A stretch of DNA of 64,000 nucleotides from Agarophyton chilense (lineage: Eukaryota > Rhodophyta > Florideophyceae > Gracilariales > Gracilariaceae). Positions within the stretch are counted from its first letter, which is position 1. Each line of letters begins with the position of its first letter. The position numbers and the translations under genes are program-made. Shown piece by piece: positions 1 through 64,000 of the stretch. Below the pieces are notes generated by a model. It saw nothing but the letters and a program-made list of their open reading frames with translations. It did not search any database and had not been told where the DNA came from. Where the stretch lies: positions 1,116,001 to 1,180,000 of the forward strand of contig JARGXX010000004.1 of the NCBI GenBank assembly GCA_030374765.1. Direction: 5' to 3'.

Positions 1-533
1 GATTAAGCAAAGTGCATAGAATTCAGGGTGAAGAAATTTCTGAGTCGGCACCGAGATGGAGCCAAATCATACAAGAAGGTGGGTATATAGTACACAGGGT
101 TGAAGATAGTGAGATGAAGATGGAGTGGGAAGCATGCATGAAGAATGCCGAGGATCTGGTGAATCGTATGAAGAAAAGCAGGTCTATCTAATGGCCCGAG
201 GTTCATGGTATGGTCGTATGTTCTATCTGTCTCTCTTTTCAGTTTCCAAGACATAAAATGCAAGGCTGTGAATTTCGACAAGGGATCGGCGTTCAACATT
301 TTACCTCTTGCTGCAGACGGATTATCGAGTGAATACATTCTACCTATCCATTCTATAGAGTTTGTTTCTTTCCCGCTGAACAATGTATCTCCGAGAGATC
401 ACAGTAGTGCGCATCATTTACGTTATTTTCTACTTTCTCACCGCGTTTTCTATATCATGGATCGGAAATGTATCAAGCGCAGAACTCTCCGTTGCGACCC
501 TTTCTGAACAGAGCATTTCTATCGAACTTTTTC

Positions 534-3137
534 CTAAATCTCCTCCTCATCGTCTTCAAAGAGTTGAAACCCACCACTGGAGAGTTCATCATCCTCATCA
601 TCATCAGTGTCATGTCCAATATTTCCCCTTATCACGTTGTCTTTCTCTGGAGTACCTGCCTTACTTACTTCGCGCTTCACTGGTTTGTCGTCATCTTCTT
701 CATTGAGGACAATGCAAAAATGCTTTGAGATAAGGTCCATAATTTCCTTGAAGTCAGTGGAGTAGCAAGCAGCATACGTACAGCGCAATTGCTCATCTTA
801 TCTTTTCATTTGCTTTGCAACCAATCCCAAAAACTTTTCCTCGGACATGGATTTACCAAGCGAACCAGAACGAAACTGATGCAGCATTGATGTGGCGTAG
901 TTCGCGCGCAATGTCATTGTAGTAACTGATTTCAGATCGGGATCTATTTCGCGCATGAACATCTTGATGGAATTTGAAACATTGGCTGTGGTAAGAAAGT
1001 CCCCGTACCGTGAATGCAAGAGAAGTGGCTGACCAGTCTTAGATATCAACTAATCGTTTCTACTGCGATGTAGAAGAATTGGTCGTACTACTTTGACGTG
1101 GAATCGGAGGTATGACACCATCATGCAGGGAAAGTTAACATTCGGAATGTCTAGCGCTCTGGCAGTCTTCTCTGAAAGTGTTTTGATACCGATTGTATTT
1201 CCGCCATTGCCACCAGCCCTCCCCATTTTCTTGAGCTCTTTCTTAGTCGGACACTGAAGTTTTGCGTATGCCTGTGGCCATTGTCCTCCACCGCACAAAG
1301 CAAGGAGAGCTAGAAAGTTGATGCACCATTTGTTGAGGAGCCCTTGGTTCTTTTACATCTCCTGCACGCTCTTCTAATGGCCCTTGCCATTGACATCAGC
1401 CGCAAAATTGTTACAAATACCTGAGAGACGACCTCGCTCAAGCCGAACCCCGCGCTTGATATGATCCTCAGTGACGATCGTATGATTTTGAACGCGTTTC
1501 TCAGCCGCCTGCTTCATTCGAGATTTTTTTCGGGCACTTGTTTTAGTGGCATTGAAGGTTGTACTCAAAAACATCATAACCCTTTCCAAGTCAGAAATCT
1601 TTTCCACATCCGTTACGTACCTCATTCTGGCAAACCTGCACACATTGAGGAGTGTGTTGCACTTTGCAGCCACAGTGCAGCAGGATGCCATGAAAATGAA
1701 GTGGTTGATGAAACACTTCATAAGGTTTTCATTTGAAACACATGAAAACAACGAGTTCTTCCGCCATCCCGAAGATCGGCGCATCACACAAGCAGAAATA
1801 CACCAGCGCATAAACTGCCCGGTGATTGAATTCACCACCATAAAACTGGTCCCACTGGAAACATTCATCAGTTCGCGTGTTTTGTGTTTCAGGGAATAGA
1901 TCTCTTTCAGGTCCTCACAGTTTTCAGGTGTAATTCTGAGACCTGCGTAGGCTGTGAGGCCCTTCCCGACCCTAGGACATTTCTCCTTCAGCAGAACGAT
2001 GGAGCTCGTGAAGAATTCTGGGTCACGAAGGAGTGTATCACGAATCATCATGTGCCACTTTTCTTTGGATGATAATTGTTGCCCTGGATCCTTGTGTGTG
2101 ATCATCAGATCGGGGGCGTTGACGTCGTCTATCTTCCCGTATCCATAAGCACGTCTGGAATTGAATTTCAAACGGTAGATGTCTGCTCGGGAGTGCCAAT
2201 ATGCATCATTCATCTGATCCAGCTCTCTCTCTTGATCTTCGAGAAGACCTGTTAAATCCATGGGTTTTAATTCTTCACCATCATCTGTGTTTTCTGCTTT
2301 AACTCCTTCCTCTTCTCCAATAATATCAACAGTTCTTCCGTCTATGTGGTTCGAGAGCCCCGTTTCATCCTAATTTTCCCCTTCTCCGTCCTCTTCGAAG
2401 TCACTAAAGCTCAAGCGCTGGGGCTTTTCTTTTGACGAAACAAGAACTTTCCCGTCATTTTTTGTATCTCCCACGGGTTTCTCGAATGCAGGCGGCTGTT
2501 CGCCGGAATCACGTGGCGGTAGATAGTGGACATCTTCATGATACTCTCCTTCATCTTCCCATGCTCTCTGCATCTCATCGTGACCGAAATGTGGAGCATG
2601 GTGGGGGTTCCTCATCTTTGTTGTAGATGGAAGCTCGGCAACCACCGACTTCAATCGGTTCTTTCTATTACTCCTTGTCGTATTGCTAGTATTGGGTTCT
2701 AAATCAGACTGGGATGTAAGTGAGGAATACAAAGTGCCTGGTGGGGTTGCCTTATTCTTTTTCTTTCGAGGAGCTTCGTCTTCATTATCGCTTCGTGCAG
2801 CATGGAGAGCTTTTTTCACCTGTTGCATAGACGGGAACTCGGGACCCGCAGATGTCAATCGGTTCTTTCTATTTTTCCTTTCCACAGTGCTCGGATGTGG
2901 AACTGTATCAGACGGGGATCCAAGGGAGGGAGACAGATCATCGGGTGGCGTTGCCTGGTTCTTTTTCTTTAGAGGGCCTTGGTCATCATTTTCGTCTCTT
3001 CTGGATTGTTTTTGGCGGTGTCTTTCCTGTGTTGCCGACTGGCCTTTCCGTCGTGAAAGCTTATAATGTGGTTCTGGAGACTCTGTGTCAGACGAGATTC
3101 CGTAGACGGCGTTAAAAAACCCGGCCGCGTTCGTCAT
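534..3137 (-). pseudogene. Tyrosine-recombinase-like (Crypton-type) mobile gene, five in-frame stops
   Basis: One reading frame runs about 867 codons. It is cut only by stops at 2370-2372 (TAG), 1374-1376 (TAG), 1353-1355 (TAA), 1050-1052 (TAG) and 798-800 (TAA); there is no frameshift. The N-terminal quarter is basic and low complexity with a 68-residue internal duplication. The middle is a charged helical region. The C-terminal third resembles tyrosine-recombinase catalytic domains: GGGQWPQAYAKLQ, then VVRPILLHR, then MTLRANYATSML, which takes the place of the usual HxLRHTxAT box (its His is Thr here), followed by an acidic tail. Such recombinases move Crypton-like and DIRS-like elements; none of the neighbours is recognisably part of the same element. 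The family assignment rests on motifs recalled, not on a search. The start at 3137 is the first Met of the frame. It could alternatively be a domesticated recombinase read through stops, which I think unlikely with mixed TAG and TAA. Confidence 0.6.
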
Positions 3138-4252
3138 CGCTCAAAGTCTGCAAAAAAAATATGGAGAGTTTGGAATGCAGAACGCAACTCTAGGGTTTAG
3201 AAGACGTAAGAACCGGATAATAAAAAAAGAGAGTAAATGCAACAGAAGCCGAAGACACTCATCCCGGGTTGGGGACAATGTTTAAAAGAGAAAAGACTCG
3301 ACTACTACGCTGATGAACACGAGCTGGCTCTGAAATACTTCTTTTCTGCAAAGATGAGAGCATGGACTGTGCGCAGGGAGCACAGGGTACACAAACTGGA
3401 CTTCTCGCTTGTTCCTTACAGAATCTAAATTCACAGTTTATACAGGACGACAACGGCATTGTTGCTTCTACCTTTTCAGTTCATGCCAAAGTGTATGTAC
3501 GCGCGTCAGGTTTGTACCTCTTTAATTTCAATTCCAATATCGCCAACTTGCGCGGGAACTGATGGATCTCATGGGGGGCCCTTTAATTTCTCTTCCAGTA
3601 TATAGGAAGTGGAGGTACCACTTAAGAGGTGTACTCGCCAAAACTGATCTCATATTTGCAGTTTGGAATGTATATCTGATTATGTGGGGAAGACAGAGAG
3701 TTTGTCTGTGCTGCACTGTATACAATCATGGGAAGGACTGTTTAAGATAGGTAACTTCTCCATCTTTGAGGACCATGCATATATTCACGCATTTTCGAAA
3801 CATGTGTCACGCTAGATCCATGCTGTATGACGCTTGAGGTGTTGGCGATCTCGTTTCATTCTAAAAATGGTCAGACATCATTGAAACTAAACTGACAACA
3901 TCTGCATGAAGTCCTAAAACCCCTACGTCTCCTTCTGAGGCGAGAACCAAAGTCCCGATTTCTGCAACTCGTTGTTGTGTTGCCTTTGCAAGCGATTATA
4001 ACGCGAAGAAAAAAGCATGGAGTTGTGCGCGTAGTGCTCAGGTATTTTTTGCCCATCAGCCTACTCTGACATCTTTCTGCTACAAAAAACCATTAGTAGT
4101 ATAGTATAAAAAGCTGATAGGTATTCTAGAACGACTAGACTCATATAAAAGAACAGATTCCAATTTCAAGTCGTAGTTTAGAAAGCCCGCGCCAATTTTG
4201 GGCAAGAATGAAAAACAAAATACAGCAGCGAATGTGAAGAACTCCTTTGTAA
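3138..4252. other. No gene recognised
   Basis: Only short overlapping open frames are present, none with a recognisable motif or coding pattern. I see no RNA gene here. Confidence 0.5.
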
Positions 4253-4363
4253 ACACTGCATGACGCCCATGGCCAGTGTGAGCCATGCAGTGTGACGAGA
4301 ATTGAACCCACGATCTCCGGCGGCGTAGCACAGTGTGCAGGGCCAGTGCACACTGTTCTACGC
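4253..4363. repeat. Two adjacent hairpins with a tRNA-like B box
   Basis: ACACTGCATG at 4253-4262 pairs perfectly with CATGCAGTGT at 4284-4293. Next to it 4323-4339 pairs with 4347-4363 over 17 bases with one mismatch and a 7-base loop. Read on the minus strand, the stretch between them (about 4295-4320) contains GGGTTCAATTC in a context like a tRNA T-arm, but no acceptor stem closes around it. It could be a relic of a tRNA-derived SINE; a functional tRNA is not supported. Confidence 0.5.
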
Positions 4364-4679
4364 CAGCGGATTTCGCTTTGTCAACCATCGATCAGCGGTC
4401 CAATTTAACCTAAAGTGCGGTCTTGCGGTATCCAAATATCCTATGCACAAACCATGGCAACATCGGTATGTGTAAACAAACACGTATCACAGAGCGAGAG
4501 CGGTGGACAACGTGTCGTTGGTGTCCAGCGTGTAGTGAACGTGTAATGTTTGTCCACGGAAGAGTTCGCTACGTGTGCCACGTGTTGTCTAGAATGGAGG
4601 ATAAACTCCTCCATTCCCAATTGGAGGATGGTTGCCACAAAAAATCAACCTCAAATCTGACAAAGATGATGTCCATCTT

Positions 4680-5170
4680 CTGAATCCTGTATAAAACAAA
4701 AAACAACCGAGGAAAAAGAGTAAAACCCCGTAAATCCAGGTATTTCTCATTCCGTAAAACCGATACACCCCTGAAACCCCCGATGAAAACCATCTAAACC
4801 GATAAAACCGGGTGTTTGTTAAACCGTAAATCCGATAAACCCCTAAAAACCCAAATAAAAACCCTTTAAACCTCAAAAACACATTCTCCAATTTCGTCAA
4901 TCCTTATGAAAACCAATAAAACCGGAAAAACACAATTGCTTATATCCTAAAACCCCTGAAAACCATGAAAACCATGGTAAACCTTTTAAACGCAATCTTA
5001 AACCCTTGCAAAACCCTCAAACCAAGAAAGGCTCCCTACAAAACATAGAAAACACAAAAAACCTCGTTAAACACATTTCCTGGTTTCGCATTCTCCTTCG
5101 AAAAACTAATTCCAAATTCCTAAAACCGCGTAAAACAATACGAAAACCGCACTTAAACCGAAAAACCACC
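4680..5170. repeat. Degenerate AAACC/AAACCCC-rich tract
   Basis: The plus strand is strongly A and C rich. AAACC, AAACCC and TAAAACC words recur every 6-15 bases for about 490 bases, with no exact period. It looks like decayed simple-sequence or telomere-like DNA rather than coding sequence; the open frames across it only reflect the composition. Confidence 0.6.
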
Positions 5171-5274
5171 CCTATAGTTATAGTAGAAAGAACCCCAGAG
5201 ACTTTCTACCTTTCTCACCTGACCAACAATAAAGATCGAGCGTAAGCTGTCTGTGAAGCGCCAAATAATCGTCA

Positions 5275-5772
5275 TTATCTAATCACAACGTTCTGAGTCG
5301 AGATTTTGCTCTCATTACTGATGTTTTCATTATTTTCAATCTTTCGAGAACTCTTGCAGGAGTTTTTGACATCTTGATAATGCCAAGACCTCTTTCTATT
5401 TCCTCTCAGTATCCATGGTGTACTAGAATCACATAGCTCTTCATCTGACATTGATTCGTATGTATGGATGTGTTCAAACCCGTTAGTTCGTGTACATTCA
5501 CCCTCTTCCCTTCCTTCACGACCGACCTGATGCTCACGTCTGTCACAATTTGTAGAATGTTGTTGTTCGAGAATAAGAGCCTCACCATCTCTTCGGGAGT
5601 GCATTGGGCTAGTGCAATCGCACGTCCTAGGTGTTTCTCCTTTGATAGCTCCACTTTTCCCACTCACACAGACGTCTCCTTGCATAGTTGTCAGCTTTAT
5701 ATTGGATATGTGTTTAGAAGCCTCAGGAGCAGGCTTCTTATCATTTTGCATGGCCTCCTTGATAGATTCCAT
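5275..5772 (-). CDS. Hypothetical hydrophilic protein, 165 aa
   Basis: An uninterrupted frame from an ATG encodes a charged, Ser/Glu/Lys-rich protein with scattered Cys, no signal peptide and no membrane segment. I recognise no domain. Its composition resembles the non-conserved N-terminal regions of transposon proteins, and it lies between a recombinase relic and a chromodomain relic. It may be a real short gene, an exon, or chance. Confidence 0.25.
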   Translation of the reverse strand: MESIKEAMQNDKKPAPEASKHISNIKLTTMQGDVCVSGKSGAIKGETPRTCDCTSPMHSRRDGEALILEQQHSTNCDRREHQVGREGREEGECTRTNGFEHIHTYESMSDEELCDSSTPWILRGNRKRSWHYQDVKNSCKSSRKIENNENISNESKISTQNVVIR

Positions 5773-7462
5773 TGCAACTCAGTGATTCTGAGCTGCGGCC
5801 AAAACTGGGAATGTATCTTCGACCTATCTCTTTAAGTTCAAAAGTTGAGTTGCGAAATCGTTTCTTACTGAACTATAAGTGCGACTGTCTTGTTCGAGGC
5901 CGAAGAGTTGGCAAAAGAACTGTTGCATCCAATCCTTCAGCGCGTAAGTCATTCCGAGTACATGGGTTAATCATCTTATACTAACTCGTTGACGCAGGGC
6001 TCTAGCTGTTCCTGGTATATGCGATTGAGGACAACCCTTACAGAGATGATGGCTCTAGTTGGAACTCATGGGCGGTCGGTTTCCATCATTTTTCATTTAC
6101 GAAAAGCATTGGGGATGTAAAAAGAACTCGGGGGGCGAGTCTGATCAGAGTGCAGAGATGCTTTCTGTCGTCGTCAAGCGATTACAGATGCATTCATTGA
6201 GGATCCATGGAAAGGACGCTGATTGAGGGTAGTGTTCCGAGCATATATGGGGTTCAGAGCGCTGTCGGGGTTCACCTGCGGCATAGTACGAGACCCCATT
6301 CTGAATAAAAGATACCAGAAGTTTCATAGTGAAAGAGGGCGGTCAGAATCTTTCTTTACATTGTGCTAGAGGATTGAAGGGCCAAACGCACATCGAAAAT
6401 GTTCTTTGCCAGTGATTGCTAGCTTCTATCGACAAGTGCAGGACCGGAGAGGAGGGAAATGAAGAATGACAGGGGATGGCAACGAGGCTAATGGAATGCA
6501 GAACGCTGTGTTTCTTCTGAGGGGAAGAAGCGTTTGTGTCGCAACCTGAGATTTGCCAAGACTTATAAAGATCGGAAAGAGGCTCAGAGTCGGGAACGTC
6601 TTAAATGACTGCGAATTCATACCAAAAAGAAAGTTGAAGTCCAAAAGCAATCTTGGAAAACTTTTAGGTCACGAAAAATTGTAGTAAAGCACTTGATATG
6701 TTTTGAACATTTAACCTTTCTTGCACACTTCCTCCCTAAGTTCATCGTCTTAAAGCAGCCCACCCATCCCATCCTAAGGGCCTGGAAACCGCACATCTGG
6801 TGAAGACGGAAGCCAAGAAACATACCGCTCTTGGAGAGGCCGCTGTGCAGGATTCTAGTGTGTCAGCTGGGAACTAATCCAATTCATCGGAAAACTCTGC
6901 TCGCCAGCCAGAAACGCGAAGCTCAAGTAGACCTGCAAAGCCGGTTCGGCTGACCCGTAAACGGAAGAAGACGACGAGGAACCCCGGGAACACTCTGTCG
7001 TAGGGGTATTACGGCCAGTATCTCCATGGAAACATCCGAAAACACTGGATCAGGAAGTGGTGATTAGACCTCGTTAAGGCGGGTGAGAATTACAGCACAC
7101 GCATGAGGCTTTTTGTGACCATACAACACGGATGAAGCTCACGTACGTGAGCAACACGTGCTGCACGTCTACTGTGGCCACTCCACTAGTAGAAGGGCAA
7201 TCAATGCACAGGGCTCGGTGGAAGTGGCGCTCCGGTCTCCCACTGGGAAAAAAAGGGCTCCTCCGGACTCCAGAGCTCCAGGACTCTCGGTCAAGGTCAC
7301 TCGCATTTGCGTTGGAACGCCCGTGGCGTGAATTGACACCTCTCAGTATCAAGGCAGAAGTTCAACGTCTCCGAACTCGGACACCTTCTCCAAACTCATT
7401 CACCCCCACGGGTAGCACAAAGAGTAGCCATGTCAGTAAAGGGTGAATGAACCGAGGAACAC
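5773..7462. other. Unassigned; possible decayed upstream part of a retroelement
   Basis: No frame longer than about 100 codons has a recognisable motif. Because a chromodomain fragment follows directly, the last few hundred bases may be the eroded integrase tail of the same element, but I cannot show this. Confidence 0.3.
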
Positions 7463-7678
7463 CGTGTATATGCACAGGAGTTTTTGATTGATCTTATCCT
7501 AAAGAACGATGTATCCCCCGAAGGAAAGCAACTGTATCGTATCCGATGGTACGGATATCACTTTGAAGGGGACACTTGGGAGCCAATTGAACACCTTCCG
7601 AGGCCCAAAGTCATATCGTATCACCGAAGGACCAGATCGGCTTTGCCTCCAACCCTGGACAACGCCCAGGTTGGATGA
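7463..7678 (+). pseudogene. Chromodomain relic of a chromovirus
   Basis: The frame reads VYAQEFLIDLIL, then LYRIRWYGY, then WEPIEHLPRP and ends at a stop. This is the standard chromodomain layout: beta strands with the aromatic RW-GY pair, then W-P--HL. Chromodomains at the end of Ty3/gypsy integrases guide insertion to particular chromatin. A similar domain, with the same WYGY, HLP and SYHR words, lies at the end of pol in the chromovirus at 20.8-33.1 kb (about 23785-24000). Upstream the frame is closed by a TGA near 7446 and no integrase core is readable, so this is a fragment. Confidence 0.75.
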
Positions 7679-8430
7679 ACCAAAGCCGGTATAGAACAGT
7701 CCATACGTGGAAGAGTTGCGGTTGACTCTAGTGAACTCGAAGAGTGAGCGGAGGAAAGATAACTCTGCGGAAAGAACAGAAGAGAGAGATTGACATAACG
7801 AATTGTCAGTTCTTCAGACACTATCGTATAACGGTTTTAGAAGTATGGAAAACGTCAACTTAGAATATCCACGAATGGGATAAAACCGAAGAAGAAGCTC
7901 TATATTTGAGAACAGATCCTTGGAAAGGAATACAGAATCAAGAAGTACCACTATTGAGTTTATTGGTTAAGTTTCACCTATGCCCCACAAAAAAGGTCAG
8001 ACCCGAACACCTCGGTGAAGCTACTTAGTCAGTTGTGGGACCAGCACCTCCCGAGGGCGGTTTCTGGTTGAAATGTTGGCTTTATAGCTCTAGGAGGTTT
8101 CCGAAATCGGTTTCTTCCGGTGAGACAAGGACACCGAAAGCACCAAGGTTGGCACGCAGCGCTGCGGCATTGCCCAACACGTTACCTGGATTCGGTGTCA
8201 CAAGCGACCAACCTTCAGGGGCCTGTCGGCTTTCCGTCGGGACATCTGCCACGGCAACATCCGTATTCAGAACGCCAACCAAGGGTAGTGTGTGTCCGCA
8301 GCAGTCCCGTGGTCCAGGCTGGGATCATCCCAATCCATCGGTGGAGCGTTATCTTCAAGAAAGACGAACCCCTCCGGGTGACCAGGGGAACAATGCGTTC
8401 CTGTTGCAATACGTCTGTGTTCTCGGAAAG

Positions 8431-9240
8431 CTAGTATAGGGGGCTAGTTGAGTATGCGGCAAGATATCCGGCAAAAAATCTGCGAAAAATGACGGATTGC
8501 GGATGCAGGGGCAGTTTCTGTTAATTTTTTAGAGTGCCAGCTAGACTTGGAGTTCGATTCTAGAACAAAACCCTGCAAAATTATGAATGGGAAACGAATG
8601 CACAAGCCGCTGCTAGTTTACCATGGATGTATGGATGACAGGCGGTAGACGTGAATAAGGGGGGTGTGGCTCAAACCCCCCACATCAATCAAAACATTAC
8701 CTCCTACAACAACGATCATCTGAGCGAAGGTTGCGTTTCTCTCTCCGAAAATGACAACTCGTAGAAGTCGACCAGTACACTCCCTTCTCTCTCCCTCAAT
8801 CTCTCTCCCCTACGTCCACAATATATATCTTATCATCAACCCTTTCCTTACCCACTCCCTACGACTCTCCACGTTTCGTAGTCCCCACCACAAACTCTTC
8901 CCTCCCTTTCTCCTCTTCCTCACCAACCTTCCCTTACCCACGTCCAACATTCATCCCCGCAACCCTCACAGTCATCAACCCCCACCTTCGCACTCATACT
9001 CTGAGTTCTCGGAGTGCTAGTTTCAGCCGCTAGAAGCGCAAGGGGCATAGAAAATCGTCCAAAATCTCCGAAAAATAACAGATCTGCGATGTGCACGCAA
9101 TAAATTCAAAATTTCCGGAAAACATTCCTTCGCGCATTCAGGCGAATACTGGAAATCGCCAATGCAGAATGGAAGAAAAACAAGTTGCTAGTTTGCACTT
9201 CCTTCAATGGAAGTGAAACGCTAGTTTACTCCCCTTTACC
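8431..9240. repeat. CTAG-rich subterminal repeat region, left
   Basis: GCTAGTTT, GCTAGTAT and CCGCTAG words recur irregularly (for example near 8440, 8613, 9016, 9186 and 9220), separated by TCCGAAAA-like and CTCTCTCC-rich stretches. The same word family recurs at 17940-18152. No gene is recognisable. I take it as the left end of the large KDZ-type domain. Confidence 0.4.
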
Positions 9241-9302
9241 AACCATCACTACACTCCTCAATCACCTCACCATCGGCCTACTACACCCACCATGCCTCGC
9301 CT

Positions 9303-9965
9303 TCAGTAGCACTCCCCGCCCAGTGGCGGCTGCGTTTCCGTCTCCGGGAGCGTTAGCGCATAGAAGTCCTGCGGAAAACTACCACCTTCCTCCTTCCCAG
9401 CTCCACCCCCACCATGCGCCTCCTCCCACTCCAGAGCATTCCACCTCTTCATCTTTTGCTCTGCTAGAATCCTTTCCGCCTCACTCACAGCGGCTCCCAA
9501 AGTCCAGAACCTACCAAAATCCCCCTCCTTCTCCTTCTGCTTTCCCTCGCCCACCTTCACCCTCTTTCTCTCCACCTCCATATCGCTCGTCACAATCGGC
9601 ATCTTCTCCCCAACTCTTCGTTTCCTCTTCTCCACCTGTTGCGTCCCCTCCACATTCTCCACATCCTCCTCACTCTCGGAATACACTCTAATCGCTCCAT
9701 CCCTAACCACCCTGAACCTCGGTGTCACAGGAGACCACCGAAACGCTCTACCACCTCTACCTTTACCTTCCAACTCACTCACCCTCTTCTCCACAGCCTT
9801 CAACCTCGACTGCAACAAATCCTGCTCCGAATTCACTCCCCCCAACTCCCTCACAACAAACTCCTCCACAATCGTCGGCATCCTAGAAACGCCCCTTTCC
9901 ATCTTCACGCCCCATTGAAAGACCAGTCGCCGTCGCGCACCGCAGAAAGATTGACTCCCCACCAC
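9303..9965 (-). CDS. Hypothetical coiled-coil protein, about 220 aa
   Basis: This frame codes a charged protein. Around residues 30-75 there is a likely coiled coil (EEFVVRELGGV... LKAVEKRVSELEGK), followed by an acidic segment (SESEEDVENVEG) and a Lys/Glu-rich helix. The plus strand here is very poor in G, which also keeps a Pro/Ser frame open on the other strand; I prefer the minus frame because its amino-acid pattern looks natural. The N-terminus may lie upstream across an intron, since a start MSGRDSDSSVR at about 10098 precedes a GTGATCGTGAG donor-like site. It lies inside the KDZ domain and may be an accessory gene of that element. Function unknown. Confidence 0.35.
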   Translation of the reverse strand: MVGSQSFCGARRRLVFQWGVKMERGVSRMPTIVEEFVVRELGGVNSEQDLLQSRLKAVEKRVSELEGKGRGGRAFRWSPVTPRFRVVRDGAIRVYSESEEDVENVEGTQQVEKRKRRVGEKMPIVTSDMEVERKRVKVGEGKQKEKEGDFGRFWTLGAAVSEAERILAEQKMKRWNALEWEEAHGGGGAGKEEGGSFPQDFYALTLPETETQPPLGGECY

Positions 9966-10167
9966 TCTCTTTCATCCCCCTTGTCCTCCACTTCCTTCTT
10001 CGAAACCTTCCTTTTCCCCTTCCTCGACCTCGGCGTGGGCGTTGGTTCGATCTCCTCTCACGATCACCTCACGCTCGAATCAGAGTCGCGACCGCTCATC
10101 ACTCCACAAACAACAGAACCGTGTCAACACTACGCAAATCCGAAACAACACACAGATCCACAGCTCC

Positions 10168-10524
10168 TCAGTGCCACCTCAAATTCCCGCGCCCGCTCTC
10201 GCTCTCCCTCACACCCTTACAACCGTTACTCCCAACTCTCTCACCACATCTCCCGATAGCCCCACCGGTCGCATCAACCGCACCCTTAAAAAATGCCTTC
10301 CCCACGACCTTCTTCCCACCATTCGGCATGGTCACCAACAGAGTCACCTGTTCTTCAGATTTCGGCTTCCATGGTGGGGTTCCTACCTTCTTCGCCTCCG
10401 TTGCAGCGCTGCGCGTTGTAGGCGTCGCATTGTTCCCGCTAGAAGCCGTAACAGGCACCTTTGGTCTCCGAGACCTCCGACTGAGGCTTCTGTTCTCGGC
10501 GTTTGCGTTTTTGCGCCGCATCAC
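10168..10524 (-). CDS. Hypothetical basic protein, 118 aa
   Basis: The protein begins MMRRKNANAENRSLSRRSRR and stays rich in Lys, Arg, Gly and Ala, like a nucleic-acid-binding tail. No domain is recognised. It has the same strand and strand composition as the coiled-coil frame just downstream (9303-9965), so the two could be exons or neighbouring genes of one element. Confidence 0.25.
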   Translation of the reverse strand: MMRRKNANAENRSLSRRSRRPKVPVTASSGNNATPTTRSAATEAKKVGTPPWKPKSEEQVTLLVTMPNGGKKVVGKAFFKGAVDATGGAIGRCGERVGSNGCKGVRESESGRGNLRWH

Positions 10525-11269
10525 GTGAGCCTTTCGAGAAGCGCCACGGATCCTTTCTCAGACGGTCGCCAAAAGCAGGGCGCGCTGAGAATGTAAATAG
10601 ACGCTCCTCGGCTACGTAGCCGTTCGAGAGGGGGCACGGAATTGCTTGACCTTTCGACGACGGTCTTGAACAGAAGCCCGCGAAGACAAACAGAATGAAC
10701 GCTGCCACAGTTCCTCTTCGCGTCCGAACGAATCGCTTTGTTTCCGGTTCGTGATCTGGATGTGTTCGCGTCTGGGAGAAACGTATGCGATCACACTTTG
10801 GACACACTCTCTCTATCGCTTTCTCTCACAGCGTATTTGCATCATTGCTGGTGCGCAAAATACCGGTTCGGCGCAGCTGGGCAGATGGTCCTAGTCTGGC
10901 ATTATCGACCGACAATGCCAGACATTGACCCCCAAATTAACCGAAAACCAACATTTCGGGATTCCGTGTCTTCCATTGTCGACCGACAGTGCCAGACATG
11001 GACCATCGGCGCAGCTGCGCGGTTGTGAACTTAGAAGAGTCATCGACCGGTACACTTCGTTCTCCGTTGTAGGCTGCTCGACCATTCTCCTTCACTACAT
11101 CCAACGTCTCCTCAAACGTGAGCCTCCAAGAAATATCGCGAACGGACGTGTTTTGTACCTCTACAGCCAAGAAACATATCTCGCGACGTCCATAGACCCG
11201 AGTGGGGAGCCGGTCATATCAGCGTAGAGGTTGGAAAAACTGGAGAACATATGCTTCTGAGGGTATGAT

Positions 11270-11893
11270 ATGACCTCGACAAAGTATGCCGATGAATCTG
11301 ATGACTTGTACATCAAGAACGGATTGAGTGTGGAGGTCTTGAGAGATTTTATGGGGTACGATGTGGAGCAGCCGTGAAGGGAAGGGGAGCCACAGTATGT
11401 GGATGGAAGTGTGATGCATCTGGCCCGATTGGATGCGTGGATTGCATCTGTGGTAGAGGCATTGGATGAGGATGTGGGTAGAGGAGGGAAGCCCCCGATG
11501 CTGTTTTCGAAACTGTATGCGAAGCATCTGCCGGTTGCTGTGGAGGATGTGTTAAAAACAGCCAGAAGAACGGTGGAAGAGAAGTATAGGGAGGAGCTTG
11601 TGAACCATGATGTGAAAGATGAAGACCCGACTGAAATGCTGGGAAATGAGGAACGTGAAGAGACCGTTCCGTGTTGGATGCCATCGAACCAACTGGTCTA
11701 TCTCGGTGTTCGGTGCGAGGTGTTTTGGGAAGACATGAGGACTTATCTGGGTTATGTATTCTATTGTTATTTGGGACGTTGCATGCCTGAAGAACGTGAG
11801 TTTAGGGATTTGCTAGCAGATGAAAAAAAAAATGTGGGAGGCGAAAGAGGAAGGGGAGGAGAGGGAGGGGGAGGTGGTGGAAGGCGGAAGTGA
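11270..11893 (+). pseudogene. Hypothetical protein, about 207 codons, one in-frame TGA
   Basis: From ATG 11270 the frame reads through one TGA (around 11390) into a long frame with LARLDAWIASVVEALDED, PPMLFSKLYAKHLPV and a Trp/Tyr-rich section (VYLGVRCEVFWEDM). It ends in a low-complexity Gly/Arg/Glu tail. Helix-rich, no signal peptide, no family recognised. It faces the decayed KDZ transposase tail to tail with a gap of about 50 bases, so it may belong to the same element. Confidence 0.4.
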
Positions 11894-11940
11894 ACAAAAT
11901 ATTGGTGATGATTGATATATTTAATATCAGAAGATGGGGG

Positions 11941-14900
11941 TCATTTGCTTAAAGTTGATTCCTTTATAGAGAAACAAGCTCTCGCTTTCGGGTCGCTGTA
12001 GAATCTGTTGATATAGAAGCGATTTTGATGCCACGGGAGGGGCGGGAATAAAGGGAGTGCTGGGTAGTTCTGGCGAACCAGATGGACCGAACTGAGGATG
12101 GCGGAGAACGGAAAGAGACCGAACCAGGGCGCGAAATTGGATCCAGAGCGTGTGATTATGTTTCCAGTGGGGAGAATGGTGTGGTCCTGTTCATCATCTG
12201 TTGCCCAAAGGAGGGTGATGCAGTTCAGGGTTTCATCCACGTGATCGACGGGACCTGTGAGTTCGAAGAAGCGGACGAAGCGTATTCGCGTTCGTCTGGG
12301 TCTTCATCTTTTTTGGGAAAGCGAAGAAGGGCAAGGAGCTTGCAGACCCGGACAGTGGGGAAGTTGCAGCTAGGTGGTGGAGTACGGGAGACGAGAATTT
12401 TAGAGAACTTTGGAAGTTTGAAAGGACCGAAGGCGGAGATGGCAAATATGCGCTGGAAAACGGAAACTGTTGGTTCTCTGAAGCGGATGCAGTTGAGTCT
12501 TTCATCGATGCCTTGCAAGGAAGGGGTGGATCCGCTGTGGATGAAGGCGGAGTTCACGAGGGAGAAGCTAAGGGAGGAGAGAGAAATAAAAGAAGAAGAG
12601 AGTCTGAGAGCTTCGAGGCACAGGTCGTGAAAGGGTGAAATGGCGTCGCGTCAGATTTGGGTGGTGAAAGAGAGGATGGGAGAGGTGAAGATATTTGAGG
12701 GAGAGGCCTTGGAGCAGTTTGGGTTTGCACGGAGGTACTTGTTTGAGGTGATGATATCGCGGTAGAGGATGGGGTTACCGTCGCGGACCATGGCAAGCCT
12801 TCGAGCGCGACGGAAGGAGGAGTTGGAGGAGGAGCAAAGGTGGTGGGGAATCGCGGTTGAGTTTCGGAAGCCTTCTGTGAGTTGGATTGAGTCGACTATT
12901 TCTCTGTGAGCGGTTGAAGTTTTTCGGTATGTGAGTCGATAGTGTTTTTTGAAAAGGAGGTTTGCGTGTTCGTAGATGCCGCCGTCAGTGAATCGAACAC
13001 CTCCTTATAGTTTGATTTCAGCAATTATGTGGTGTAGAATGTGAAACTTGAGTGTTCCAAAGTGTGAAGCTTGGAAAGGGGCGAGGACGGAGACGCAGAG
13101 ATGCTTGAAGTGCTTGATGAGTTCTTGCAGTGCGCAAAGTCGTTGGTCTGTTCATTCTGAGGTGTTGTTGCACTGGAGTGCGATGGTAAAGAGGTCTGCG
13201 TATGACGTGAAGATGGAGGAGATGGGAGCTGTGTCAACTTCACCGCAGAAACGGTCGAAGAAGGCACCTATGAAGGGGAAGACCATGTCGACAGCGCGGT
13301 AGTCTTTTGCCTCGAGCATGCCTTTGATGCCGTCCGTTGTGAAGAAGCCGTTTAGGGATTCGCCCTTTTTGTGTGTGGAGAAGTCGATGTGCAGTTTGGG
13401 TGCAGAGAAATTGGCTTCGATATATGCGAGGATGTTGTTTGCGTGGGTGAGAAGGGTGCTTCGGATGGATTAGAAGGATTTCGAGGAGGCGTTGGCGGAC
13501 GCGAGATTGGTGAAGAGGCTGTCTGACTTCAAGCGTTCGAGTGTTGCCAGTTTGGGGAGTTTGGAGTTACCAAGATGGAATTTTGTGAAGGGGTTCGAAG
13601 CAGAAGATAGAGTAAGGGGTGAGAAATGGGGATATTTTAGGAAGGGGGTATGTTTCGAAGAAAAAGTGGTACGCGGAGAGGGAGTTTGTGTGGAGGAGAG
13701 ATGCTGCTTGGTCTCTGAGAGTTCTTGCAACACGCGGTGGGCGAAGTTGTTCGGCGTCGTTGGCATCCTCGAAAAGAGGGTCGTGTGATGATCTGGTGTA
13801 ACGGGGGTGGGAAGCGGTTCGAGGGGATAGGGAAGTGGAGTGGGGGTTGAGGTCGGAGCGAGGGGTGAGGCATCTGTGACAGGGCTTCGATGGTTTTGTG
13901 CCGTGTAGGATGGCGAGGATCTCTTTCGCTTCTGGGATCTCTGCAGTATAGTTTGCGATGACTGGGCGGTACTCTCGGATGACCTAGTCTTCATCACGGA
14001 AAGGGAAACCCTTGAGGGCGACTGCAGCGAGGGGTTCGAGGATGGTTTGTAGATATTGGATGAGTTCCATTCGAGTGGTGCGGCTGATGGCTGAAGAAAG
14101 AGGGTACCCTTCGATGTAGTCCTCGTCGAATGGGGAGGAAGGGGCGTCGAACGAGGTGGGGAAGTAGCCGAGGAGGATGTAGTTGCGGTAGATGCAATGT
14201 CGGCGAAAGGAGTCTGAAAAGTTGAGGAGGGTGATTTGGAGGGGGTAGGAGGTGATAGAGGAGATATGGAGGGGGGTGGACGACTTGCCTGAGTAGGTCT
14301 GTACGAATCCGATTAAGCATTCCATGCCAGTGATGTCGGTGTTGTGCCAAATAACATCTGGGTCTGGAGAGTGGAGGATGTGGTGTTTGAAGTCCGGGTA
14401 GACAAATGTGCCGAGCTTTGATGCCATGGGATGAGCCAGTGCGGGAGAATCATCTGAAGAACACTGTATGACGGGGTGAAAAAAGGTGTTCGTGCGAGAG
14501 GCGTAGCGGAGTTGCTGGAAAAGGACATGGACGGGGTTTTTGAGGTAGAGAGTTGCAGTGATGTTCGAGGTATTGTGACGAACGGTTGTGGATTTGAAGC
14601 CAATGGAGCCGACAGTGCCCTCGAATAGTTTGGAATGAAGTTGAAGGCAGTGGGAGACGGAGTTTATCTGTTGGATAAGTGTTTGGGAGTAGTCGGGGTT
14701 CTTGAGGAGGTTGATGAGTTCTTCGGCTCCGCGTTTGCCGAGCTTCGTGGCGATGGATGATATGTAGGAGACGATCGGATGGGGCTTGACGGATGGGCGA
14801 GGGCTGGGAGAAGGGGAGCGAAGAGAATCGCGGAGAATGTGGGCGGCGTCTGCGGAGCATATGGCAAGAGTGAGCTGGCTGGAATGGTAGTCGTCGTCTT

Positions 14901-15276
14901 CTACCAGTGGAACATTGTCGGAAAGGCGGTTTGAGATGCGGACGGAATGGCTGTCTGCGGTCTGGACGCGTGGGCGCTTGGTGCGCGGTGGGAATAGAGT
15001 GCCATCCTTGGGGGTAGTGGCGAGGAAGGGGTTGCGGGTGGTGCGGTAGTGACACTGGCGCTGGTTTTGGATAAGGGAGGTGTTTCCTTTTGTCTGGAAG
15101 GAGCACCTTGGGAAGCGACAAAGGTGCATGGTGTGGAGGGTGCCTGCGCGCGATCTCGTAATGTAAGTCGGGGAGGTGAGAAAGTCGTAGGACGAGGTGG
15201 GAGGCGGACAATATATATAGGCTGGAGGTACTGAAGATGCAGGACGAGGACGGTGGGGAAAGTTTAAACTTATCAC
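11941..15276 (-). pseudogene. Plavaka/KDZ-type DNA transposase, decayed
   Basis: The motif order follows this transposase family. A C2H2-like cluster comes first (MHLCRFPRCSF, later H), then FFHPVIQCSSDDS, then YPLQITLLNFSDSFRR and YILLGYFP. After an in-frame TAG at 13984-13986 the same frame continues with YRPVIANYTAEIPEAKEIL and KPCHRCL, then IFCFEPLHK. A shift near 13583 leads to NSKLPKLATLERLKSD, MLEAKDYRAVDMVFPF and LKFHILHHIIAEIKLYGG. A second shift returns to the first frame for FVRFFELTGPVDHVDETLNC and the end at 11941. These elements are best known from fungi. There are at least two frameshifts and several stops, so the gene is dead. A Met at about 15130, just before the Zn cluster, is an alternative start. 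Confidence 0.65.
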
Positions 15277-15591
15277 GTGTAGTCATCAAGGTCAAGTGAT
15301 GCACCAGAGATACCCGCAAGTCGAGCGGCACGACAGACACGGCGCGTGTGTGGCTTGGAAAGTGGTTTGGAATGAAAATTTGAAAGTTGTATAATTTTAA
15401 AGCGGCGGCGTGTACTTGTGTTAATTGAGAGTGAAGTGGTTTAGATTTGCTGGAGACCAGATGAGCGTTAGTGGGATCTTGGGATCCTGTGATATGATGG
15501 TGGCAGGATTTGCTGGACCTTCTTCCTTTTCTAGGTGCGTGACAAGCGGTATTGTCCACGTTTCGGCGTGCGTTTCACAAGTGGTGACTCG

Positions 15592-15870
15592 GTTTCTGTT
15601 CATGCGCGAGGGGACGAAGCTCGAATGGAGGGCTAGGTGATGGAATGAGGTGGAGGTGGGGGGGGGGAGTGACGGGGGTAAGCAGCTTGCTATTGGGACG
15701 TACATGGTCTATGTTGATCTAGAGCCTTGAAACTGTTTCTGGTCATGCGCGAGCGGGCGGAGTGCGAGGGGAGCGATTGGTGATGAAACGTGGGGTGGGG
15801 GTGAGGGGGTGAGTCGGTTGCGATTTGGAGGTACGCAGCGCGCTACGTTGACCTGGTGTGTTGGGTCTCC
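15592..15870. repeat. Direct tandem repeat, 143-base period
   Basis: GTTTCTG-TCATGCGCGAG begins at 15592 and again at 15735, followed in both copies by G-rich runs and a (C/G)TACGTTGA/CTATGTTGA end. The two copies have diverged clearly. No coding function seen. Confidence 0.55.
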
Positions 15871-15916
15871 TTCTGGTTCTGGTCCATGTTATGCTAACAT
15901 GGGAAACCTATTTCAG

Positions 15917-17717
15917 CGCCCCTCATGATGATGAACATGTGAGTTTGCTATATTTTCTGCTCTGCAATCTGGACGGAGACCTGACATGTTTTCGGCTGTG
16001 GTTGCAAAGCGACAGAAATGAGGTGTTAGGGGAGCAGGAGTCGTTGAGGTAATGGTGAGTGCAAGTGCTAATGGTGTCTCTTATTGGTCTAGGAAGGCGA
16101 TCTGGCAAGTTCTTGTTTGCTGCTGCGAAGCGACGGAGAGGAAAGATTGGGTGGGGAGGAGAACCTCCTTGAAGGAAGTGGATCAAGCAAGGTGCTTAAG
16201 AGGTGAATGCTTCGCTGAAATAATTGGTTTCGAATACTGACGGAGATCTGACTTGTATTTGTTTATTGTTACGACAGGGCGGGGGACGTTGCATGAAGGG
16301 GAAATGATGGAAGTGCGGGTAAGTGCGAGTGCTACTGGTGTGTGGTATTGATTTAGGAAGGGGTTCTGAAATGTTATTCTTTGCTGCTGCGAAGCGACAG
16401 AAAGGGACGATTGGCTGAGGAGGGGGACATCTTAGAAGGAATGCTTGAAGCAAGTTGCTTAAGAGTTGAGTGCGTGAATGACGTAATTTGGTTTCGATTT
16501 TTGATGGATATCTGACTTATGTTTGTTTCTTTTTACGACAGTTAATGAATGGGAAATGGTTGCATCACAGGTAAGTGAGAGCTGCAATTGTATCACGTAT
16601 TTGTTAGAAAAGGAGATCTGACTTGCCGTTGTTTGCTGCTGCGAGAGAACAGGGAGGCAAGTGTAGTATCCGCTCTAACTGAGAGAGCAGACCCCTGCGA
16701 CAGCGTTCGGACTGCCGATGGGTCGCTTGGGGCGAAGGAAAAGGGGTGGTAGAGCTACAACACCAACGAGCTGGAAGTGGGGTGTAAGGCCACTACTCGC
16801 CAGCGAGGGCGAACAGTGCAACTGTAAAACGTTGTTGGAACGTAGTGAACAAGACGGCTCGGGAAGTGGTTGGGGGCTGACTATCTATTATAGCTCGTCC
16901 GGATCTCCGGTTAAGGAATCGTAAGCGACGAACAAAATAGTCATGATGCCCATGTTGTCTCCTTTACTTGGAGTCGGCGCTCACCTCTGGTACACTATAT
17001 ACTGTGTTCCAGGGTGAGTGCCCAAATAATACGTAAATAATTCCCAGTGGTCAGCCACTTAGCCAAACCACTGTATGGGTATGGTCCCTAATGGACTTAC
17101 ATCTACAAAGGGTATTAAACCAGCCACGTAGATCGCCACTACATGCGCCGTTGCAAGCCACTCGACTCGTGATACCACGTGTTCCAACAATGTACCCTGC
17201 TTCCTGGCATCCTACGCGGTGTGCCGCTTCTTATCTTAGCACTGAACAGGCCACTCAGTAATGAGTTCCAAACGCGACTTTGCGACAAAGAAACAATCGG
17301 AACGCCGAAGTAGTAGAATACCACAGCAAGATTGGACGAGAGGTGGGATAAGTGGTCTCTATAGAGGCGAGTGTCGTGCTTATGTGGTTTGTGTTTGTTC
17401 TATGACGTAGATCTGACTTTTGTCTGTATATTGATACGAATGCAGAAAAGTGGGAGAAAGACAAGAAGCAGATGTTGGGAAGGGGTAAGTTTGTTTATAT
17501 GGATTGTGGTTGCATGAAGCAAGGAATTGAGTTCGTGTGATTTTGTGATGTTTACCTAATTATGTAGGAATTTATCACTGACGAAGATGAAGCAGGAACG
17601 GTGGTACTGCTTGAAGGGTTCTTGGAGAACGGAACGGTGTTCGCGTCGCGCAAAGCGCAACGCGAAGTGAAGCGCAACGATCGGAGGACGGGATGCAAAG
17701 CGGGTCACCGCATGTGA
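15917..17717 (+). pseudogene. Multi-exon gene made of tandemly repeated mini-exons, interrupted by a solo LTR
   Basis: AG/GT(A/G)AGT borders define short exons: 15917-15938, 16016-16054, 16278-16318, 16542-16570, 17446-17484 and a last exon from 17568 to TGA at 17715. The introns at 16055-16277 and 16319-16541 are both exactly 223 bases and clearly homologous (GTGAGTGCAAGTGCTA / GTAAGTGCGAGTGCTA at the donor, TTACGACAG at the acceptor). The next intron is a third copy, 206 bases once the inserted LTR and its 5-base duplication are removed. Spliced, the last four exons read as an acidic protein with NEWEMVASQ, FITDEDEAGTVVLLEGFLENG. One TGA lies in the 16278 exon, so the gene may be dead or the exon skipped. 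Family unknown; splice sites are inferred from sequence only. Confidence 0.45.
16662..17325 (-). mobile_element. Solo LTR, family A, copy 1
   Basis: A 664-base unit with TGTAG...CTACA ends, nearly identical to the units at 25136-25801 and (inverted) 31861-32575. It is flanked by the exact 5-base duplication GCAAG (16657-16661 and 17326-17330). No internal coding region remains, so it is a solo LTR left by recombination. It sits in an intron copy of the mini-exon gene. The sense strand is minus if TGTAGTATTCTAC is taken as the 5' end. Confidence 0.9.
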
Positions 17718-17753
17718 AATGGGAAGATCTCATTTCACGTGCATCGGTGACCC
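17702..17753. repeat. Imperfect palindrome centred on AGATCT
   Basis: GGGTCACCG...TGAAATG is answered by CATTTCA...CGGTGACCC around AGATCT, with a two-base length difference between the arms. It overlaps the end of the last mini-exon. It may be a foldback element end or a terminator-like hairpin; no further support. Confidence 0.5.
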
Positions 17754-17939
17754 GTTTCGGGTCTCCGTTGCGGGATCGAAGTATCATGCAACGGCCATTA
17801 GGGTCATTAGAGGGCATTAAATTGAATGTACAGTGCATTTGAACCATTCATACTAGCTACGGTACCTGCGCCATATGAATGATCTCGCGCTAGATAACAT
17901 TCAGGATTCCTTTCATTCCCGGTAGAATTTATGGTCTAG

Positions 17940-18152
17940 GAAGAATGAGTATTGAAATATATCTCCCAAGTTTCCTTCCATTCCTGCTAGTGCGCTAGTG
18001 CTAGTTTGGGCGTTTGCTAGTTTTCTACATTCCCCCTAAAATTCACTTGAGCTAGTATTTTTCCGCTGGGTATTCTGGCATCAAAATTCTGCGATCTTTT
18101 GAACGCTAACCATAGACAATCTAGCACACCCAAACTAGAAATCTAGCACCCC
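17940..18152. repeat. CTAG-rich subterminal repeat region, right
   Basis: Dense GCTAGT words (GCTAGTGCGCTAGTGCTAGTTT and others) end with an inverted CTAGAAATCTAGCACCCC block. The reverse complement of that block, GTGCTAGATTTCTAG, recurs at 49192-49206. Together with the left cluster at 8.4-9.2 kb these may be the termini and subterminal repeats of the KDZ-type element. Confidence 0.4.
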
Positions 18153-19686
18153 ATAATAGCATTCCGAAAACACAGACGTAACGCTCGCGCGTGTGCGACT
18201 GAGATTAAAATCCGTTCCCACTGGTTGTGATACACGAAAAACCCAGCATGGGTGTAAACGCGTACTGGGGACGGTTCAAACGGACTCGTCGCCCCACCAC
18301 GTGGATTCGCCACTGTAACTCGGTCCCAATCCACAGAATGGATTACATCCATCAAGTAGAGGAGTTCATTCAAGCTTTCTTGCGATCCAAATGAGACCTA
18401 CAAGTCCAAGTGGCGGATGATAGACCGAGGTAACGGTGGGATGTAGCAAATACGATGGTGTTCGTACACATCCCAGAGAAGATGAAACGCAACGCGAGCT
18501 ACCCACTCCGCCGCCACAAGGGACCAGAAACCCGTATATGAGTCATCAAATACTCGGGAACCGATGTATTAGAGACTCGGTGGAAGCTCCACAAAACACT
18601 CACGAGGGACTTTGACGCGAGTCCACCAGAAGGGAAGACTGAAATATTGGGCTCCCATCGCGTCGTTGCGAATCCGCTCATCTTCCGCATGAGGGTACGT
18701 GATTAGATATTACCTACGGGAGCTGGTCTTCCGTTCAAACCAAATTCAGCGATCGAAACTATACTGTGTCCTGGACCTTCAAAGATACCGGAACTGAGCC
18801 CTTAACAAGGGTCGGCTCCAAAGGAGCATGTCATGGCTCCCCTGTGGACTCCTTGCCTAGTGCAAAGCTTCCGAAACTCTGTTAGTGCGTCACCATATAC
18901 CATCTCCCCGTAGGTTCGGTAGTGCGACACCTCGAGGTCGAAGTTTGATAGAATGTCATGCTCACCGAGAACTCGGTGTGCTCGCTCTTAGGAAAGGTTC
19001 GCCATATCGTCACGAGCTCTGTAAGGCGATGTGTCGCGTTTTCGGTACAGCAGATGAGGTTGAACCGCAATGCGGGAACGCCAGTCGAGTGAGCGCACCA
19101 TGTCTCGAAGAATCCCACCCGGGAGCATGCCGTCAACGGCGAAGGAGTCGATGAAAGCATCGTCGGTAACCGCACTTGGGTGGAACCAGGGCGGACGGGA
19201 ATAGATAAACCTGTCTATCCGGGGATTACGCACCGCGAGTGATTCAAGAGAGATCCATCTCCTGGAATTCACCGTCAACGATATAGCTTGTTCGGGATTT
19301 CACGCGATAGTTTCAATGTCAGGGACCGTCGAAAGTACAGCAGGGCGAAAACCTTGGGCCGTCAAAACAGACTGCTGGAGCCCTTAAGAGTCAAAATACA
19401 GAGGCTGGGGTCCTTGGCCCAGCTGATTCGCTTGAGGGAGCGGTTTGGACTGGAAAACCTCGAAGAAACCGGGGTTCCCCTGTGAAGGATCGCTGGGTGC
19501 CGCGTTGGAAAGGGCCACAAAAGGCGAGGGACACGAGATTGGGTTATTATGAAAGGGATTCATTCCTGTAGAAGGAGGGCGAGTTGGAAAATGAAACCGA
19601 GAATCGGAAGAAAGCTGGAGGGATGTTGCCTAACTAGTCGGAGGTTGCTTGTTTGATACAGAAACCGGCGAGTCGTTGGTCCCCAT
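18143..19686 (-). pseudogene. Chromovirus antisense gene, copy 2 (truncated)
   Basis: A frame starting MGTNDSPVSVSNKQ at 19686 runs with a few stops and shifts. It encodes FIYSRPPWFHPSAV, DGMLPGGI, HYRTYGEMVY, then CFVELPPSL, GFWSLVAAEWV, AFHLLWDVYEHHR and MDVIHSVDWDRV. All of these words align in order with the plus-strand gene at 21686-23606 (APWFHPTAV, RMLPGDI, LYRTQDEIGY, CYTELPPFI, GLWSAFVTEW, AFLLWEVYDHYR, LDVIDQVDWASV). The gene lies just upstream of a polypurine tract and LTR of a plus-oriented element, so it is antisense to that element. The Ser/Asn/Pro-rich N-terminal third is poorly conserved. The 3' end stops at about 18143, where a CTAG-rich boundary begins. Function unknown; no known domain. 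Confidence 0.65.
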
Positions 19687-19755
19687 TTCGAACCTGCTTA
19701 TCTACGCATTGGACGCCGGCGTTCTCCCACTTCTTTAAAGCGGGAATACTTGTCT

Positions 19756-19768
19756 AAGGAGGGGGAGA
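19756..19768 (+). other. Polypurine tract of the truncated plus-strand element
   Basis: AAGGAGGGGGAGA sits immediately before the TGTAGAGC start of the LTR. This is the usual position of the plus-strand primer in LTR retroelements. Confidence 0.65.
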
Positions 19769-20675
19769 TGTAGAGCAATGGAAATCCGATACAGGAGCGC
19801 AAGCTTGACTCATATCAAGAGTCCCCCCGTGAAGGTGACGTGGTAGAAGGTAGGAACGTATCCCTAATTTGGATTGCGTTTGGAGAAGTAATTCCAAAAA
19901 CCTTAATGGGTGGAATTGGTATTTGGCCCTATAGCTAGGTTGTACACGCTGGACTCTTGGAGGATGATGCTGATTGTTGCACCTGCGGGAGGTTCGCTTT
20001 TGGCACACGGACAGTGGGTTAGCCACGTGTGTGGGCTCGGTAGAGTGTGCACCATATTAGTTAATAATATTAGTTAATTATTCAGTAGGACCTACTTAGG
20101 TGAGGTCAACCTCGGCCCGAACCCCACCAAGTAAACCAACCTCAACGGCGTCCTCTTTAGAGAGTTCCGGGCCATGTTCGTAACCGCCTACGATGGTTTA
20201 CCCCTCCGTTAGGAGGGTACCCACGACTTGTTTCCCTACGTTCACCCTTCATGGTCAATCAAGAATTTCTCCGTGTCTTTGTATTGGATTTATGTGACGA
20301 CGGTTCATCTGCCATCCCTGTATAGGGATATTACCGACGCTATTGATTGTCTTCGCTCCGCCTTACGGGCCTGTTACCGCTTGTCGCACGGTCTTTGACT
20401 CGATCTGCGTGTTCCTGCACTGAGGAAGCCCTCGTATCTACGGTCCCTTATTCTCCTCTTTTCTCACTTTTCCTCCCTGGGGTTTCCTTATCATTTGATC
20501 GTCATTCCCTTTTAGTTTCACCTCTGCAGGTTTAGCCATTCACATTCTCCGGTATTACACCCGGATTGCGCCTGCGCTTGGGCACTGGCAGAGGGCACTG
20601 CCCCTGCGTTCATCTCATCAGAGAGCGGGACTCGGAAACCCATAAAAAGTTCACGCTCGCGTGTTTGGCTCTACA
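19769..20675 (+). mobile_element. 3' LTR, family C/D, of a 5'-truncated chromovirus-like element
   Basis: The 907-base unit begins TGTAGAGCAAT and ends GTTTGGCTCTACA. The LTR at 53485-54416 shares these ends (TGTAGAGCAAT, GTTTGGCACTACA) and, in the same order, the inner words CAGCCACGTGTGTGG, CCTACTTAGGTG and CCCTGTATAGGG. A polypurine tract precedes it and the antisense gene lies inside the element. No gag-pol remains upstream, so the element is truncated. Confidence 0.75.
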
Positions 20676-20815
20676 CGACACAGTAATGACGCGTGATGAC
20701 ACTGCAACGGTAGTGGGAGGTCAGAGTCTGTTAACTGCACCTTTCGTATCAGTCGGAGTCTGTCGCGCCCCTGACTTATTCTTCAAACTGCAGGTTGATA
20801 AGAACGGTCCACCAG
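20676..20815 (-). pseudogene. Continuation of the interrupted gag-like gene
   Basis: Read on the minus strand across the chromovirus insertion, the gag-like frame of 33133-33974 continues here (GGPFLSTCSLKNK, then TPTDTKGAVNRL) to a TGA. ACCAG at 20811-20815 is the partner of the ATCAG duplication at 33133-33137. The assignment depends on the insertion model. Confidence 0.45.
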
Positions 20816-21650
20816 TGTGGAGCAAAGCCAGAAGGCCAAGCGAAACGAGGACTTTAGAGATCTTCCCCTAGGGGGGGTAGCACAGCAACGGAGCCTCTCC
20901 GGGAAGGCACAACGAAGTCGCAGCGAAAGTACGGGGCTAACTGGCACGACAAGCGGGGAGAAAAAGGGTAGAAAAGGTTAGGTCCACGCTTATTGGGTCC
21001 ACGGGGTGTAGGTCAGTCCTTCGAGGAGATGGCGAGTCCACGGTATGGGTAGCCACGAGACGGTGAGCCGGAGTGTAGGTACATGACGACGGGAACAGCT
21101 ACCCACCAACAACGGAAAAGGGATACCATGAGAGTGGGGGAAAAGAAAGGGGTGTCACTCAGTAGGGCGAACGGGGCGTAGGGCACGGTAGTCAAGGTAT
21201 ACAAATGGAGACAACTCTATACAGGGGCGAGAACACAAAAAGTAACAAATAACATACGCCCAAGGCCATAGTAGTTCTCTTGAAGACGCGAGATGGGTAA
21301 GTCTACCGGAGGTAACGCGGCCGAACCTCCGAACAGAGTGGCAGCACGCGAAAGCGGAAAAGACTAAGAGCCACAAAACCCGGTTGGGGAAGATTTACTG
21401 AGCGTCAAGGCAAGACCGGCGAGCAACTATATAGTGTAGAATATCATAGTAAACTCCCTACCTTACTAGAAATAATGCAGATAAATTATGTAAATTAACC
21501 ATCAATCGTGGGCGCACACGTGTACACATGGCGGGCACGACCAGTCCGTCAGGCAATGACGCTCCGCTACTAGCGGCAATATTCATGACACCGCGCAAGC
21601 GGTAAAATGCCTCAGTCCTAGGAAACCACGCTTAGGAAGGTTCCACTTCA
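20816..21650 (-). repeat. 3' LTR of the chromovirus
   Basis: Matches the 5' LTR at 31577-33132 along its whole length, with scattered substitutions. It contains CTCTATACAGGG (21215-21226), which on the sense strand is the CCCTGTATAGAG core-promoter-like word shared with the other LTR families in this window. Because the antisense gene starts 35 bases outside this LTR, an antisense promoter is most likely inside it. Confidence 0.85.
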
Positions 21651-21685
21651 TATCCCCCTACTCAAATGCGAGTAAGACATCCGCA

Positions 21686-23606
21686 ATGGCGAGCAAAGCA
21701 GCGGACAACACGCCTATAAGAATATCCGGGTCGACGGTCCTGTCTCTCTTTCAGAGTGTTCAAAGCGCAACAGCGAGACACAACTCTTCTAGCAACCAAA
21801 ACTCTCCAGAGTCGTTCTCCAGCATCTACGCGCCTTTGCGGTTAACTTCTCCAATCCCTCGGCTTCATCCATGGATCCGTCGAGCAATTCCTCCAGGTCG
21901 CCCGTTAATCTCCAATCCGATGGACGACAACAGCAACAACTCCAATCACACCAACAGCACTCCACAGGGGTACTTCTCCGGAGTTCATTCCGTGACACTG
22001 ACGCAGAGCAGAGCTGCGACTCCAGCGCCGGTTCCGGTCGGAAACATGGGTGTCGCTCCTTCGGGAGGTTATCCACAAGTGGCCTGGCCTCCGTCTGACA
22101 TGCTTGTTTGTGCTCAACCCATTTTGCACACATCTATTCTCCGGCTGGCCCCGTGGTTTCATCCGACTGCAGTCTTTAACGAAGCGCTGTTAGAGATGTA
22201 TAACGACGGAAGCAGAATGCTCCCGGGTGATATTCCAGTTCTTGCAACCATTTCGTGAGATTAGCGTAACCGCGTCGCGGTTCCCGTTCATACGATCAGT
22301 CGTCACGGGAGCGGGTCGGTAGCTTCCGCACATGTGGCTCTTGTCCTCCTTGGTCATCAACGGCTTCTCCGGGCTCCTTTCGAGTATCCCATCCCCGATG
22401 GTCTGGGCTCTGATGTCAGGTTGTACCGCACCCAAGATGAAATTGGATATCTCGACCGTCTTGCAGGTTTGGGAACATTCCCGTGAAGAGACAATCCCAT
22501 TGTGCGCTAGGTCACCCTCTGCTGGGTCCGACCGATCATTCCGGCTGAATTCCGCTTCATGCATCTTGGCGATGATCCGGTTTGAGTGCCGAGCGCGATC
22601 CCAATTCGGGTATATAGTCTCGTACCAAAACGTAGAGATCAAACCCATTCGAGCAGCCAACCGACGCGGTCGGTTTGTTCCCATCTCATCTTGGTGGTCG
22701 CATCTCGAATCCTGTCGAGTTTGTTACACCGAGTTACCTCCGTTCATCACGTATTACGGTTCATACCTCCTCGAGGATCCGCAGTCCGGACTTTGGTCCG
22801 CTTTCGTCACCGAGTGGGCTATCCATACTGCGGCTTTCCTCCTCTGGGAGGTTTATGACCACTACCGATTGTGGTTCGTCCCGTTGCGAGTTCGCGCCGG
22901 CATTCGGGCCTTGGATTTGCGCATCCCACTAGGTGGTGAAACCAGCGCTCAAGAGGTGGCGACCATTCTCGATGTCATCGACCAGGTTGACTGGGCCTCA
23001 GTTTCGCCTGCACGGAGTGGAAGTGCAACCAGTGGCCACACGCAGAACCTGTCAGCAGGACGCAGAACTCCGCTCGCGAGTGACTTTTTCTATTTCAACC
23101 CCTGGTGGGGACATGAGATCTCTTCGGAGGAGACTAACGAACTTCGGTTTGCTCCGCGGTATATTACGGAGGGACATCCAACCGGTTTCTTCGAAGCCGA
23201 TGAGTACTACGACGCCTACGACGGTGAGGAACCGATGTTTGATAATGAACCCAATGAAGGGGTTGCGCACACTGAGGCGGTAAATTCCCAAGCTATGGAG
23301 GGACCACACAACCCAGGGAACCCTTTCATGCCCTAAATGGACGTGGATAACCTTGCGTGGGCTGCTCCTGCCGTTGCAGGTGGTGATGAACCTAGGGCTC
23401 CGCCAGTGGTCCTCCCAGATTGGGGTGCCTCCGTTTCAGGCGGGGCAAGTGCCGCCTAGGCGGGTCAGGCAAACGTGATATCCCAGTTCCTCCGCGAGGT
23501 GGTGCTGGGAAGTAACGTTGCCAGTGGTGATGTCGCCGGGATGCGCAAGGCTTTGATTTCTCGTCTTCAAGGTAACCACTCCGGTGGTAGCCACTCCAAT
23601 TCGTAA
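21686..23606 (+). pseudogene. Antisense gene of the chromovirus, copy 1
   Basis: It is encoded opposite to pol, between the chromodomain and the 3' LTR. From ATG 21686 the frame gives a Ser/Asn/Pro-rich N-terminus and then LRLAPWFHPTAVFNEALLE and RMLPGDI. After frame changes (around 22258-22660) it continues as CYTELPPFITYYGSYLLED, GLWSAFVTEWAIHTAAFLLW, EVYDHYRLWFVPLR and LDVIDQVDWASV. An acidic tail (EADEYYDAYDGEEPMFDNE) follows, then a stop at 23334. The same frame goes on from MDVDNLAW to TAA at 23604 with one more stop, possibly a second short gene. The middle is rich in Trp and Tyr, has no signal peptide, and has no domain I know. Copy 2 at 18143-19686 keeps the same motifs in the same order, which shows this strand was under selection. 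Confidence 0.7.
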
Positions 23607-23784
23607 AGGGGGTGATGATCCGGAAAGGGGCGTGAAACCTCATGATGTAGTGTAGTTTCCGACTTCTTGGTACGGTACCGATGAAATCTAATACGCACCA
23701 AATTAACTTGTGCATTCTTCTTTCTTCCTCTTCCAAATTCTAAAACTTTCTCCTATGCTTCCATCTTCTCCTTCTCTTCCACCA

Positions 23785-24000
23785 CGGTGGGTCGAATATC
23801 TCACATGGGCGTTAAAGATCGTTGCAGGGATCCCTTTACGCGTTAGGCGGTGATATGAAACCACTTTCGAAGGTGGGAGATGCTGAATCGGTTCATCCGA
23901 GTCGGCCTCGGAACCATAACCGTACCAACGGACAAGATACTGAATGTAACCATGCGGATCGTATTACAGCTCTACAATATGGTCGATAACGAACTCCTGC
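23785..24000 (-). pseudogene. Chromodomain at the end of pol
   Basis: The frame reads FVIDHIVEL, a stop (TAA at 23964-23966), then YIQYLVRWYGYGSEADSDEP, IQHLPPSKVVSYHR. This is the chromodomain pattern that defines chromoviruses. The residue equivalent to the Trp of W-EP is Ser here. It follows the integrase C-terminal segment (24496-24844) after a linker. Confidence 0.75.
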
Positions 24001-24495
24001 TGGTAGAATTTCCTGCTTGACGGTGGTGAACTTGACGACGAAGTCAGTTGTGCCACGGTGCCCCGTGCACTGTTGAGTTGAAGGTCTTGTGCGTTGATTG
24101 GTCTATCTCCCGAGCGGGGTGCCGTGCTGTTCCGTGCACGTTCCAGTTGATGGCTGGGAGCGCTCCTTACTGTGGCGTGTTTCGCCTTCTCACGTGAAGG
24201 CTTGCGCAACAGCGTTGCCAGTGAGTTCGTCCGCTTCGGCGTTACAGTACTGCGTACAGCGTGTTCTTTCGAATTTGCGGTACCGTTTTCGCCCAAGTGC
24301 CGTGAAGGTGGGTGGAGTGTATCCCCATGGGCAGCGTTTTTGTTACAGCGCACACCTTTGGAGGGCCTCACTTCACACGGCAACGAGATGATTTCGTCTT
24401 CGACGTCTGAGCTATCCGAAGTGATCGGCTTGTCCTCAACGACACTGTCGGTTTCTACCTTAATATCCTTCTCCCCCTCCTGAGATGGAGCGGTA

Positions 24496-26640
24496 CTATC
24501 GCTCCATCTCAGGACTCCCTAGTAGGGGGAGCGGTAGAGACTCCCAACCGGCGAAGGTAGATATCTCGCGGTGTCGTGAAAAAGGGACCGTTCTGAGTAG
24601 CATCCGACAATAGCGGCAAATCAGAGAGTCCCCGAGTAGGGTGGGGCAAGACAAAAGGCCTTGTAACCACTGAAGTGGGCTGAGCCACTGAAGTTTGTTG
24701 AGGAACACTATTCACAGTTACTTCCAAGGAGGGTGCTGGGGCGGTGACAACGCGGTCGCGGGAGATCTGCTTCTGAGCGTCGGTCATTTCCACAACGATG
24801 GTGTCCTCTTTGACAGAAATAACCTTATGAGGTCCGTCCGTCATGGGCGAGAGTTTGTGCCGTTTCTTTTTGTCAGGATTCTAGTACCCTTTACGGACGA
24901 AGACGTAGTCAGGCAAATTGATCGGTTGCACCGTACCGCGTAGGTGAGAGCTAAAATCATGCTTGTAGACAGCTTGAGCACGAGCCCTTGAATTGCGAGC
25001 AGCTAGAATCAAATTGATCAGCCATTTCTTCTACTCGTGGCGATAATCTTTCACAGATGGGAAGTCAGCCAGCGTAGGCTGAGGTTCTAACGCGACAGGG
25101 GGCGGAGGGCGTGACAAGACTAATTTGAATGGAGTTTTAGTATCCGCTCTAACGGAGAGAGCATACACCTGCGATAGCGTTCGGACTGCCGATGGGTCGC
25201 TTGCGGCGAAGGAAAAGGGGTGGTAGAGTTAAAACACCAGCGAGCTGGAAGGGGGGTGTAAGGCCACTACTCGTCAGCGAGGGTGAACAGTGCAACTGTA
25301 AAACGTTGATGGGACGTAGGTACGAGACGGTTTGGGAAGTGGTTGGGGGCTGACTATCTACTATAGCTCGTCCGGATCTCCTGTTAAGGAATCCTAAGCG
25401 AGGAACAAAATAGTCATGATGCCCATGTTGTCTCCTTTACTTGGAGTCGGCGCTCACCTCTGGTACACCATATACTGTGTGCCAGGGTGAGTGCCCAAAT
25501 AATACGTAAATAATACCCAGAGGTCAGCCACTTAGCCAAACCACTGCATGGGTACGGTCCCTAATGGACGTCTAGCTATAAAGGGTAGTAAAACAGGCCA
25601 CGTGGATCGCCACTACATGCGCCGTTGCAAGCCACTCGACCTTTGACGCCACGTGTTCCACTAAGAAATTCTGCCTCTAGGCATCCTATGCGGTGTGCCG
25701 TTTCATGTCACAATGCTGATGATATCACTCACTTATGAGTTCCAACGGCGACTTCGCGAAAAACCAACCTATCGGATTCCCCTATATAGTAGAATACTAC
25801 AGGAGTCAAACCCGTTACGGTGTACCTGCGTATTGTACGCGAACGTTAAAGCGTCAGTAAACAGATCAACACGTTTGGAGTGATCGGGCACGTAAGAACG
25901 GAGAGATGCGAGTAGCGTTCGGTTAAACCGCTCGACCTGTCCATTACACTGATGGTGGTAGGTCGTTGTGAAGAGATTCTTGATGTCCAGAATCCGACAC
26001 ACTTTTTCGAAGAATCCCAATGCAAATTGCCTTCCTTTCTCGGACAGAAGATGAACCGGCGGGCCGTGGACAAATACCCAATGGGTTACAAAAGCTTGTG
26101 CAACCGTGAAAGCGGATATCTTCCGTAAGGGTACGGTCTGAACCAACTTCGGGAAATGATCCGGGATAGTGAGTAAGAATTTATGTCCAGGCATAGTAGT
26201 GGAGCTCGTCAAAGAAAAGCTTCAACTTCGTTGAGCGTTTGCGTAGTTTCACGCGATTCGTAGCACATTCGGTGCAAAACCGCACTGTTGCGTGGCAGTT
26301 CACAGCCATGGCTGGCCATTAAAGGTTCTTTCGCAAAGTGAGGTATAGCTTCCGGTCACCGGCGTGTCCACCAAGTTTCGCATAGTGCGATAGATGCAGT
26401 ACTCTAGACTGTAGAGTTTGCGGCACCACAACTTGTGGGGATGACTGCACCGTCCAGAAGAAGTATCAAATGTCATTCATCTCGAAAGGGAGTGTTGCAC
26501 CACCCTTAAGCCGGGCGCGTATCTTCGTACAGAAGGGGTCACATTGCTGTTCTTTAACCATCTCTTCCGAGAGATCGTCACAAATACCCGGTGGGGGCTT
26601 CTCAGTTTTGTCAGAGACGAGATACGCGTCCCATTCATCG
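24496..26640 (-). pseudogene. Integrase of the chromovirus, split by a solo LTR
   Basis: An HHCC-type zinc finger appears near 26300-26420 (LHLSHYAKLGGHAGD, later VRFCTEC). The core follows at 25802-26212 with TIPDHFPKL (first Asp), LLSEKGRQFA and NGQVERFNRTL (catalytic Glu). The second catalytic Asp, normally LSDxGxQF, is Glu here. The frame is cut at TQVHRNGFDS by the LTR insertion at 25136-25801. Beyond it, KLVLSRPPPP and VFVRKGY lead to the C-terminal beta-barrel segment GPHKVISVKEDTIVVEMTD. There are also stops and a shift near the insertion. The enzyme would paste the element's DNA into chromatin; this copy cannot. Confidence 0.85.
25136..25801 (-). mobile_element. Solo LTR, family A, copy 2
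   Basis: 666 bases, nearly identical to copy 1 in the same orientation. The exact duplication GGAGT flanks it (25131-25135 and 25802-25806). It splits the integrase core, and removing it with one duplication copy rejoins the two halves of integrase up to a one-base shift. Confidence 0.92.
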
Positions 26641-26714
26641 TCCGATTCGTGGTCTTTAGGCCACGTATCGTGTATTCAATCCGGCTCGTACGGTGCTCGA
26701 TGGCCTAAGACGAA

Positions 26715-28173
26715 TCAAGGGATATCCTCGTCATCGACTGCCAGAGCTTCTCCATTCGTGGGTAACCCTGATAGCGCGTCCGCTTGCATGTTGTGCGTGC
26801 CCTTCTTGTAGATCACTTCGAAGTCATATTCCGCGAGGTGGAGTCTCCAACGCATTAAGCGCCGGACGGTTCCGAGATGGTTCAAAGACATCGTAGGAAA
26901 GAGTGATCCTTGCAAACAGTAAAGTGCACACCCATGAGATTGGGGCGGAGAGTAGAGAGGGCCCACATAACGGCAAGACACTCTTTCTCCGAAAGGGAGT
27001 AGTTGCGTTCGTAGACATTCAGCGAACGTGACCAATACCCAATGGGTTTCTGTTCTACTTCGGGAGTTGTCTGAAAGAGAGCACAACCTACTTGGTAGTC
27101 ACTAGCGTGTCTATTGTGAACAGTAATCTTGGTTTTGGTAACGATAATATCGGTGGTGATGTGACAGCCTCAATAAAGGAATTAAAAGCATCAGTCTGGG
27201 CGGACGTGAAGGGTTCCACTTTAGGTGGTTGACCTTTTTGCACAAGTGCGTTTAAGAGCTCCGCAATGCCCGCGCAGTTAGATATAAATCGTCGGTAGAC
27301 GTTGATCAATCCTAGAAAGAAGCGTAGTTTCTCTTGAGTTGCGGGTTCTATCGCTAGGGTAAGTGATTTCTCTCGGGCCTCCTCGATCATGACCTGTAAA
27401 AGGACGGATAATGTGACCCCGATACTTGACAGTATCTGGGCAGAAATCGCATTTCCCTGACTTGAGTGTTATTCCAGCTTCACGTAAAGTGGTCATACTA
27501 TCCTCGACATGGGTGAGATGGTCATCCAGATTATCAGAGAAAACAATGATATCGTCGAGAGAGACGAGGCATGTACGCCTCTTGAAGCGGGCCAGTAAGA
27601 TATCAAGAGCGCGCTGAAAGGTAGCGGGAGCATTGGTCAAACCAAAAGGCATTTGTTTGAAACGGTAGAGTCCAGAATGACTGACAAAAGCAGTCTTGTA
27701 CTGGTCCTCTTCTCTGATGGGAACTTGCCAGTATCCCCAACTGGTTTCTAAAGCCGTAAAAAGGTAGCAGGGCCGATCGAATCAATGTACTCATCCCTGC
27801 GTGTAATTGGATACACGTCCTAGACGGTTACGTCATTCAAGCGACAGCAGTCGATACAGAAACGCCAGGAACCATCGGGTTTCGGAGCCAGTAAAACTGG
27901 AGATGCCCATGGCCACTGAGACTGTTCGATAACTCCCGGTCGGAGCATTTTATCCAATTGAAACTGTTCCTCTTCACGAGCCTTGGGGCCTGCCCTGTAA
28001 GGGTGTTTAGCAACCGGTCTAGCGTTCAACAACAAGTCTATCCGGTGTTCCATTGTGATAATCTCACCAAGAGAACCATCCCACATTGGGGTAAACACCC
28101 GTAACATGTCACGGAGGCGTTCACGGTGCGACTCCGGCACCTGGCCGAGGTCGAGTTCCTCGAGTTCTTTCAT
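26715..28173 (-). pseudogene. Reverse transcriptase and RNase H of the chromovirus
   Basis: RT motifs run in order: GVIEQSQWPWASPVLLAPKP, DGSWRFCIDCCRLND, YPITRRDEYID, MPFGLTNAPATFQRALD, then CLVSLDDIIVFSD. The last is the active-site box, where the usual Tyr of YLDD is Ser. GHIIRPFTG marks the connection region. RNase H starts near LFTIDT (27130) and ends with RRLMRWRLHLAEYDFEVIYK and ADALSGLP. Stops (one after RLNDVTV near 27820) and several frame changes break the gene. The enzyme would copy the element's RNA to DNA and degrade the RNA. Confidence 0.9.
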
Positions 28174-28178
28174 GGGAT

Positions 28179-29243
28179 CTATCCGGTCATAACTCGTCGG
28201 AACGGGTTCTTCTCTGCTTCGGCAGGTTGCGGGTCCAAAGTATTTGGCGATTGGGTGACCGATTGAATGACCGTGTCCTCCCCCTCCTCAGCGTGAACGA
28301 GACCGAGAACATCGGCAGCAGTCAACTTAGAAGCGACTATAGCGGTGGGGTGAGGAATTACGGACCCAATAACTTGATATTTCACCAGCGATTGCGGCGT
28401 AGAGCCAAGATTGGCAACTAGTACAGTGAACGGTTTGTCCGGCTCAATCTGAGCAACTCCATTCGCTACGGCGAGTTGATACTTATCGTATAACGATGGA
28501 AGGGGTTGAATAACTCGTAAACCGTGTTGACGGGAATTGACACGCACCCAGACCTGGGACTCAGGTGGGATTCGTATCGACGCAGCCACGCGGAGCTTAG
28601 TAGATTCCCGACAAGCGGGTGGGGGTTCCGGCGCCGCAGGTAAGGGCACGAGCTTCTTCGAGGCTCGCCTTAACAGAAGACGGACGATTGGAACCGAAGA
28701 CCCATCTTCGAGTTCGACACGCTTTAAGCTGGGCCTTATCACGTCAACGAATCTGTCGCAATAGTCACATCCCAGTATTACGGGGGCAGTCAGGTCTCCG
28801 CATACGATAAAATCAATCTTCAACATGAAGGAGCCTAAGCGCACGACAAGGTCGATAGTTCCCAGCGTTGACAACGGGTTGTTATTCGCGTCAGCGACGC
28901 CTGGTATTACGCCAAGGCGGATCTGAGACCGCAAGGGAGGATGTATAAGCGACTCCACGATGAAGTTCTGGCCAGCACCTGTGTCTAAGACAGTGAGAAC
29001 TCGCACCAGAAATAGGGTAGATAAGCCAAGATCAGCATACACATTGTAATTGCGCTTGGCCATTACCATGACTGTATCCGGGAATCGGTTATTTTTACTC
29101 CGTTTCCACGGTCGACGCAGAACACCGAAGTGCTCAGAGTCCACGTCTGAGACGGCCTGCTTCCTTGTAAGGATTCTGACCTGGGAGCGAGGCGGGGACG
29201 CCTCGGGCGTCGACAACCTCACTGTCGGGAACGCCTCTCCCAA
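28179..29243 (-). pseudogene. Retropepsin-type protease and linker of the chromovirus
   Basis: TVLDTGAGQNFIVES holds the catalytic D-T-G triad and is followed by the conserved APVILGCDYCDRFVDVI, the ILG(x)DF-like second half of a retropepsin. A long linker follows, ending just before RT, which starts in another frame at 28173. This 354-codon stretch is the longest intact frame left in the element. The protease would cut the Gag-Pol polyprotein. Confidence 0.85.
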
Positions 29244-29260
29244 AGGGGAGACTCCTGTAT

Positions 29261-31405
29261 TCAGATTTCCTGGGTCTGTACTGCCTGGGGTGGGGCCTCA
29301 GAATCCTGAACCACTAGGATGGGGGTGCTAGCAGTGTTGTCCTTAAGAATAGAACGGAGGTTGGTACTCGGCTGGGACGGGCTAAGCAACGCGTTCCGCG
29401 GGTTTGTGTCCCGAAAGATTCCGTGGAAAGTCCGTTTCGCGCAGAGGTTCGATGCGATGGGGACGACCTTTCTCTTCTGAGGGGTCCATGCCTCATAATT
29501 ACCCATCACTTGGACGTATTCTATCAGTGTGAGGATACAGTCCGGGGAAATTTGACCGTGTTAATAGCATAAGTGGCATATGGGTCCAGGGCGTGGGGGG
29601 GACAAAACAGGACGAGCATCCGTGAATTTCACTGCAGGACCGGTATCCTTCCATCCAGGACGACTTTGTAGAGTACTCAAGTTCGTATATGGAATAAGAG
29701 GTCTGTGAACACGAGGCACATCTGCATAAAGCAGGGGTTGCTCCTGAGTCGTGTCATAAGAAGAATCCGTAGTGGACGGGAGTTCTGTTGTCGGAACAGA
29801 ATGGATATCGCTGCGGGCCAATTGAGGTTTATCGTAATCCCTTTTGGGGGTACCCACTCGCGACCAGCGAAAAGGATGGAGAATTCATTTCCGTCATCAA
29901 CGCCTTTGCGGAAAGAGACTTCTGACGAGGGATACGAGCTCGTAGAGCATCGCCTTCTGCTTGCGCGTTTTATACTAACTCCAAGTACGTGGTGCTCTTT
30001 CGGTCTTGTGGATATCGGGCCACCAGTGTACGGATTGCGGGATCCAATCCATCGATGTACATAGTGGAGCGCTCTCCTGCGGAGTACACATTATCACAAC
30101 GGTGGAAAGCCTTATTGAGACGTACAGAGCACTGGGTTTCTGTTTCTCCAGGCTTCTGGTGGGTGTCACGAAGAGCGAGAATAGGCGTCTGAATCGCTTG
30201 ATTAGTGGCGTAGGACCTCAAAAGGTATTTCAAGGCTTGGGGCCAGCACGTGACTCCTCCCTCGGAGGCTCGGGATGAACCTCTTACAGAGTTGTACTGA
30301 TCCTCAGGGAGACCTGGTAGAAAGTACGGGAGCGAAATATAAACCTGACCCTCATTTATACCAAGTATGTCGGATTCCGCAACAAAGCGTGCAAAGAAAT
30401 CCAACACCAAAATGGGGTTATCTCCAGAGAGAATGGTTACGGAGGGAAAGCTGCATACGTTTTATGCAGTCCTTCACCTTACTCGTGCCGCGGGGCGTAC
30501 GATCCATTGAGGAGTCCTCCAACCGATAATATCGATACGAGACCAGCTTCTCGTACGGGGGGTTTGTGCACTTCAGTTCCTTCAAACCAGCGTACCTCTT
30601 TCCCTTCGTACGGGCACGAACCACACCTTGGGTGTCGGACGACGGTTTAGAAGGGGAGGTGTGCCTTCGATGACCGTCGTCAGACGTAAAATCTGATGAG
30701 GTCGACCCTTCCGAATGGTGAGCGTTCTGTGAAGATCTTGAGTAATCCGAGGAATCAGAATCGTAAGTGTCTTGGTTCTTTCGCTTTTGGCGCTGTAATC
30801 CTTCTTCTTGTGCTTCGCTTTGTGCGAGACCTCAATCGCCTCCTCTGGGACTTTATCATCTATCAAAATGGCTTGCTCTAACATCTGCAGAAGGGACCTA
30901 ACACGATGGAATCGGGCTTCAACGTTTTTCACGTAAAGGGCAGGACCACCGAAACTTTCCAACTTTGTGTTGACATCCGCCCATAAAAGACGGAGGTGTT
31001 CGACCAAATCATTCATAGAAGAGCTATCAAACCTGACACGCAGGACTTCAAACTCCTCCACAAAGACATTGCGAACATCGCGCATGTCAGCGAACTGCTT
31101 TAGCAAGTACGCATCATCATCAATATGGAATTCTCTTTCCTGGGGCGTTACGGAATCTGCGGGGACCTGGGTGTCCGCGGCAGAACCTGGTTCGTCACCA
31201 GTGATGGATTCTTCAAGCGACGCCTTCGGCGGTTGATTGCGGGTCTTCGAAGAGCCCTGGCCCTTGCCGTTGGACTTCGAGTTAGCCTTAGGTGGGGGGC
31301 CAGCGAGGGACTTCTTCGGAGAACGGACGCCTACGGCCGGGTCACATCGGAGACGGAAGGGCTCCGCGTTTTGGCGGGTTCGGCATCCGACGGCCGTCGT
31401 GACAT
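29261..31405 (-). pseudogene. Gag of the chromovirus
   Basis: The likely start is MSRRPSDAEPAK at 31405, about 170 bases inside the 5' LTR. A shift near 31320 leads to a basic/acidic region (RSPKKSLAG, REFHIDDDAY). Then comes the capsid-like helical part (FADMRDVRNVFVEEFEVL; later QALKYLLRSY and YIDGLDPAIRTLV). The C-terminus has a zinc-knuckle remnant ICHLCY-stop-HGQISPDC near 29563, where the His of CCHC is Gln. At least two frameshifts and several stops. Gag would form the particle that packages the RNA. Confidence 0.75.
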
Positions 31406-31576
31406 AGTATATCTATTCCACCGGTGCCCGGGTAAATCAAATACTTCCACGAAGTGCTGTCGAACCAAGAAATTGGGAACGAATCTCAAAAGAGAACTGA
31501 CACACGAATGTGGACACCACCTTGTAGACCAAAAACCAAAGATGGACCTAACTCCTTCTAAGTGGGGAGACCACTT

Positions 31577-33132
31577 TGTGGTACAAGGCCTGGAGGCCAA
31601 GGGACACGAAGACGTTCGAGATCTTCTCCTCTGGAGTTAGCACAGCAACGGAGCCTCTCCGGGAATGCACAACGGAGTCGGGGCGTAAGTCCGAGGCAAA
31701 CCGCCACGACAAGCGGGGAGAGAAAGGGTAGGAAAGGTTAGGTCCACGGGTACTGAGTCCACGGGGTGCAGGTCAGTCGTTCGAGGAGATGGCGAGTCCC
31801 CGGTATGGGAAGCCACGAGAGGGTGAGCCGGAGTGTACGGTAAGTCATGACGGGAACAGCTGTAGTATTCTACTATGTCGGGGAATCCGATAGGTTGGTT
31901 TTTCGCGAAGTCGCGGTTGGAACTCATAAGTGAGTGTTATCATCAGCATTGTGATATGAAATGGCATCTCGCATAGCATGCCTAGAGGCAGAATGTCTTA
32001 GTGGAACACGTGGCGCCATGGGTCGACTGGCTTACCACGGTGCGCGCATAGTTCCGACCCTTCCTAGAGGAATGCCATATTGGCAACAGCGCATGAAGTG
32101 GCGATCCACGTGGAGGCCTGTACTACCTTTGTAGCTAGACGTCCATTAGGGACCACACCCATACAGTGGTTTGGCTAAGTGGCTGACCACTGTGTATTAT
32201 TTATATATTTATTGGGCCACTCATCCTGGTAAACCGTATATAGTGTACCAGCGGTGAGCGCCGACTCCAAGTAAAGGAGACAACATGGGCTTCATGACTA
32301 TTCTGTTCCTCGCTTAGGATTCATTAATCGGAGATCCGGACGCGCTATCATAGATAGTCAGCCCCCAACCACTTCACGAGCCGTCTCGTACCTATGTTCC
32401 ATCAACGTTTTAAAGTTGCACTGTTCACCCTCGCTGGCGAGTAGTCGCCTTACACCCCACTTCCAGCTCGCAGTTGTTGTAGCTCTACCACCCCTTTTCC
32501 TTCGCCGCAAGCGACCCATCTGCAGTCCGAACGCTGTCGCAGGTGTCTGCTCTCTCCGTTAGAGCGGATACAACAACAGCCACCAACCAACAAGGGAAAA
32601 GAGAGACCACGAGAGTGAGGGAAAACGAAGGGGTGTCACCCAGTGGGCCAAACGGGGTGTAGGGCACTGGAGCCAAAGGAAATAAATAGATACAACCCTA
32701 TACATGGGCGAGAACACAAAAAGTATCCAATAACATACGCCCAAGGCGATAGTTGTCCTCTTGAAGACGCGGGGTGGGTAAGTCGACCGGAGGTAACGTA
32801 GCCGAACCTCCGAGGAGAGTAGCAGCACGAGAAAGCGGAAAAGATTTAAGAGCCACAAAACCCGGTTGGGGAAGATTTACTGAGCGGCAGGGCGAGACCG
32901 CCGAGCCACAATATAGTGTAGAATACCATAGTAAACTCCCTACCTTACTAGGAATAATGCAGATATATTATGTAAACTGACCAGCAATGCTGGGCGCATA
33001 CGTGTACACCTCGCGCACACGACCAGTCCCTCAGACAATGACGCTCCGCTACTAGCGGCAATATTCATAACACTGCGCAAGCGGTAAAATGTCTAAGTCT
33101 TAGGAAACCACGCATACGAAGGTTGTACTTCA
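31577..33132 (-). repeat. 5' LTR of the chromovirus, containing a nested solo LTR
   Basis: After removing the nested unit 31861-32575 and one ACAGC, 836 bases remain, matching the 835-base 3' LTR. It begins TGAAGTACAACC at 33132 and ends ACCACA at 31577 on the minus strand. CCCTATACATGG (32696-32707) is the promoter-like word on the opposite strand. Confidence 0.88.
31861..32575 (+). mobile_element. Solo LTR, family A, copy 3 (inverted)
   Basis: 715 bases, inverted relative to copies 1 and 2, TGTAGTATTCTAC...GGATACAACA. The exact duplication ACAGC lies at 31856-31860 and 32576-32580. It is inserted in the 5' LTR of the chromovirus; the 3' LTR shows the uninterrupted site (GGAACAGC followed by CCACCAAC). 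Confidence 0.92.
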
Positions 33133-33974
33133 ATCAGTGGTCTTCTTTGCAACAAATTCGGCTTTGAATTCACGATATTCTTCTCCGGAACACTCTTTGC
33201 AATCGTCAACCCAGTGACGGGCGCCGTTCTTCTTAGAGGGTGGGTTGGGGCACGGGCGGGTTTGGTCTACTGCGTGAATGTGACGTGCATGATCGTAATT
33301 GGATCTTACTTTTTCCGTGTTTACCTTGCGTTGCTCAGATAATGAGTATTTTCCATCCCTTCTGTGATGAGGAGTGGAACTGCGTGATACGGGACCGTTA
33401 TCGATCTCCTTGAAGGAATCTGAGACGTTCATTGCGTGTTTGAAAAACGCATTACAGTCGTGTTTTAGCTCCATGTGAGAAAACTACACGGTTAATTCGA
33501 GCTTTATGCGAAGTGATTTCGGTTTTACCGCGTATATGATTTGCCCAATTTCAGTCTTTGGCCATGATGTAGTCAACAGCTTTAGTACATGCCGCCTCAG
33601 CAGCGTCAAATAGGCTGCAAAAAGGTTCTCCAATCGCATAGATGGAAAAGTGTCCCAAATGTCCATTCGGAGCTCCTTCTCGATGAGAGCCTTGGGAATG
33701 GATGTAGAGATCGGGGTTTTCTTGAGTGTTGATCGCTCTTCCAAAAACATTCCTAACGTCTCATCTGTAATCATCTCCGGATCGATGAGACCGGGGATAA
33801 AGTTGAGTTTGATGACTGATTTCAACCATTCGGTGTCAACGCAGAAAGTGAGCTTGATTGGACGGACTGGCTTTGTGGTCTTAGAATCTACGACGGCGAG
33901 TTGGAGAGCCCGGGCTGTTATTTCCCTGCAATACGGATCATACAGGTCCAAAAAGTTCCTAAATCAAACGGCAT
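33133..33974 (-). pseudogene. Gag-like gene of another retroelement, interrupted by the chromovirus
   Basis: From MPFDLGTFLDLYDPY at 33974 the frame runs with one TAG (33484-33486) to the chromovirus border. The first part is helical (LTFCVDTEWLKSVIKL, LENLFAAYLTLL). The second has a Cys/His cluster, CPNPPSKKNGARHWVDDCKEC, like the degenerate zinc knuckles of Gag proteins. The frame's stop TGA is the first three bases of the inserted LTR, so the true end lies across the insertion at 20815 and below. No polymerase of this element is visible in the window. Confidence 0.6.
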
Positions 33975-36900
33975 CTGTGCGCGAAAGCATAGAATGGATG
34001 ATCGAGGTAAATTGAAAGATAGTTCTTGATAGATGACCGTCAGTTGAGAATTCTCCTTGTGTTTGCTGCTTTCAGGGATTGAATGAGAGTCACACATCGC
34101 GACCGAACGAAGAAATTTGAACGCTGAACTGTTTTATTAATTCCAGTGATCTTTCTGGTGAACAAGGCGAGCTGTTCGATGGTAATGATGAGATTCAATG
34201 GCTCGGTTTATTAAAAAACGCAGTTGTCGAAGCTTAAGTACTGCGACATGGTCTCCTGATTGGGACAGACTCAAATCTAGAACACATTTACTATCGTTCT
34301 ATCTACTTCCGTGTTATAGGTGACGGAACCCCTTTGGGTTCCTTTCGGGAAAGCAGAGTCAAAAAGCGCTACATACGAGCAGGACAAAACTTGCTTTTAA
34401 TGTTCAGATTTGCGAAAACTGAAATGAACTTTTTACGCCTCATAGGTTATGGTAAGTTCTGACGCCAAATCATAGTAAAAGCACTGTGATCTAAAATACA
34501 AAATTAGAAAATTATTCCGAAAAACAAAGGTTCTTTGTTTTTCGTAAAAAAAAGGAAAACAAAACTTCCCTTCATAAAAAAGTTAGTTAGAATCTAGCGC
34601 AATTGTTTTCCGCTGCATGTATTGTCGAAATATATTATAAAATTTTTTTTTCTGCCAAACTTTTTTTGTGAAGCAGAAATATGGTTTGTTTGGGTGGTTA
34701 CCGTCAAATAGAAAAAGAGCACCGGTGGGAGTTCCACGTGTTGGTATATGCATGCGACAACAGATAGAATTTAAAAATGTGCAATGCATGCATATAATGT
34801 CTCTTTGTGCCACAAGTTGCACACATGAAATATCTTTGCAGGGTGCTGATCATTCAACATAGAATGCATGCGTATATGGAAATATGAAGAATAGTTTAAC
34901 GGTTTTAATCTAGTTATGCGTACGACGCTCCTCTTTAGCGCTATCGAAGTCTATATAAGAGACCTCAAATGCCCCATCCGGCGTTGCAGTCTAAACCAAC
35001 GGAGACCCAACTTAGACCGAACATTCTTACAACTAGTTGCATTCATCTATTTCATCGTTTTATACTCTTCAATTGTGTGCAGTGCTGCAATTCAGTTAAG
35101 CGGCTCTTTCTGTTCAGCTTTTGCGTTTCTCATTCTTCTTTGGCTTGCGTGCTTGCATGAGTACTGCCCAACTTTAAGAATTTCCTGAAACCGGTTGAAG
35201 CCCTCTGCGTGGACAGAAGACGGGTGACGTGTACCAAAGGTTCTGAATCTGTCTAGGGAGCCCCCACAGAGTGTAAAGCCTGTGTCGGTCGTAATGACCT
35301 GGTGGAAATCCGAGATTCAGTGCTCAACGGGAAGCTGTTAGCTGGGAAAGGCTTAAAGTACTGAGCAACGTTTTCGTCAAGAAGCCAGCTTCGGTATAGA
35401 GCAAAGACTTATGTTCAATTAGTAGCTCTCCTTAGGACGCTTGATAAGGATTCTAAGCGCCTGTCTGTGGACGTCCAGAGGTGAGTTAGGCTGAATAACT
35501 TGCGTGCAGTTTCTTTTCTTTTTCTTCTTTTCATGTCTTTTGTATAACTTCGAAGTGTCTTTAGCTTGTGACTTTTTTAAACTCTTTCATTCTTCCATGG
35601 CAGTTTTTCTTTTCCAACCTTTCACATTGTTTATTTTTGTGGACTCTGGATCCACGGTGGTTACCATCGGTAGCCGGTTGTTCCTTGTAATTCATATTAT
35701 TCATGTTTCAGGCTTCGGGGCACCTCCAGTAGGGTTTTTTGACACCCACGTTGTTTGCCACCAAAATGACGTCCAGAGTTACCTCATGATAATTATAAGA
35801 TTTTGAATTTGTTTTCGGTTTCTGAATGTTTTAGAGTAAAATGAAGTTACTTTGAAAAAAGGGACAGGTGAAAATTTCACTATTTGTTTTAACTCGATTT
35901 GGAGAAGAAGAGAACAAATGAACTGTATTCACTTATCATGATAAGCTGTAAACTGACGTTTCTGTATTTGTTGGATTTCCCGCAGCTCCCGCTCCTATTC
36001 TTTATACATCCCCTTCTTACATAAATCTAATCTCATGCGTGATTTGAAATCGGCATTGAACAATTCCTACACAACAGACAGCAACAAAAATGCCATTCAT
36101 GATCTGGGGCGACAAACACAGCTTGAGATCAAACGTTTGAGTACCCGGATTCCTTAGATGGCATTGGATGCGATCGAGAGCTTGTCTTTCTCAACCTGAA
36201 ATCACCACGACGACAGTTCCATTTGCTCAAGAAACAAAACTTCAATGTTTGGCTTCATGTCGAAATTCAATTTCTTTCCTAATGTAGCGCTAGCGCTGTC
36301 CAAGTATTCCAATAACAATTTTGTCATCCCCACTGCTGTTTCAATTTCATTCAGTTTTCAGCTCGAACCAGTTGTCTCTCGTCTATACATCTAGACAACA
36401 ACTTTCCATCCAGCATATTAAACGTCTCCAACAGACGCTTTCAAAACATTTACACCAGCATGAAACCAAATAGAGTGCACATGGAACATCTTCGTCGGAA
36501 GCTTATCTATCAGTATGTATCCCGCAACACACAAATACGTGAAGGAAATTACGTATCGGGCAGATCTGTGCATCTGATGAGACATTTTTGATTTTGGGGA
36601 CGAAGCTCGAATGAAAGGAACCTGCTAAGAAAATATCTGGCCGAAATCTTGGTTTAAATACGCCACCACATAATAAACAAGAATTAACGGAAGAAATGAA
36701 TATTATAATATTTCAACACACGATCTTCTCATTCTATCATAGAGAGTACAAAACAACTCTCGGAAAGTAGGCAAGCAACACAACGTTGCGCAAAACTCGG
36801 CGCCCTCGAACATAAATGCTATAGAACCATGTTTTACCGAAGCACTTTCGTCTATCAAGCGACAAGCTGACGGCAATCGGCGACGTCTTTAGCCTGTCTT

Positions 36901-37281
36901 CGTTGCTTGGTCTTAATATGTCGCTACAACGAATAGTCTATCTCATGGGCCTTTGGCTTCTCGTATCCAGCTTCCATCCTCTTCCAGCAAGTATCTCGCA
37001 CAAGAAGCCGCCATTCTGTTAATCACGGAAGTTCGAGCGACATCTCGCCTTCTTGCACCGTGACGTGGCCCCGCGCATTGCCAGATCTCTCTTGATGTCT
37101 CCATGCTATCAGGAGCATGTTGTCACCATTTGTTCAACCTTGATTGGCGCGGCCAAACGCTGCACATCTTGTTTCACATGGCACACATGGGTTTGGACTA
37201 ACTGTTCTACGCGTCTCTTTTGGCAAATGCGTGAAGCCGAGGATACAAGTTGTTCACGCGTCTATGGAGTAGCCAATCAAT
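33975..37281. other. Long stretch without a recognised gene
   Basis: AT-richer, non-coding-looking DNA with poly-A and poly-T runs near 34510-34660. A short plus frame at 35504-35806 contains IFVDSGSTVVTIGSRLF, which resembles a retropepsin active site, but the rest does not support a protease. TATA-like words are scattered. No RNA gene recognised. Confidence 0.45.
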
Positions 37282-37807
37282 TCAACTTCCGCGAGAGAGG
37301 GCTATGCCCTTCATCTTTGAATTGAAAGCTCGCATGAAGTGTCCTTGCATGTGCGGGGTATATTGCCAAATAGCACAGATCTCCTCGCGCAATACATTCT
37401 GAAAGTCTGGAGGGAAATCCTCTGTGGTCGAGTTTATTCGAGACAGTTTCTCGCAACCATTCGACCCTTCTTTGCCACAACCAATGAATCTAGGAAATGG
37501 TTTACCCAAGACGCGTTTCTTCAAGATTTTTGGTAATGATGGCTCGACGAAATGCACAGTATGTGGAGCTTACGATGGATAAACTTGTAACACCAGCGTT
37601 ACTGGCGAAGGAGAAACTTGTTGGTGCATAGTGGAGGGTGGGGGAGAGAGGACGGTGGGGACGTTTGCCGCAAAGGTGATCCACGAAATTGATTGTCGTC
37701 TTCGCGATTCTGTGCCACCAGATTTCGTACTGTGCCAGATGTACGACTTGGCAGCATTTGCGCCGGCTTCTAGAAACACTTGCGTAATTGGTCTTTCGTA
37801 GATGCAC
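37282..37807 (-). pseudogene. Unrecognised decayed protein gene
   Basis: One frame reads IYERPITQVFLEAGANAAKS, SISWITFAANVPTVLSP, a stop near 37568, then VHFVEPSLPKILKKRVLGKP, DFQNVLREEICAIWQY and FMRAFNSKMKGIALSRG. Upstream it is closed by a TAG. The amino-acid pattern looks natural and unlike the neighbouring noise, but I do not recognise a family. It may be an old host-gene fragment. Confidence 0.3.
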
Positions 37808-37977
37808 TAATGTTGGATCTCAAGCAGCCCTACTTTTATGCACCACTGCTTCGTAGCCATTTGACAGAACAGAGTCCGAATATTGACGAATGAAGAGAAC
37901 CGTTTTGTTGACATATGTAGATTTTCATGCTGTACGCCACCGGTAGCACTCTCGACTTGCTCTTTTGGGCGCTCGAT

Positions 37978-38018
37978 CTGGCTCGCTGAAAATAACCAAC
38001 CAGTTTTCAGCGAGCCAG
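37978..38018. repeat. Perfect 15-bp inverted repeat
   Basis: CTGGCTCGCTGAAAA (37978-37992) pairs with TTTTCAGCGAGCCAG (38004-38018) around an 11-base loop. The pairing extends by three more base positions on each side with one mismatch. Confidence 0.8.
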
Positions 38019-38441
38019 GTCTATACTCACTATCGAAAAGATGAGTCTCACCTTTTCAGACACGTTCTTTGCAACAACAAAAATGACAGATTGAGTGTAG
38101 CTCGTTTCCACTATCCAGGATTGGTGATGGGACTCATCATCTCACAAATGGACTCTGATCCATCTTACGTTAGCACAACGGAGGCCACGAGATATCACCC
38201 GTTCACCGAAGGGCAAACGGCATGATTGGCACTCTGTCGAAAGCGTTTTTGAAAGCGTTTCATATTAGCTTTCGAGAGAAGAACGCTATGACTTCCGAGA
38301 AAAGGGGACATACCGGCCTAATCTCACATCAGCAGGTTGAATTCGGATTGTGAGGCCTGCGACAAGATCTCAGTGGACTCAATATCGTTGAATGGCTCCC
38401 TCGCAATGAAAAAGGAGGAAGAATCCTATCCCACAAAATGC

Positions 38442-38448
38442 TATATTA
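38442..38448 (+). promoter_or_regulatory. TATA-like box of the Tyr/Gly-rich gene
   Basis: TATATTA lies 128-134 bases before the ATG at 38576, leaving a plausible 5' leader of about 100 bases. Confidence 0.4.
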
Positions 38449-38575
38449 GCCGAGCTTCTTTGGTGCGAAGCCTTCTCTCCAAGCGTCCATCAACTTCCTC
38501 GATCTCTTCTCACAAGAACTTCAAGATATCCTCTCCGTCTCCTTCGTCATTCTGTTCTACCGAAACCCAGCAACC

Positions 38576-38899
38576 ATGTCGCACATCCTTCTCCTCACCC
38601 TTTTCCTTACGCTTCTCTCCCTATCCACTGCCGTACCCGCTAATATAGGCACCAGAATAACTTCATCTGGTACTACAAAGGACGAAATGATGCCGGAAGC
38701 CAACGAACTTGCGGATATTGGACACGATTTCGACTTGGCAACTGCAGAGAGAAATGGCCGCGGTTACTACTATCCAGGAGGTCCCTACAACTATGGCGGT
38801 CCGTACTATGGGGGATACTATGGTTATGGTTATGGACCGTACTACGCACCCTATTCGTACGGATACTTCCCGTATGGAAAGAAGTTCAAGTACTTTTAG
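38576..38899 (+). CDS. Small secreted Tyr/Gly-rich protein, 107 aa
   Basis: An ATG opens a clear signal peptide (MSHILLLTLFLTLLSLSTAV, likely cut near residue 19-22). A short acidic linker follows (residues 35-57). From residue 60 on the protein is mainly Tyr, Gly and Pro in irregular GGPY, YYGGYYGYGYG and PYSYGY words, ending in KKFKYF. Such proteins are usually extracellular matrix, adhesive or wall components whose tyrosines can be cross-linked; that role is inferred from composition only. The gene is intronless and intact, in a quiet region upstream of three secreted vWA genes, which suggests an extracellular theme. Confidence 0.75.
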   Translation: MSHILLLTLFLTLLSLSTAVPANIGTRITSSGTTKDEMMPEANELADIGHDFDLATAERNGRGYYYPGGPYNYGGPYYGGYYGYGYGPYYAPYSYGYFPYGKKFKYF

Positions 38900-40234
38900 T
38901 AGGGCTGTGAGCTTAGTACTATGAAAAGTGTGCAAAGCGTGTTCTGGTTGCTGCTTGTTGTGACTGCTTGCCCGTTGAAGATGTCAAGTTTAGTTTGTCA
39001 TTATCCAACGTGGGAAATGAATCGCGTCTTCTTTGAAGCTTTGATATTGATATAAAAACCTGATTTGCTCGTCCGAGTTAGGATCAAAAGCCTAATAGAC
39101 TCCATACTAAAGCAAGCTTCAACGTGAAATATCGTCGTACTTGTAGAAAACAAGATGCAAACACACTGGTTCACCCGTAGAACAAAATATTGTTGCTCCA
39201 TCTTTTTGGTCTTTCTACACATGAAATTCTTTTGTGCCGTTATATCAGTTTGTTGAATGAATCATAATAAACTCTAGAGTTGTAACCCATTTGTAGAAAG
39301 ATAGATGACATCTCATAAATTGATTGTGTGGGCTGTAGTAATTCGTTCTTGACATAAACAGGTCTGTAGTTACACGAAAATAGTTTCTACAACACATTTG
39401 TTTATAATATCGCAAACCTAATCTGACTTTGCGCAAGTAGCTATACCGACAACCCTAACAAAACTCATACAATATGGAAGAGTCTTTGTAAACAACTTGA
39501 CGCAAAGAAGATATAGTTTTGATGCCCTCTTATTTAAGAATCGTTTGTTTATTACTGAAAATTTTAAATAGAAACATTTTGCAAACAAATTTCTAGACTA
39601 GTTTTTAGGTTTCCCGCCGGCTCCTTACAGAGTTGTGGAACTTCTTTTACACGTATGCAAAACGGTTGGCAACTTATTGGAAACAATGAAAATGGGATAT
39701 AGATCATTTTGGCAAGTATTTTAAATTTTGTCTTGTTATTACGAAATTTTTTTCGTGCAAAATGCTCTGCGCTCGCGGGATATGGAATTCTATAGGAACC
39801 CTGAAAACCGATCCTATTGTATTGGAAGTATGTTAGACCAGCAAAAAAAAAATCTTCAATACTGTGAATAGAAAAGGCGCCGCACTGTGGGAAATATATC
39901 AAACGTTAATGTTGAAGATGAAAATATTAACAAGACTCAAAAGATTTCTACGACAGCAAGCAAATTAGCTTATTGGGCTACACACAGATGAACACACCAT
40001 AGCGCCCCAAAACTTTGAATAGTTTTTACTACAGATAATCTATGTTATGACTGATAAAGATTAACTTGAGAAGTGTATCATCGCAACGCTAACAATACAG
40101 CTTATGTCTGTATCCGAAGGTCAACATAGTGACGCATGCTTGACTCATTCCTGAATCGAGAAATCAAGCACAGTCATCGCCTTTACCTCTAAAGGCTCAC
40201 TAAAAATATACTTAAAACACCTTCCTGACCAACC
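38900..40234. other. Intergenic, no gene recognised
   Basis: AT-rich DNA between two secreted-protein genes; only short frames without motifs. Confidence 0.5.
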
Positions 40235-40915
40235 TCAACGGCTGCACGCGTTCTGGATCAAGAGAGAGAGCTCCAGAAACACATCAGAGGAGCTAGCGGA
40301 GCTGATTTCAAAGGCTTTGCCGCCTCCCGCACCTGCAATTCTCTGTGATAAGATCGAGTCAAAAATTCCTACACCCACAGTGTCCAGCCTACCTTTAGGC
40401 TCGAAGAACTTCCTAAACGTGCCGGCACGCGTTACAGGATGTCCCTGAGAATTGTCGCGGAAATCTCCCAGTAAAACAATGAATGAATTCGCATCAGTTT
40501 GCTTCATTAATTCTACTTCACAGTACGCAATGCCTGTGTCCAGAGACGAGCTTGGCGAGGTGACAGAGAGTGTTCTTGCGACACTTAACAAGAAACCGCT
40601 AAAGTCTGTGGTGAGAGGAGATATGGGAATTGGACGTGTGCCGTATTGAACTGCTGCAAACTGTAGGCTCCCTGCATTCTCCGTCGAAATAACGGAAACC
40701 ACATCCAAGATGAGGTCCTTCTGAATTTCAAATTCATCGCGATTGATGGAACCACTCCCATCAATTGCAAAACATATGTTCACATTGCACTCAGTAGCCA
40801 TCCGTTCGCTGTGTTCCATATCTTTGTGATCGATCAAGTTTGTGCGACGCGGAGCGATGGCCGTAGACATAGAAATCATGACGAAAACGGCAAGAACACG
40901 AACAAGAAACTTCAT
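40235..40915 (-). CDS. Secreted von Willebrand factor A-domain protein 1, 226 aa
   Basis: A signal peptide (MKFLVRVLAVFVMISMSTAI) is followed at about residue 45 by CNVNICFAIDGSGSI, the metal-binding (MIDAS) loop D-x-S-x-S of a vWA fold. The rest matches one vWA domain: LQFAAVQYGT, SLDTGIAYCEVEL and FIVLLGDFRDNSQGHPV (third MIDAS strand), ending with QNACSR. The protein is almost only this domain, so it probably acts outside the cell as a single adhesion or protein-binding module. It is the most diverged of three paralogs within 5 kb: the middle strand has SLDTG instead of TF-GAGI and the last loop GDFRDN instead of GDGRDN. A TATA-like box lies at 41073-41080. Confidence 0.85.
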   Translation of the reverse strand: MKFLVRVLAVFVMISMSTAIAPRRTNLIDHKDMEHSERMATECNVNICFAIDGSGSINRDEFEIQKDLILDVVSVISTENAGSLQFAAVQYGTRPIPISPLTTDFSGFLLSVARTLSVTSPSSSLDTGIAYCEVELMKQTDANSFIVLLGDFRDNSQGHPVTRAGTFRKFFEPKGRLDTVGVGIFDSILSQRIAGAGGGKAFEISSASSSDVFLELSLLIQNACSR

Positions 40916-41072
40916 TTTGCCTCTGTGCTTCGAAATTTCAACCGGTGTGGATTTCTAACGGTGCTGATTCCTTTAAGCGACAGAGAGCCTTTTGGATAGG
41001 TACCAAACTTGCTATGACGGCCTAAGTTGGTATTGAACAGTGATGTGCAGAATTTTGACGTGGTTCTGCATC

Positions 41073-41080
41073 TTTTTATA
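41073..41080 (-). promoter_or_regulatory. TATA box of vWA gene 1
   Basis: TATAAAAA on the minus strand, about 160 bases before the start codon at 40915. Confidence 0.45.
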
Positions 41081-42059
41081 GAAAGCACATACTCATGCTT
41101 GACATGAGAAATGGTTTGTGGAGAATTAAACATGGAGATGCATGTTTGCCGCATAGCTGCTGCTTGTGAATCCAACTTAGAGCAAATAATTTTAGTGGCG
41201 AACGCCCTAGATATCTGCCAACAATTACCCACTGGGCAAAGGTTTTTCTGTGTTCTCGCCTGGGAAGTGAAGCAAAGGAGAGACCTGAGACATCTCGTAG
41301 GAAGCCAAGGATCTGTTTGATGCATCCTTGAATGTCTATTTACACGTATCAGTTACTTCGATAAATGGCAACTTGAACTATATTCGTCGAAAAGTTTGTG
41401 AGAGCATCGTTTCTAATTCAACAGCATAGCAGCAATGTAAGTTTGTGTTGGCTCCTGAAGAGCTGAGTATTGCATGATGATATTTCTACCAAACCGGAAG
41501 GCAAACGGCGAGTTACAGGAGAATGACACGCTACAGATCCCAAGCCTTTCCTGGATAGACACTGCTGTGGAATACCTCATACTCTTGGTAAAAAAAAGTA
41601 AAGAGCAACACTTTATGTACTTTTCCCGGAGGAAACTAATAAAAGTGGAGCAGATAATGAGGGGATGCTATGGTTCTTTCACGATCGGTTCATTGCATCC
41701 GTTTCAGCCTTTCTACTACTTCTAAGCTGACACACCTGAAATGTCGAATGCAGTACCACACCATACAAGGGAAAGTAAGAGATCTGGCATAGTAATTCCA
41801 AGGTACAGTGACTACTAGAACAGCGATATACTTTGTCGAGCATCAAACCGAAGAGGTATGCTCCGGACTAGGTTAAAGACGCACTGTAACGAAGATCTTT
41901 ATTGAGTTGTAGACTACATGTAGCTATGCTGCCCAATTTGGTAGTTAAACTACTTGTAGACTGTGTTGAATGCTATGAAGCCATTGTTGTAGAAGAAAGT
42001 CGAAGCACGTGGCTCATCAGCGCCTCGCCAAGTGATTTTCAATTTGTCTCTGACATACT

Positions 42060-42725
42060 TCAGTCACAAAGCGAAGCAGAGGGGCAAATACGATCGAGAA
42101 TGGCACAAACCACTTCATCCAAGAGGTTAGACCTCAACAGCTTGAAAACAAGAGATGAATCACCACCAACGATTTCTTCCAGGCTGGCCTTGTCGATGTT
42201 GCCCACACCAACGGCCGCAACTCTGCCTCTAATTTTTCTGAATATATTGGCACTTCGTACTGGGTCTCCACCAAAGTTGCCGCGACCATCTCCGAGTACA
42301 ATTATGGTGCCGACCTCCGGGCCGGTAGATGTGAGTTCAAAGTCGCAGTACACAATGCCGCCGCGGATAAAGGTAGAGGAGGACTTGTTAAACGAGGTCT
42401 GATTAACCAACTTAACGAACTTGGCCGTATCATTCGTTAACGGGCTGATCGGCTGATTGTCCACACCATATTGAACTGCGGCAAGCTGCAAAGGTTTCAC
42501 GGTAGAATGGATAGCTCTGACCAAGCTGATTACGAAACTTTGCTGCAGCTCAAAAAGTCCTGAAATTGAACCACTGCCGTCAAGCGCGAAGCATAGTTTT
42601 GTTTCACAGGAAGCTTTCCTTTGGACGAGAGAAGGGCGATTTTGGGCATTCTGTTCCGAGTTTGAGACACTGAAAAGAACAACCAAGAGAGCAAGAGTGG
42701 TGAAAAAGGGGGTGCGAATGTCCAT
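42060..42725 (-). CDS. Secreted von Willebrand factor A-domain protein 2, 221 aa
   Basis: The signal peptide (MDIRTPFFTTLALLVVLFSV) is followed by a short Gln/Asn-rich linker and CETKLCFALDGSGSISGLFE. The vWA domain continues with LQLAAVQYGVDNQPISPLT, STFIRGGIVYCDFEL and IIVLGDGRGNFGGDP, and ends CPSASLCD. All MIDAS elements (DGSGS, Thr in the STF strand, Asp in GDGR) are present. Same strand as gene 1, about 1.1 kb upstream of it; the closest paralog is the plus-strand gene at 44371. Intronless. No convincing TATA box seen. Confidence 0.87.
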   Translation of the reverse strand: MDIRTPFFTTLALLVVLFSVSNSEQNAQNRPSLVQRKASCETKLCFALDGSGSISGLFELQQSFVISLVRAIHSTVKPLQLAAVQYGVDNQPISPLTNDTAKFVKLVNQTSFNKSSSTFIRGGIVYCDFELTSTGPEVGTIIVLGDGRGNFGGDPVRSANIFRKIRGRVAAVGVGNIDKASLEEIVGGDSSLVFKLLRSNLLDEVVCAILDRICPSASLCD

Positions 42726-43544
42726 GTTGAGTCAAAACGCGAGTGGTGGTGGTAAGTGGAATGTTATCGAAGCCGAAGACAGCAACAGAGGTGCAGAAGT
42801 CTTTGTGTTTTGGCTTCGATTTGCGAGCAATGAGCGGCCTGCTTTTTTGTTGTTGTCACCCTCTGTTGTCCCCTCCGACTGGGGTTTCGAGATAATTACG
42901 AAGACGGATTCTGCCACCCATGCATTTTATGAGCAATGTCCCTTTGTTTTTTTTCGAGAATCACCTTATTCTTCCAAAGGGAGAATGGATGGTTCTCGCG
43001 AAGTGTACAGGGGGTTGTGCCAGCGGACACTTGTTTTGCTGTTCTCTAACCCATACTCCAAAAGAGCACCAAAACGTGGTAGAGCACTTGTCTTGCTTTG
43101 TTGCATCTCTAGCAGCGGAAACACTTGACTCATAGAAGAGTCATCAAACATCAAGTTCTTCGGTTTCTGTATACATCCCTACCATCAGTACGTACAGCTT
43201 CATCGAATGCCCATACACTAATGTGACAATGATCTTTATCGTAGTTTCCGACAAGAGTAAGAGCTCACAATATGATTCGAGTAAACATTTGCCGTGCTTA
43301 GTTACGAGTCGAGCAAGGTATGATCGAGAACGGCAGGTCTTGAATGCGTGAAGTTTATATCAAAATAGAAAACCGCTTAATTCGAACTCTAGACAACTCC
43401 CCTCCGTGTCGAGAGAAAAGTCAAGATATGACAAAGCTCTAAAAAAAAGTAGTGGTGAGCTATAGAAGGATAAGGAGATCTTGAAAACGTTTCCCTGATC
43501 TAGAAATCACCAACACAAATTCGCGGCAACATAGAATGCTTCAC

Positions 43545-43990
43545 TTATTCTTGTGACAGTGAGTTTGGTTTTGAAACCAATGAAACAAATGCCGCGATTT
43601 GAGCAAAGCATAACGCTTCCGCTGCAGGAGAAATGAACTGGCCAACTATCAAGGACTTCGAGTCTGAGATTTGACAGCTGTTCAAGCAGAGATGTGTATG
43701 ATGAGTGATTAAAACATAAATCCATCTTTGGTGTCTCGCGTGATACAATGCAATGAAAATGCAGTGCAGAGATCCAACTCTCAATACGGTCATCGGCTAC
43801 AGGTATATACTTCTCTTATTCTTGCGACAGTGAAGATGGTTATGAAACCAATGAAATACAATATGGCGACTTGAGCAACCCACAAAGTCTCGGGCAGGAG
43901 AAATGAACAATTCCAACAATCAAGGACTTCGGGTCTGAGATCTTTCCGCTGTTCAAGCAGAAACGAGTACGGATTTGATATTAGTTCGAA
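43545..43990. repeat. Direct repeat, two copies 271 bases apart, upstream of vWA gene 3
   Basis: TTATTCTTG-GACAGTGA begins at 43545 and 43816. It is followed in both by GAAACCAATGAAA, CAGGAGAAATGAAC, ATCAAGGACTTCG-GTCTGAGAT and GCTGTTCAAGCAGA. No protein is supported; it may be duplicated regulatory or transposon DNA. Confidence 0.7.
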
Positions 43991-44227
43991 TACATTTATC
44001 GCACGCAATCGATGACAAAGCGTAAACCCACCGGAGAACACATCCAATTCATAATCTGTGTATTGGAATAGAGATTGAGCATATGCACCCTTCCTTCAAC
44101 CTTCGAGATCGTAGCAGCGATGAAAACAGCAATCGTTGAGAGGTGTGAAGGGACAACGCACGGTTGACACCAGCAATCTGGACCGCAGGCCCTGCTCCAA
44201 ATAAATTTCCTCTCGCCATATCTTCGT

Positions 44228-44235
44228 TATTTAAG
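44228..44235 (+). promoter_or_regulatory. TATA-like box of vWA gene 3
   Basis: TATTTAAG about 140 bases before the ATG at 44371. Confidence 0.4.
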
Positions 44236-44370
44236 CATTGGATCGGAAGGGCAGTCCACTCAAAATCATCACCAACACCTCAGACAGTTCTCGTACACTT
44301 GCCAAGGAACGAACCAACTGCTCAAAGTTACAGTCAGAGGACACACTCTCTTCTCTATTTCAACCCCAAG

Positions 44371-45039
44371 ATGAACTTTCTTACTCTCTCACTCTTTGGA
44401 GCGCTCTTGGTGTGCGCTGTGAACGCTGTGTCTCTCCCAACAACGCTGCGCGAACAAATTGAGGAAGGTAAGCGCCTGGTCGGCAGTAAAGGTTGCAATG
44501 CAAATGTTTGCTTCGCACTTGATGGAAGCGGTTCGATGACACCCTCGGACTTTCAATTGCAGAAGGAGTTCGTTCAGGACGTCGTCTCTATTATCGCAAC
44601 TGACAACGATGTAGAGTTTGCGGCAGTTCAGTACGGTCTTGACAACTCCCCAATCTCACCTCTCGGCAAGGGTGATGCTAATTTCTTGACACGTATTGAC
44701 CAGGCGGAGTTCCTGAATGCTCTGACCACCTTTATGGGTGCCGGCATTGTGTACTGTGATTTTGAGCTGAGCGCGCGAGAAAACGAGTTGGCCAAAATTG
44801 TTGTAATTGGAGATGGTCGTGATAACTTTGGAGGAGATCCGGTTCGCCGTGCTCGCAACTTCAGGCAGTTCTTCTTCCCAAATGGCGTACTGAGCGCAGT
44901 TGGCGTGGGCTTCGAGGATACGACGAGGCTGACGGAAATCGCGAACGCTGGAGGCGGCAGTGTGTTCAACGTGGACAATTATCGTGAACTCTCCCGTCTG
45001 ATTCTGACACTGGTGCGCGAGGTGTGCAACATTAATTAG
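44371..45039 (+). CDS. Secreted von Willebrand factor A-domain protein 3, 222 aa
   Basis: I chose ATG 44371, not the upstream in-frame ATG 44164, because it opens a signal peptide (MNFLTLSLFGALLVCAVNAV) and follows a TATA-like box by 140 bases. A propeptide-like stretch (TTLREQIEEGKRLVG) precedes CNANVCFALDGSGSM. The vWA domain shows VEFAAVQYGLDNSPISPLG, TTFMGAGIVYCDFEL and IVVIGDGRDNFGGDPV, with all MIDAS residues, and ends in CNIN. It is divergent in orientation from its two paralogs. Role by family: metal-dependent binding of other proteins or matrix; partner unknown. Confidence 0.88.
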   Translation: MNFLTLSLFGALLVCAVNAVSLPTTLREQIEEGKRLVGSKGCNANVCFALDGSGSMTPSDFQLQKEFVQDVVSIIATDNDVEFAAVQYGLDNSPISPLGKGDANFLTRIDQAEFLNALTTFMGAGIVYCDFELSARENELAKIVVIGDGRDNFGGDPVRRARNFRQFFFPNGVLSAVGVGFEDTTRLTEIANAGGGSVFNVDNYRELSRLILTLVREVCNIN

Positions 45040-47125
45040 TCATGCGCTGGGGATTGGGGTGCCAGATTTACAGCTACGGCAGTAGCAGAATTCATTCGCG
45101 TTTGGTAATGTGGTATTTGTACTCTGCGCCTCATTCATAAGTAAATCTTTCAGTTCCAGCCTTGTGCGACTTGGGCTTTCTCATACACCTGTGATCAGAT
45201 TAGTGTGATGTAGATCACATGCAGTTTGATTCACCAGTCGAGTCACTTTTTCCCGTCATTGGCTGTAGCAAGCGGTAGAGCAGCAAAGCTGCACAGCCAT
45301 TGGCTGCTGCTGCTGCCGATTGTTTTTATTGGCTGCCGCTTTTCGCCAAAACCACACGTGGCATTTGCGGAAACACGCAAATGCCGCGGTGCCAATTTGG
45401 CGCGCACGCAACCATACCCCTCCAGCTGTTTAGATGAAGTTAGGCTTCGAGCCTAAATCTAGTAGAGTTAGGCTCGGCCCGTGTGCCCTATGTGTAGAGG
45501 AGCGACTATACAAGTGCTACATTACAAAGCGGCGGGCATGTACAATAGTTTGGAGAGTGTTGGAAAGCACAACCACTTCCTTTGCTGGAGATCTTTCTAA
45601 TGAGGAAATGAAGCCGAATACCTCCCGCATGAGTTGCTTGAGTCGAAAAACACTCGATCATAGAAATTTTTTCAGCTAAGTGTCAAGTGTAGCGCCCCAA
45701 CTATGCACCATACTCCACAAAATGTTTGGAAAGATAATCATTTTGTCTTTGTACAAACTTTTCCACTACATTTGACCGCAGAGGCGGCACGGCCAACATT
45801 CTGATTCCAGGCCGTTCCATGCTGGCCGAAAGCGCTCCAAGTCAGGTGGCGATGAAAGCTTGCCAGGGGAGAAAGCCATGTGCTGTTGTTGACCCTACTT
45901 CGTTCTCGATGGCCCATGATGATAAGCATGGAAAAGGGGTGACACTTGAGCTAATGGGAGGTAGACTACAGTAGTCATTTGAGCAGAGAAGGTGGGAAGA
46001 AAGAGACTTTTCGATGCGGATGGATATCGATCACTTAACTACGCACTATCTTCAGAATGATAGGTTTCCGAGCTCTATATCAATAAGCCTTGGGCATTAG
46101 CCCACCTTGGGGTCTGGTCCAAAGAACAATAAGGTTTCAAGGGAGGAACAAGTTAGTTTCTCTTCGCGAACGGAGGAGGCGAGGCACCTTGTGGCCCTCA
46201 GGTGACTCGCTTGGAAAGCTGATCTAGAAATCGCCACAAGATCTGGTTACAATGCGTTTGTGGATCGCAGGTCTTTGTCTACCACGTACCAAACGTGGAC
46301 AGCGCAGCTACATGCTATCTCGCACCACAAAGCATGCATTCATTCGAAAGGTATCTGTGAAATCTCAAACTGTGAGGATCTGGCGACTTTCTCGAATTCT
46401 ACATCGTCTGGAGCGCAGTCTCGAGATGCAAGTGATGCGTTCTCCGAGTCGGCTGCTGCTTATGTATGCTCTTCACACCCTGAGAACGAGGTTGTTCGTG
46501 GCCGTTTCCTGAACATAGAATCCTTTTTTTTCTAGGGATACCCGTGAACATTAAACCCAGGGAAGGCCGCCCTGGGAAATGTGATGGTTTTGATTTTGAC
46601 TACAGAATCTAAATCTGCCACGAAAAGAAAAGGAAATAGAACTTAAATTTTCTAATCATTTTAGCTCAGTTTTGCGTTCTTAAAATGCCCATTTCACACT
46701 TTAATACAAGCGTATGACGGAATAATTGGAACTAGTAAGATAAAACCGCTATCCAGTGTTTGAAGGGGGACGGTTGCGCATTCAATCTTAATAGCATGTG
46801 TTTTAGATTGCATTTAATTCGGAAAACCGCTTGAAAGGGGATGATACAAAAATGGATCCGTCAACGGCGATGTTTCCGTATTTGCACTTCACCGTCGGTA
46901 TTTCCATTTTGGGACCCAAGGTTGTACAAAAATCGAAGTTACTCTCCAGTATTTATGTGGCTTCTTCGACATATCTTGCTTGCTCTCCCCGGCATCACAA
47001 AACGCTTAATCATTGAAAACGAGTTATCAGGAAAGCAAATCGCCTACTCCAACAACTTTGAAACTTTCTTGCAGTCTCGGACTACATAAACCACTTCTTC
47101 AACAACAACAGTTCGCTTCTTTAAC
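45040..47125. other. Intergenic region before cyclin B
   Basis: It contains three ATTGGCTG words (45258-45335), a hairpin at 45360-45385, and a frame at 46206-46535 with several Cys (HHKACIHSKGICEISNCEDL) that I do not recognise and cannot start convincingly. Nothing else is supported. Confidence 0.4.
45360..45385. repeat. Perfect 10-bp hairpin next to an E2F-like site
   Basis: GGCATTTGCG (45360-45369) pairs with CGCAAATGCC (45376-45385) around GAAACA. AATTTGGCGCGC follows at 45394 and CCAAT-box (ATTGG) words precede it. Confidence 0.65.
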
Positions 47126-48151
47126 ATGCCGATTTCTATTATTGCTAAGCGAGCTTTGGGCGATATCACTAACCGCCACGCGACTCAGCCCAACACCTTC
47201 TTGTCTAAGCGATCTGCAGCTTCGCAAAAGCTTTCTTCCCAACATTCCGCACCTCCGAAACGCAGTCGCCAGCTTCCGTCTAAGGAGTTGATCTCCCTAG
47301 AGAATAAGGGAAAACCATTTACCACAGGAGCTAAATACATTGATATCGATGCGTCCGACAAGAAGAATCATATTGAGGGGAGCGACTTTGCTGCCGACAT
47401 CCACAACAACCACCTAAACGCAGAGAAGCGACACTTGCCCAGGGGCGATTACTTGGATTGCCACCCGACAGTGTCGAAGAAAATGCGAGCCATTCTAGTG
47501 GACTGGCTCACAGACGTTTGCGCCAGTATCAAGCTCTCTGACAGCACCCTGCACCTGTGTGTGCACATTCTCGACCGCTTCCTCCAGGAACACCAACCAA
47601 CGCGCAACAATCTTCAGCTTGTGGGCAGCGTGTGTCTATACATTGCGGCAAAGTACGAGGAAATCTACGCGCCCTGTGCAGGCGACTTCGTGGCTCTTGC
47701 GAAAGGCGCATTCAGCAGGCAAGATGTGATCATCATGGAAGCCATCGTGTTGAATGTTTTGCGCTTCCAGGTGACCACTCCTTACTGTTTGACGTTCCTC
47801 GCTCGCATCGAGAAGACTCTTTTGGAAAAGGGTGTGTCCGAGGAGGTTGTGCAACACATCTCCACAATGGCGCACATGTTTGTGGAGCTTTCAATGGTCG
47901 ATGGGCTGTGCTTGATGTTCCGACCGAGTCTTTTGGCGGCCAGTGCGGTTTTTTTGGCCATACAGAAGCTGAGTGTAGGGACTAGCTGGTGTGAGAGCTT
48001 GGCTTTTCACTCTGGGTGGAGCCAGGGCGAGCTTGTGGGATGCGTGAAGGACTTGCGAGACCTGGTTGATATGGGAGACGAGACGAGCAGACGTCTAACA
48101 GCGATCCCAAGAAAGTTCGAGCGTAAAGCGTCGGACAAGAGGACTTTTTGA
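47126..48151 (+). CDS. CYCB: Mitotic cyclin B
   Basis: 341 residues, no intron. At residues 8-16 KRALGDITN matches the destruction box RxxLGxIxN, except that the first Arg is Lys, so APC/C recognition may rest on a variant box. The N-cyclin box (about 115-240) begins at HLPRGDYLDCHPTVSKKMRA with the B-type hallmark MRAILVDWL and has SVCLYIAAKYEEIYAP, the cyclin helix 3 signature. The C-terminal cyclin fold follows (TPYCLTFLARIEK to about 320) with a basic tail. The protein binds and activates a cyclin-dependent kinase to drive entry into mitosis. The length (341) is at the short end for cyclin B, the shortening being in the N-terminus. Start fixed by the conserved ALGDITN just after Met. It is the best-conserved host gene of the window. 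Confidence 0.93.
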   Translation: MPISIIAKRALGDITNRHATQPNTFLSKRSAASQKLSSQHSAPPKRSRQLPSKELISLENKGKPFTTGAKYIDIDASDKKNHIEGSDFAADIHNNHLNAEKRHLPRGDYLDCHPTVSKKMRAILVDWLTDVCASIKLSDSTLHLCVHILDRFLQEHQPTRNNLQLVGSVCLYIAAKYEEIYAPCAGDFVALAKGAFSRQDVIIMEAIVLNVLRFQVTTPYCLTFLARIEKTLLEKGVSEEVVQHISTMAHMFVELSMVDGLCLMFRPSLLAASAVFLAIQKLSVGTSWCESLAFHSGWSQGELVGCVKDLRDLVDMGDETSRRLTAIPRKFERKASDKRTF

Positions 48152-50600
48152 GTACTTTGACGATTGTAGTTGCTCTGCCATGAAAGCCAAACAGTATAAA
48201 GTGCTTCCCGTACTCGTTTGTGTCCTTTGAAAACCCTTTTTTCCGCCTCCAGGTGTTTACCAGAAGTAAAGCTCAGGTTGTATAACAAACATTAATGCTC
48301 TGCGCGGGGCCTTCCATCACTGGAGAGATGGATGCACCGTGAAACAAATCGTAGCCAGACATGTTGCGTAGGTATACTTGTCGAAGAATGGTCGGCAGGA
48401 CCGATGAAAGTTATAACTATCATACGGCCGGGTGGTTTGAACCACAGGCGCACAAGCGCGGTAGTCCAGAGAGCGCTGTCAAGGTCCGGAGGACAAACAG
48501 ACGCCGGGTAGCACGGCAGGCGCGGAAGAGCGCGGACGCACAGAAGATAATTGAATCAGAAGAGTAGTTGGTTTGTTTTTGTTCGTTTTTTGTTGTTCGT
48601 TTTTAGTTTCTGTCTGAGCGACATTGTGCTCTAAACCGCTACTTTTAACTAGCGGTTTTTAAGTATTAAATCAGTAGACTATATCACTCATGGGCAGTAT
48701 CAATATCCTACACGCATATGCAATAGTCATATCTCCAAGTGTCAATATCCAATGCGATCAATCCTAGAATGCATCATTAGCCGTTCATCTTTGTCATCAA
48801 GTAATGTAGCATACAGATGTACCTACATTTCCCAACTCTACAGTACTCGTCCTCAGCGCCGCTGCTCTCCAGTAGCAAGCACGCGTCCTCCTCCTGGGTC
48901 GCAACTTTGCGAGCAATGGCAAGATCTACACTATGATGATCGATGGCCGTCTGCAGGTTGGGAGCGAAAGGCCGTTTCGATGGGAGGTGTAGCGACTTCG
49001 GCCTTCTTTGACATATGACATCTATGTTGTTTGAAATTTAAACTCGTTCCTTATGATCCTCGAACCTTGCCGCGGAAAGACCCGCGGCTCAAGGTACAAA
49101 AACGGGAATTCTATCCGAACGGCGCAGGAGTACAAAAAGCTCGGCCCTGTTCCCTTGGCCAAAAAACAAGGACACCTTCGCGAAATCGGGGAGTGCTAGA
49201 TTTCTAGCACTCAACATCGCTATGCCAAGGGGTACCGACCGAGCGCGATGCGTTTAAATAGTCCGAAGAGCCAGAAAAAGTAAAGAGAACAAGAGGAATG
49301 GACTTGCGAGTCTTTTCTCGCCTTTATTCTTCCTAATCTACTACCGCTATTCTCTTGAGTTGCCACAGAGGCACAAAGGAGAAAGCCAGCGCTGTGCTAC
49401 GCCAATATCACTGTCAAACTATTGTCTGCTATTCCACGGGTGCCCGCATCGTGCGCCAAGGAGGAGGCCGAAATCGATGGGCACCACGATGTACCCGCTG
49501 GGATAGCGACCTTCTGGATTCATGAAGTCTGAACTAGTTCGTGGAGGAACCTTTGGTTAATCATTTGTTGAACATTGGATTTGGCAACCGATGGCCACAG
49601 CGTACAATTACTGTTGGTCACGCAATGAGCATGTGATGGGGAGGGAGCTCTTCACGTTTACAGCGCCTCCAGTGCGGTCCCGGCGCAATCACGCCTTGCT
49701 CTACTTGTGGGGCTTTTCACCAAATGGATTAGCGCTCCGCGCGCATGCGCAGCCCGATGCGCGCGCCCCTCCGGCATTGTAGCGCTACTGGCATTGCGCA
49801 CCGACTCAAATGCGCTTTCGCGAAGTCGAAGAGAGAACAACAGGTGATCCCTTCGCGTGTTCCCCGCCAACCCGCAGCGCATGCATTCTCGAGAACACCG
49901 GCGGCCGCCGCTGACGTTCACTGGTGCGACAGCGAGGCGCGTGCGCTGACGCATGGTCTTCGGTGGCAGACATCTTTCATACTTCGCGTTCATGACGAAG
50001 GTCGCGACACCTCCTTCCTACCGCGCTCGCCTCTCGTCGCGCGCGTCCTCCAAGCTGGCCACCAACCGGCGCAATTGCAGTTCGGCCAACAGCTGCGGTG
50101 TTGATCTCTTTAAGGCTCAAGTTGATCGGCGTGCCACCGTTTTGTCCATGCCATAGAACGACAATCGCACATCCTCAGCAGGCGCGAACACATCAATCGC
50201 CATTTATGCGGTTTCACAATAGCTCCCCGCCATTAGCTCATTGAACGCCGTCCGAGAGCTCAATTACACGCGAGGCAAACTCTGCACATGTCACTCCCTC
50301 CTTTGTCTACCAACACACGGCATACAACGTGTGCTCTAAGAGGGTTGGCAGTTAGAATTGCTAGATTGCTAACCCTAACTACCAAGGGTATCAAGAGTCC
50401 TGCAATACACACGCTTTACGCCTGGGAGGGGCGGGAAATTCGTCATTTCAAATGACTAAGGTTATGGACAACAAGAAGCTTCAGTCATAGAACTCAGTGA
50501 TTTTTAAATGCAAACTAGTTCATCTTTAAACTCAGAACTCACACCACACACTCCAGCAGCAACAGATCTCTCCATAATATTACTCCCCAAAGCTAAAACA
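48152..50600. other. Region without a recognised gene
   Basis: A 68-codon basic frame at 48361-48567 and a GC-rich stretch at 49640-50160 contain nothing recognisable. TTTAAATAG near 49253 and a palindrome at 49191-49212 could belong to a small mobile element. The GC-rich part may be the far end of the minisatellite region to the right. Confidence 0.4.
49191..49212. repeat. Perfect palindrome GAGTGCTAGA-TT-TCTAGCACTC
   Basis: Arms of 10 bases with a 2-base centre. The inner GTGCTAGATTTCTAG is also found, inverted, at the CTAG-rich boundary near 18130-18150. Confidence 0.75.
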
Positions 50601-51939
50601 GTAAAGAACGAGTGGCTCCGTGGCGTGCTTCGCACGCCTTTGAGAGTTCAAATATAAAAAGAACCCCTGAGTGCCCACCCGGCAGACCGTCCTCCACAAA
50701 AATCCGCCCTTTTCTCCCACACGCGGAGCCACGTTACTCCGAGGCTCCCCCTCCACACCCGGCGATCTCCCCGGCTCTAGGCGTGCCTATGAGCTGCAGT
50801 TCAGTGCCCGGCGCAGAAACCACAACAAAAAACAGCCAACAGGGCTGCTCTCCCTCTGTAGCCAACAACCAACGCAGCGCTCCTCAGCGCTGCTCGCAAC
50901 CAAACAGCGGTTCTGGGCACTGTGTGACAGTTTCGTTTTTACCCGTCTCAGCAGCACGTGCGTCTTGGCTGTCAGCTGGCCCTCCAACCCAGCAGCGCGC
51001 TCGCAAAGCGCTGCCGACCAAGCAGCGCTGAGCAGCACTCTTCTGCTTTGCCAACCGCTCCCACAGCACGGATTGGCAGAGCTCTGGCGCTTCGAAAACC
51101 GATCCTGGAACAACAGCGCTCATTGGCACTATGAGCTTTTGCCGGCTCAGCTCCTGCCAACACAGCAGCGCACAAGGGCCTGAAAAACAGTTCCCACTCG
51201 GGCAAAGCGCTTCCACCGGATATAGTGCTCTTAGGCTCTGTTCTACCCCAGCAATTCCGCAATGCAGCCCGCTCCGTTCAAGCCCAACGCCGCCTGAACA
51301 AACCGCATCTCCCGGCCGTAGATGTCCCTGCCTAAAGCTTCCTCAATGCAGCTTTGCATTTTGCGCGCAATTCAGCTCTCAATCGCAGAGACCCTCGTTC
51401 CTGCCGTTCGCCTTTACTCGCGTTTTCTTCTCCGCCACCGACGGGGCGCTGTTTCTTTTTACGCCCCCTGCCTCGACCCATCACGGTCCACGCCCCATCT
51501 CAGCGCTACCCTTCGCCGCATCCCGTCCTACGCCCTCTGCCTTACCGCATCACGCTCCACGCCCCAACAAAACGCTCCTGCCTTGCTCTGTAACGTCCTA
51601 CGCCCAAAAACAGCGCCCCTATTTCGCCCTCTCAAACCCCATGACCCTCCAAAGCGCCTTAGCGCTGCTTTCTTTGCGCTCCCGGAAACCTAGCCCGCGC
51701 CGACTTAGCAGCGATCTTCCACCTGGCAAATTGCTTCTGCCCAGGGAAAGCGCTTTTATGGGCGATAGTACTCCTGGGAAATCGCTTCTGTCACGGAAAA
51801 GCGCTCCTATCGGCGATAGTACTCCTATGCTTTGTCCAACCTCAGGGCGTCGCCCCAGCCGAGCACGGCCAAGCAAAACGTTTGTACCAAGCTACTGGGC
51901 TCTGTCCCTGCCCAACGCTTTCGCGATGGAGCGTTGCAC
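50600..51939. repeat. GC-rich minisatellite mosaic rich in AGCGCT
   Basis: AGCGCT and GCAGCGC words recur throughout. Distinct short arrays are visible: two copies of a roughly 53-base unit with GGCGATAGTACTCCT at about 51728-51832, and two copies of a roughly 70-base unit ending in CCACGCCCC/CTACGCCC at about 51470-51605. Long open frames on both strands reflect the composition, not genes. It abuts the truncated end of the Helitron helicase. Confidence 0.6.
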
Positions 51940-52396
51940 TTTGGAGAATTTGATTTGATGCCAGCATTGACGATCTGCGCTCTGAACCCACGGCGAACTT
52001 TAGGCAGAATCTGACGGCAATCCCCTTAGAACAAAACGAACTTGCCGCTAAATGGGGTATTCGAGCGCATAATATCGCGGAGAGTACGCTCCACAGCTTC
52101 AAAGCAAGAGCGGTGACACATCACGATATCATTCCATATGATTAAGTCAACGTTCTGTATCGTTTCGGCAACTGTAGATTGCAAGGAGATGTATCACATA
52201 TTATCAGCCATTTCAGGTATGAGTATCTTGAACGTCGAGTGCGCGGTGCGACCTCCATCTAACAGTACAGAAGCTACAGCAGAAGTAGCCACTGTGCGTA
52301 CATTTTTGTCTCGAAGCTGTAGAACTGCTTGTATAGCTCTGGAAAGAAATGTCTTTGAAGGACAATGCCCTTCAAGGGGGTTTCTTCCAATGACTT

Positions 52397-53243
52397 AGAA
52401 ATTTCGTTCGCTTGAGAACTAGCTTGGCCTATAACAAGCTATACCGCTATTGCGTGCCGACGGCCGGTTAGGACCGAAAGTGCACACTGGTGGAACACGT
52501 GGACTGCACGGATGCCGACGCTCGAGTGCGAGGCTTGCTCCATTTGGCCCGTATTCTATCTTATAGTTATTATTATTTAGTATTGTTTAGTGTTTATTTA
52601 GCTACGCTATCGCTATTTAGTGTCTATTTTTCGGGCGCGCGCCCACTGTCCGGAGCCGCGTGCCTCACTACTTAGGATGTTTAGCACTGCTCCTCAGTAG
52701 ACAACCTCTTTGCAGATTTGATGGAGTGAGTCTTGGCTCTGAACTCTTCGCCTTCGGCGCTTCTTCACCGCATACTGCGTGAGCGCCCGTCGCACGTTAG
52801 TTCATCCACCACTCTGTCGACCAGAGTGCTACCACCACCGTGTGTTTATATTTAATCGCCGACACTTTTCGTAGTCTCGCCCCTGTATAGGGTTTCGCCC
52901 CCGTTTCCAGTTGTTCTCTTTTCTAGCTCTCCTGAGTGGCCGCCTCACTCACCCCGCTTGTCCCTTCTCATACGAGTGTTTCCTAGCTCCTTTTCCGACA
53001 ATAGCCGTGATACCGTTCCGCGTAGGATTGGTCACATCCCGGACTGTGCCGTGCTCACTTAAACACTCTAGTTATATACCGCCGAATTGGCCTCGGTCTT
53101 ACACTCGACTTCGTCGTGCCTTTCCAGAGTGGCTCTGTTTCTGTGCTCCGCTGGGACGCGTCTCCTCCGCCTGAGGCGTGTCTCTCAAGAGAGGAAGATC
53201 CCGAACATCTTCGTAGTGTTTCTGCTCGAAGCGTTTTCCTACA
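52397..53243 (+). mobile_element. Solo LTR related to the chromovirus LTR, in the Helitron helicase
   Basis: 847 bases, ending CGTTTTCCTACA, with the exact duplication GACTT at 52392-52396 and 53244-53248. The first base is A where TG is expected (AGAAATTTC for TGAAATTTC). It shares word order with the chromovirus LTR (CTACGAAGATGTTCGGGATCTTCC on the minus strand; CCCTGTATAGGG at 52881-52892) and is close to it in length. Confidence 0.82.
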
Positions 53244-53484
53244 GACTTGCCTGTACCTCCGGTTGCGTCCAGAAAGAACACACATGAGAACTGATCTGAG
53301 ACGGAAGAAGCCTTTGAAGCATTTCCAATACCTTGCAAACTCTCTGTTGACACTCTTCGCGCCGACGATCTTGGTGAATACATTTCTTTGATCTGAGTTG
53401 AATCGAGGAATAGAAGAGCGCACAACTTCTTCGAGGTCACTGCACACCTGTTGTTCGGATTGAACTGGAGCGCGCAGTGTAGGA

Positions 53485-54416
53485 TGTAGAGCAATCCGAT
53501 GTTCGCGTTTGCGAGTGGCGTCCTTAATATGACGCGCGCGATTCCCGTGTCGGGAGGTTGAGTATATGAAGTTTGGATGTACTGAGGACGCGGGTATGGA
53601 GGAATGAAGTGTACCAGGAATGGTCGTGAATGCGCCTTGGAGGGCGAGATACAGTTGTGACTGTTGTACAGGTGGACCTGTTTTTCTATGAGCACAGTAA
53701 GTTTTAGATTTATGTCCCCGAGCCGAGGCCAATTGTAGGGCCGCCAATTACGGGAAGGGACCCCTCAGCCACGTGTGTGGATAGCACGCGCGTGCACGCC
53801 CTTATTTTAATAGGGATAGTTGATTATTGATGGTGCCTACTTAGGTGCGGGCTGCAAGGCCAGCAGCCCCGTCAAGTAAAGTAACCGAGTGTTCGGCTCT
53901 AACAATATTCCCTATGCAAAGTCTCCGACTCCCCGGGAGTTAGACGGCGACCGGTTTAGTACTGTTTCCCGCCTCGGGTCGTCCAGGTCAGTCTGGTACT
54001 ATTTCACCACTTACTTATTATTGTTATTTCTTTCTTGTTTCCCTGTGTGTATAGGACATTCTACCGCCCCTGTATAGGGATATTTCTTTGTGTTGTTTCG
54101 TGTTTCTTTCCCTTTTGGGACTTCCCCTTTTCCTAGGTTCAAGCACCACCGTGTGCACGGACCTTTTTCCCCTTTTTCTTTCCCTTCTCTCTCTCGAGAC
54201 ATCCGTTTACACGGGTGACGTCACATCTACGCTACACGTTTTCCCGTTCCTGGGAGCACCGGCATCCGTTCAACCTCCGAGGCATATCCAGGTCGCCATC
54301 GGTTTACACCCGATATCCGTGCGATACGGAGGGTTCTGCCATCTGCCTACCCTTCACAGGGAACAAGGCTTCGAACAACTTGGCCGGGTTTTTCCCCACT
54401 GGGGTTTGGCACTACA
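53485..54416 (+). mobile_element. Solo LTR, family C/D, in the Helitron gene
   Basis: 932 bases, TGTAGAGCAAT...GTTTGGCACTACA, with the exact duplication TAGGA at 53480-53484 and 54417-54421. Same family as the LTR at 19769-20675. The first bases of the LTR give the Helitron frame an artificial stop (54412-54414). Confidence 0.9.
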
Positions 54417-57400
54417 TAGGAATCTGAGCTGGAGGCAAAGGTAGGCCATAGTTTTTCAAGGAGGCTGATGCACTCATTTCTTGCAGAGCGGTCTGGACCT
54501 CAAGCAAAGCATACCCAGTGGCTACTTCATCATTAAAGAGCGCTCGCCCCATGCCTCTATGTCGGGCGCGAAGATCTTGCAAAAACATTGACAGGTGCTC
54601 ATTCCAAAGCGAACGTGGGTCTGCCGGTTCGCAGTATAGCAAGATTGTAGCCAATAAATATGTAAGAGGCACGAAAGAAGACTCGATGGACTCGGAAATC
54701 GTGCGCTTCCATTCTGCATCGCCTATTAACAGACCCATTCTAAGACATGCGCCCCTAAAAGTAGCACACACCTCGCCCTGTACAGTACGCAAGTTTTCGA
54801 ACGAAGTAGCACCCGAAACCTGTGTGAGGAGCAATCGCAGGTAGTATCGTTCGCCTTCACGGGGACTTACGGCGTAGATACGGCCAATGAAATGAGATTT
54901 CTTGCGATTGAAATAGTAAAGCTCGCCTGGAACAGCTGTAGAAGAGGATGCCTGACCTCGAGGAACGGAGCGACGCCTCAAACAAGCTCTTGGAAGCCAG
55001 AATTTTTGCGACTTGCTCCATGTAAAGTACTTTGGAAAGTCGTCGTAGCGAATATGACGGGCACCGGGGAACTTTTGGTTTGCCACGAACCACTCGGAGA
55101 GCTTTGTAGCTGGTCTTTCTCGAGCTGCAGCAAACCTTTCATCGCCTTCTCGGAAGAACACCGTATAATGATGCTCCAAGTGAACGTCGAGTCGCACGAC
55201 AGGTGGATGGCGGTCCACAATATCGAAGGAATACAACCGCAACACCGCCTCGGAAGCTGACACGTATCTAGCGTCCTGACAGTGGCTGATATAATTGTAT
55301 CGGCCATTTGCTGCTGCAATTTCCATAGTGACTCGATCTGATCCTTTGCAAACGTATTTGAAAAGGTACTTGATTCCTCCGACTCGAGAGACGCACAAAT
55401 CGACATTCATGTGACATGCCATCTCGCGAAGTAGATCCGGGCTGTACGGGACGACCCAGGAGTTATTCAGCGATACTACACTTATTTGACGCCCAGTACG
55501 GACTCTGTACTGCAATGACTCACCGCCATCCTCAGGAGAGCGACGGCGATAAGAGATGCAGTACTCGCTCTCAAGGCGGCCAGTCTCGGCGCTGAACTCC
55601 TTCTGGAAGTATTTCTTGCAGACTCCTTCACCCATGCAGGGCGCAGATTGGTTATCAGAGCCACAGGGTGTATGAATCATGTTCTTCAAAACCAATTGGC
55701 GAAGAGTTGGATCGGTTAGGGGCGGGATTTCTGCGGAAATGACTTTGTCAACGTTTTCCGTAGAAAAAAGGCTCTGTTTAGAGCTAGAGTCCAAAAAGAA
55801 GATGAGGTGAGCATTCGGCAAACCTCTCTTCTGGAACTCGATGACCCACACATGGGATGCTAGGGTACCAAAGTATTTCTCCTCAATGATGAAGACCATC
55901 AAAGCCTTGAGCATTAGGCGAAACACTCGCGCACTCAAATCGGGCCTTTCCTGTGGTTGCTGACCGGGAAAGAGCGCTCCTCTGATCTCAGGCCAGTTGG
56001 GATTACAGGTCATGGTAAGAAAGATATCTGAGTGTCCAAGTTTGTTGGATATGGAAATGATGTCATGTAGTTGCTGCCTCATGTATCGGTCGCCTCCGAC
56101 GAATGTGGAAGGAAGCACAAAAAGTCTTCCGGCACGCACGGCATCGGTCTCATCTACTGCGTGAAGGGAATCGCCCAGATTTTCTCTTAGGGAAGAGTAG
56201 TCGGATGCCCGTAGTTTCTGCTGGTTGTTACGGAGATATGAGAGACGTTCGGACTCGAACCTACAGAACTGATCCACCAAGTACTGCTGAAATAGTCGTT
56301 TGTCGTACAGGATGGTACTAAACTCGGTGGGCCTCTGGAACTGCTGCAATGAATAGTACATCAAAGGAGTCACCTTTTTCTGTATGGTAGAGTTAGGTGG
56401 AGTAAACCTGAGGCTGGTGTGCCATCCGTCCTGACCATAACGGAAGAGAATGACGTAGGTCAAAGGATCGTAGGATCTGTGCGTGACGGGTATGATATCG
56501 AGAACTTCACTTCCATTGGAGTGGAGAACACCTCGCTTACGCACTTCGATGTCACGGACACCAATTTCACCATCTTCATTACCGGTAATGAGCGCCGCTA
56601 CTTCAGAAGACTGAGGACCGTTGTAGCGGCGAATTTACTTTCCACGCGGGCGGCAATCTGCGTGGATAACCATTTGATAAGAAGTGGAATGATCGTCTTT
56701 GAGTGCCCACTCGCGCAGGCCACGGAAAGTCTGTACGTATGGATTGACCTCGTGAAGCAGAGTTGCGAGCTCAGTGAGAATAAGATGGCGAAGGCGAGGC
56801 ATGAAGGTCATCCGGGTGGTAGCCTGGGTATTGTAGTCGGGGTAATTAATGTAGACCGAGAGAAAGGCCGCCTGGCGTCCGGGAGCAGGGAAAAGAGGGC
56901 CAACGAAGTGATAGATCTGTCCCTGCATGGTAACAGTGGGGTTTAAGCTAGAGTTCCCGCGGCCTCGGTTGACCCAGTTGGCCTTGACTGAAGCCATGGA
57001 TAGCACTGTATTGTAGGCACGGATTTCATTTCGGAAGTGGGCCGCCAGAGGTTCAGTGTCAGTGAAGAGCAGGCGAAGAAGAGGAGGAAGATCCGGAAGC
57101 AGAAAAAAGGTCCCGAAAACAAGGTTGATGCTCGAGCTACTGACAATGCGCTCATCTCGAAAGTGTAAAGCGTTGCCGCAGCGACACAGAACGTCCATGA
57201 GACCAAGGTCAAGATATAGAGAGGGTTCTTCTTCGGGCTCATCGAACAATCTGCGGGCGACTTGCTGAGTGGTTCTATTAGATGCAACACGGCGTTGTCG
57301 ATCTGGAGTATTCTCATCGGCCCTAGACAGGCGCATTGCATCTCTGTTGCCCTCATTTCTTGCATAATGAGTAAGAGTATCTTCCAAAGCCTGGGCCTCG

Positions 57401-57879
57401 CGCATGTTGTCTCGTTTGTTCTCGCTGCGAGCACACCGAGTGGGTGTGTCCTCTTCTGCTCTGTAACGACACATAGCGTCTCAATTGGAAATCTGGCAAG
57501 CTCGGCTCTCGGGAATTGTTTGGGATGCCCTTACATCACGAATAGCAGAGTAATTGACAGCTTGTCGTGCCGATCGGACAGGTGTGGTCTCCTGTGCTCT
57601 TGCTGCCAGAAATGTAGAATGTAAAGCGTCAAGTCTCGTAATTCGTTCTTCCTCCGTTTCTTGCGCTCTTTGCTGCCACAAGAGATCCCGATCTGTTGCT
57701 TGCGCTGTCTGGCGCTGGGCGTCGGTTTGTCATGCGCGCCGGATTCTCGCGCGTTCTCGATTACGACGCTTGCGTTTTTCGGCCTTTTCTGCAGTCTCAG
57801 CCCTACATCGTGCAGCAGATCGCTCGCGCTTTTTCCTTCTGCGAGCTTTGACTGCATCGATTGAAGATACGTTAGGCAT

Positions 57880-58440
57880 AGTAACGTAAAAAAACTCCGT
57901 TTAATGCCCTTAAAGATCCTTACCTTCTGAAAACGGCGAAAGATCTGCCAAAAATAATGCTAATACTATATTAATTATTAAACTAGGTGAGAGCGTATAG
58001 TACGCAATTCCAAGCAGTAATATTGCAAACATATTATTGGTTCACAACTGCAAGTGTTGATCAAGTACTGTGAGGTCTTTTCCACGCAATGCAGGGACCT
58101 AGCGCGATGGCAGTTTTTGCAAGAGTACTCCGTTCAGCAGTAAGATCGTCCGCAAGAGAGAGGTACTGCAATTGTTATATTTAAAAATATTTTGCTAAAA
58201 TATTATTATAAACCCTTCTTAATAATATGTAAAACGTTTTCTAAATATTTGAAATTATTCAAAGAAAAACCAATATTGTCTACAATATTTAAAACGTTTT
58301 TTAAATATTAAAAAGTATTCAAGAACTAACCAATAATGACTTCCAGTTTTTTACAGTGCTTTTTTACAATTATATATCTTCGAAAAACCTGTGGGTTTGT
58401 ATTTGAATATATTTGTTATTATTTAAGAAATGTGTTTAAT
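57880..58440. repeat. AT-rich tract with a 60-base direct repeat
   Basis: AAAACGTTTT-TAAATATT occurs at 58231 and 58291 with matching flanks (ATTCAA-GAA, ACCAATA), giving two tandem copies of about 60 bases. No gene. Confidence 0.6.
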
Positions 58441-58639
58441 AACAGGGTCCGCAGCACACTCGCAGGAAGCTGGTTAGGCTCGCTGGAAGTGCATGGAGAA
58501 TATTATTACACGTAGTACTATACAGGGAAAGGGAATCTGCGCTGCAGATATGGGTAGGGAATGTGTACGAAAGAAAGAGAAAGGAAGAGGTGGGAAGGAG
58601 GAGATGGATGAAGGGCGCCGTTGCATCATGCGCGGCGTG

Positions 58640-58930
58640 CAATGGGGCGCCGTTCATTGCATGCGCGGCGCGCAATGGGGCGACGTTGCATTAATGCGCG
58701 GAGTGCAACGGCCCAGCATTGGCTGCTGCGCCGCACACGTGTGCCGTCCGTCCAATGGGGCGCCGTTGCACTCACACGCCGAGTGCAACGGCGCGGCATT
58801 GGTGCGCCACCAGCCACGTGTGCTCGCCACCCAATGGGGCGCCGTTGCACTCGCACGCCGAGTGCAACGGCGCCACATTGGCTGCTGCCCCGTACACGTG
58901 TGCCCCTCACCCAATGAGGCCGCCAACCCT
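58640..58930. repeat. GC-rich minisatellite of 79-80 bases with perfect hairpins
   Basis: CAATGGGGCG begins at 58640 and 58673 (a 33-base unit), then at 58753 and 58832, with a partial copy at 58912, a period of 79-80 bases. In the 58832 unit GGCGCCGTTGCACTC (58838-58852) pairs perfectly with GAGTGCAACGGCGCC (58860-58874). Every unit carries CCAAT and ACGTG words. Confidence 0.8.
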
Positions 58931-58951
58931 CTCGCACGGGGCGACACACGG

Positions 58952-58955
<4 letters not shown>

Positions 58956-58984
<29 letters not shown>
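58956..58984. repeat. (CA)n microsatellite
   Basis: About 14 uninterrupted CA units directly after the minisatellite. Confidence 0.9.
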
Positions 58985-58985
<1 letters not shown>

Positions 58986-59035
58986 CTGCTTTAGTGAATT
59001 GTGAAAAAAAGAAAACAAAAATCTCAGTACTTCTT

Positions 59036-59907
59036 TCAATCCACCTGAATGTGTACAATGTTTTCTACTCGAGCGTACTTATCGTCAGGTGCTTTCAAAT
59101 CAACATATAAAATACTGGTTCCGTCATTGAAGTCAAGAATTTGCTTTTTCGGCACATGTGTTTCCACTGCAAACGGTAGTAAAATTTCACAAACAGAACT
59201 TACTTTCTCTGACGTAGAGCTTCGAAATAGTTTCAAACTGCGCTGGAAGCCCAATATCTTTGGATGATACCCCATTATTGGCTCAAACTGTTTGCTTAGC
59301 CAAGCCTTGTGCAACAGTTTAATATCGACCATGGCTTGAGGCCACTCACCAGTAATCTCAAACGACTTCCCTCTATTAGTTACTTGGCTCATAATATTTT
59401 CCACCTTTATCCCAGACGGCAACCGAACTGCTAGGCTGAGAAACGGCACGGTGGACTTCTCATCTTCCCAAACTGAGTGTAAAACAATAGGTCGAAACAC
59501 TTTTTGTGCAGGACTGCTTTTGTGTTGGTTTTCATTATTTCAAGATTCCTCGTTCTCCAAATCGAGATCATGATAGCCGGCTTCAACACTATTTTTGTGG
59601 TCATCTTCTGCTGTATTTCTTGGCTGAGGGACGGAAACACCTTTCGCTGTCGTTTGTTTAGTATCTTATAAACATTTGTCGTAGAAAAAGAAAGAAACGA
59701 ACCTACATTTTTACGTCTTTCATCCCGAATCTTTCCATACCTGATTCGAAATGTAGAAAGTTTGAAAGGCCTGAACAAAGAATATATTCTATAAACATCA
59801 GCCGGGGCTTCATCTCCAGTAATTTCTCCATTTTCAAACATCGGACGTAATCGCTTGACTGCTGCAGAACTTTCACTTAATCGTGGTTGCTTACGTTTGG
59901 TTGTCAT
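59036..59907 (-). pseudogene. Unassigned two-frame protein gene with a DNA-binding-like N-terminus
   Basis: The first frame starts MTTKRKQPRLSESSAAVKRL and has RLRPMFENGEITGDEAP and FKLSTFRIRYGKIRDERRK, a charged helical pattern that looks like a small DNA-binding domain. The frame changes around 59480. The second frame has VPFLSLAVRLPSGIKVE, FEITGEWPQAMVDIKLLHKA, LGFQRSLKLFRS and ILYVDLKAPDD, a beta-rich globular segment, ending at 59036. Both halves look like one protein of about 290 residues split by one frameshift. I recall similar two-part proteins repeated in algal genomes but cannot name the family. Confidence 0.4.
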
Positions 59908-61055
59908 TATGCAAGGAAAAGATGAGCTCGATGTTCCCAGAGGTTATCGCTTGTAGCTCCGAGGCGCTGCAAGTTCTACTGGTCCGCTATAAATTTGAAA
60001 AGCTTTGTACTATGAACTGAGAGGGAAACTGCATACGATTGTATTGATTGCTATTTTTTTGTCATAGGAAAGTAGTAGAGCACCAATTAAATTTTGCCAT
60101 GGTTTTGGTTTCTCAATACAGCCAATAGCAAAACGTTTTCTGGCAGAATGAAAATTTACGCTGGCCTTTCCACGATTCGGATTGACAACTGTTTTGGTTT
60201 ATCGTTACAACTGAAAGGGAGGTGTACACTTAAAACATTAAAGCACGTTGCACGCCTACGAAGTATTAATATCTACTTACTGCGAGAATGATAATGTTCA
60301 AAGACCCTACATAACTGAGTGAACTTTAACATTTTCCCGTAAACTTCTTATATAGCGTACTTGAAGTCCTTGAGTCTTAGTCCAACGAGAAGAATTTAGC
60401 CTATTTTCTACCTAGCACTCTTTGCCTCGGTTCTGAGTTTAGTGAGTGCGAAGCGATTTTAATTGAGAGCGCCGTTATCTCAAGTTTTTAGAACTCTCAT
60501 TATGTGATTTTTATTGCAAAATGCTAAACTTATGCTTCTTTACATCATTGAGCTTTTCTAAATACGAATAAATGAGAAGAAGTATATATAGTATATGAGT
60601 GCTTATCTGTTGATAAACAAAAATAATTGAAGTCTCATTGAATACAAGCTCAAGTAAAAAAAGCCCGTAGCTTAGAAGCTGGCAGTAGATAAAGTTATAA
60701 GCCGCAGATTCTTCTCTTGGAGAAGAAACCAACCCTTGTAAGCTTACCACATAAAGCACGTTTGGGCACCGTACGTTCATTGTCACGCTTTTGTGGACAC
60801 GTAAAAACAATCGTTGTTGAATGTTTGGGTTCATTTATTTCTTGGGAATATACTAAGGACAAAGACCTAGGTCTCAAACCAAAAGAAGTTTTCCACACGA
60901 AATTGGCAAATTAAACAACCGAAGTATACTTCTGATGTCAGCAAAAATTTCCATGCTTCCATCTTTTTTTTCGCAATCCATTCTCTTATATATTCCGTGT
61001 TCCTCGCTCTTCAAAAGCTCTTTCAAGAATTCTGAACATCTCTTTTAACGACAAT
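59908..61055. other. No gene recognised
   Basis: AT-rich, short frames only; no repeats or RNA genes seen. Confidence 0.45.
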
Positions 61056-61925
61056 ATGGAAAGATCATGTGCGACTACGTTCAATACAGCTGGAAGATCT
61101 ATGCTTTATCATTCAAAATTAAAATCGTCGCATTCCTTTAAACGTCGGTTTACCTCCTTATTTGGAATTAGCAGCCCGATTTGTAGCCAAATTTAGAACA
61201 AAATTTATCCAAAGACTCCTCTGCGCGCCAGTCCGAAGCATTTACTCTGGGCTTTATTGTTTTTGCCCCACTACAGTACGGAATCTGTTCATCATGTTTT
61301 ATCAGGCGTCGACGAAAAAACATTTCGAAAATGGTGTTGGATCTATGTGCATTTGCTATCAAATATGAAATAGGTTTGTTTAATCTAATATTATCCTTTT
61401 TTTCTGAGTTCTAACAATTGTCAATAATAGATCAAATGGAATTATAGGCTGTTAGGAAAATCGTTTTACAACTGTTTTGTTTCCATATATGGTACGGATT
61501 GTCCGATTCACGAACCAACGCCCTTTTCAAAGATTTAGTACTCTCATAAATTCAACGAGGCGGGTCTATGTTACGAAATTGGAGTTAGAGTAGATTCATG
61601 CGATATTGTTTGGGTGAATGACGGATACCCATGTGGAAAATGTCCAGATCTACAAGTATTCCGAGAACATCTGAGCGCTAAGCTATTGAATCAAGAAAAA
61701 GTCCTTACAGATGACGGGTACAAAAATAGGAAATGCGTAAGGAAAAACAATGTTTCAGAATCTGACAAAAAAGTTCATGCCTGGTTAAGAGCGAAACATG
61801 AGATAATCAATAGAAGACTGAAACAGTTTATGGTACTAAGCCACCGATCTGGGCATAATATTTGTTTACATTCAGTTTGCTGTTTCGCTGTCGCAAATGT
61901 GATCCAACTTTCATTGTCAAGGTAA
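61056..61925 (+). pseudogene. IS5/Harbinger-like DDE transposase
   Basis: ATG 61056 leads to FKRRFTSLFGISSPICSQI, a TAG, then KHLLWALLFLPHYSTESVHH and DEKTFRKWCWIYVHLLSN. After stops comes VSIYGTDCPIHEP, where the first catalytic Asp of the usual VDGTD is Tyr. Then come YEIGVRVDSCDIVWVNDGYP, CGKCPDLQVFREHL, VLTDDGYKN (second Asp) and RAKHEIINRRLKQF (Glu) to the end. This order is the DDE fold of the IS5/Harbinger group in eukaryotes. At least three stops and shifts make it dead. No terminal inverted repeats found by eye. Confidence 0.75.
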
Positions 61926-62457
61926 AGCTACAAAACAATAAATCATGCTCTCCTTCATCTTGCATAGACGCAAGAGAAAAAACAGAAAGTCTACAGAATC
62001 CTAACTGTTCTTCACAGCATGCGATGTTTATTAGAAGTAAGAACTCCATATTTGTCAAGAAAGAAATAGCTATAAATTATTTTAAACGAGTTTTAGACAC
62101 CCATAGTAGCGTGATATGGTCTGCAGAAAAGTGTGTACAGAATTTTGTATCGGTTTGTAGTCATATACAGCATGCGTGAAGGAATATGCTGTATTTCCCG
62201 CGTCTCCCTGTGGATTGTTTTGTACTTATGACCAAAAAATGATCAAATGAAATTACAGTTAATGAAATCCCAGCAAATCATGTGACAAATCATCGTGAAA
62301 TGTGAACTGGTAGTGGAATCGTTCCAGCAACCTCAAACGACTGAAAACTTCACACGTGTGTATCGTGTACTATGATCTGTGGGGAACTGGAAGAGAGTAT
62401 AAGTGTTTCGACCGAGTGTTCGGAACCCTGCACAACCGACCGCCACTCAACCCCATC

Positions 62458-63367
62458 ATGGCTGAAGTCGATCTCGATCCATCCTCGACTGCGAACCACG
62501 AATCTGCTCAAACCCCTATCACCGCCGCTACCAACAATGCCGCCCCTTCCTCTTCCATTTCATCCCCCCCCCTCCGAATCCATCCCAACGAGCGCTGCTG
62601 CCCCTGTCCGAGCTACCTCACCGAGCAAGAAGGAAGGACGTCGTCCAAAATTCACTCCAGAAGACGACCTCATAATTGCCCGCGAAGTATCCGCTGCAAA
62701 AGCGCACATCGCTGGATATGGCGAGATCCAGAACAGCTTCGGACAGGCGGCTGCGAAAGCTAACGTCAACACACAGCTATCCCAAAACGTCAGTGCTAAG
62801 AGTATCCCAGACCGTTACAAGAAGATTCAAGATACATTCAAGCAACGAGATGCAGCAAATAGGCGTCTTTCGGGAGTTTGTGGAAAGATTGAATAACTAG
62901 ATGAGTTGTTAAGGGCGATGGATGAAGCGGGGAACGATATGGAAAAGAAAAGGAAGGCCGAAGTGGCCGCCGAGGAGGAAAAAGAAGCTCGGAAGGAACG
63001 AATAGGTCGAAATTTAGTTGCAAGATCGCTAGCAAGGAAGAAGGGTGGAACAAGCGATGAGCAGGAGGGTGCGGGAGATGGTAGCGAGGCGGGTTCTGCT
63101 AAGAAGAAGCGTAAGACTCGCCATACACCTGGGGATGCGTTGGATGGAGAGCTGCAAGGGTTTGGAAATGCTCTAAAGGAAGCCGACCTTGCACGGATAG
63201 ATTTAGAATCGAGGCGATTGGAGTTCGAGAAGGAGCGTCTAGAGGTCGAAAAACAAGACCGTGTGAAAGACAGAGCGATGCGACGAGAAGAACGCGAGGC
63301 GCACAACGAACTGGAGCTTGGAAAGTTTAAGTTGCTTATTGGTGCCTTCGTACAGTCTAAAAAGTAG
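62458..63367 (+). pseudogene. Myb/SANT-like accessory protein of a Harbinger-type element
   Basis: The start MAEVDLDPSSTANHE at 62458 runs through a Ser/Pro/Ala-rich linker to a run of nine C (62564-62572), where the frame changes. It then reads KKEGRRPKFTPEDDLIIARE, an acidic-Trp-poor Myb/SANT-like start, through SAKSIPDRYKKIQDTFKQRD (third helix). An in-frame TAA at 62894-62896 interrupts it. The rest is a long Lys/Glu-rich coiled coil (EEEKEARKERIGRNL, LESRRLEFEKERLEVEKQ) to the stop at 63365. Harbinger-type elements carry such a DNA-binding partner, and a convergent DDE transposase follows. Confidence 0.65.
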
Positions 63368-63539
63368 CAATAGTGGCATGACCTTGTAATACCAGTAAAT
63401 GGCAAGTTTTGAGGCAACAAAAGTAACTCGAATGTCCATTATTGAAGTGAGAAGGCGCCGGCTTCTGCTCGCGAAGGGCTCCCTGCGGGAGTGAGGCCAA
63501 GCGTTTACTGGTTATCCTCATGACTGATATAATCTTCTC

Positions 63540-64000
63540 ATGTTGGTGGGGCGCATTGGAAGTACTGCGAAATCGTGTTTGGCTACACACAGTCTCGGAT
63601 ATTCGTAAGCAAAAACGACGCTATGTACAAAACTGCTACCGGTAACTCTCCTGTTCTCATCTTCCCCTTGAAGTCTACAGTGGACCAATATAATTTCACT
63701 TCTTTGAAAACCCCCTCCATGGTTAATCTCCCCTTAGACATGGCAGTGTTGAATGCCTTTTCGTAGCATTTCAACTAAGAGCCTTGAAACTGAACCTCCG
63801 AAAACGCTCTTTTGTTATACCCTGAATCTCCGTACAACGATTACTGAATCCCGTCCACTATCATTAGCTCCAGTAGAGATTCTTTCAGCCCATTTCTACA
63901 TTTTTTAAAGTCAAATGCAGTTCATTTATAGTGTTCTTTATGTCCCATGAAGAGCAGCAGAGTAACACTGATTGGGTTTCTTATCTCATTTGATCACTCA
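63540..64000 (-). pseudogene. Harbinger-type (DDE_4) transposase, 3' part, running off the window
   Basis: The minus frame reads YGDSGYNKRAFSEVQFQGS (second catalytic Asp region, DxxY), a stop, FNTAMSKGRLTMEGVFKEVK (the R--VE-VF box with the catalytic Glu), LYWSTVDFKGKMRTGELPV, LLTNIRDCV, a TAG, then PNTISQYFQCAPPT and the end near 63540. Motif order and spacing match DDE_4 transposases. At least four stops. It is convergent with the Myb-like gene, from which it is separated by about 170 bases, so the two probably form one dead element whose 5' transposase half lies beyond 64000. Confidence 0.75.

What the first reader, a model, noticed from the sequence alone, without database searches (positions are those of the whole stretch)
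18143..23606. A conserved gene on the antisense strand of two chromovirus-like elements
Two elements in opposite orientation (the one ending at LTR 19769-20675 and the one at 20816-33132) each carry, next to the 3' LTR and opposite to pol, a gene for the same roughly 450-500 residue protein. Shared words in the same order include WFHP-AV, MLPG-I, YRT--E, ELPP----Y-GS, G-WS----EW, AF-LLW-VY-H-R, LDL and DVI--VDW. The DNA has diverged well beyond the LTR pair, yet the protein words persist, which implies selection on the antisense strand. Antisense genes are known in some plant gypsy elements and near the 3' LTR of some retroviruses; this protein has no domain I recognise.
Basis: partly seen in the sequence, partly recalled or inferred. 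Interest (0 to 1): 0.85.

Follow-up and report, generated by a model that had tools for sequence, protein, structure and literature searches.

The report
Antisense accessory gene of seaweed retrotransposons
A large group of jumping elements in this red-seaweed genome carries, on the strand opposite to its replication genes, a conserved gene for a protein of unknown function, a layout known from some plant and fungal elements but here with a protein that matches none of the families searched.

Summary
In detail: both elements carry the same gene opposite to pol. It is intact in many other copies (frames of 614-652 codons in the main families; at least 254 gene places, lists capped). For one family, 70 of 73 listed RT places have the gene within 8 kb, 72 of 74 pairs on opposite strands; of 62 RT places found with another gypsy family, 2 do. 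Between families dN/dS is 0.15-0.32 with dS near saturation. Within families the mean is 0.55-0.77; in one pair RT and integrase are also near 1, protease 0.50. Copy A's gene is split by a 9.8-kb probable DNA transposon.

The kind is known: antisense ORFs between pol and 3' LTR occur in Grande, RIRE2, Retand and Boty (PMC7264820). New here are the lineage (red-algal chromoviruses) and a protein for which I found no family, PDB-sequence or Foldseek match, which does not prove a new fold. Most likely it is a soluble accessory factor made from an antisense promoter in the 3' LTR; a nuclear regulatory role is a guess. Expression and function are untested.

The parts
7466..7666 (+). element A: chromodomain remnant of pol
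   Evidence: tblastn with the f2 integrase ORF (residues 820-886), 45% identity, E 5.7e-12
8031..8383 (-). element A: 3' end of the antisense gene (A-type residues 510-637)
   Evidence: tblastn, two pieces, E 1.1e-5; directly behind the chromodomain as in intact elements
8410..18180 (.). probable DNA transposon inserted in the antisense gene of element A; 38-bp terminal inverted repeats 8410-8447 and 18143-18180, 87% complementary
   Evidence: inverted repeat I1; transposon nature inferred from the ends
18179..19575 (-). element A: 5' and middle part of the antisense gene (A-type residues 62-500), broken
   Evidence: tblastn, 39% and 52% identity, E 1.2e-98
19769..20675 (+). element A: 3' LTR, TGTAGAGC .. 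GCTCTACA
   Evidence: sequence; no second copy in the window
20816..21650 (-). element B: 3' LTR
   Evidence: self comparison with 31577-33132, 85-87%
21671..23600 (+). element B: antisense gene, broken (ORF pieces 21686-22258 and 22332-23336)
   Evidence: tblastn with intact f1 protein, 52% and 61%; ORFs
23808..24014 (-). element B: chromodomain
   Evidence: tblastn, 54%, E 3.8e-17
24048..26522 (-). element B: integrase, interrupted by a repeat at 25134-25802
   Evidence: tblastn pieces; repeat
26412..28224 (-). element B: reverse transcriptase and RNase H, broken
   Evidence: tblastn pieces; RVT_1 E 5.7e-17 in ORF 27278-27652
28248..29297 (-). element B: protease ORF
   Evidence: tblastn, 80%
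29777..31540 (-). element B: gag, broken
   Evidence: tblastn pieces
31577..33132 (-). element B: 5' LTR, split by a repeat at about 31861-32575
   Evidence: self comparison

Best explanation
It is a protein-coding accessory gene of a clade of red-algal Ty3/gypsy chromoviruses, placed between pol and the 3' LTR on the antisense strand. Shown: fixed place and strand, long open frames in recently inserted copies, a codon-wise conserved product in four families. Inferred: an antisense promoter inside the 3' LTR makes the mRNA, because the first ATG lies only 32-94 bases from the polypurine tract that marks the LTR edge. The product looks like a soluble protein: disordered N-tail, mostly helical core of about 345 residues, an acidic low-complexity stretch, a C-terminal helix pair. 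I think it most likely works in trans on the element's own expression or integration in the nucleus, as proposed for the antisense proteins of Grande and Retand. The nuclear and regulatory part is the weakest step (about 0.4 by itself; the confidence below is for the coding accessory gene and its antisense expression).
For: 70 of 73 listed f1 RT places with the gene; 61 of 74 pairs at rounded offsets of 4.1-5.2 kb, 72 of 74 on opposite strands. Three young elements with LTR pairs of 98.0-98.8% identity hold an uninterrupted antisense frame of 624-652 codons. dN/dS 0.17-0.32 over 549 codons common to four families. Third codon positions diverge 0.61-0.63 against 0.32-0.40 at positions 1 and 2 in three inter-family pairs. 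In five inter-family pairs only the gene's own frame is free of stops, and it has the lowest pN/pS of the six frames. ATG and polypurine-tract positions. No membrane segment by hydropathy in ten members. Second fold model: core mostly at pLDDT 80-95. 9 of 22 invariant columns are Arg.
Against: No RNA or protein evidence was available. No fold, domain or DNA-binding match supports a nuclear role. dS is near saturation, and in some pairs (f2 and f3 against B) not computable, so the ratios are soft. A simple basic-cluster pattern is absent in 8 of 10 members. No common promoter box: a TATA-like palindrome is shared by the LTRs of f1 and B but was not found in those of f2 and A. A polyadenylation-like AATAAA within 330 bases was found in f1 only. 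One related copy without the gene and one with it deleted were read, so copies without it can exist or spread, perhaps helped by others.
Confidence: 0.8

Rival explanations
1. The antisense RNA, not the protein, is the functional product: it pairs with genomic RNA and limits copy number, and the frame is incidental.
For: An antisense transcript here would be complementary to the 3' part of the genomic RNA; PMC7264820 (parts 1 and 2 of 3 read) raises this for plant elements.
Against: Codon-wise conservation with a stop-free frame in the gene's own frame only points to a translated product; an added RNA role is not excluded.
Confidence: 0.05
2. The protein is structural, or an envelope- or movement-like protein, that happens to be coded on the other strand.
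For: The place next to the 3' LTR is where env-like genes sit in other elements (PMC7264820).
Against: Highest 19-residue hydropathy 0.91-1.54 in ten members, low for a membrane segment; no similarity to the element's gag; my inference that an antisense mRNA is a poor way to make particle proteins in bulk.
Confidence: 0.12
3. An independent mobile element or captured host gene sits nested at the same place.
For: B and A in the window alone could not exclude this.
Against: Same place and strand in four families with roughly parallel divergence: gene identities 36-54%, RT identities 64-75%, although the order is not strict (A against f2 RT is 75%); 2 of 62 control RT places. Genomic context of the database proteins could not be read.
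Confidence: 0.03

Closest known systems
Antisense additional ORFs between pol and 3' LTR (aORF-3R) of maize Grande (gene23), rice RIRE2, PvRetro13
   Same: Place, strand, presence in most copies, unknown function; Grande's protein is reported as nuclear and transcribed from a promoter upstream of the gene (PMC7264820, parts 1 and 2 of 3 read).
   Different: Those plant families belong, as far as I recall, to the Tat lineage without chromodomain; their proteins were not aligned with this one here, but this one has no Pfam match.
Retand antisense ORFs with TRP28 / PF04195
   Same: pol-3' LTR position, antisense, conserved across species, no relatives outside elements reported (PMC11963269: abstract, section 12 and part 1 of section 11 read).
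   Different: Non-chromovirus; TRP28 domain there, not found here.
Boty of Botrytis cinerea
   Same: Antisense additional ORF between pol and 3' LTR outside plants (mention in PMC7264820; one search gave a listing only).
   Different: Its protein was not compared here.
HBZ of HTLV-1 and ASP of HIV-1
   Same: Antisense genes of retroviruses; HTLV has an antisense promoter inside the 3' LTR (PMC7264820; starts of abstracts).
   Different: HBZ is named a bZIP factor in an abstract; no bZIP match here. ASP lies opposite env (recalled); here no pol or chromodomain match overlaps the gene.
5' additional ORFs of plant Tekay chromoviruses
   Same: Extra ORF in chromoviruses, largely disordered protein (PMC11728184, passages).
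   Different: 5' of gag-pol, so another place; not compared in sequence.

Membership tests
Ty3/gypsy chromovirus | protease, RT, RNase H, integrase in this order between LTRs | tested here: met
   order and LTR pair in the C75 element; RVT_1, RT_RNaseH and rve over their cut-offs; the protease match is weak (gag-asp_proteas E 0.019, below cut-off)
Ty3/gypsy chromovirus | chromodomain at the C-terminus of integrase | tested here: met
   PF00385 E 5.2e-7, over its cut-off, in the f2 element; tblastn with the integrase end in 11 of 12 further loci L037-L048
Ty3/gypsy chromovirus | RT groups with chromoviruses in a tree | not tested
   no reference RT set was aligned
Antisense additional ORF (aORF-3R) | lies between pol and 3' LTR, antisense | tested here: met
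Antisense additional ORF (aORF-3R) | present in most copies, with conserved protein | tested here: met
   70 of 73 listed f1 RT places; dN/dS; other families not counted
Antisense additional ORF (aORF-3R) | transcribed in antisense from a promoter of its own | not testable with these tools
   no RNA data held
Retand / Tat lineage | TRP28 domain (PF04195) in the antisense protein | tested here: not met
   no such match at E 1 or better in the antisense proteins scanned nor for L051 at E 0.1
Retand / Tat lineage | non-chromovirus (no chromodomain) | tested here: not met
   chromodomain present
HBZ-like bZIP antisense protein | bZIP domain | tested here: not met
   no such Pfam match
Env-like protein | sense strand, transmembrane segment | tested here: not met
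   antisense; hydropathy below 1.6 in ten members, a crude test

The most novel reading that the evidence does not exclude
A new family of retroelement accessory proteins, perhaps with a fold not seen before, acquired once by the ancestor of a red-algal chromovirus clade and kept through the split of Gracilariopsis, Gracilaria and Agarophyton, works as a trans-acting controller of the element (of its own LTR, of host silencing, or of integration) from the antisense strand: an independent counterpart of HBZ and of the plant antisense proteins.
Probability: 0.35. Interest if true: 0.75.

Novelty: new variant of a known kind. Interest (0 to 1): 0.56.

Why it matters
Antisense genes between pol and the 3' LTR are described for flowering-plant elements and, for example, a fungal one (PMC7264820); what they do is an open question. 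A further case, in red algae and in chromoviruses, with at least 254 gene places, several families, young insertions and measurable selection, makes the question comparative: seemingly unrelated proteins in the same place and strand hint at a shared need. It also matters for annotation: some Gracilariopsis and Gracilaria members stand in public gene sets as plain hypothetical proteins.
Full report
What is there. The window lies in an 80-Mb genome of 135 contigs. The named protein relatives of the gene are from Gracilariopsis chorda, Gracilaria domingensis and Agarophyton chilense, all Gracilariaceae (lineage looked up for A. chilense; the others recalled). An A. chilense fragment is 93% identical to a copy here over 39% of it, about as much as two copies here differ (94%), so the genome is probably from that genus; this is inference. 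Element B (minus strand, 20816-33132) has gag, protease, RT-RNase H, integrase and chromodomain in order and on the plus strand, next to its 3' LTR, the broken antisense gene 21671-23600. Element A (plus strand) ends at LTR 19769-20675. Its antisense gene is at 19575-18179, and its last part, residues 510-637, matches 8383-8031, right behind a chromodomain remnant at 7466-7666. The 9.77 kb between are bounded by 38-bp inverted repeats at 8410-8447 and 18143-18180, probably a DNA transposon inserted in the antisense gene. The finding's start, 18143, is the inner edge of that repeat.

Intact relatives. A search of the genome with the 334-residue piece of B gave 120 scored matches of 1763 candidates, many in frames of 652 codons. 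Searches with an f3 member and with P0006 gave 69 of 1970 and 77 of 1823. Together these are 266 listed and 254 distinct places, a lower bound. Four families are plain: f1 (frame 652 codons, 645 from the first ATG), f2 (624, 614), f3 (639, 622) and A-type (640, 618); B is nearest to f1 (61%). Of the 29 loci L002-L030, which were chosen by score, 15 have one uninterrupted frame of at least 614 codons. In the A-type list 54 of 77 matched stretches (about 473 residues) have no stop; in the f3 list 7 of 69 (most full length).

Young elements. Stretches around three copies show LTR pairs of 98.5%, 98.8% and 98.0% identity (C75, C26 and C71 elements). Pol genes lie on one strand (domains by Pfam in C75 and C71; protein matches in C71; C26 by 97% DNA identity to C75) and the uninterrupted gene on the other, starting next to the 3' LTR. 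In 11 of 12 further loci L037-L048 the integrase end with chromodomain lies just behind the gene on the opposite strand; L038 shows none. In the A-type locus L049 the chromodomain has the same place.

Association. Of 73 RT places of family f1, 70 have a gene match within 8 kb; 72 of 74 RT-gene pairs are on opposite strands and 61 of 74 have rounded offsets of 4.1-5.2 kb. The three without are C71:817502, C80:889679 and C80:904274. As control I took the places found with the RT of L059, a distant gypsy family (33% identical to f1): 73 matched rows, 62 places after dropping 11 second pieces of one place, five of the 62 from a regular array on one contig. Two have a listed gene within 8 kb, one of them in the usual arrangement and not followed up. 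The gene lists are capped and were made with members of the four families, so a strongly diverged gene near control RTs would be missed; L059 itself was read over 7.5 kb and shows none.

Selection. Nei-Gojobori dN/dS over 549 codons common to the four families is 0.17-0.32, with dS 2.0-2.9. On pairwise columns it is 0.15-0.26 between f1, f2 and f3, and 0.25-0.29 for B against f1 with dS about 1.2; f2 and f3 against B are not computable because dS is saturated. Third codon positions diverge 0.61-0.63 and first and second 0.32-0.40 in three inter-family pairs; for B against f1 the values at positions 1, 2 and 3 are 0.35, 0.19 and 0.50. Frame control in five pairs: the gene's frame has no stop and pN/pS 0.46-0.66; four other frames have 1.03-1.48; the opposite frame that shares third positions has 0.58-0.74, with 25-38 of about 548 codons spoilt by stops. 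Within families the mean dN/dS is 0.72 (105 f1 pairs, range 0.31-2.07), 0.77 (3 f2 pairs) and 0.55 (3 f3 pairs). In one f1 pair RT is 1.02, integrase 1.13, protease 0.50 and the gene 0.92. Copies drift after insertion, so a within-family ratio near 1 does not speak against the gene, but neither was selection inside f1 shown. Integrase between families is more constrained (0.04 and 0.11 in the two of six pairs where it could be computed; 132 codons).

The protein. Three database searches gave 4, 8 and 8 proteins, 18 in all (P0001-P0018): nine from named Gracilariaceae, nine from unnamed contigs. No match of weight in Pfam, PHROGs, NCBIfam or PDB sequences (Tried and rejected). The second AlphaFold model, of P0006, has a core at residues 90-435 with block confidence mostly 80-95 and dips to 51-73; it is nearly all helix with a beta hairpin near its end. 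The N-tail and a linker are of low confidence, and a helix pair ends the protein. The last part is net acidic in 9 of 10 members. Nine of 22 invariant columns in alignment A3 are Arg, compatible with nucleic-acid binding but not evidence for it.

Expression. The first ATG lies 32 (f1, f3), 94 (f2) and 78 (A-type) bases behind the start of the C run that is the complement of the polypurine tract; for f3 and A-type the LTR edge is taken from this motif, not from an LTR pair. So, if that ATG is used, the mRNA would start inside or at the edge of the 3' LTR. f1 has an AATAAA 86 bases behind the frame's end; in f2, f3 and A-type none was found within 330 bases. No RNA data were at hand.

Known kinds. 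[quoted passage not shown] PMC11963269 (abstract, section 12 and part 1 of section 11 read) finds TRP28 antisense ORFs in 97% of the young Retand clusters. So this is the same kind of gene in another lineage with a different protein. I found no paper on such a gene in red algae; the searches were made, in an open-access library, of which I saw listings and the starts of abstracts (and three passages of PMC5970526).

Verdict. The gene is real, coding, part of the elements and old within them. That it is an accessory gene expressed from an antisense promoter at the 3' LTR is supported by anatomy and codon conservation (0.8); a nuclear regulatory role is a guess by analogy.

Noticed in passing
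window 8410-18180: 9.77-kb probable DNA transposon with 38-bp terminal inverted repeats and TA at both ends; holds a 430-codon ORF at 13984-15276 (-) without Pfam match at E 0.1 or NCBIfam match. The ORF reminded me of a Plavaka-type transposase, by recall only.
   Followed up: partly
window 16662-17326, 25134-25802, 31861-32575: A repeat of about 670-715 bp in three copies, one inside the integrase of B and one inside its 5' LTR, the latter inverted; 88-91% alike.
   Followed up: no
LTRs of f1 (L031:8397-9189) and B: Shared palindromic box ACTATATAGT; no such TATA box found in the f2 LTR or in LTR A. It could serve as a two-way promoter.
   Followed up: no
U3 edge of the LTRs of f1, f2, f3 and A-type: Short palindrome-like CCCTC/GAGGG (CCCTT/AAGGG in f3) near the LTR start, seen by eye and not tested against chance.
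   Followed up: no
G000:C22:1511117, 1518259, 1528476: Three copies with nearly equal scores in which the gene match spans the same residues; in the one read (L030) the gene lacks its first part and abuts protease sequence.
   Followed up: no
L031:6023-6246: In this f1 copy the chromodomain seems to lie just behind the integrase frame's stop, in another frame and at a GGTAAG (by eye), while in the f2 copy it is in frame.
   Followed up: no
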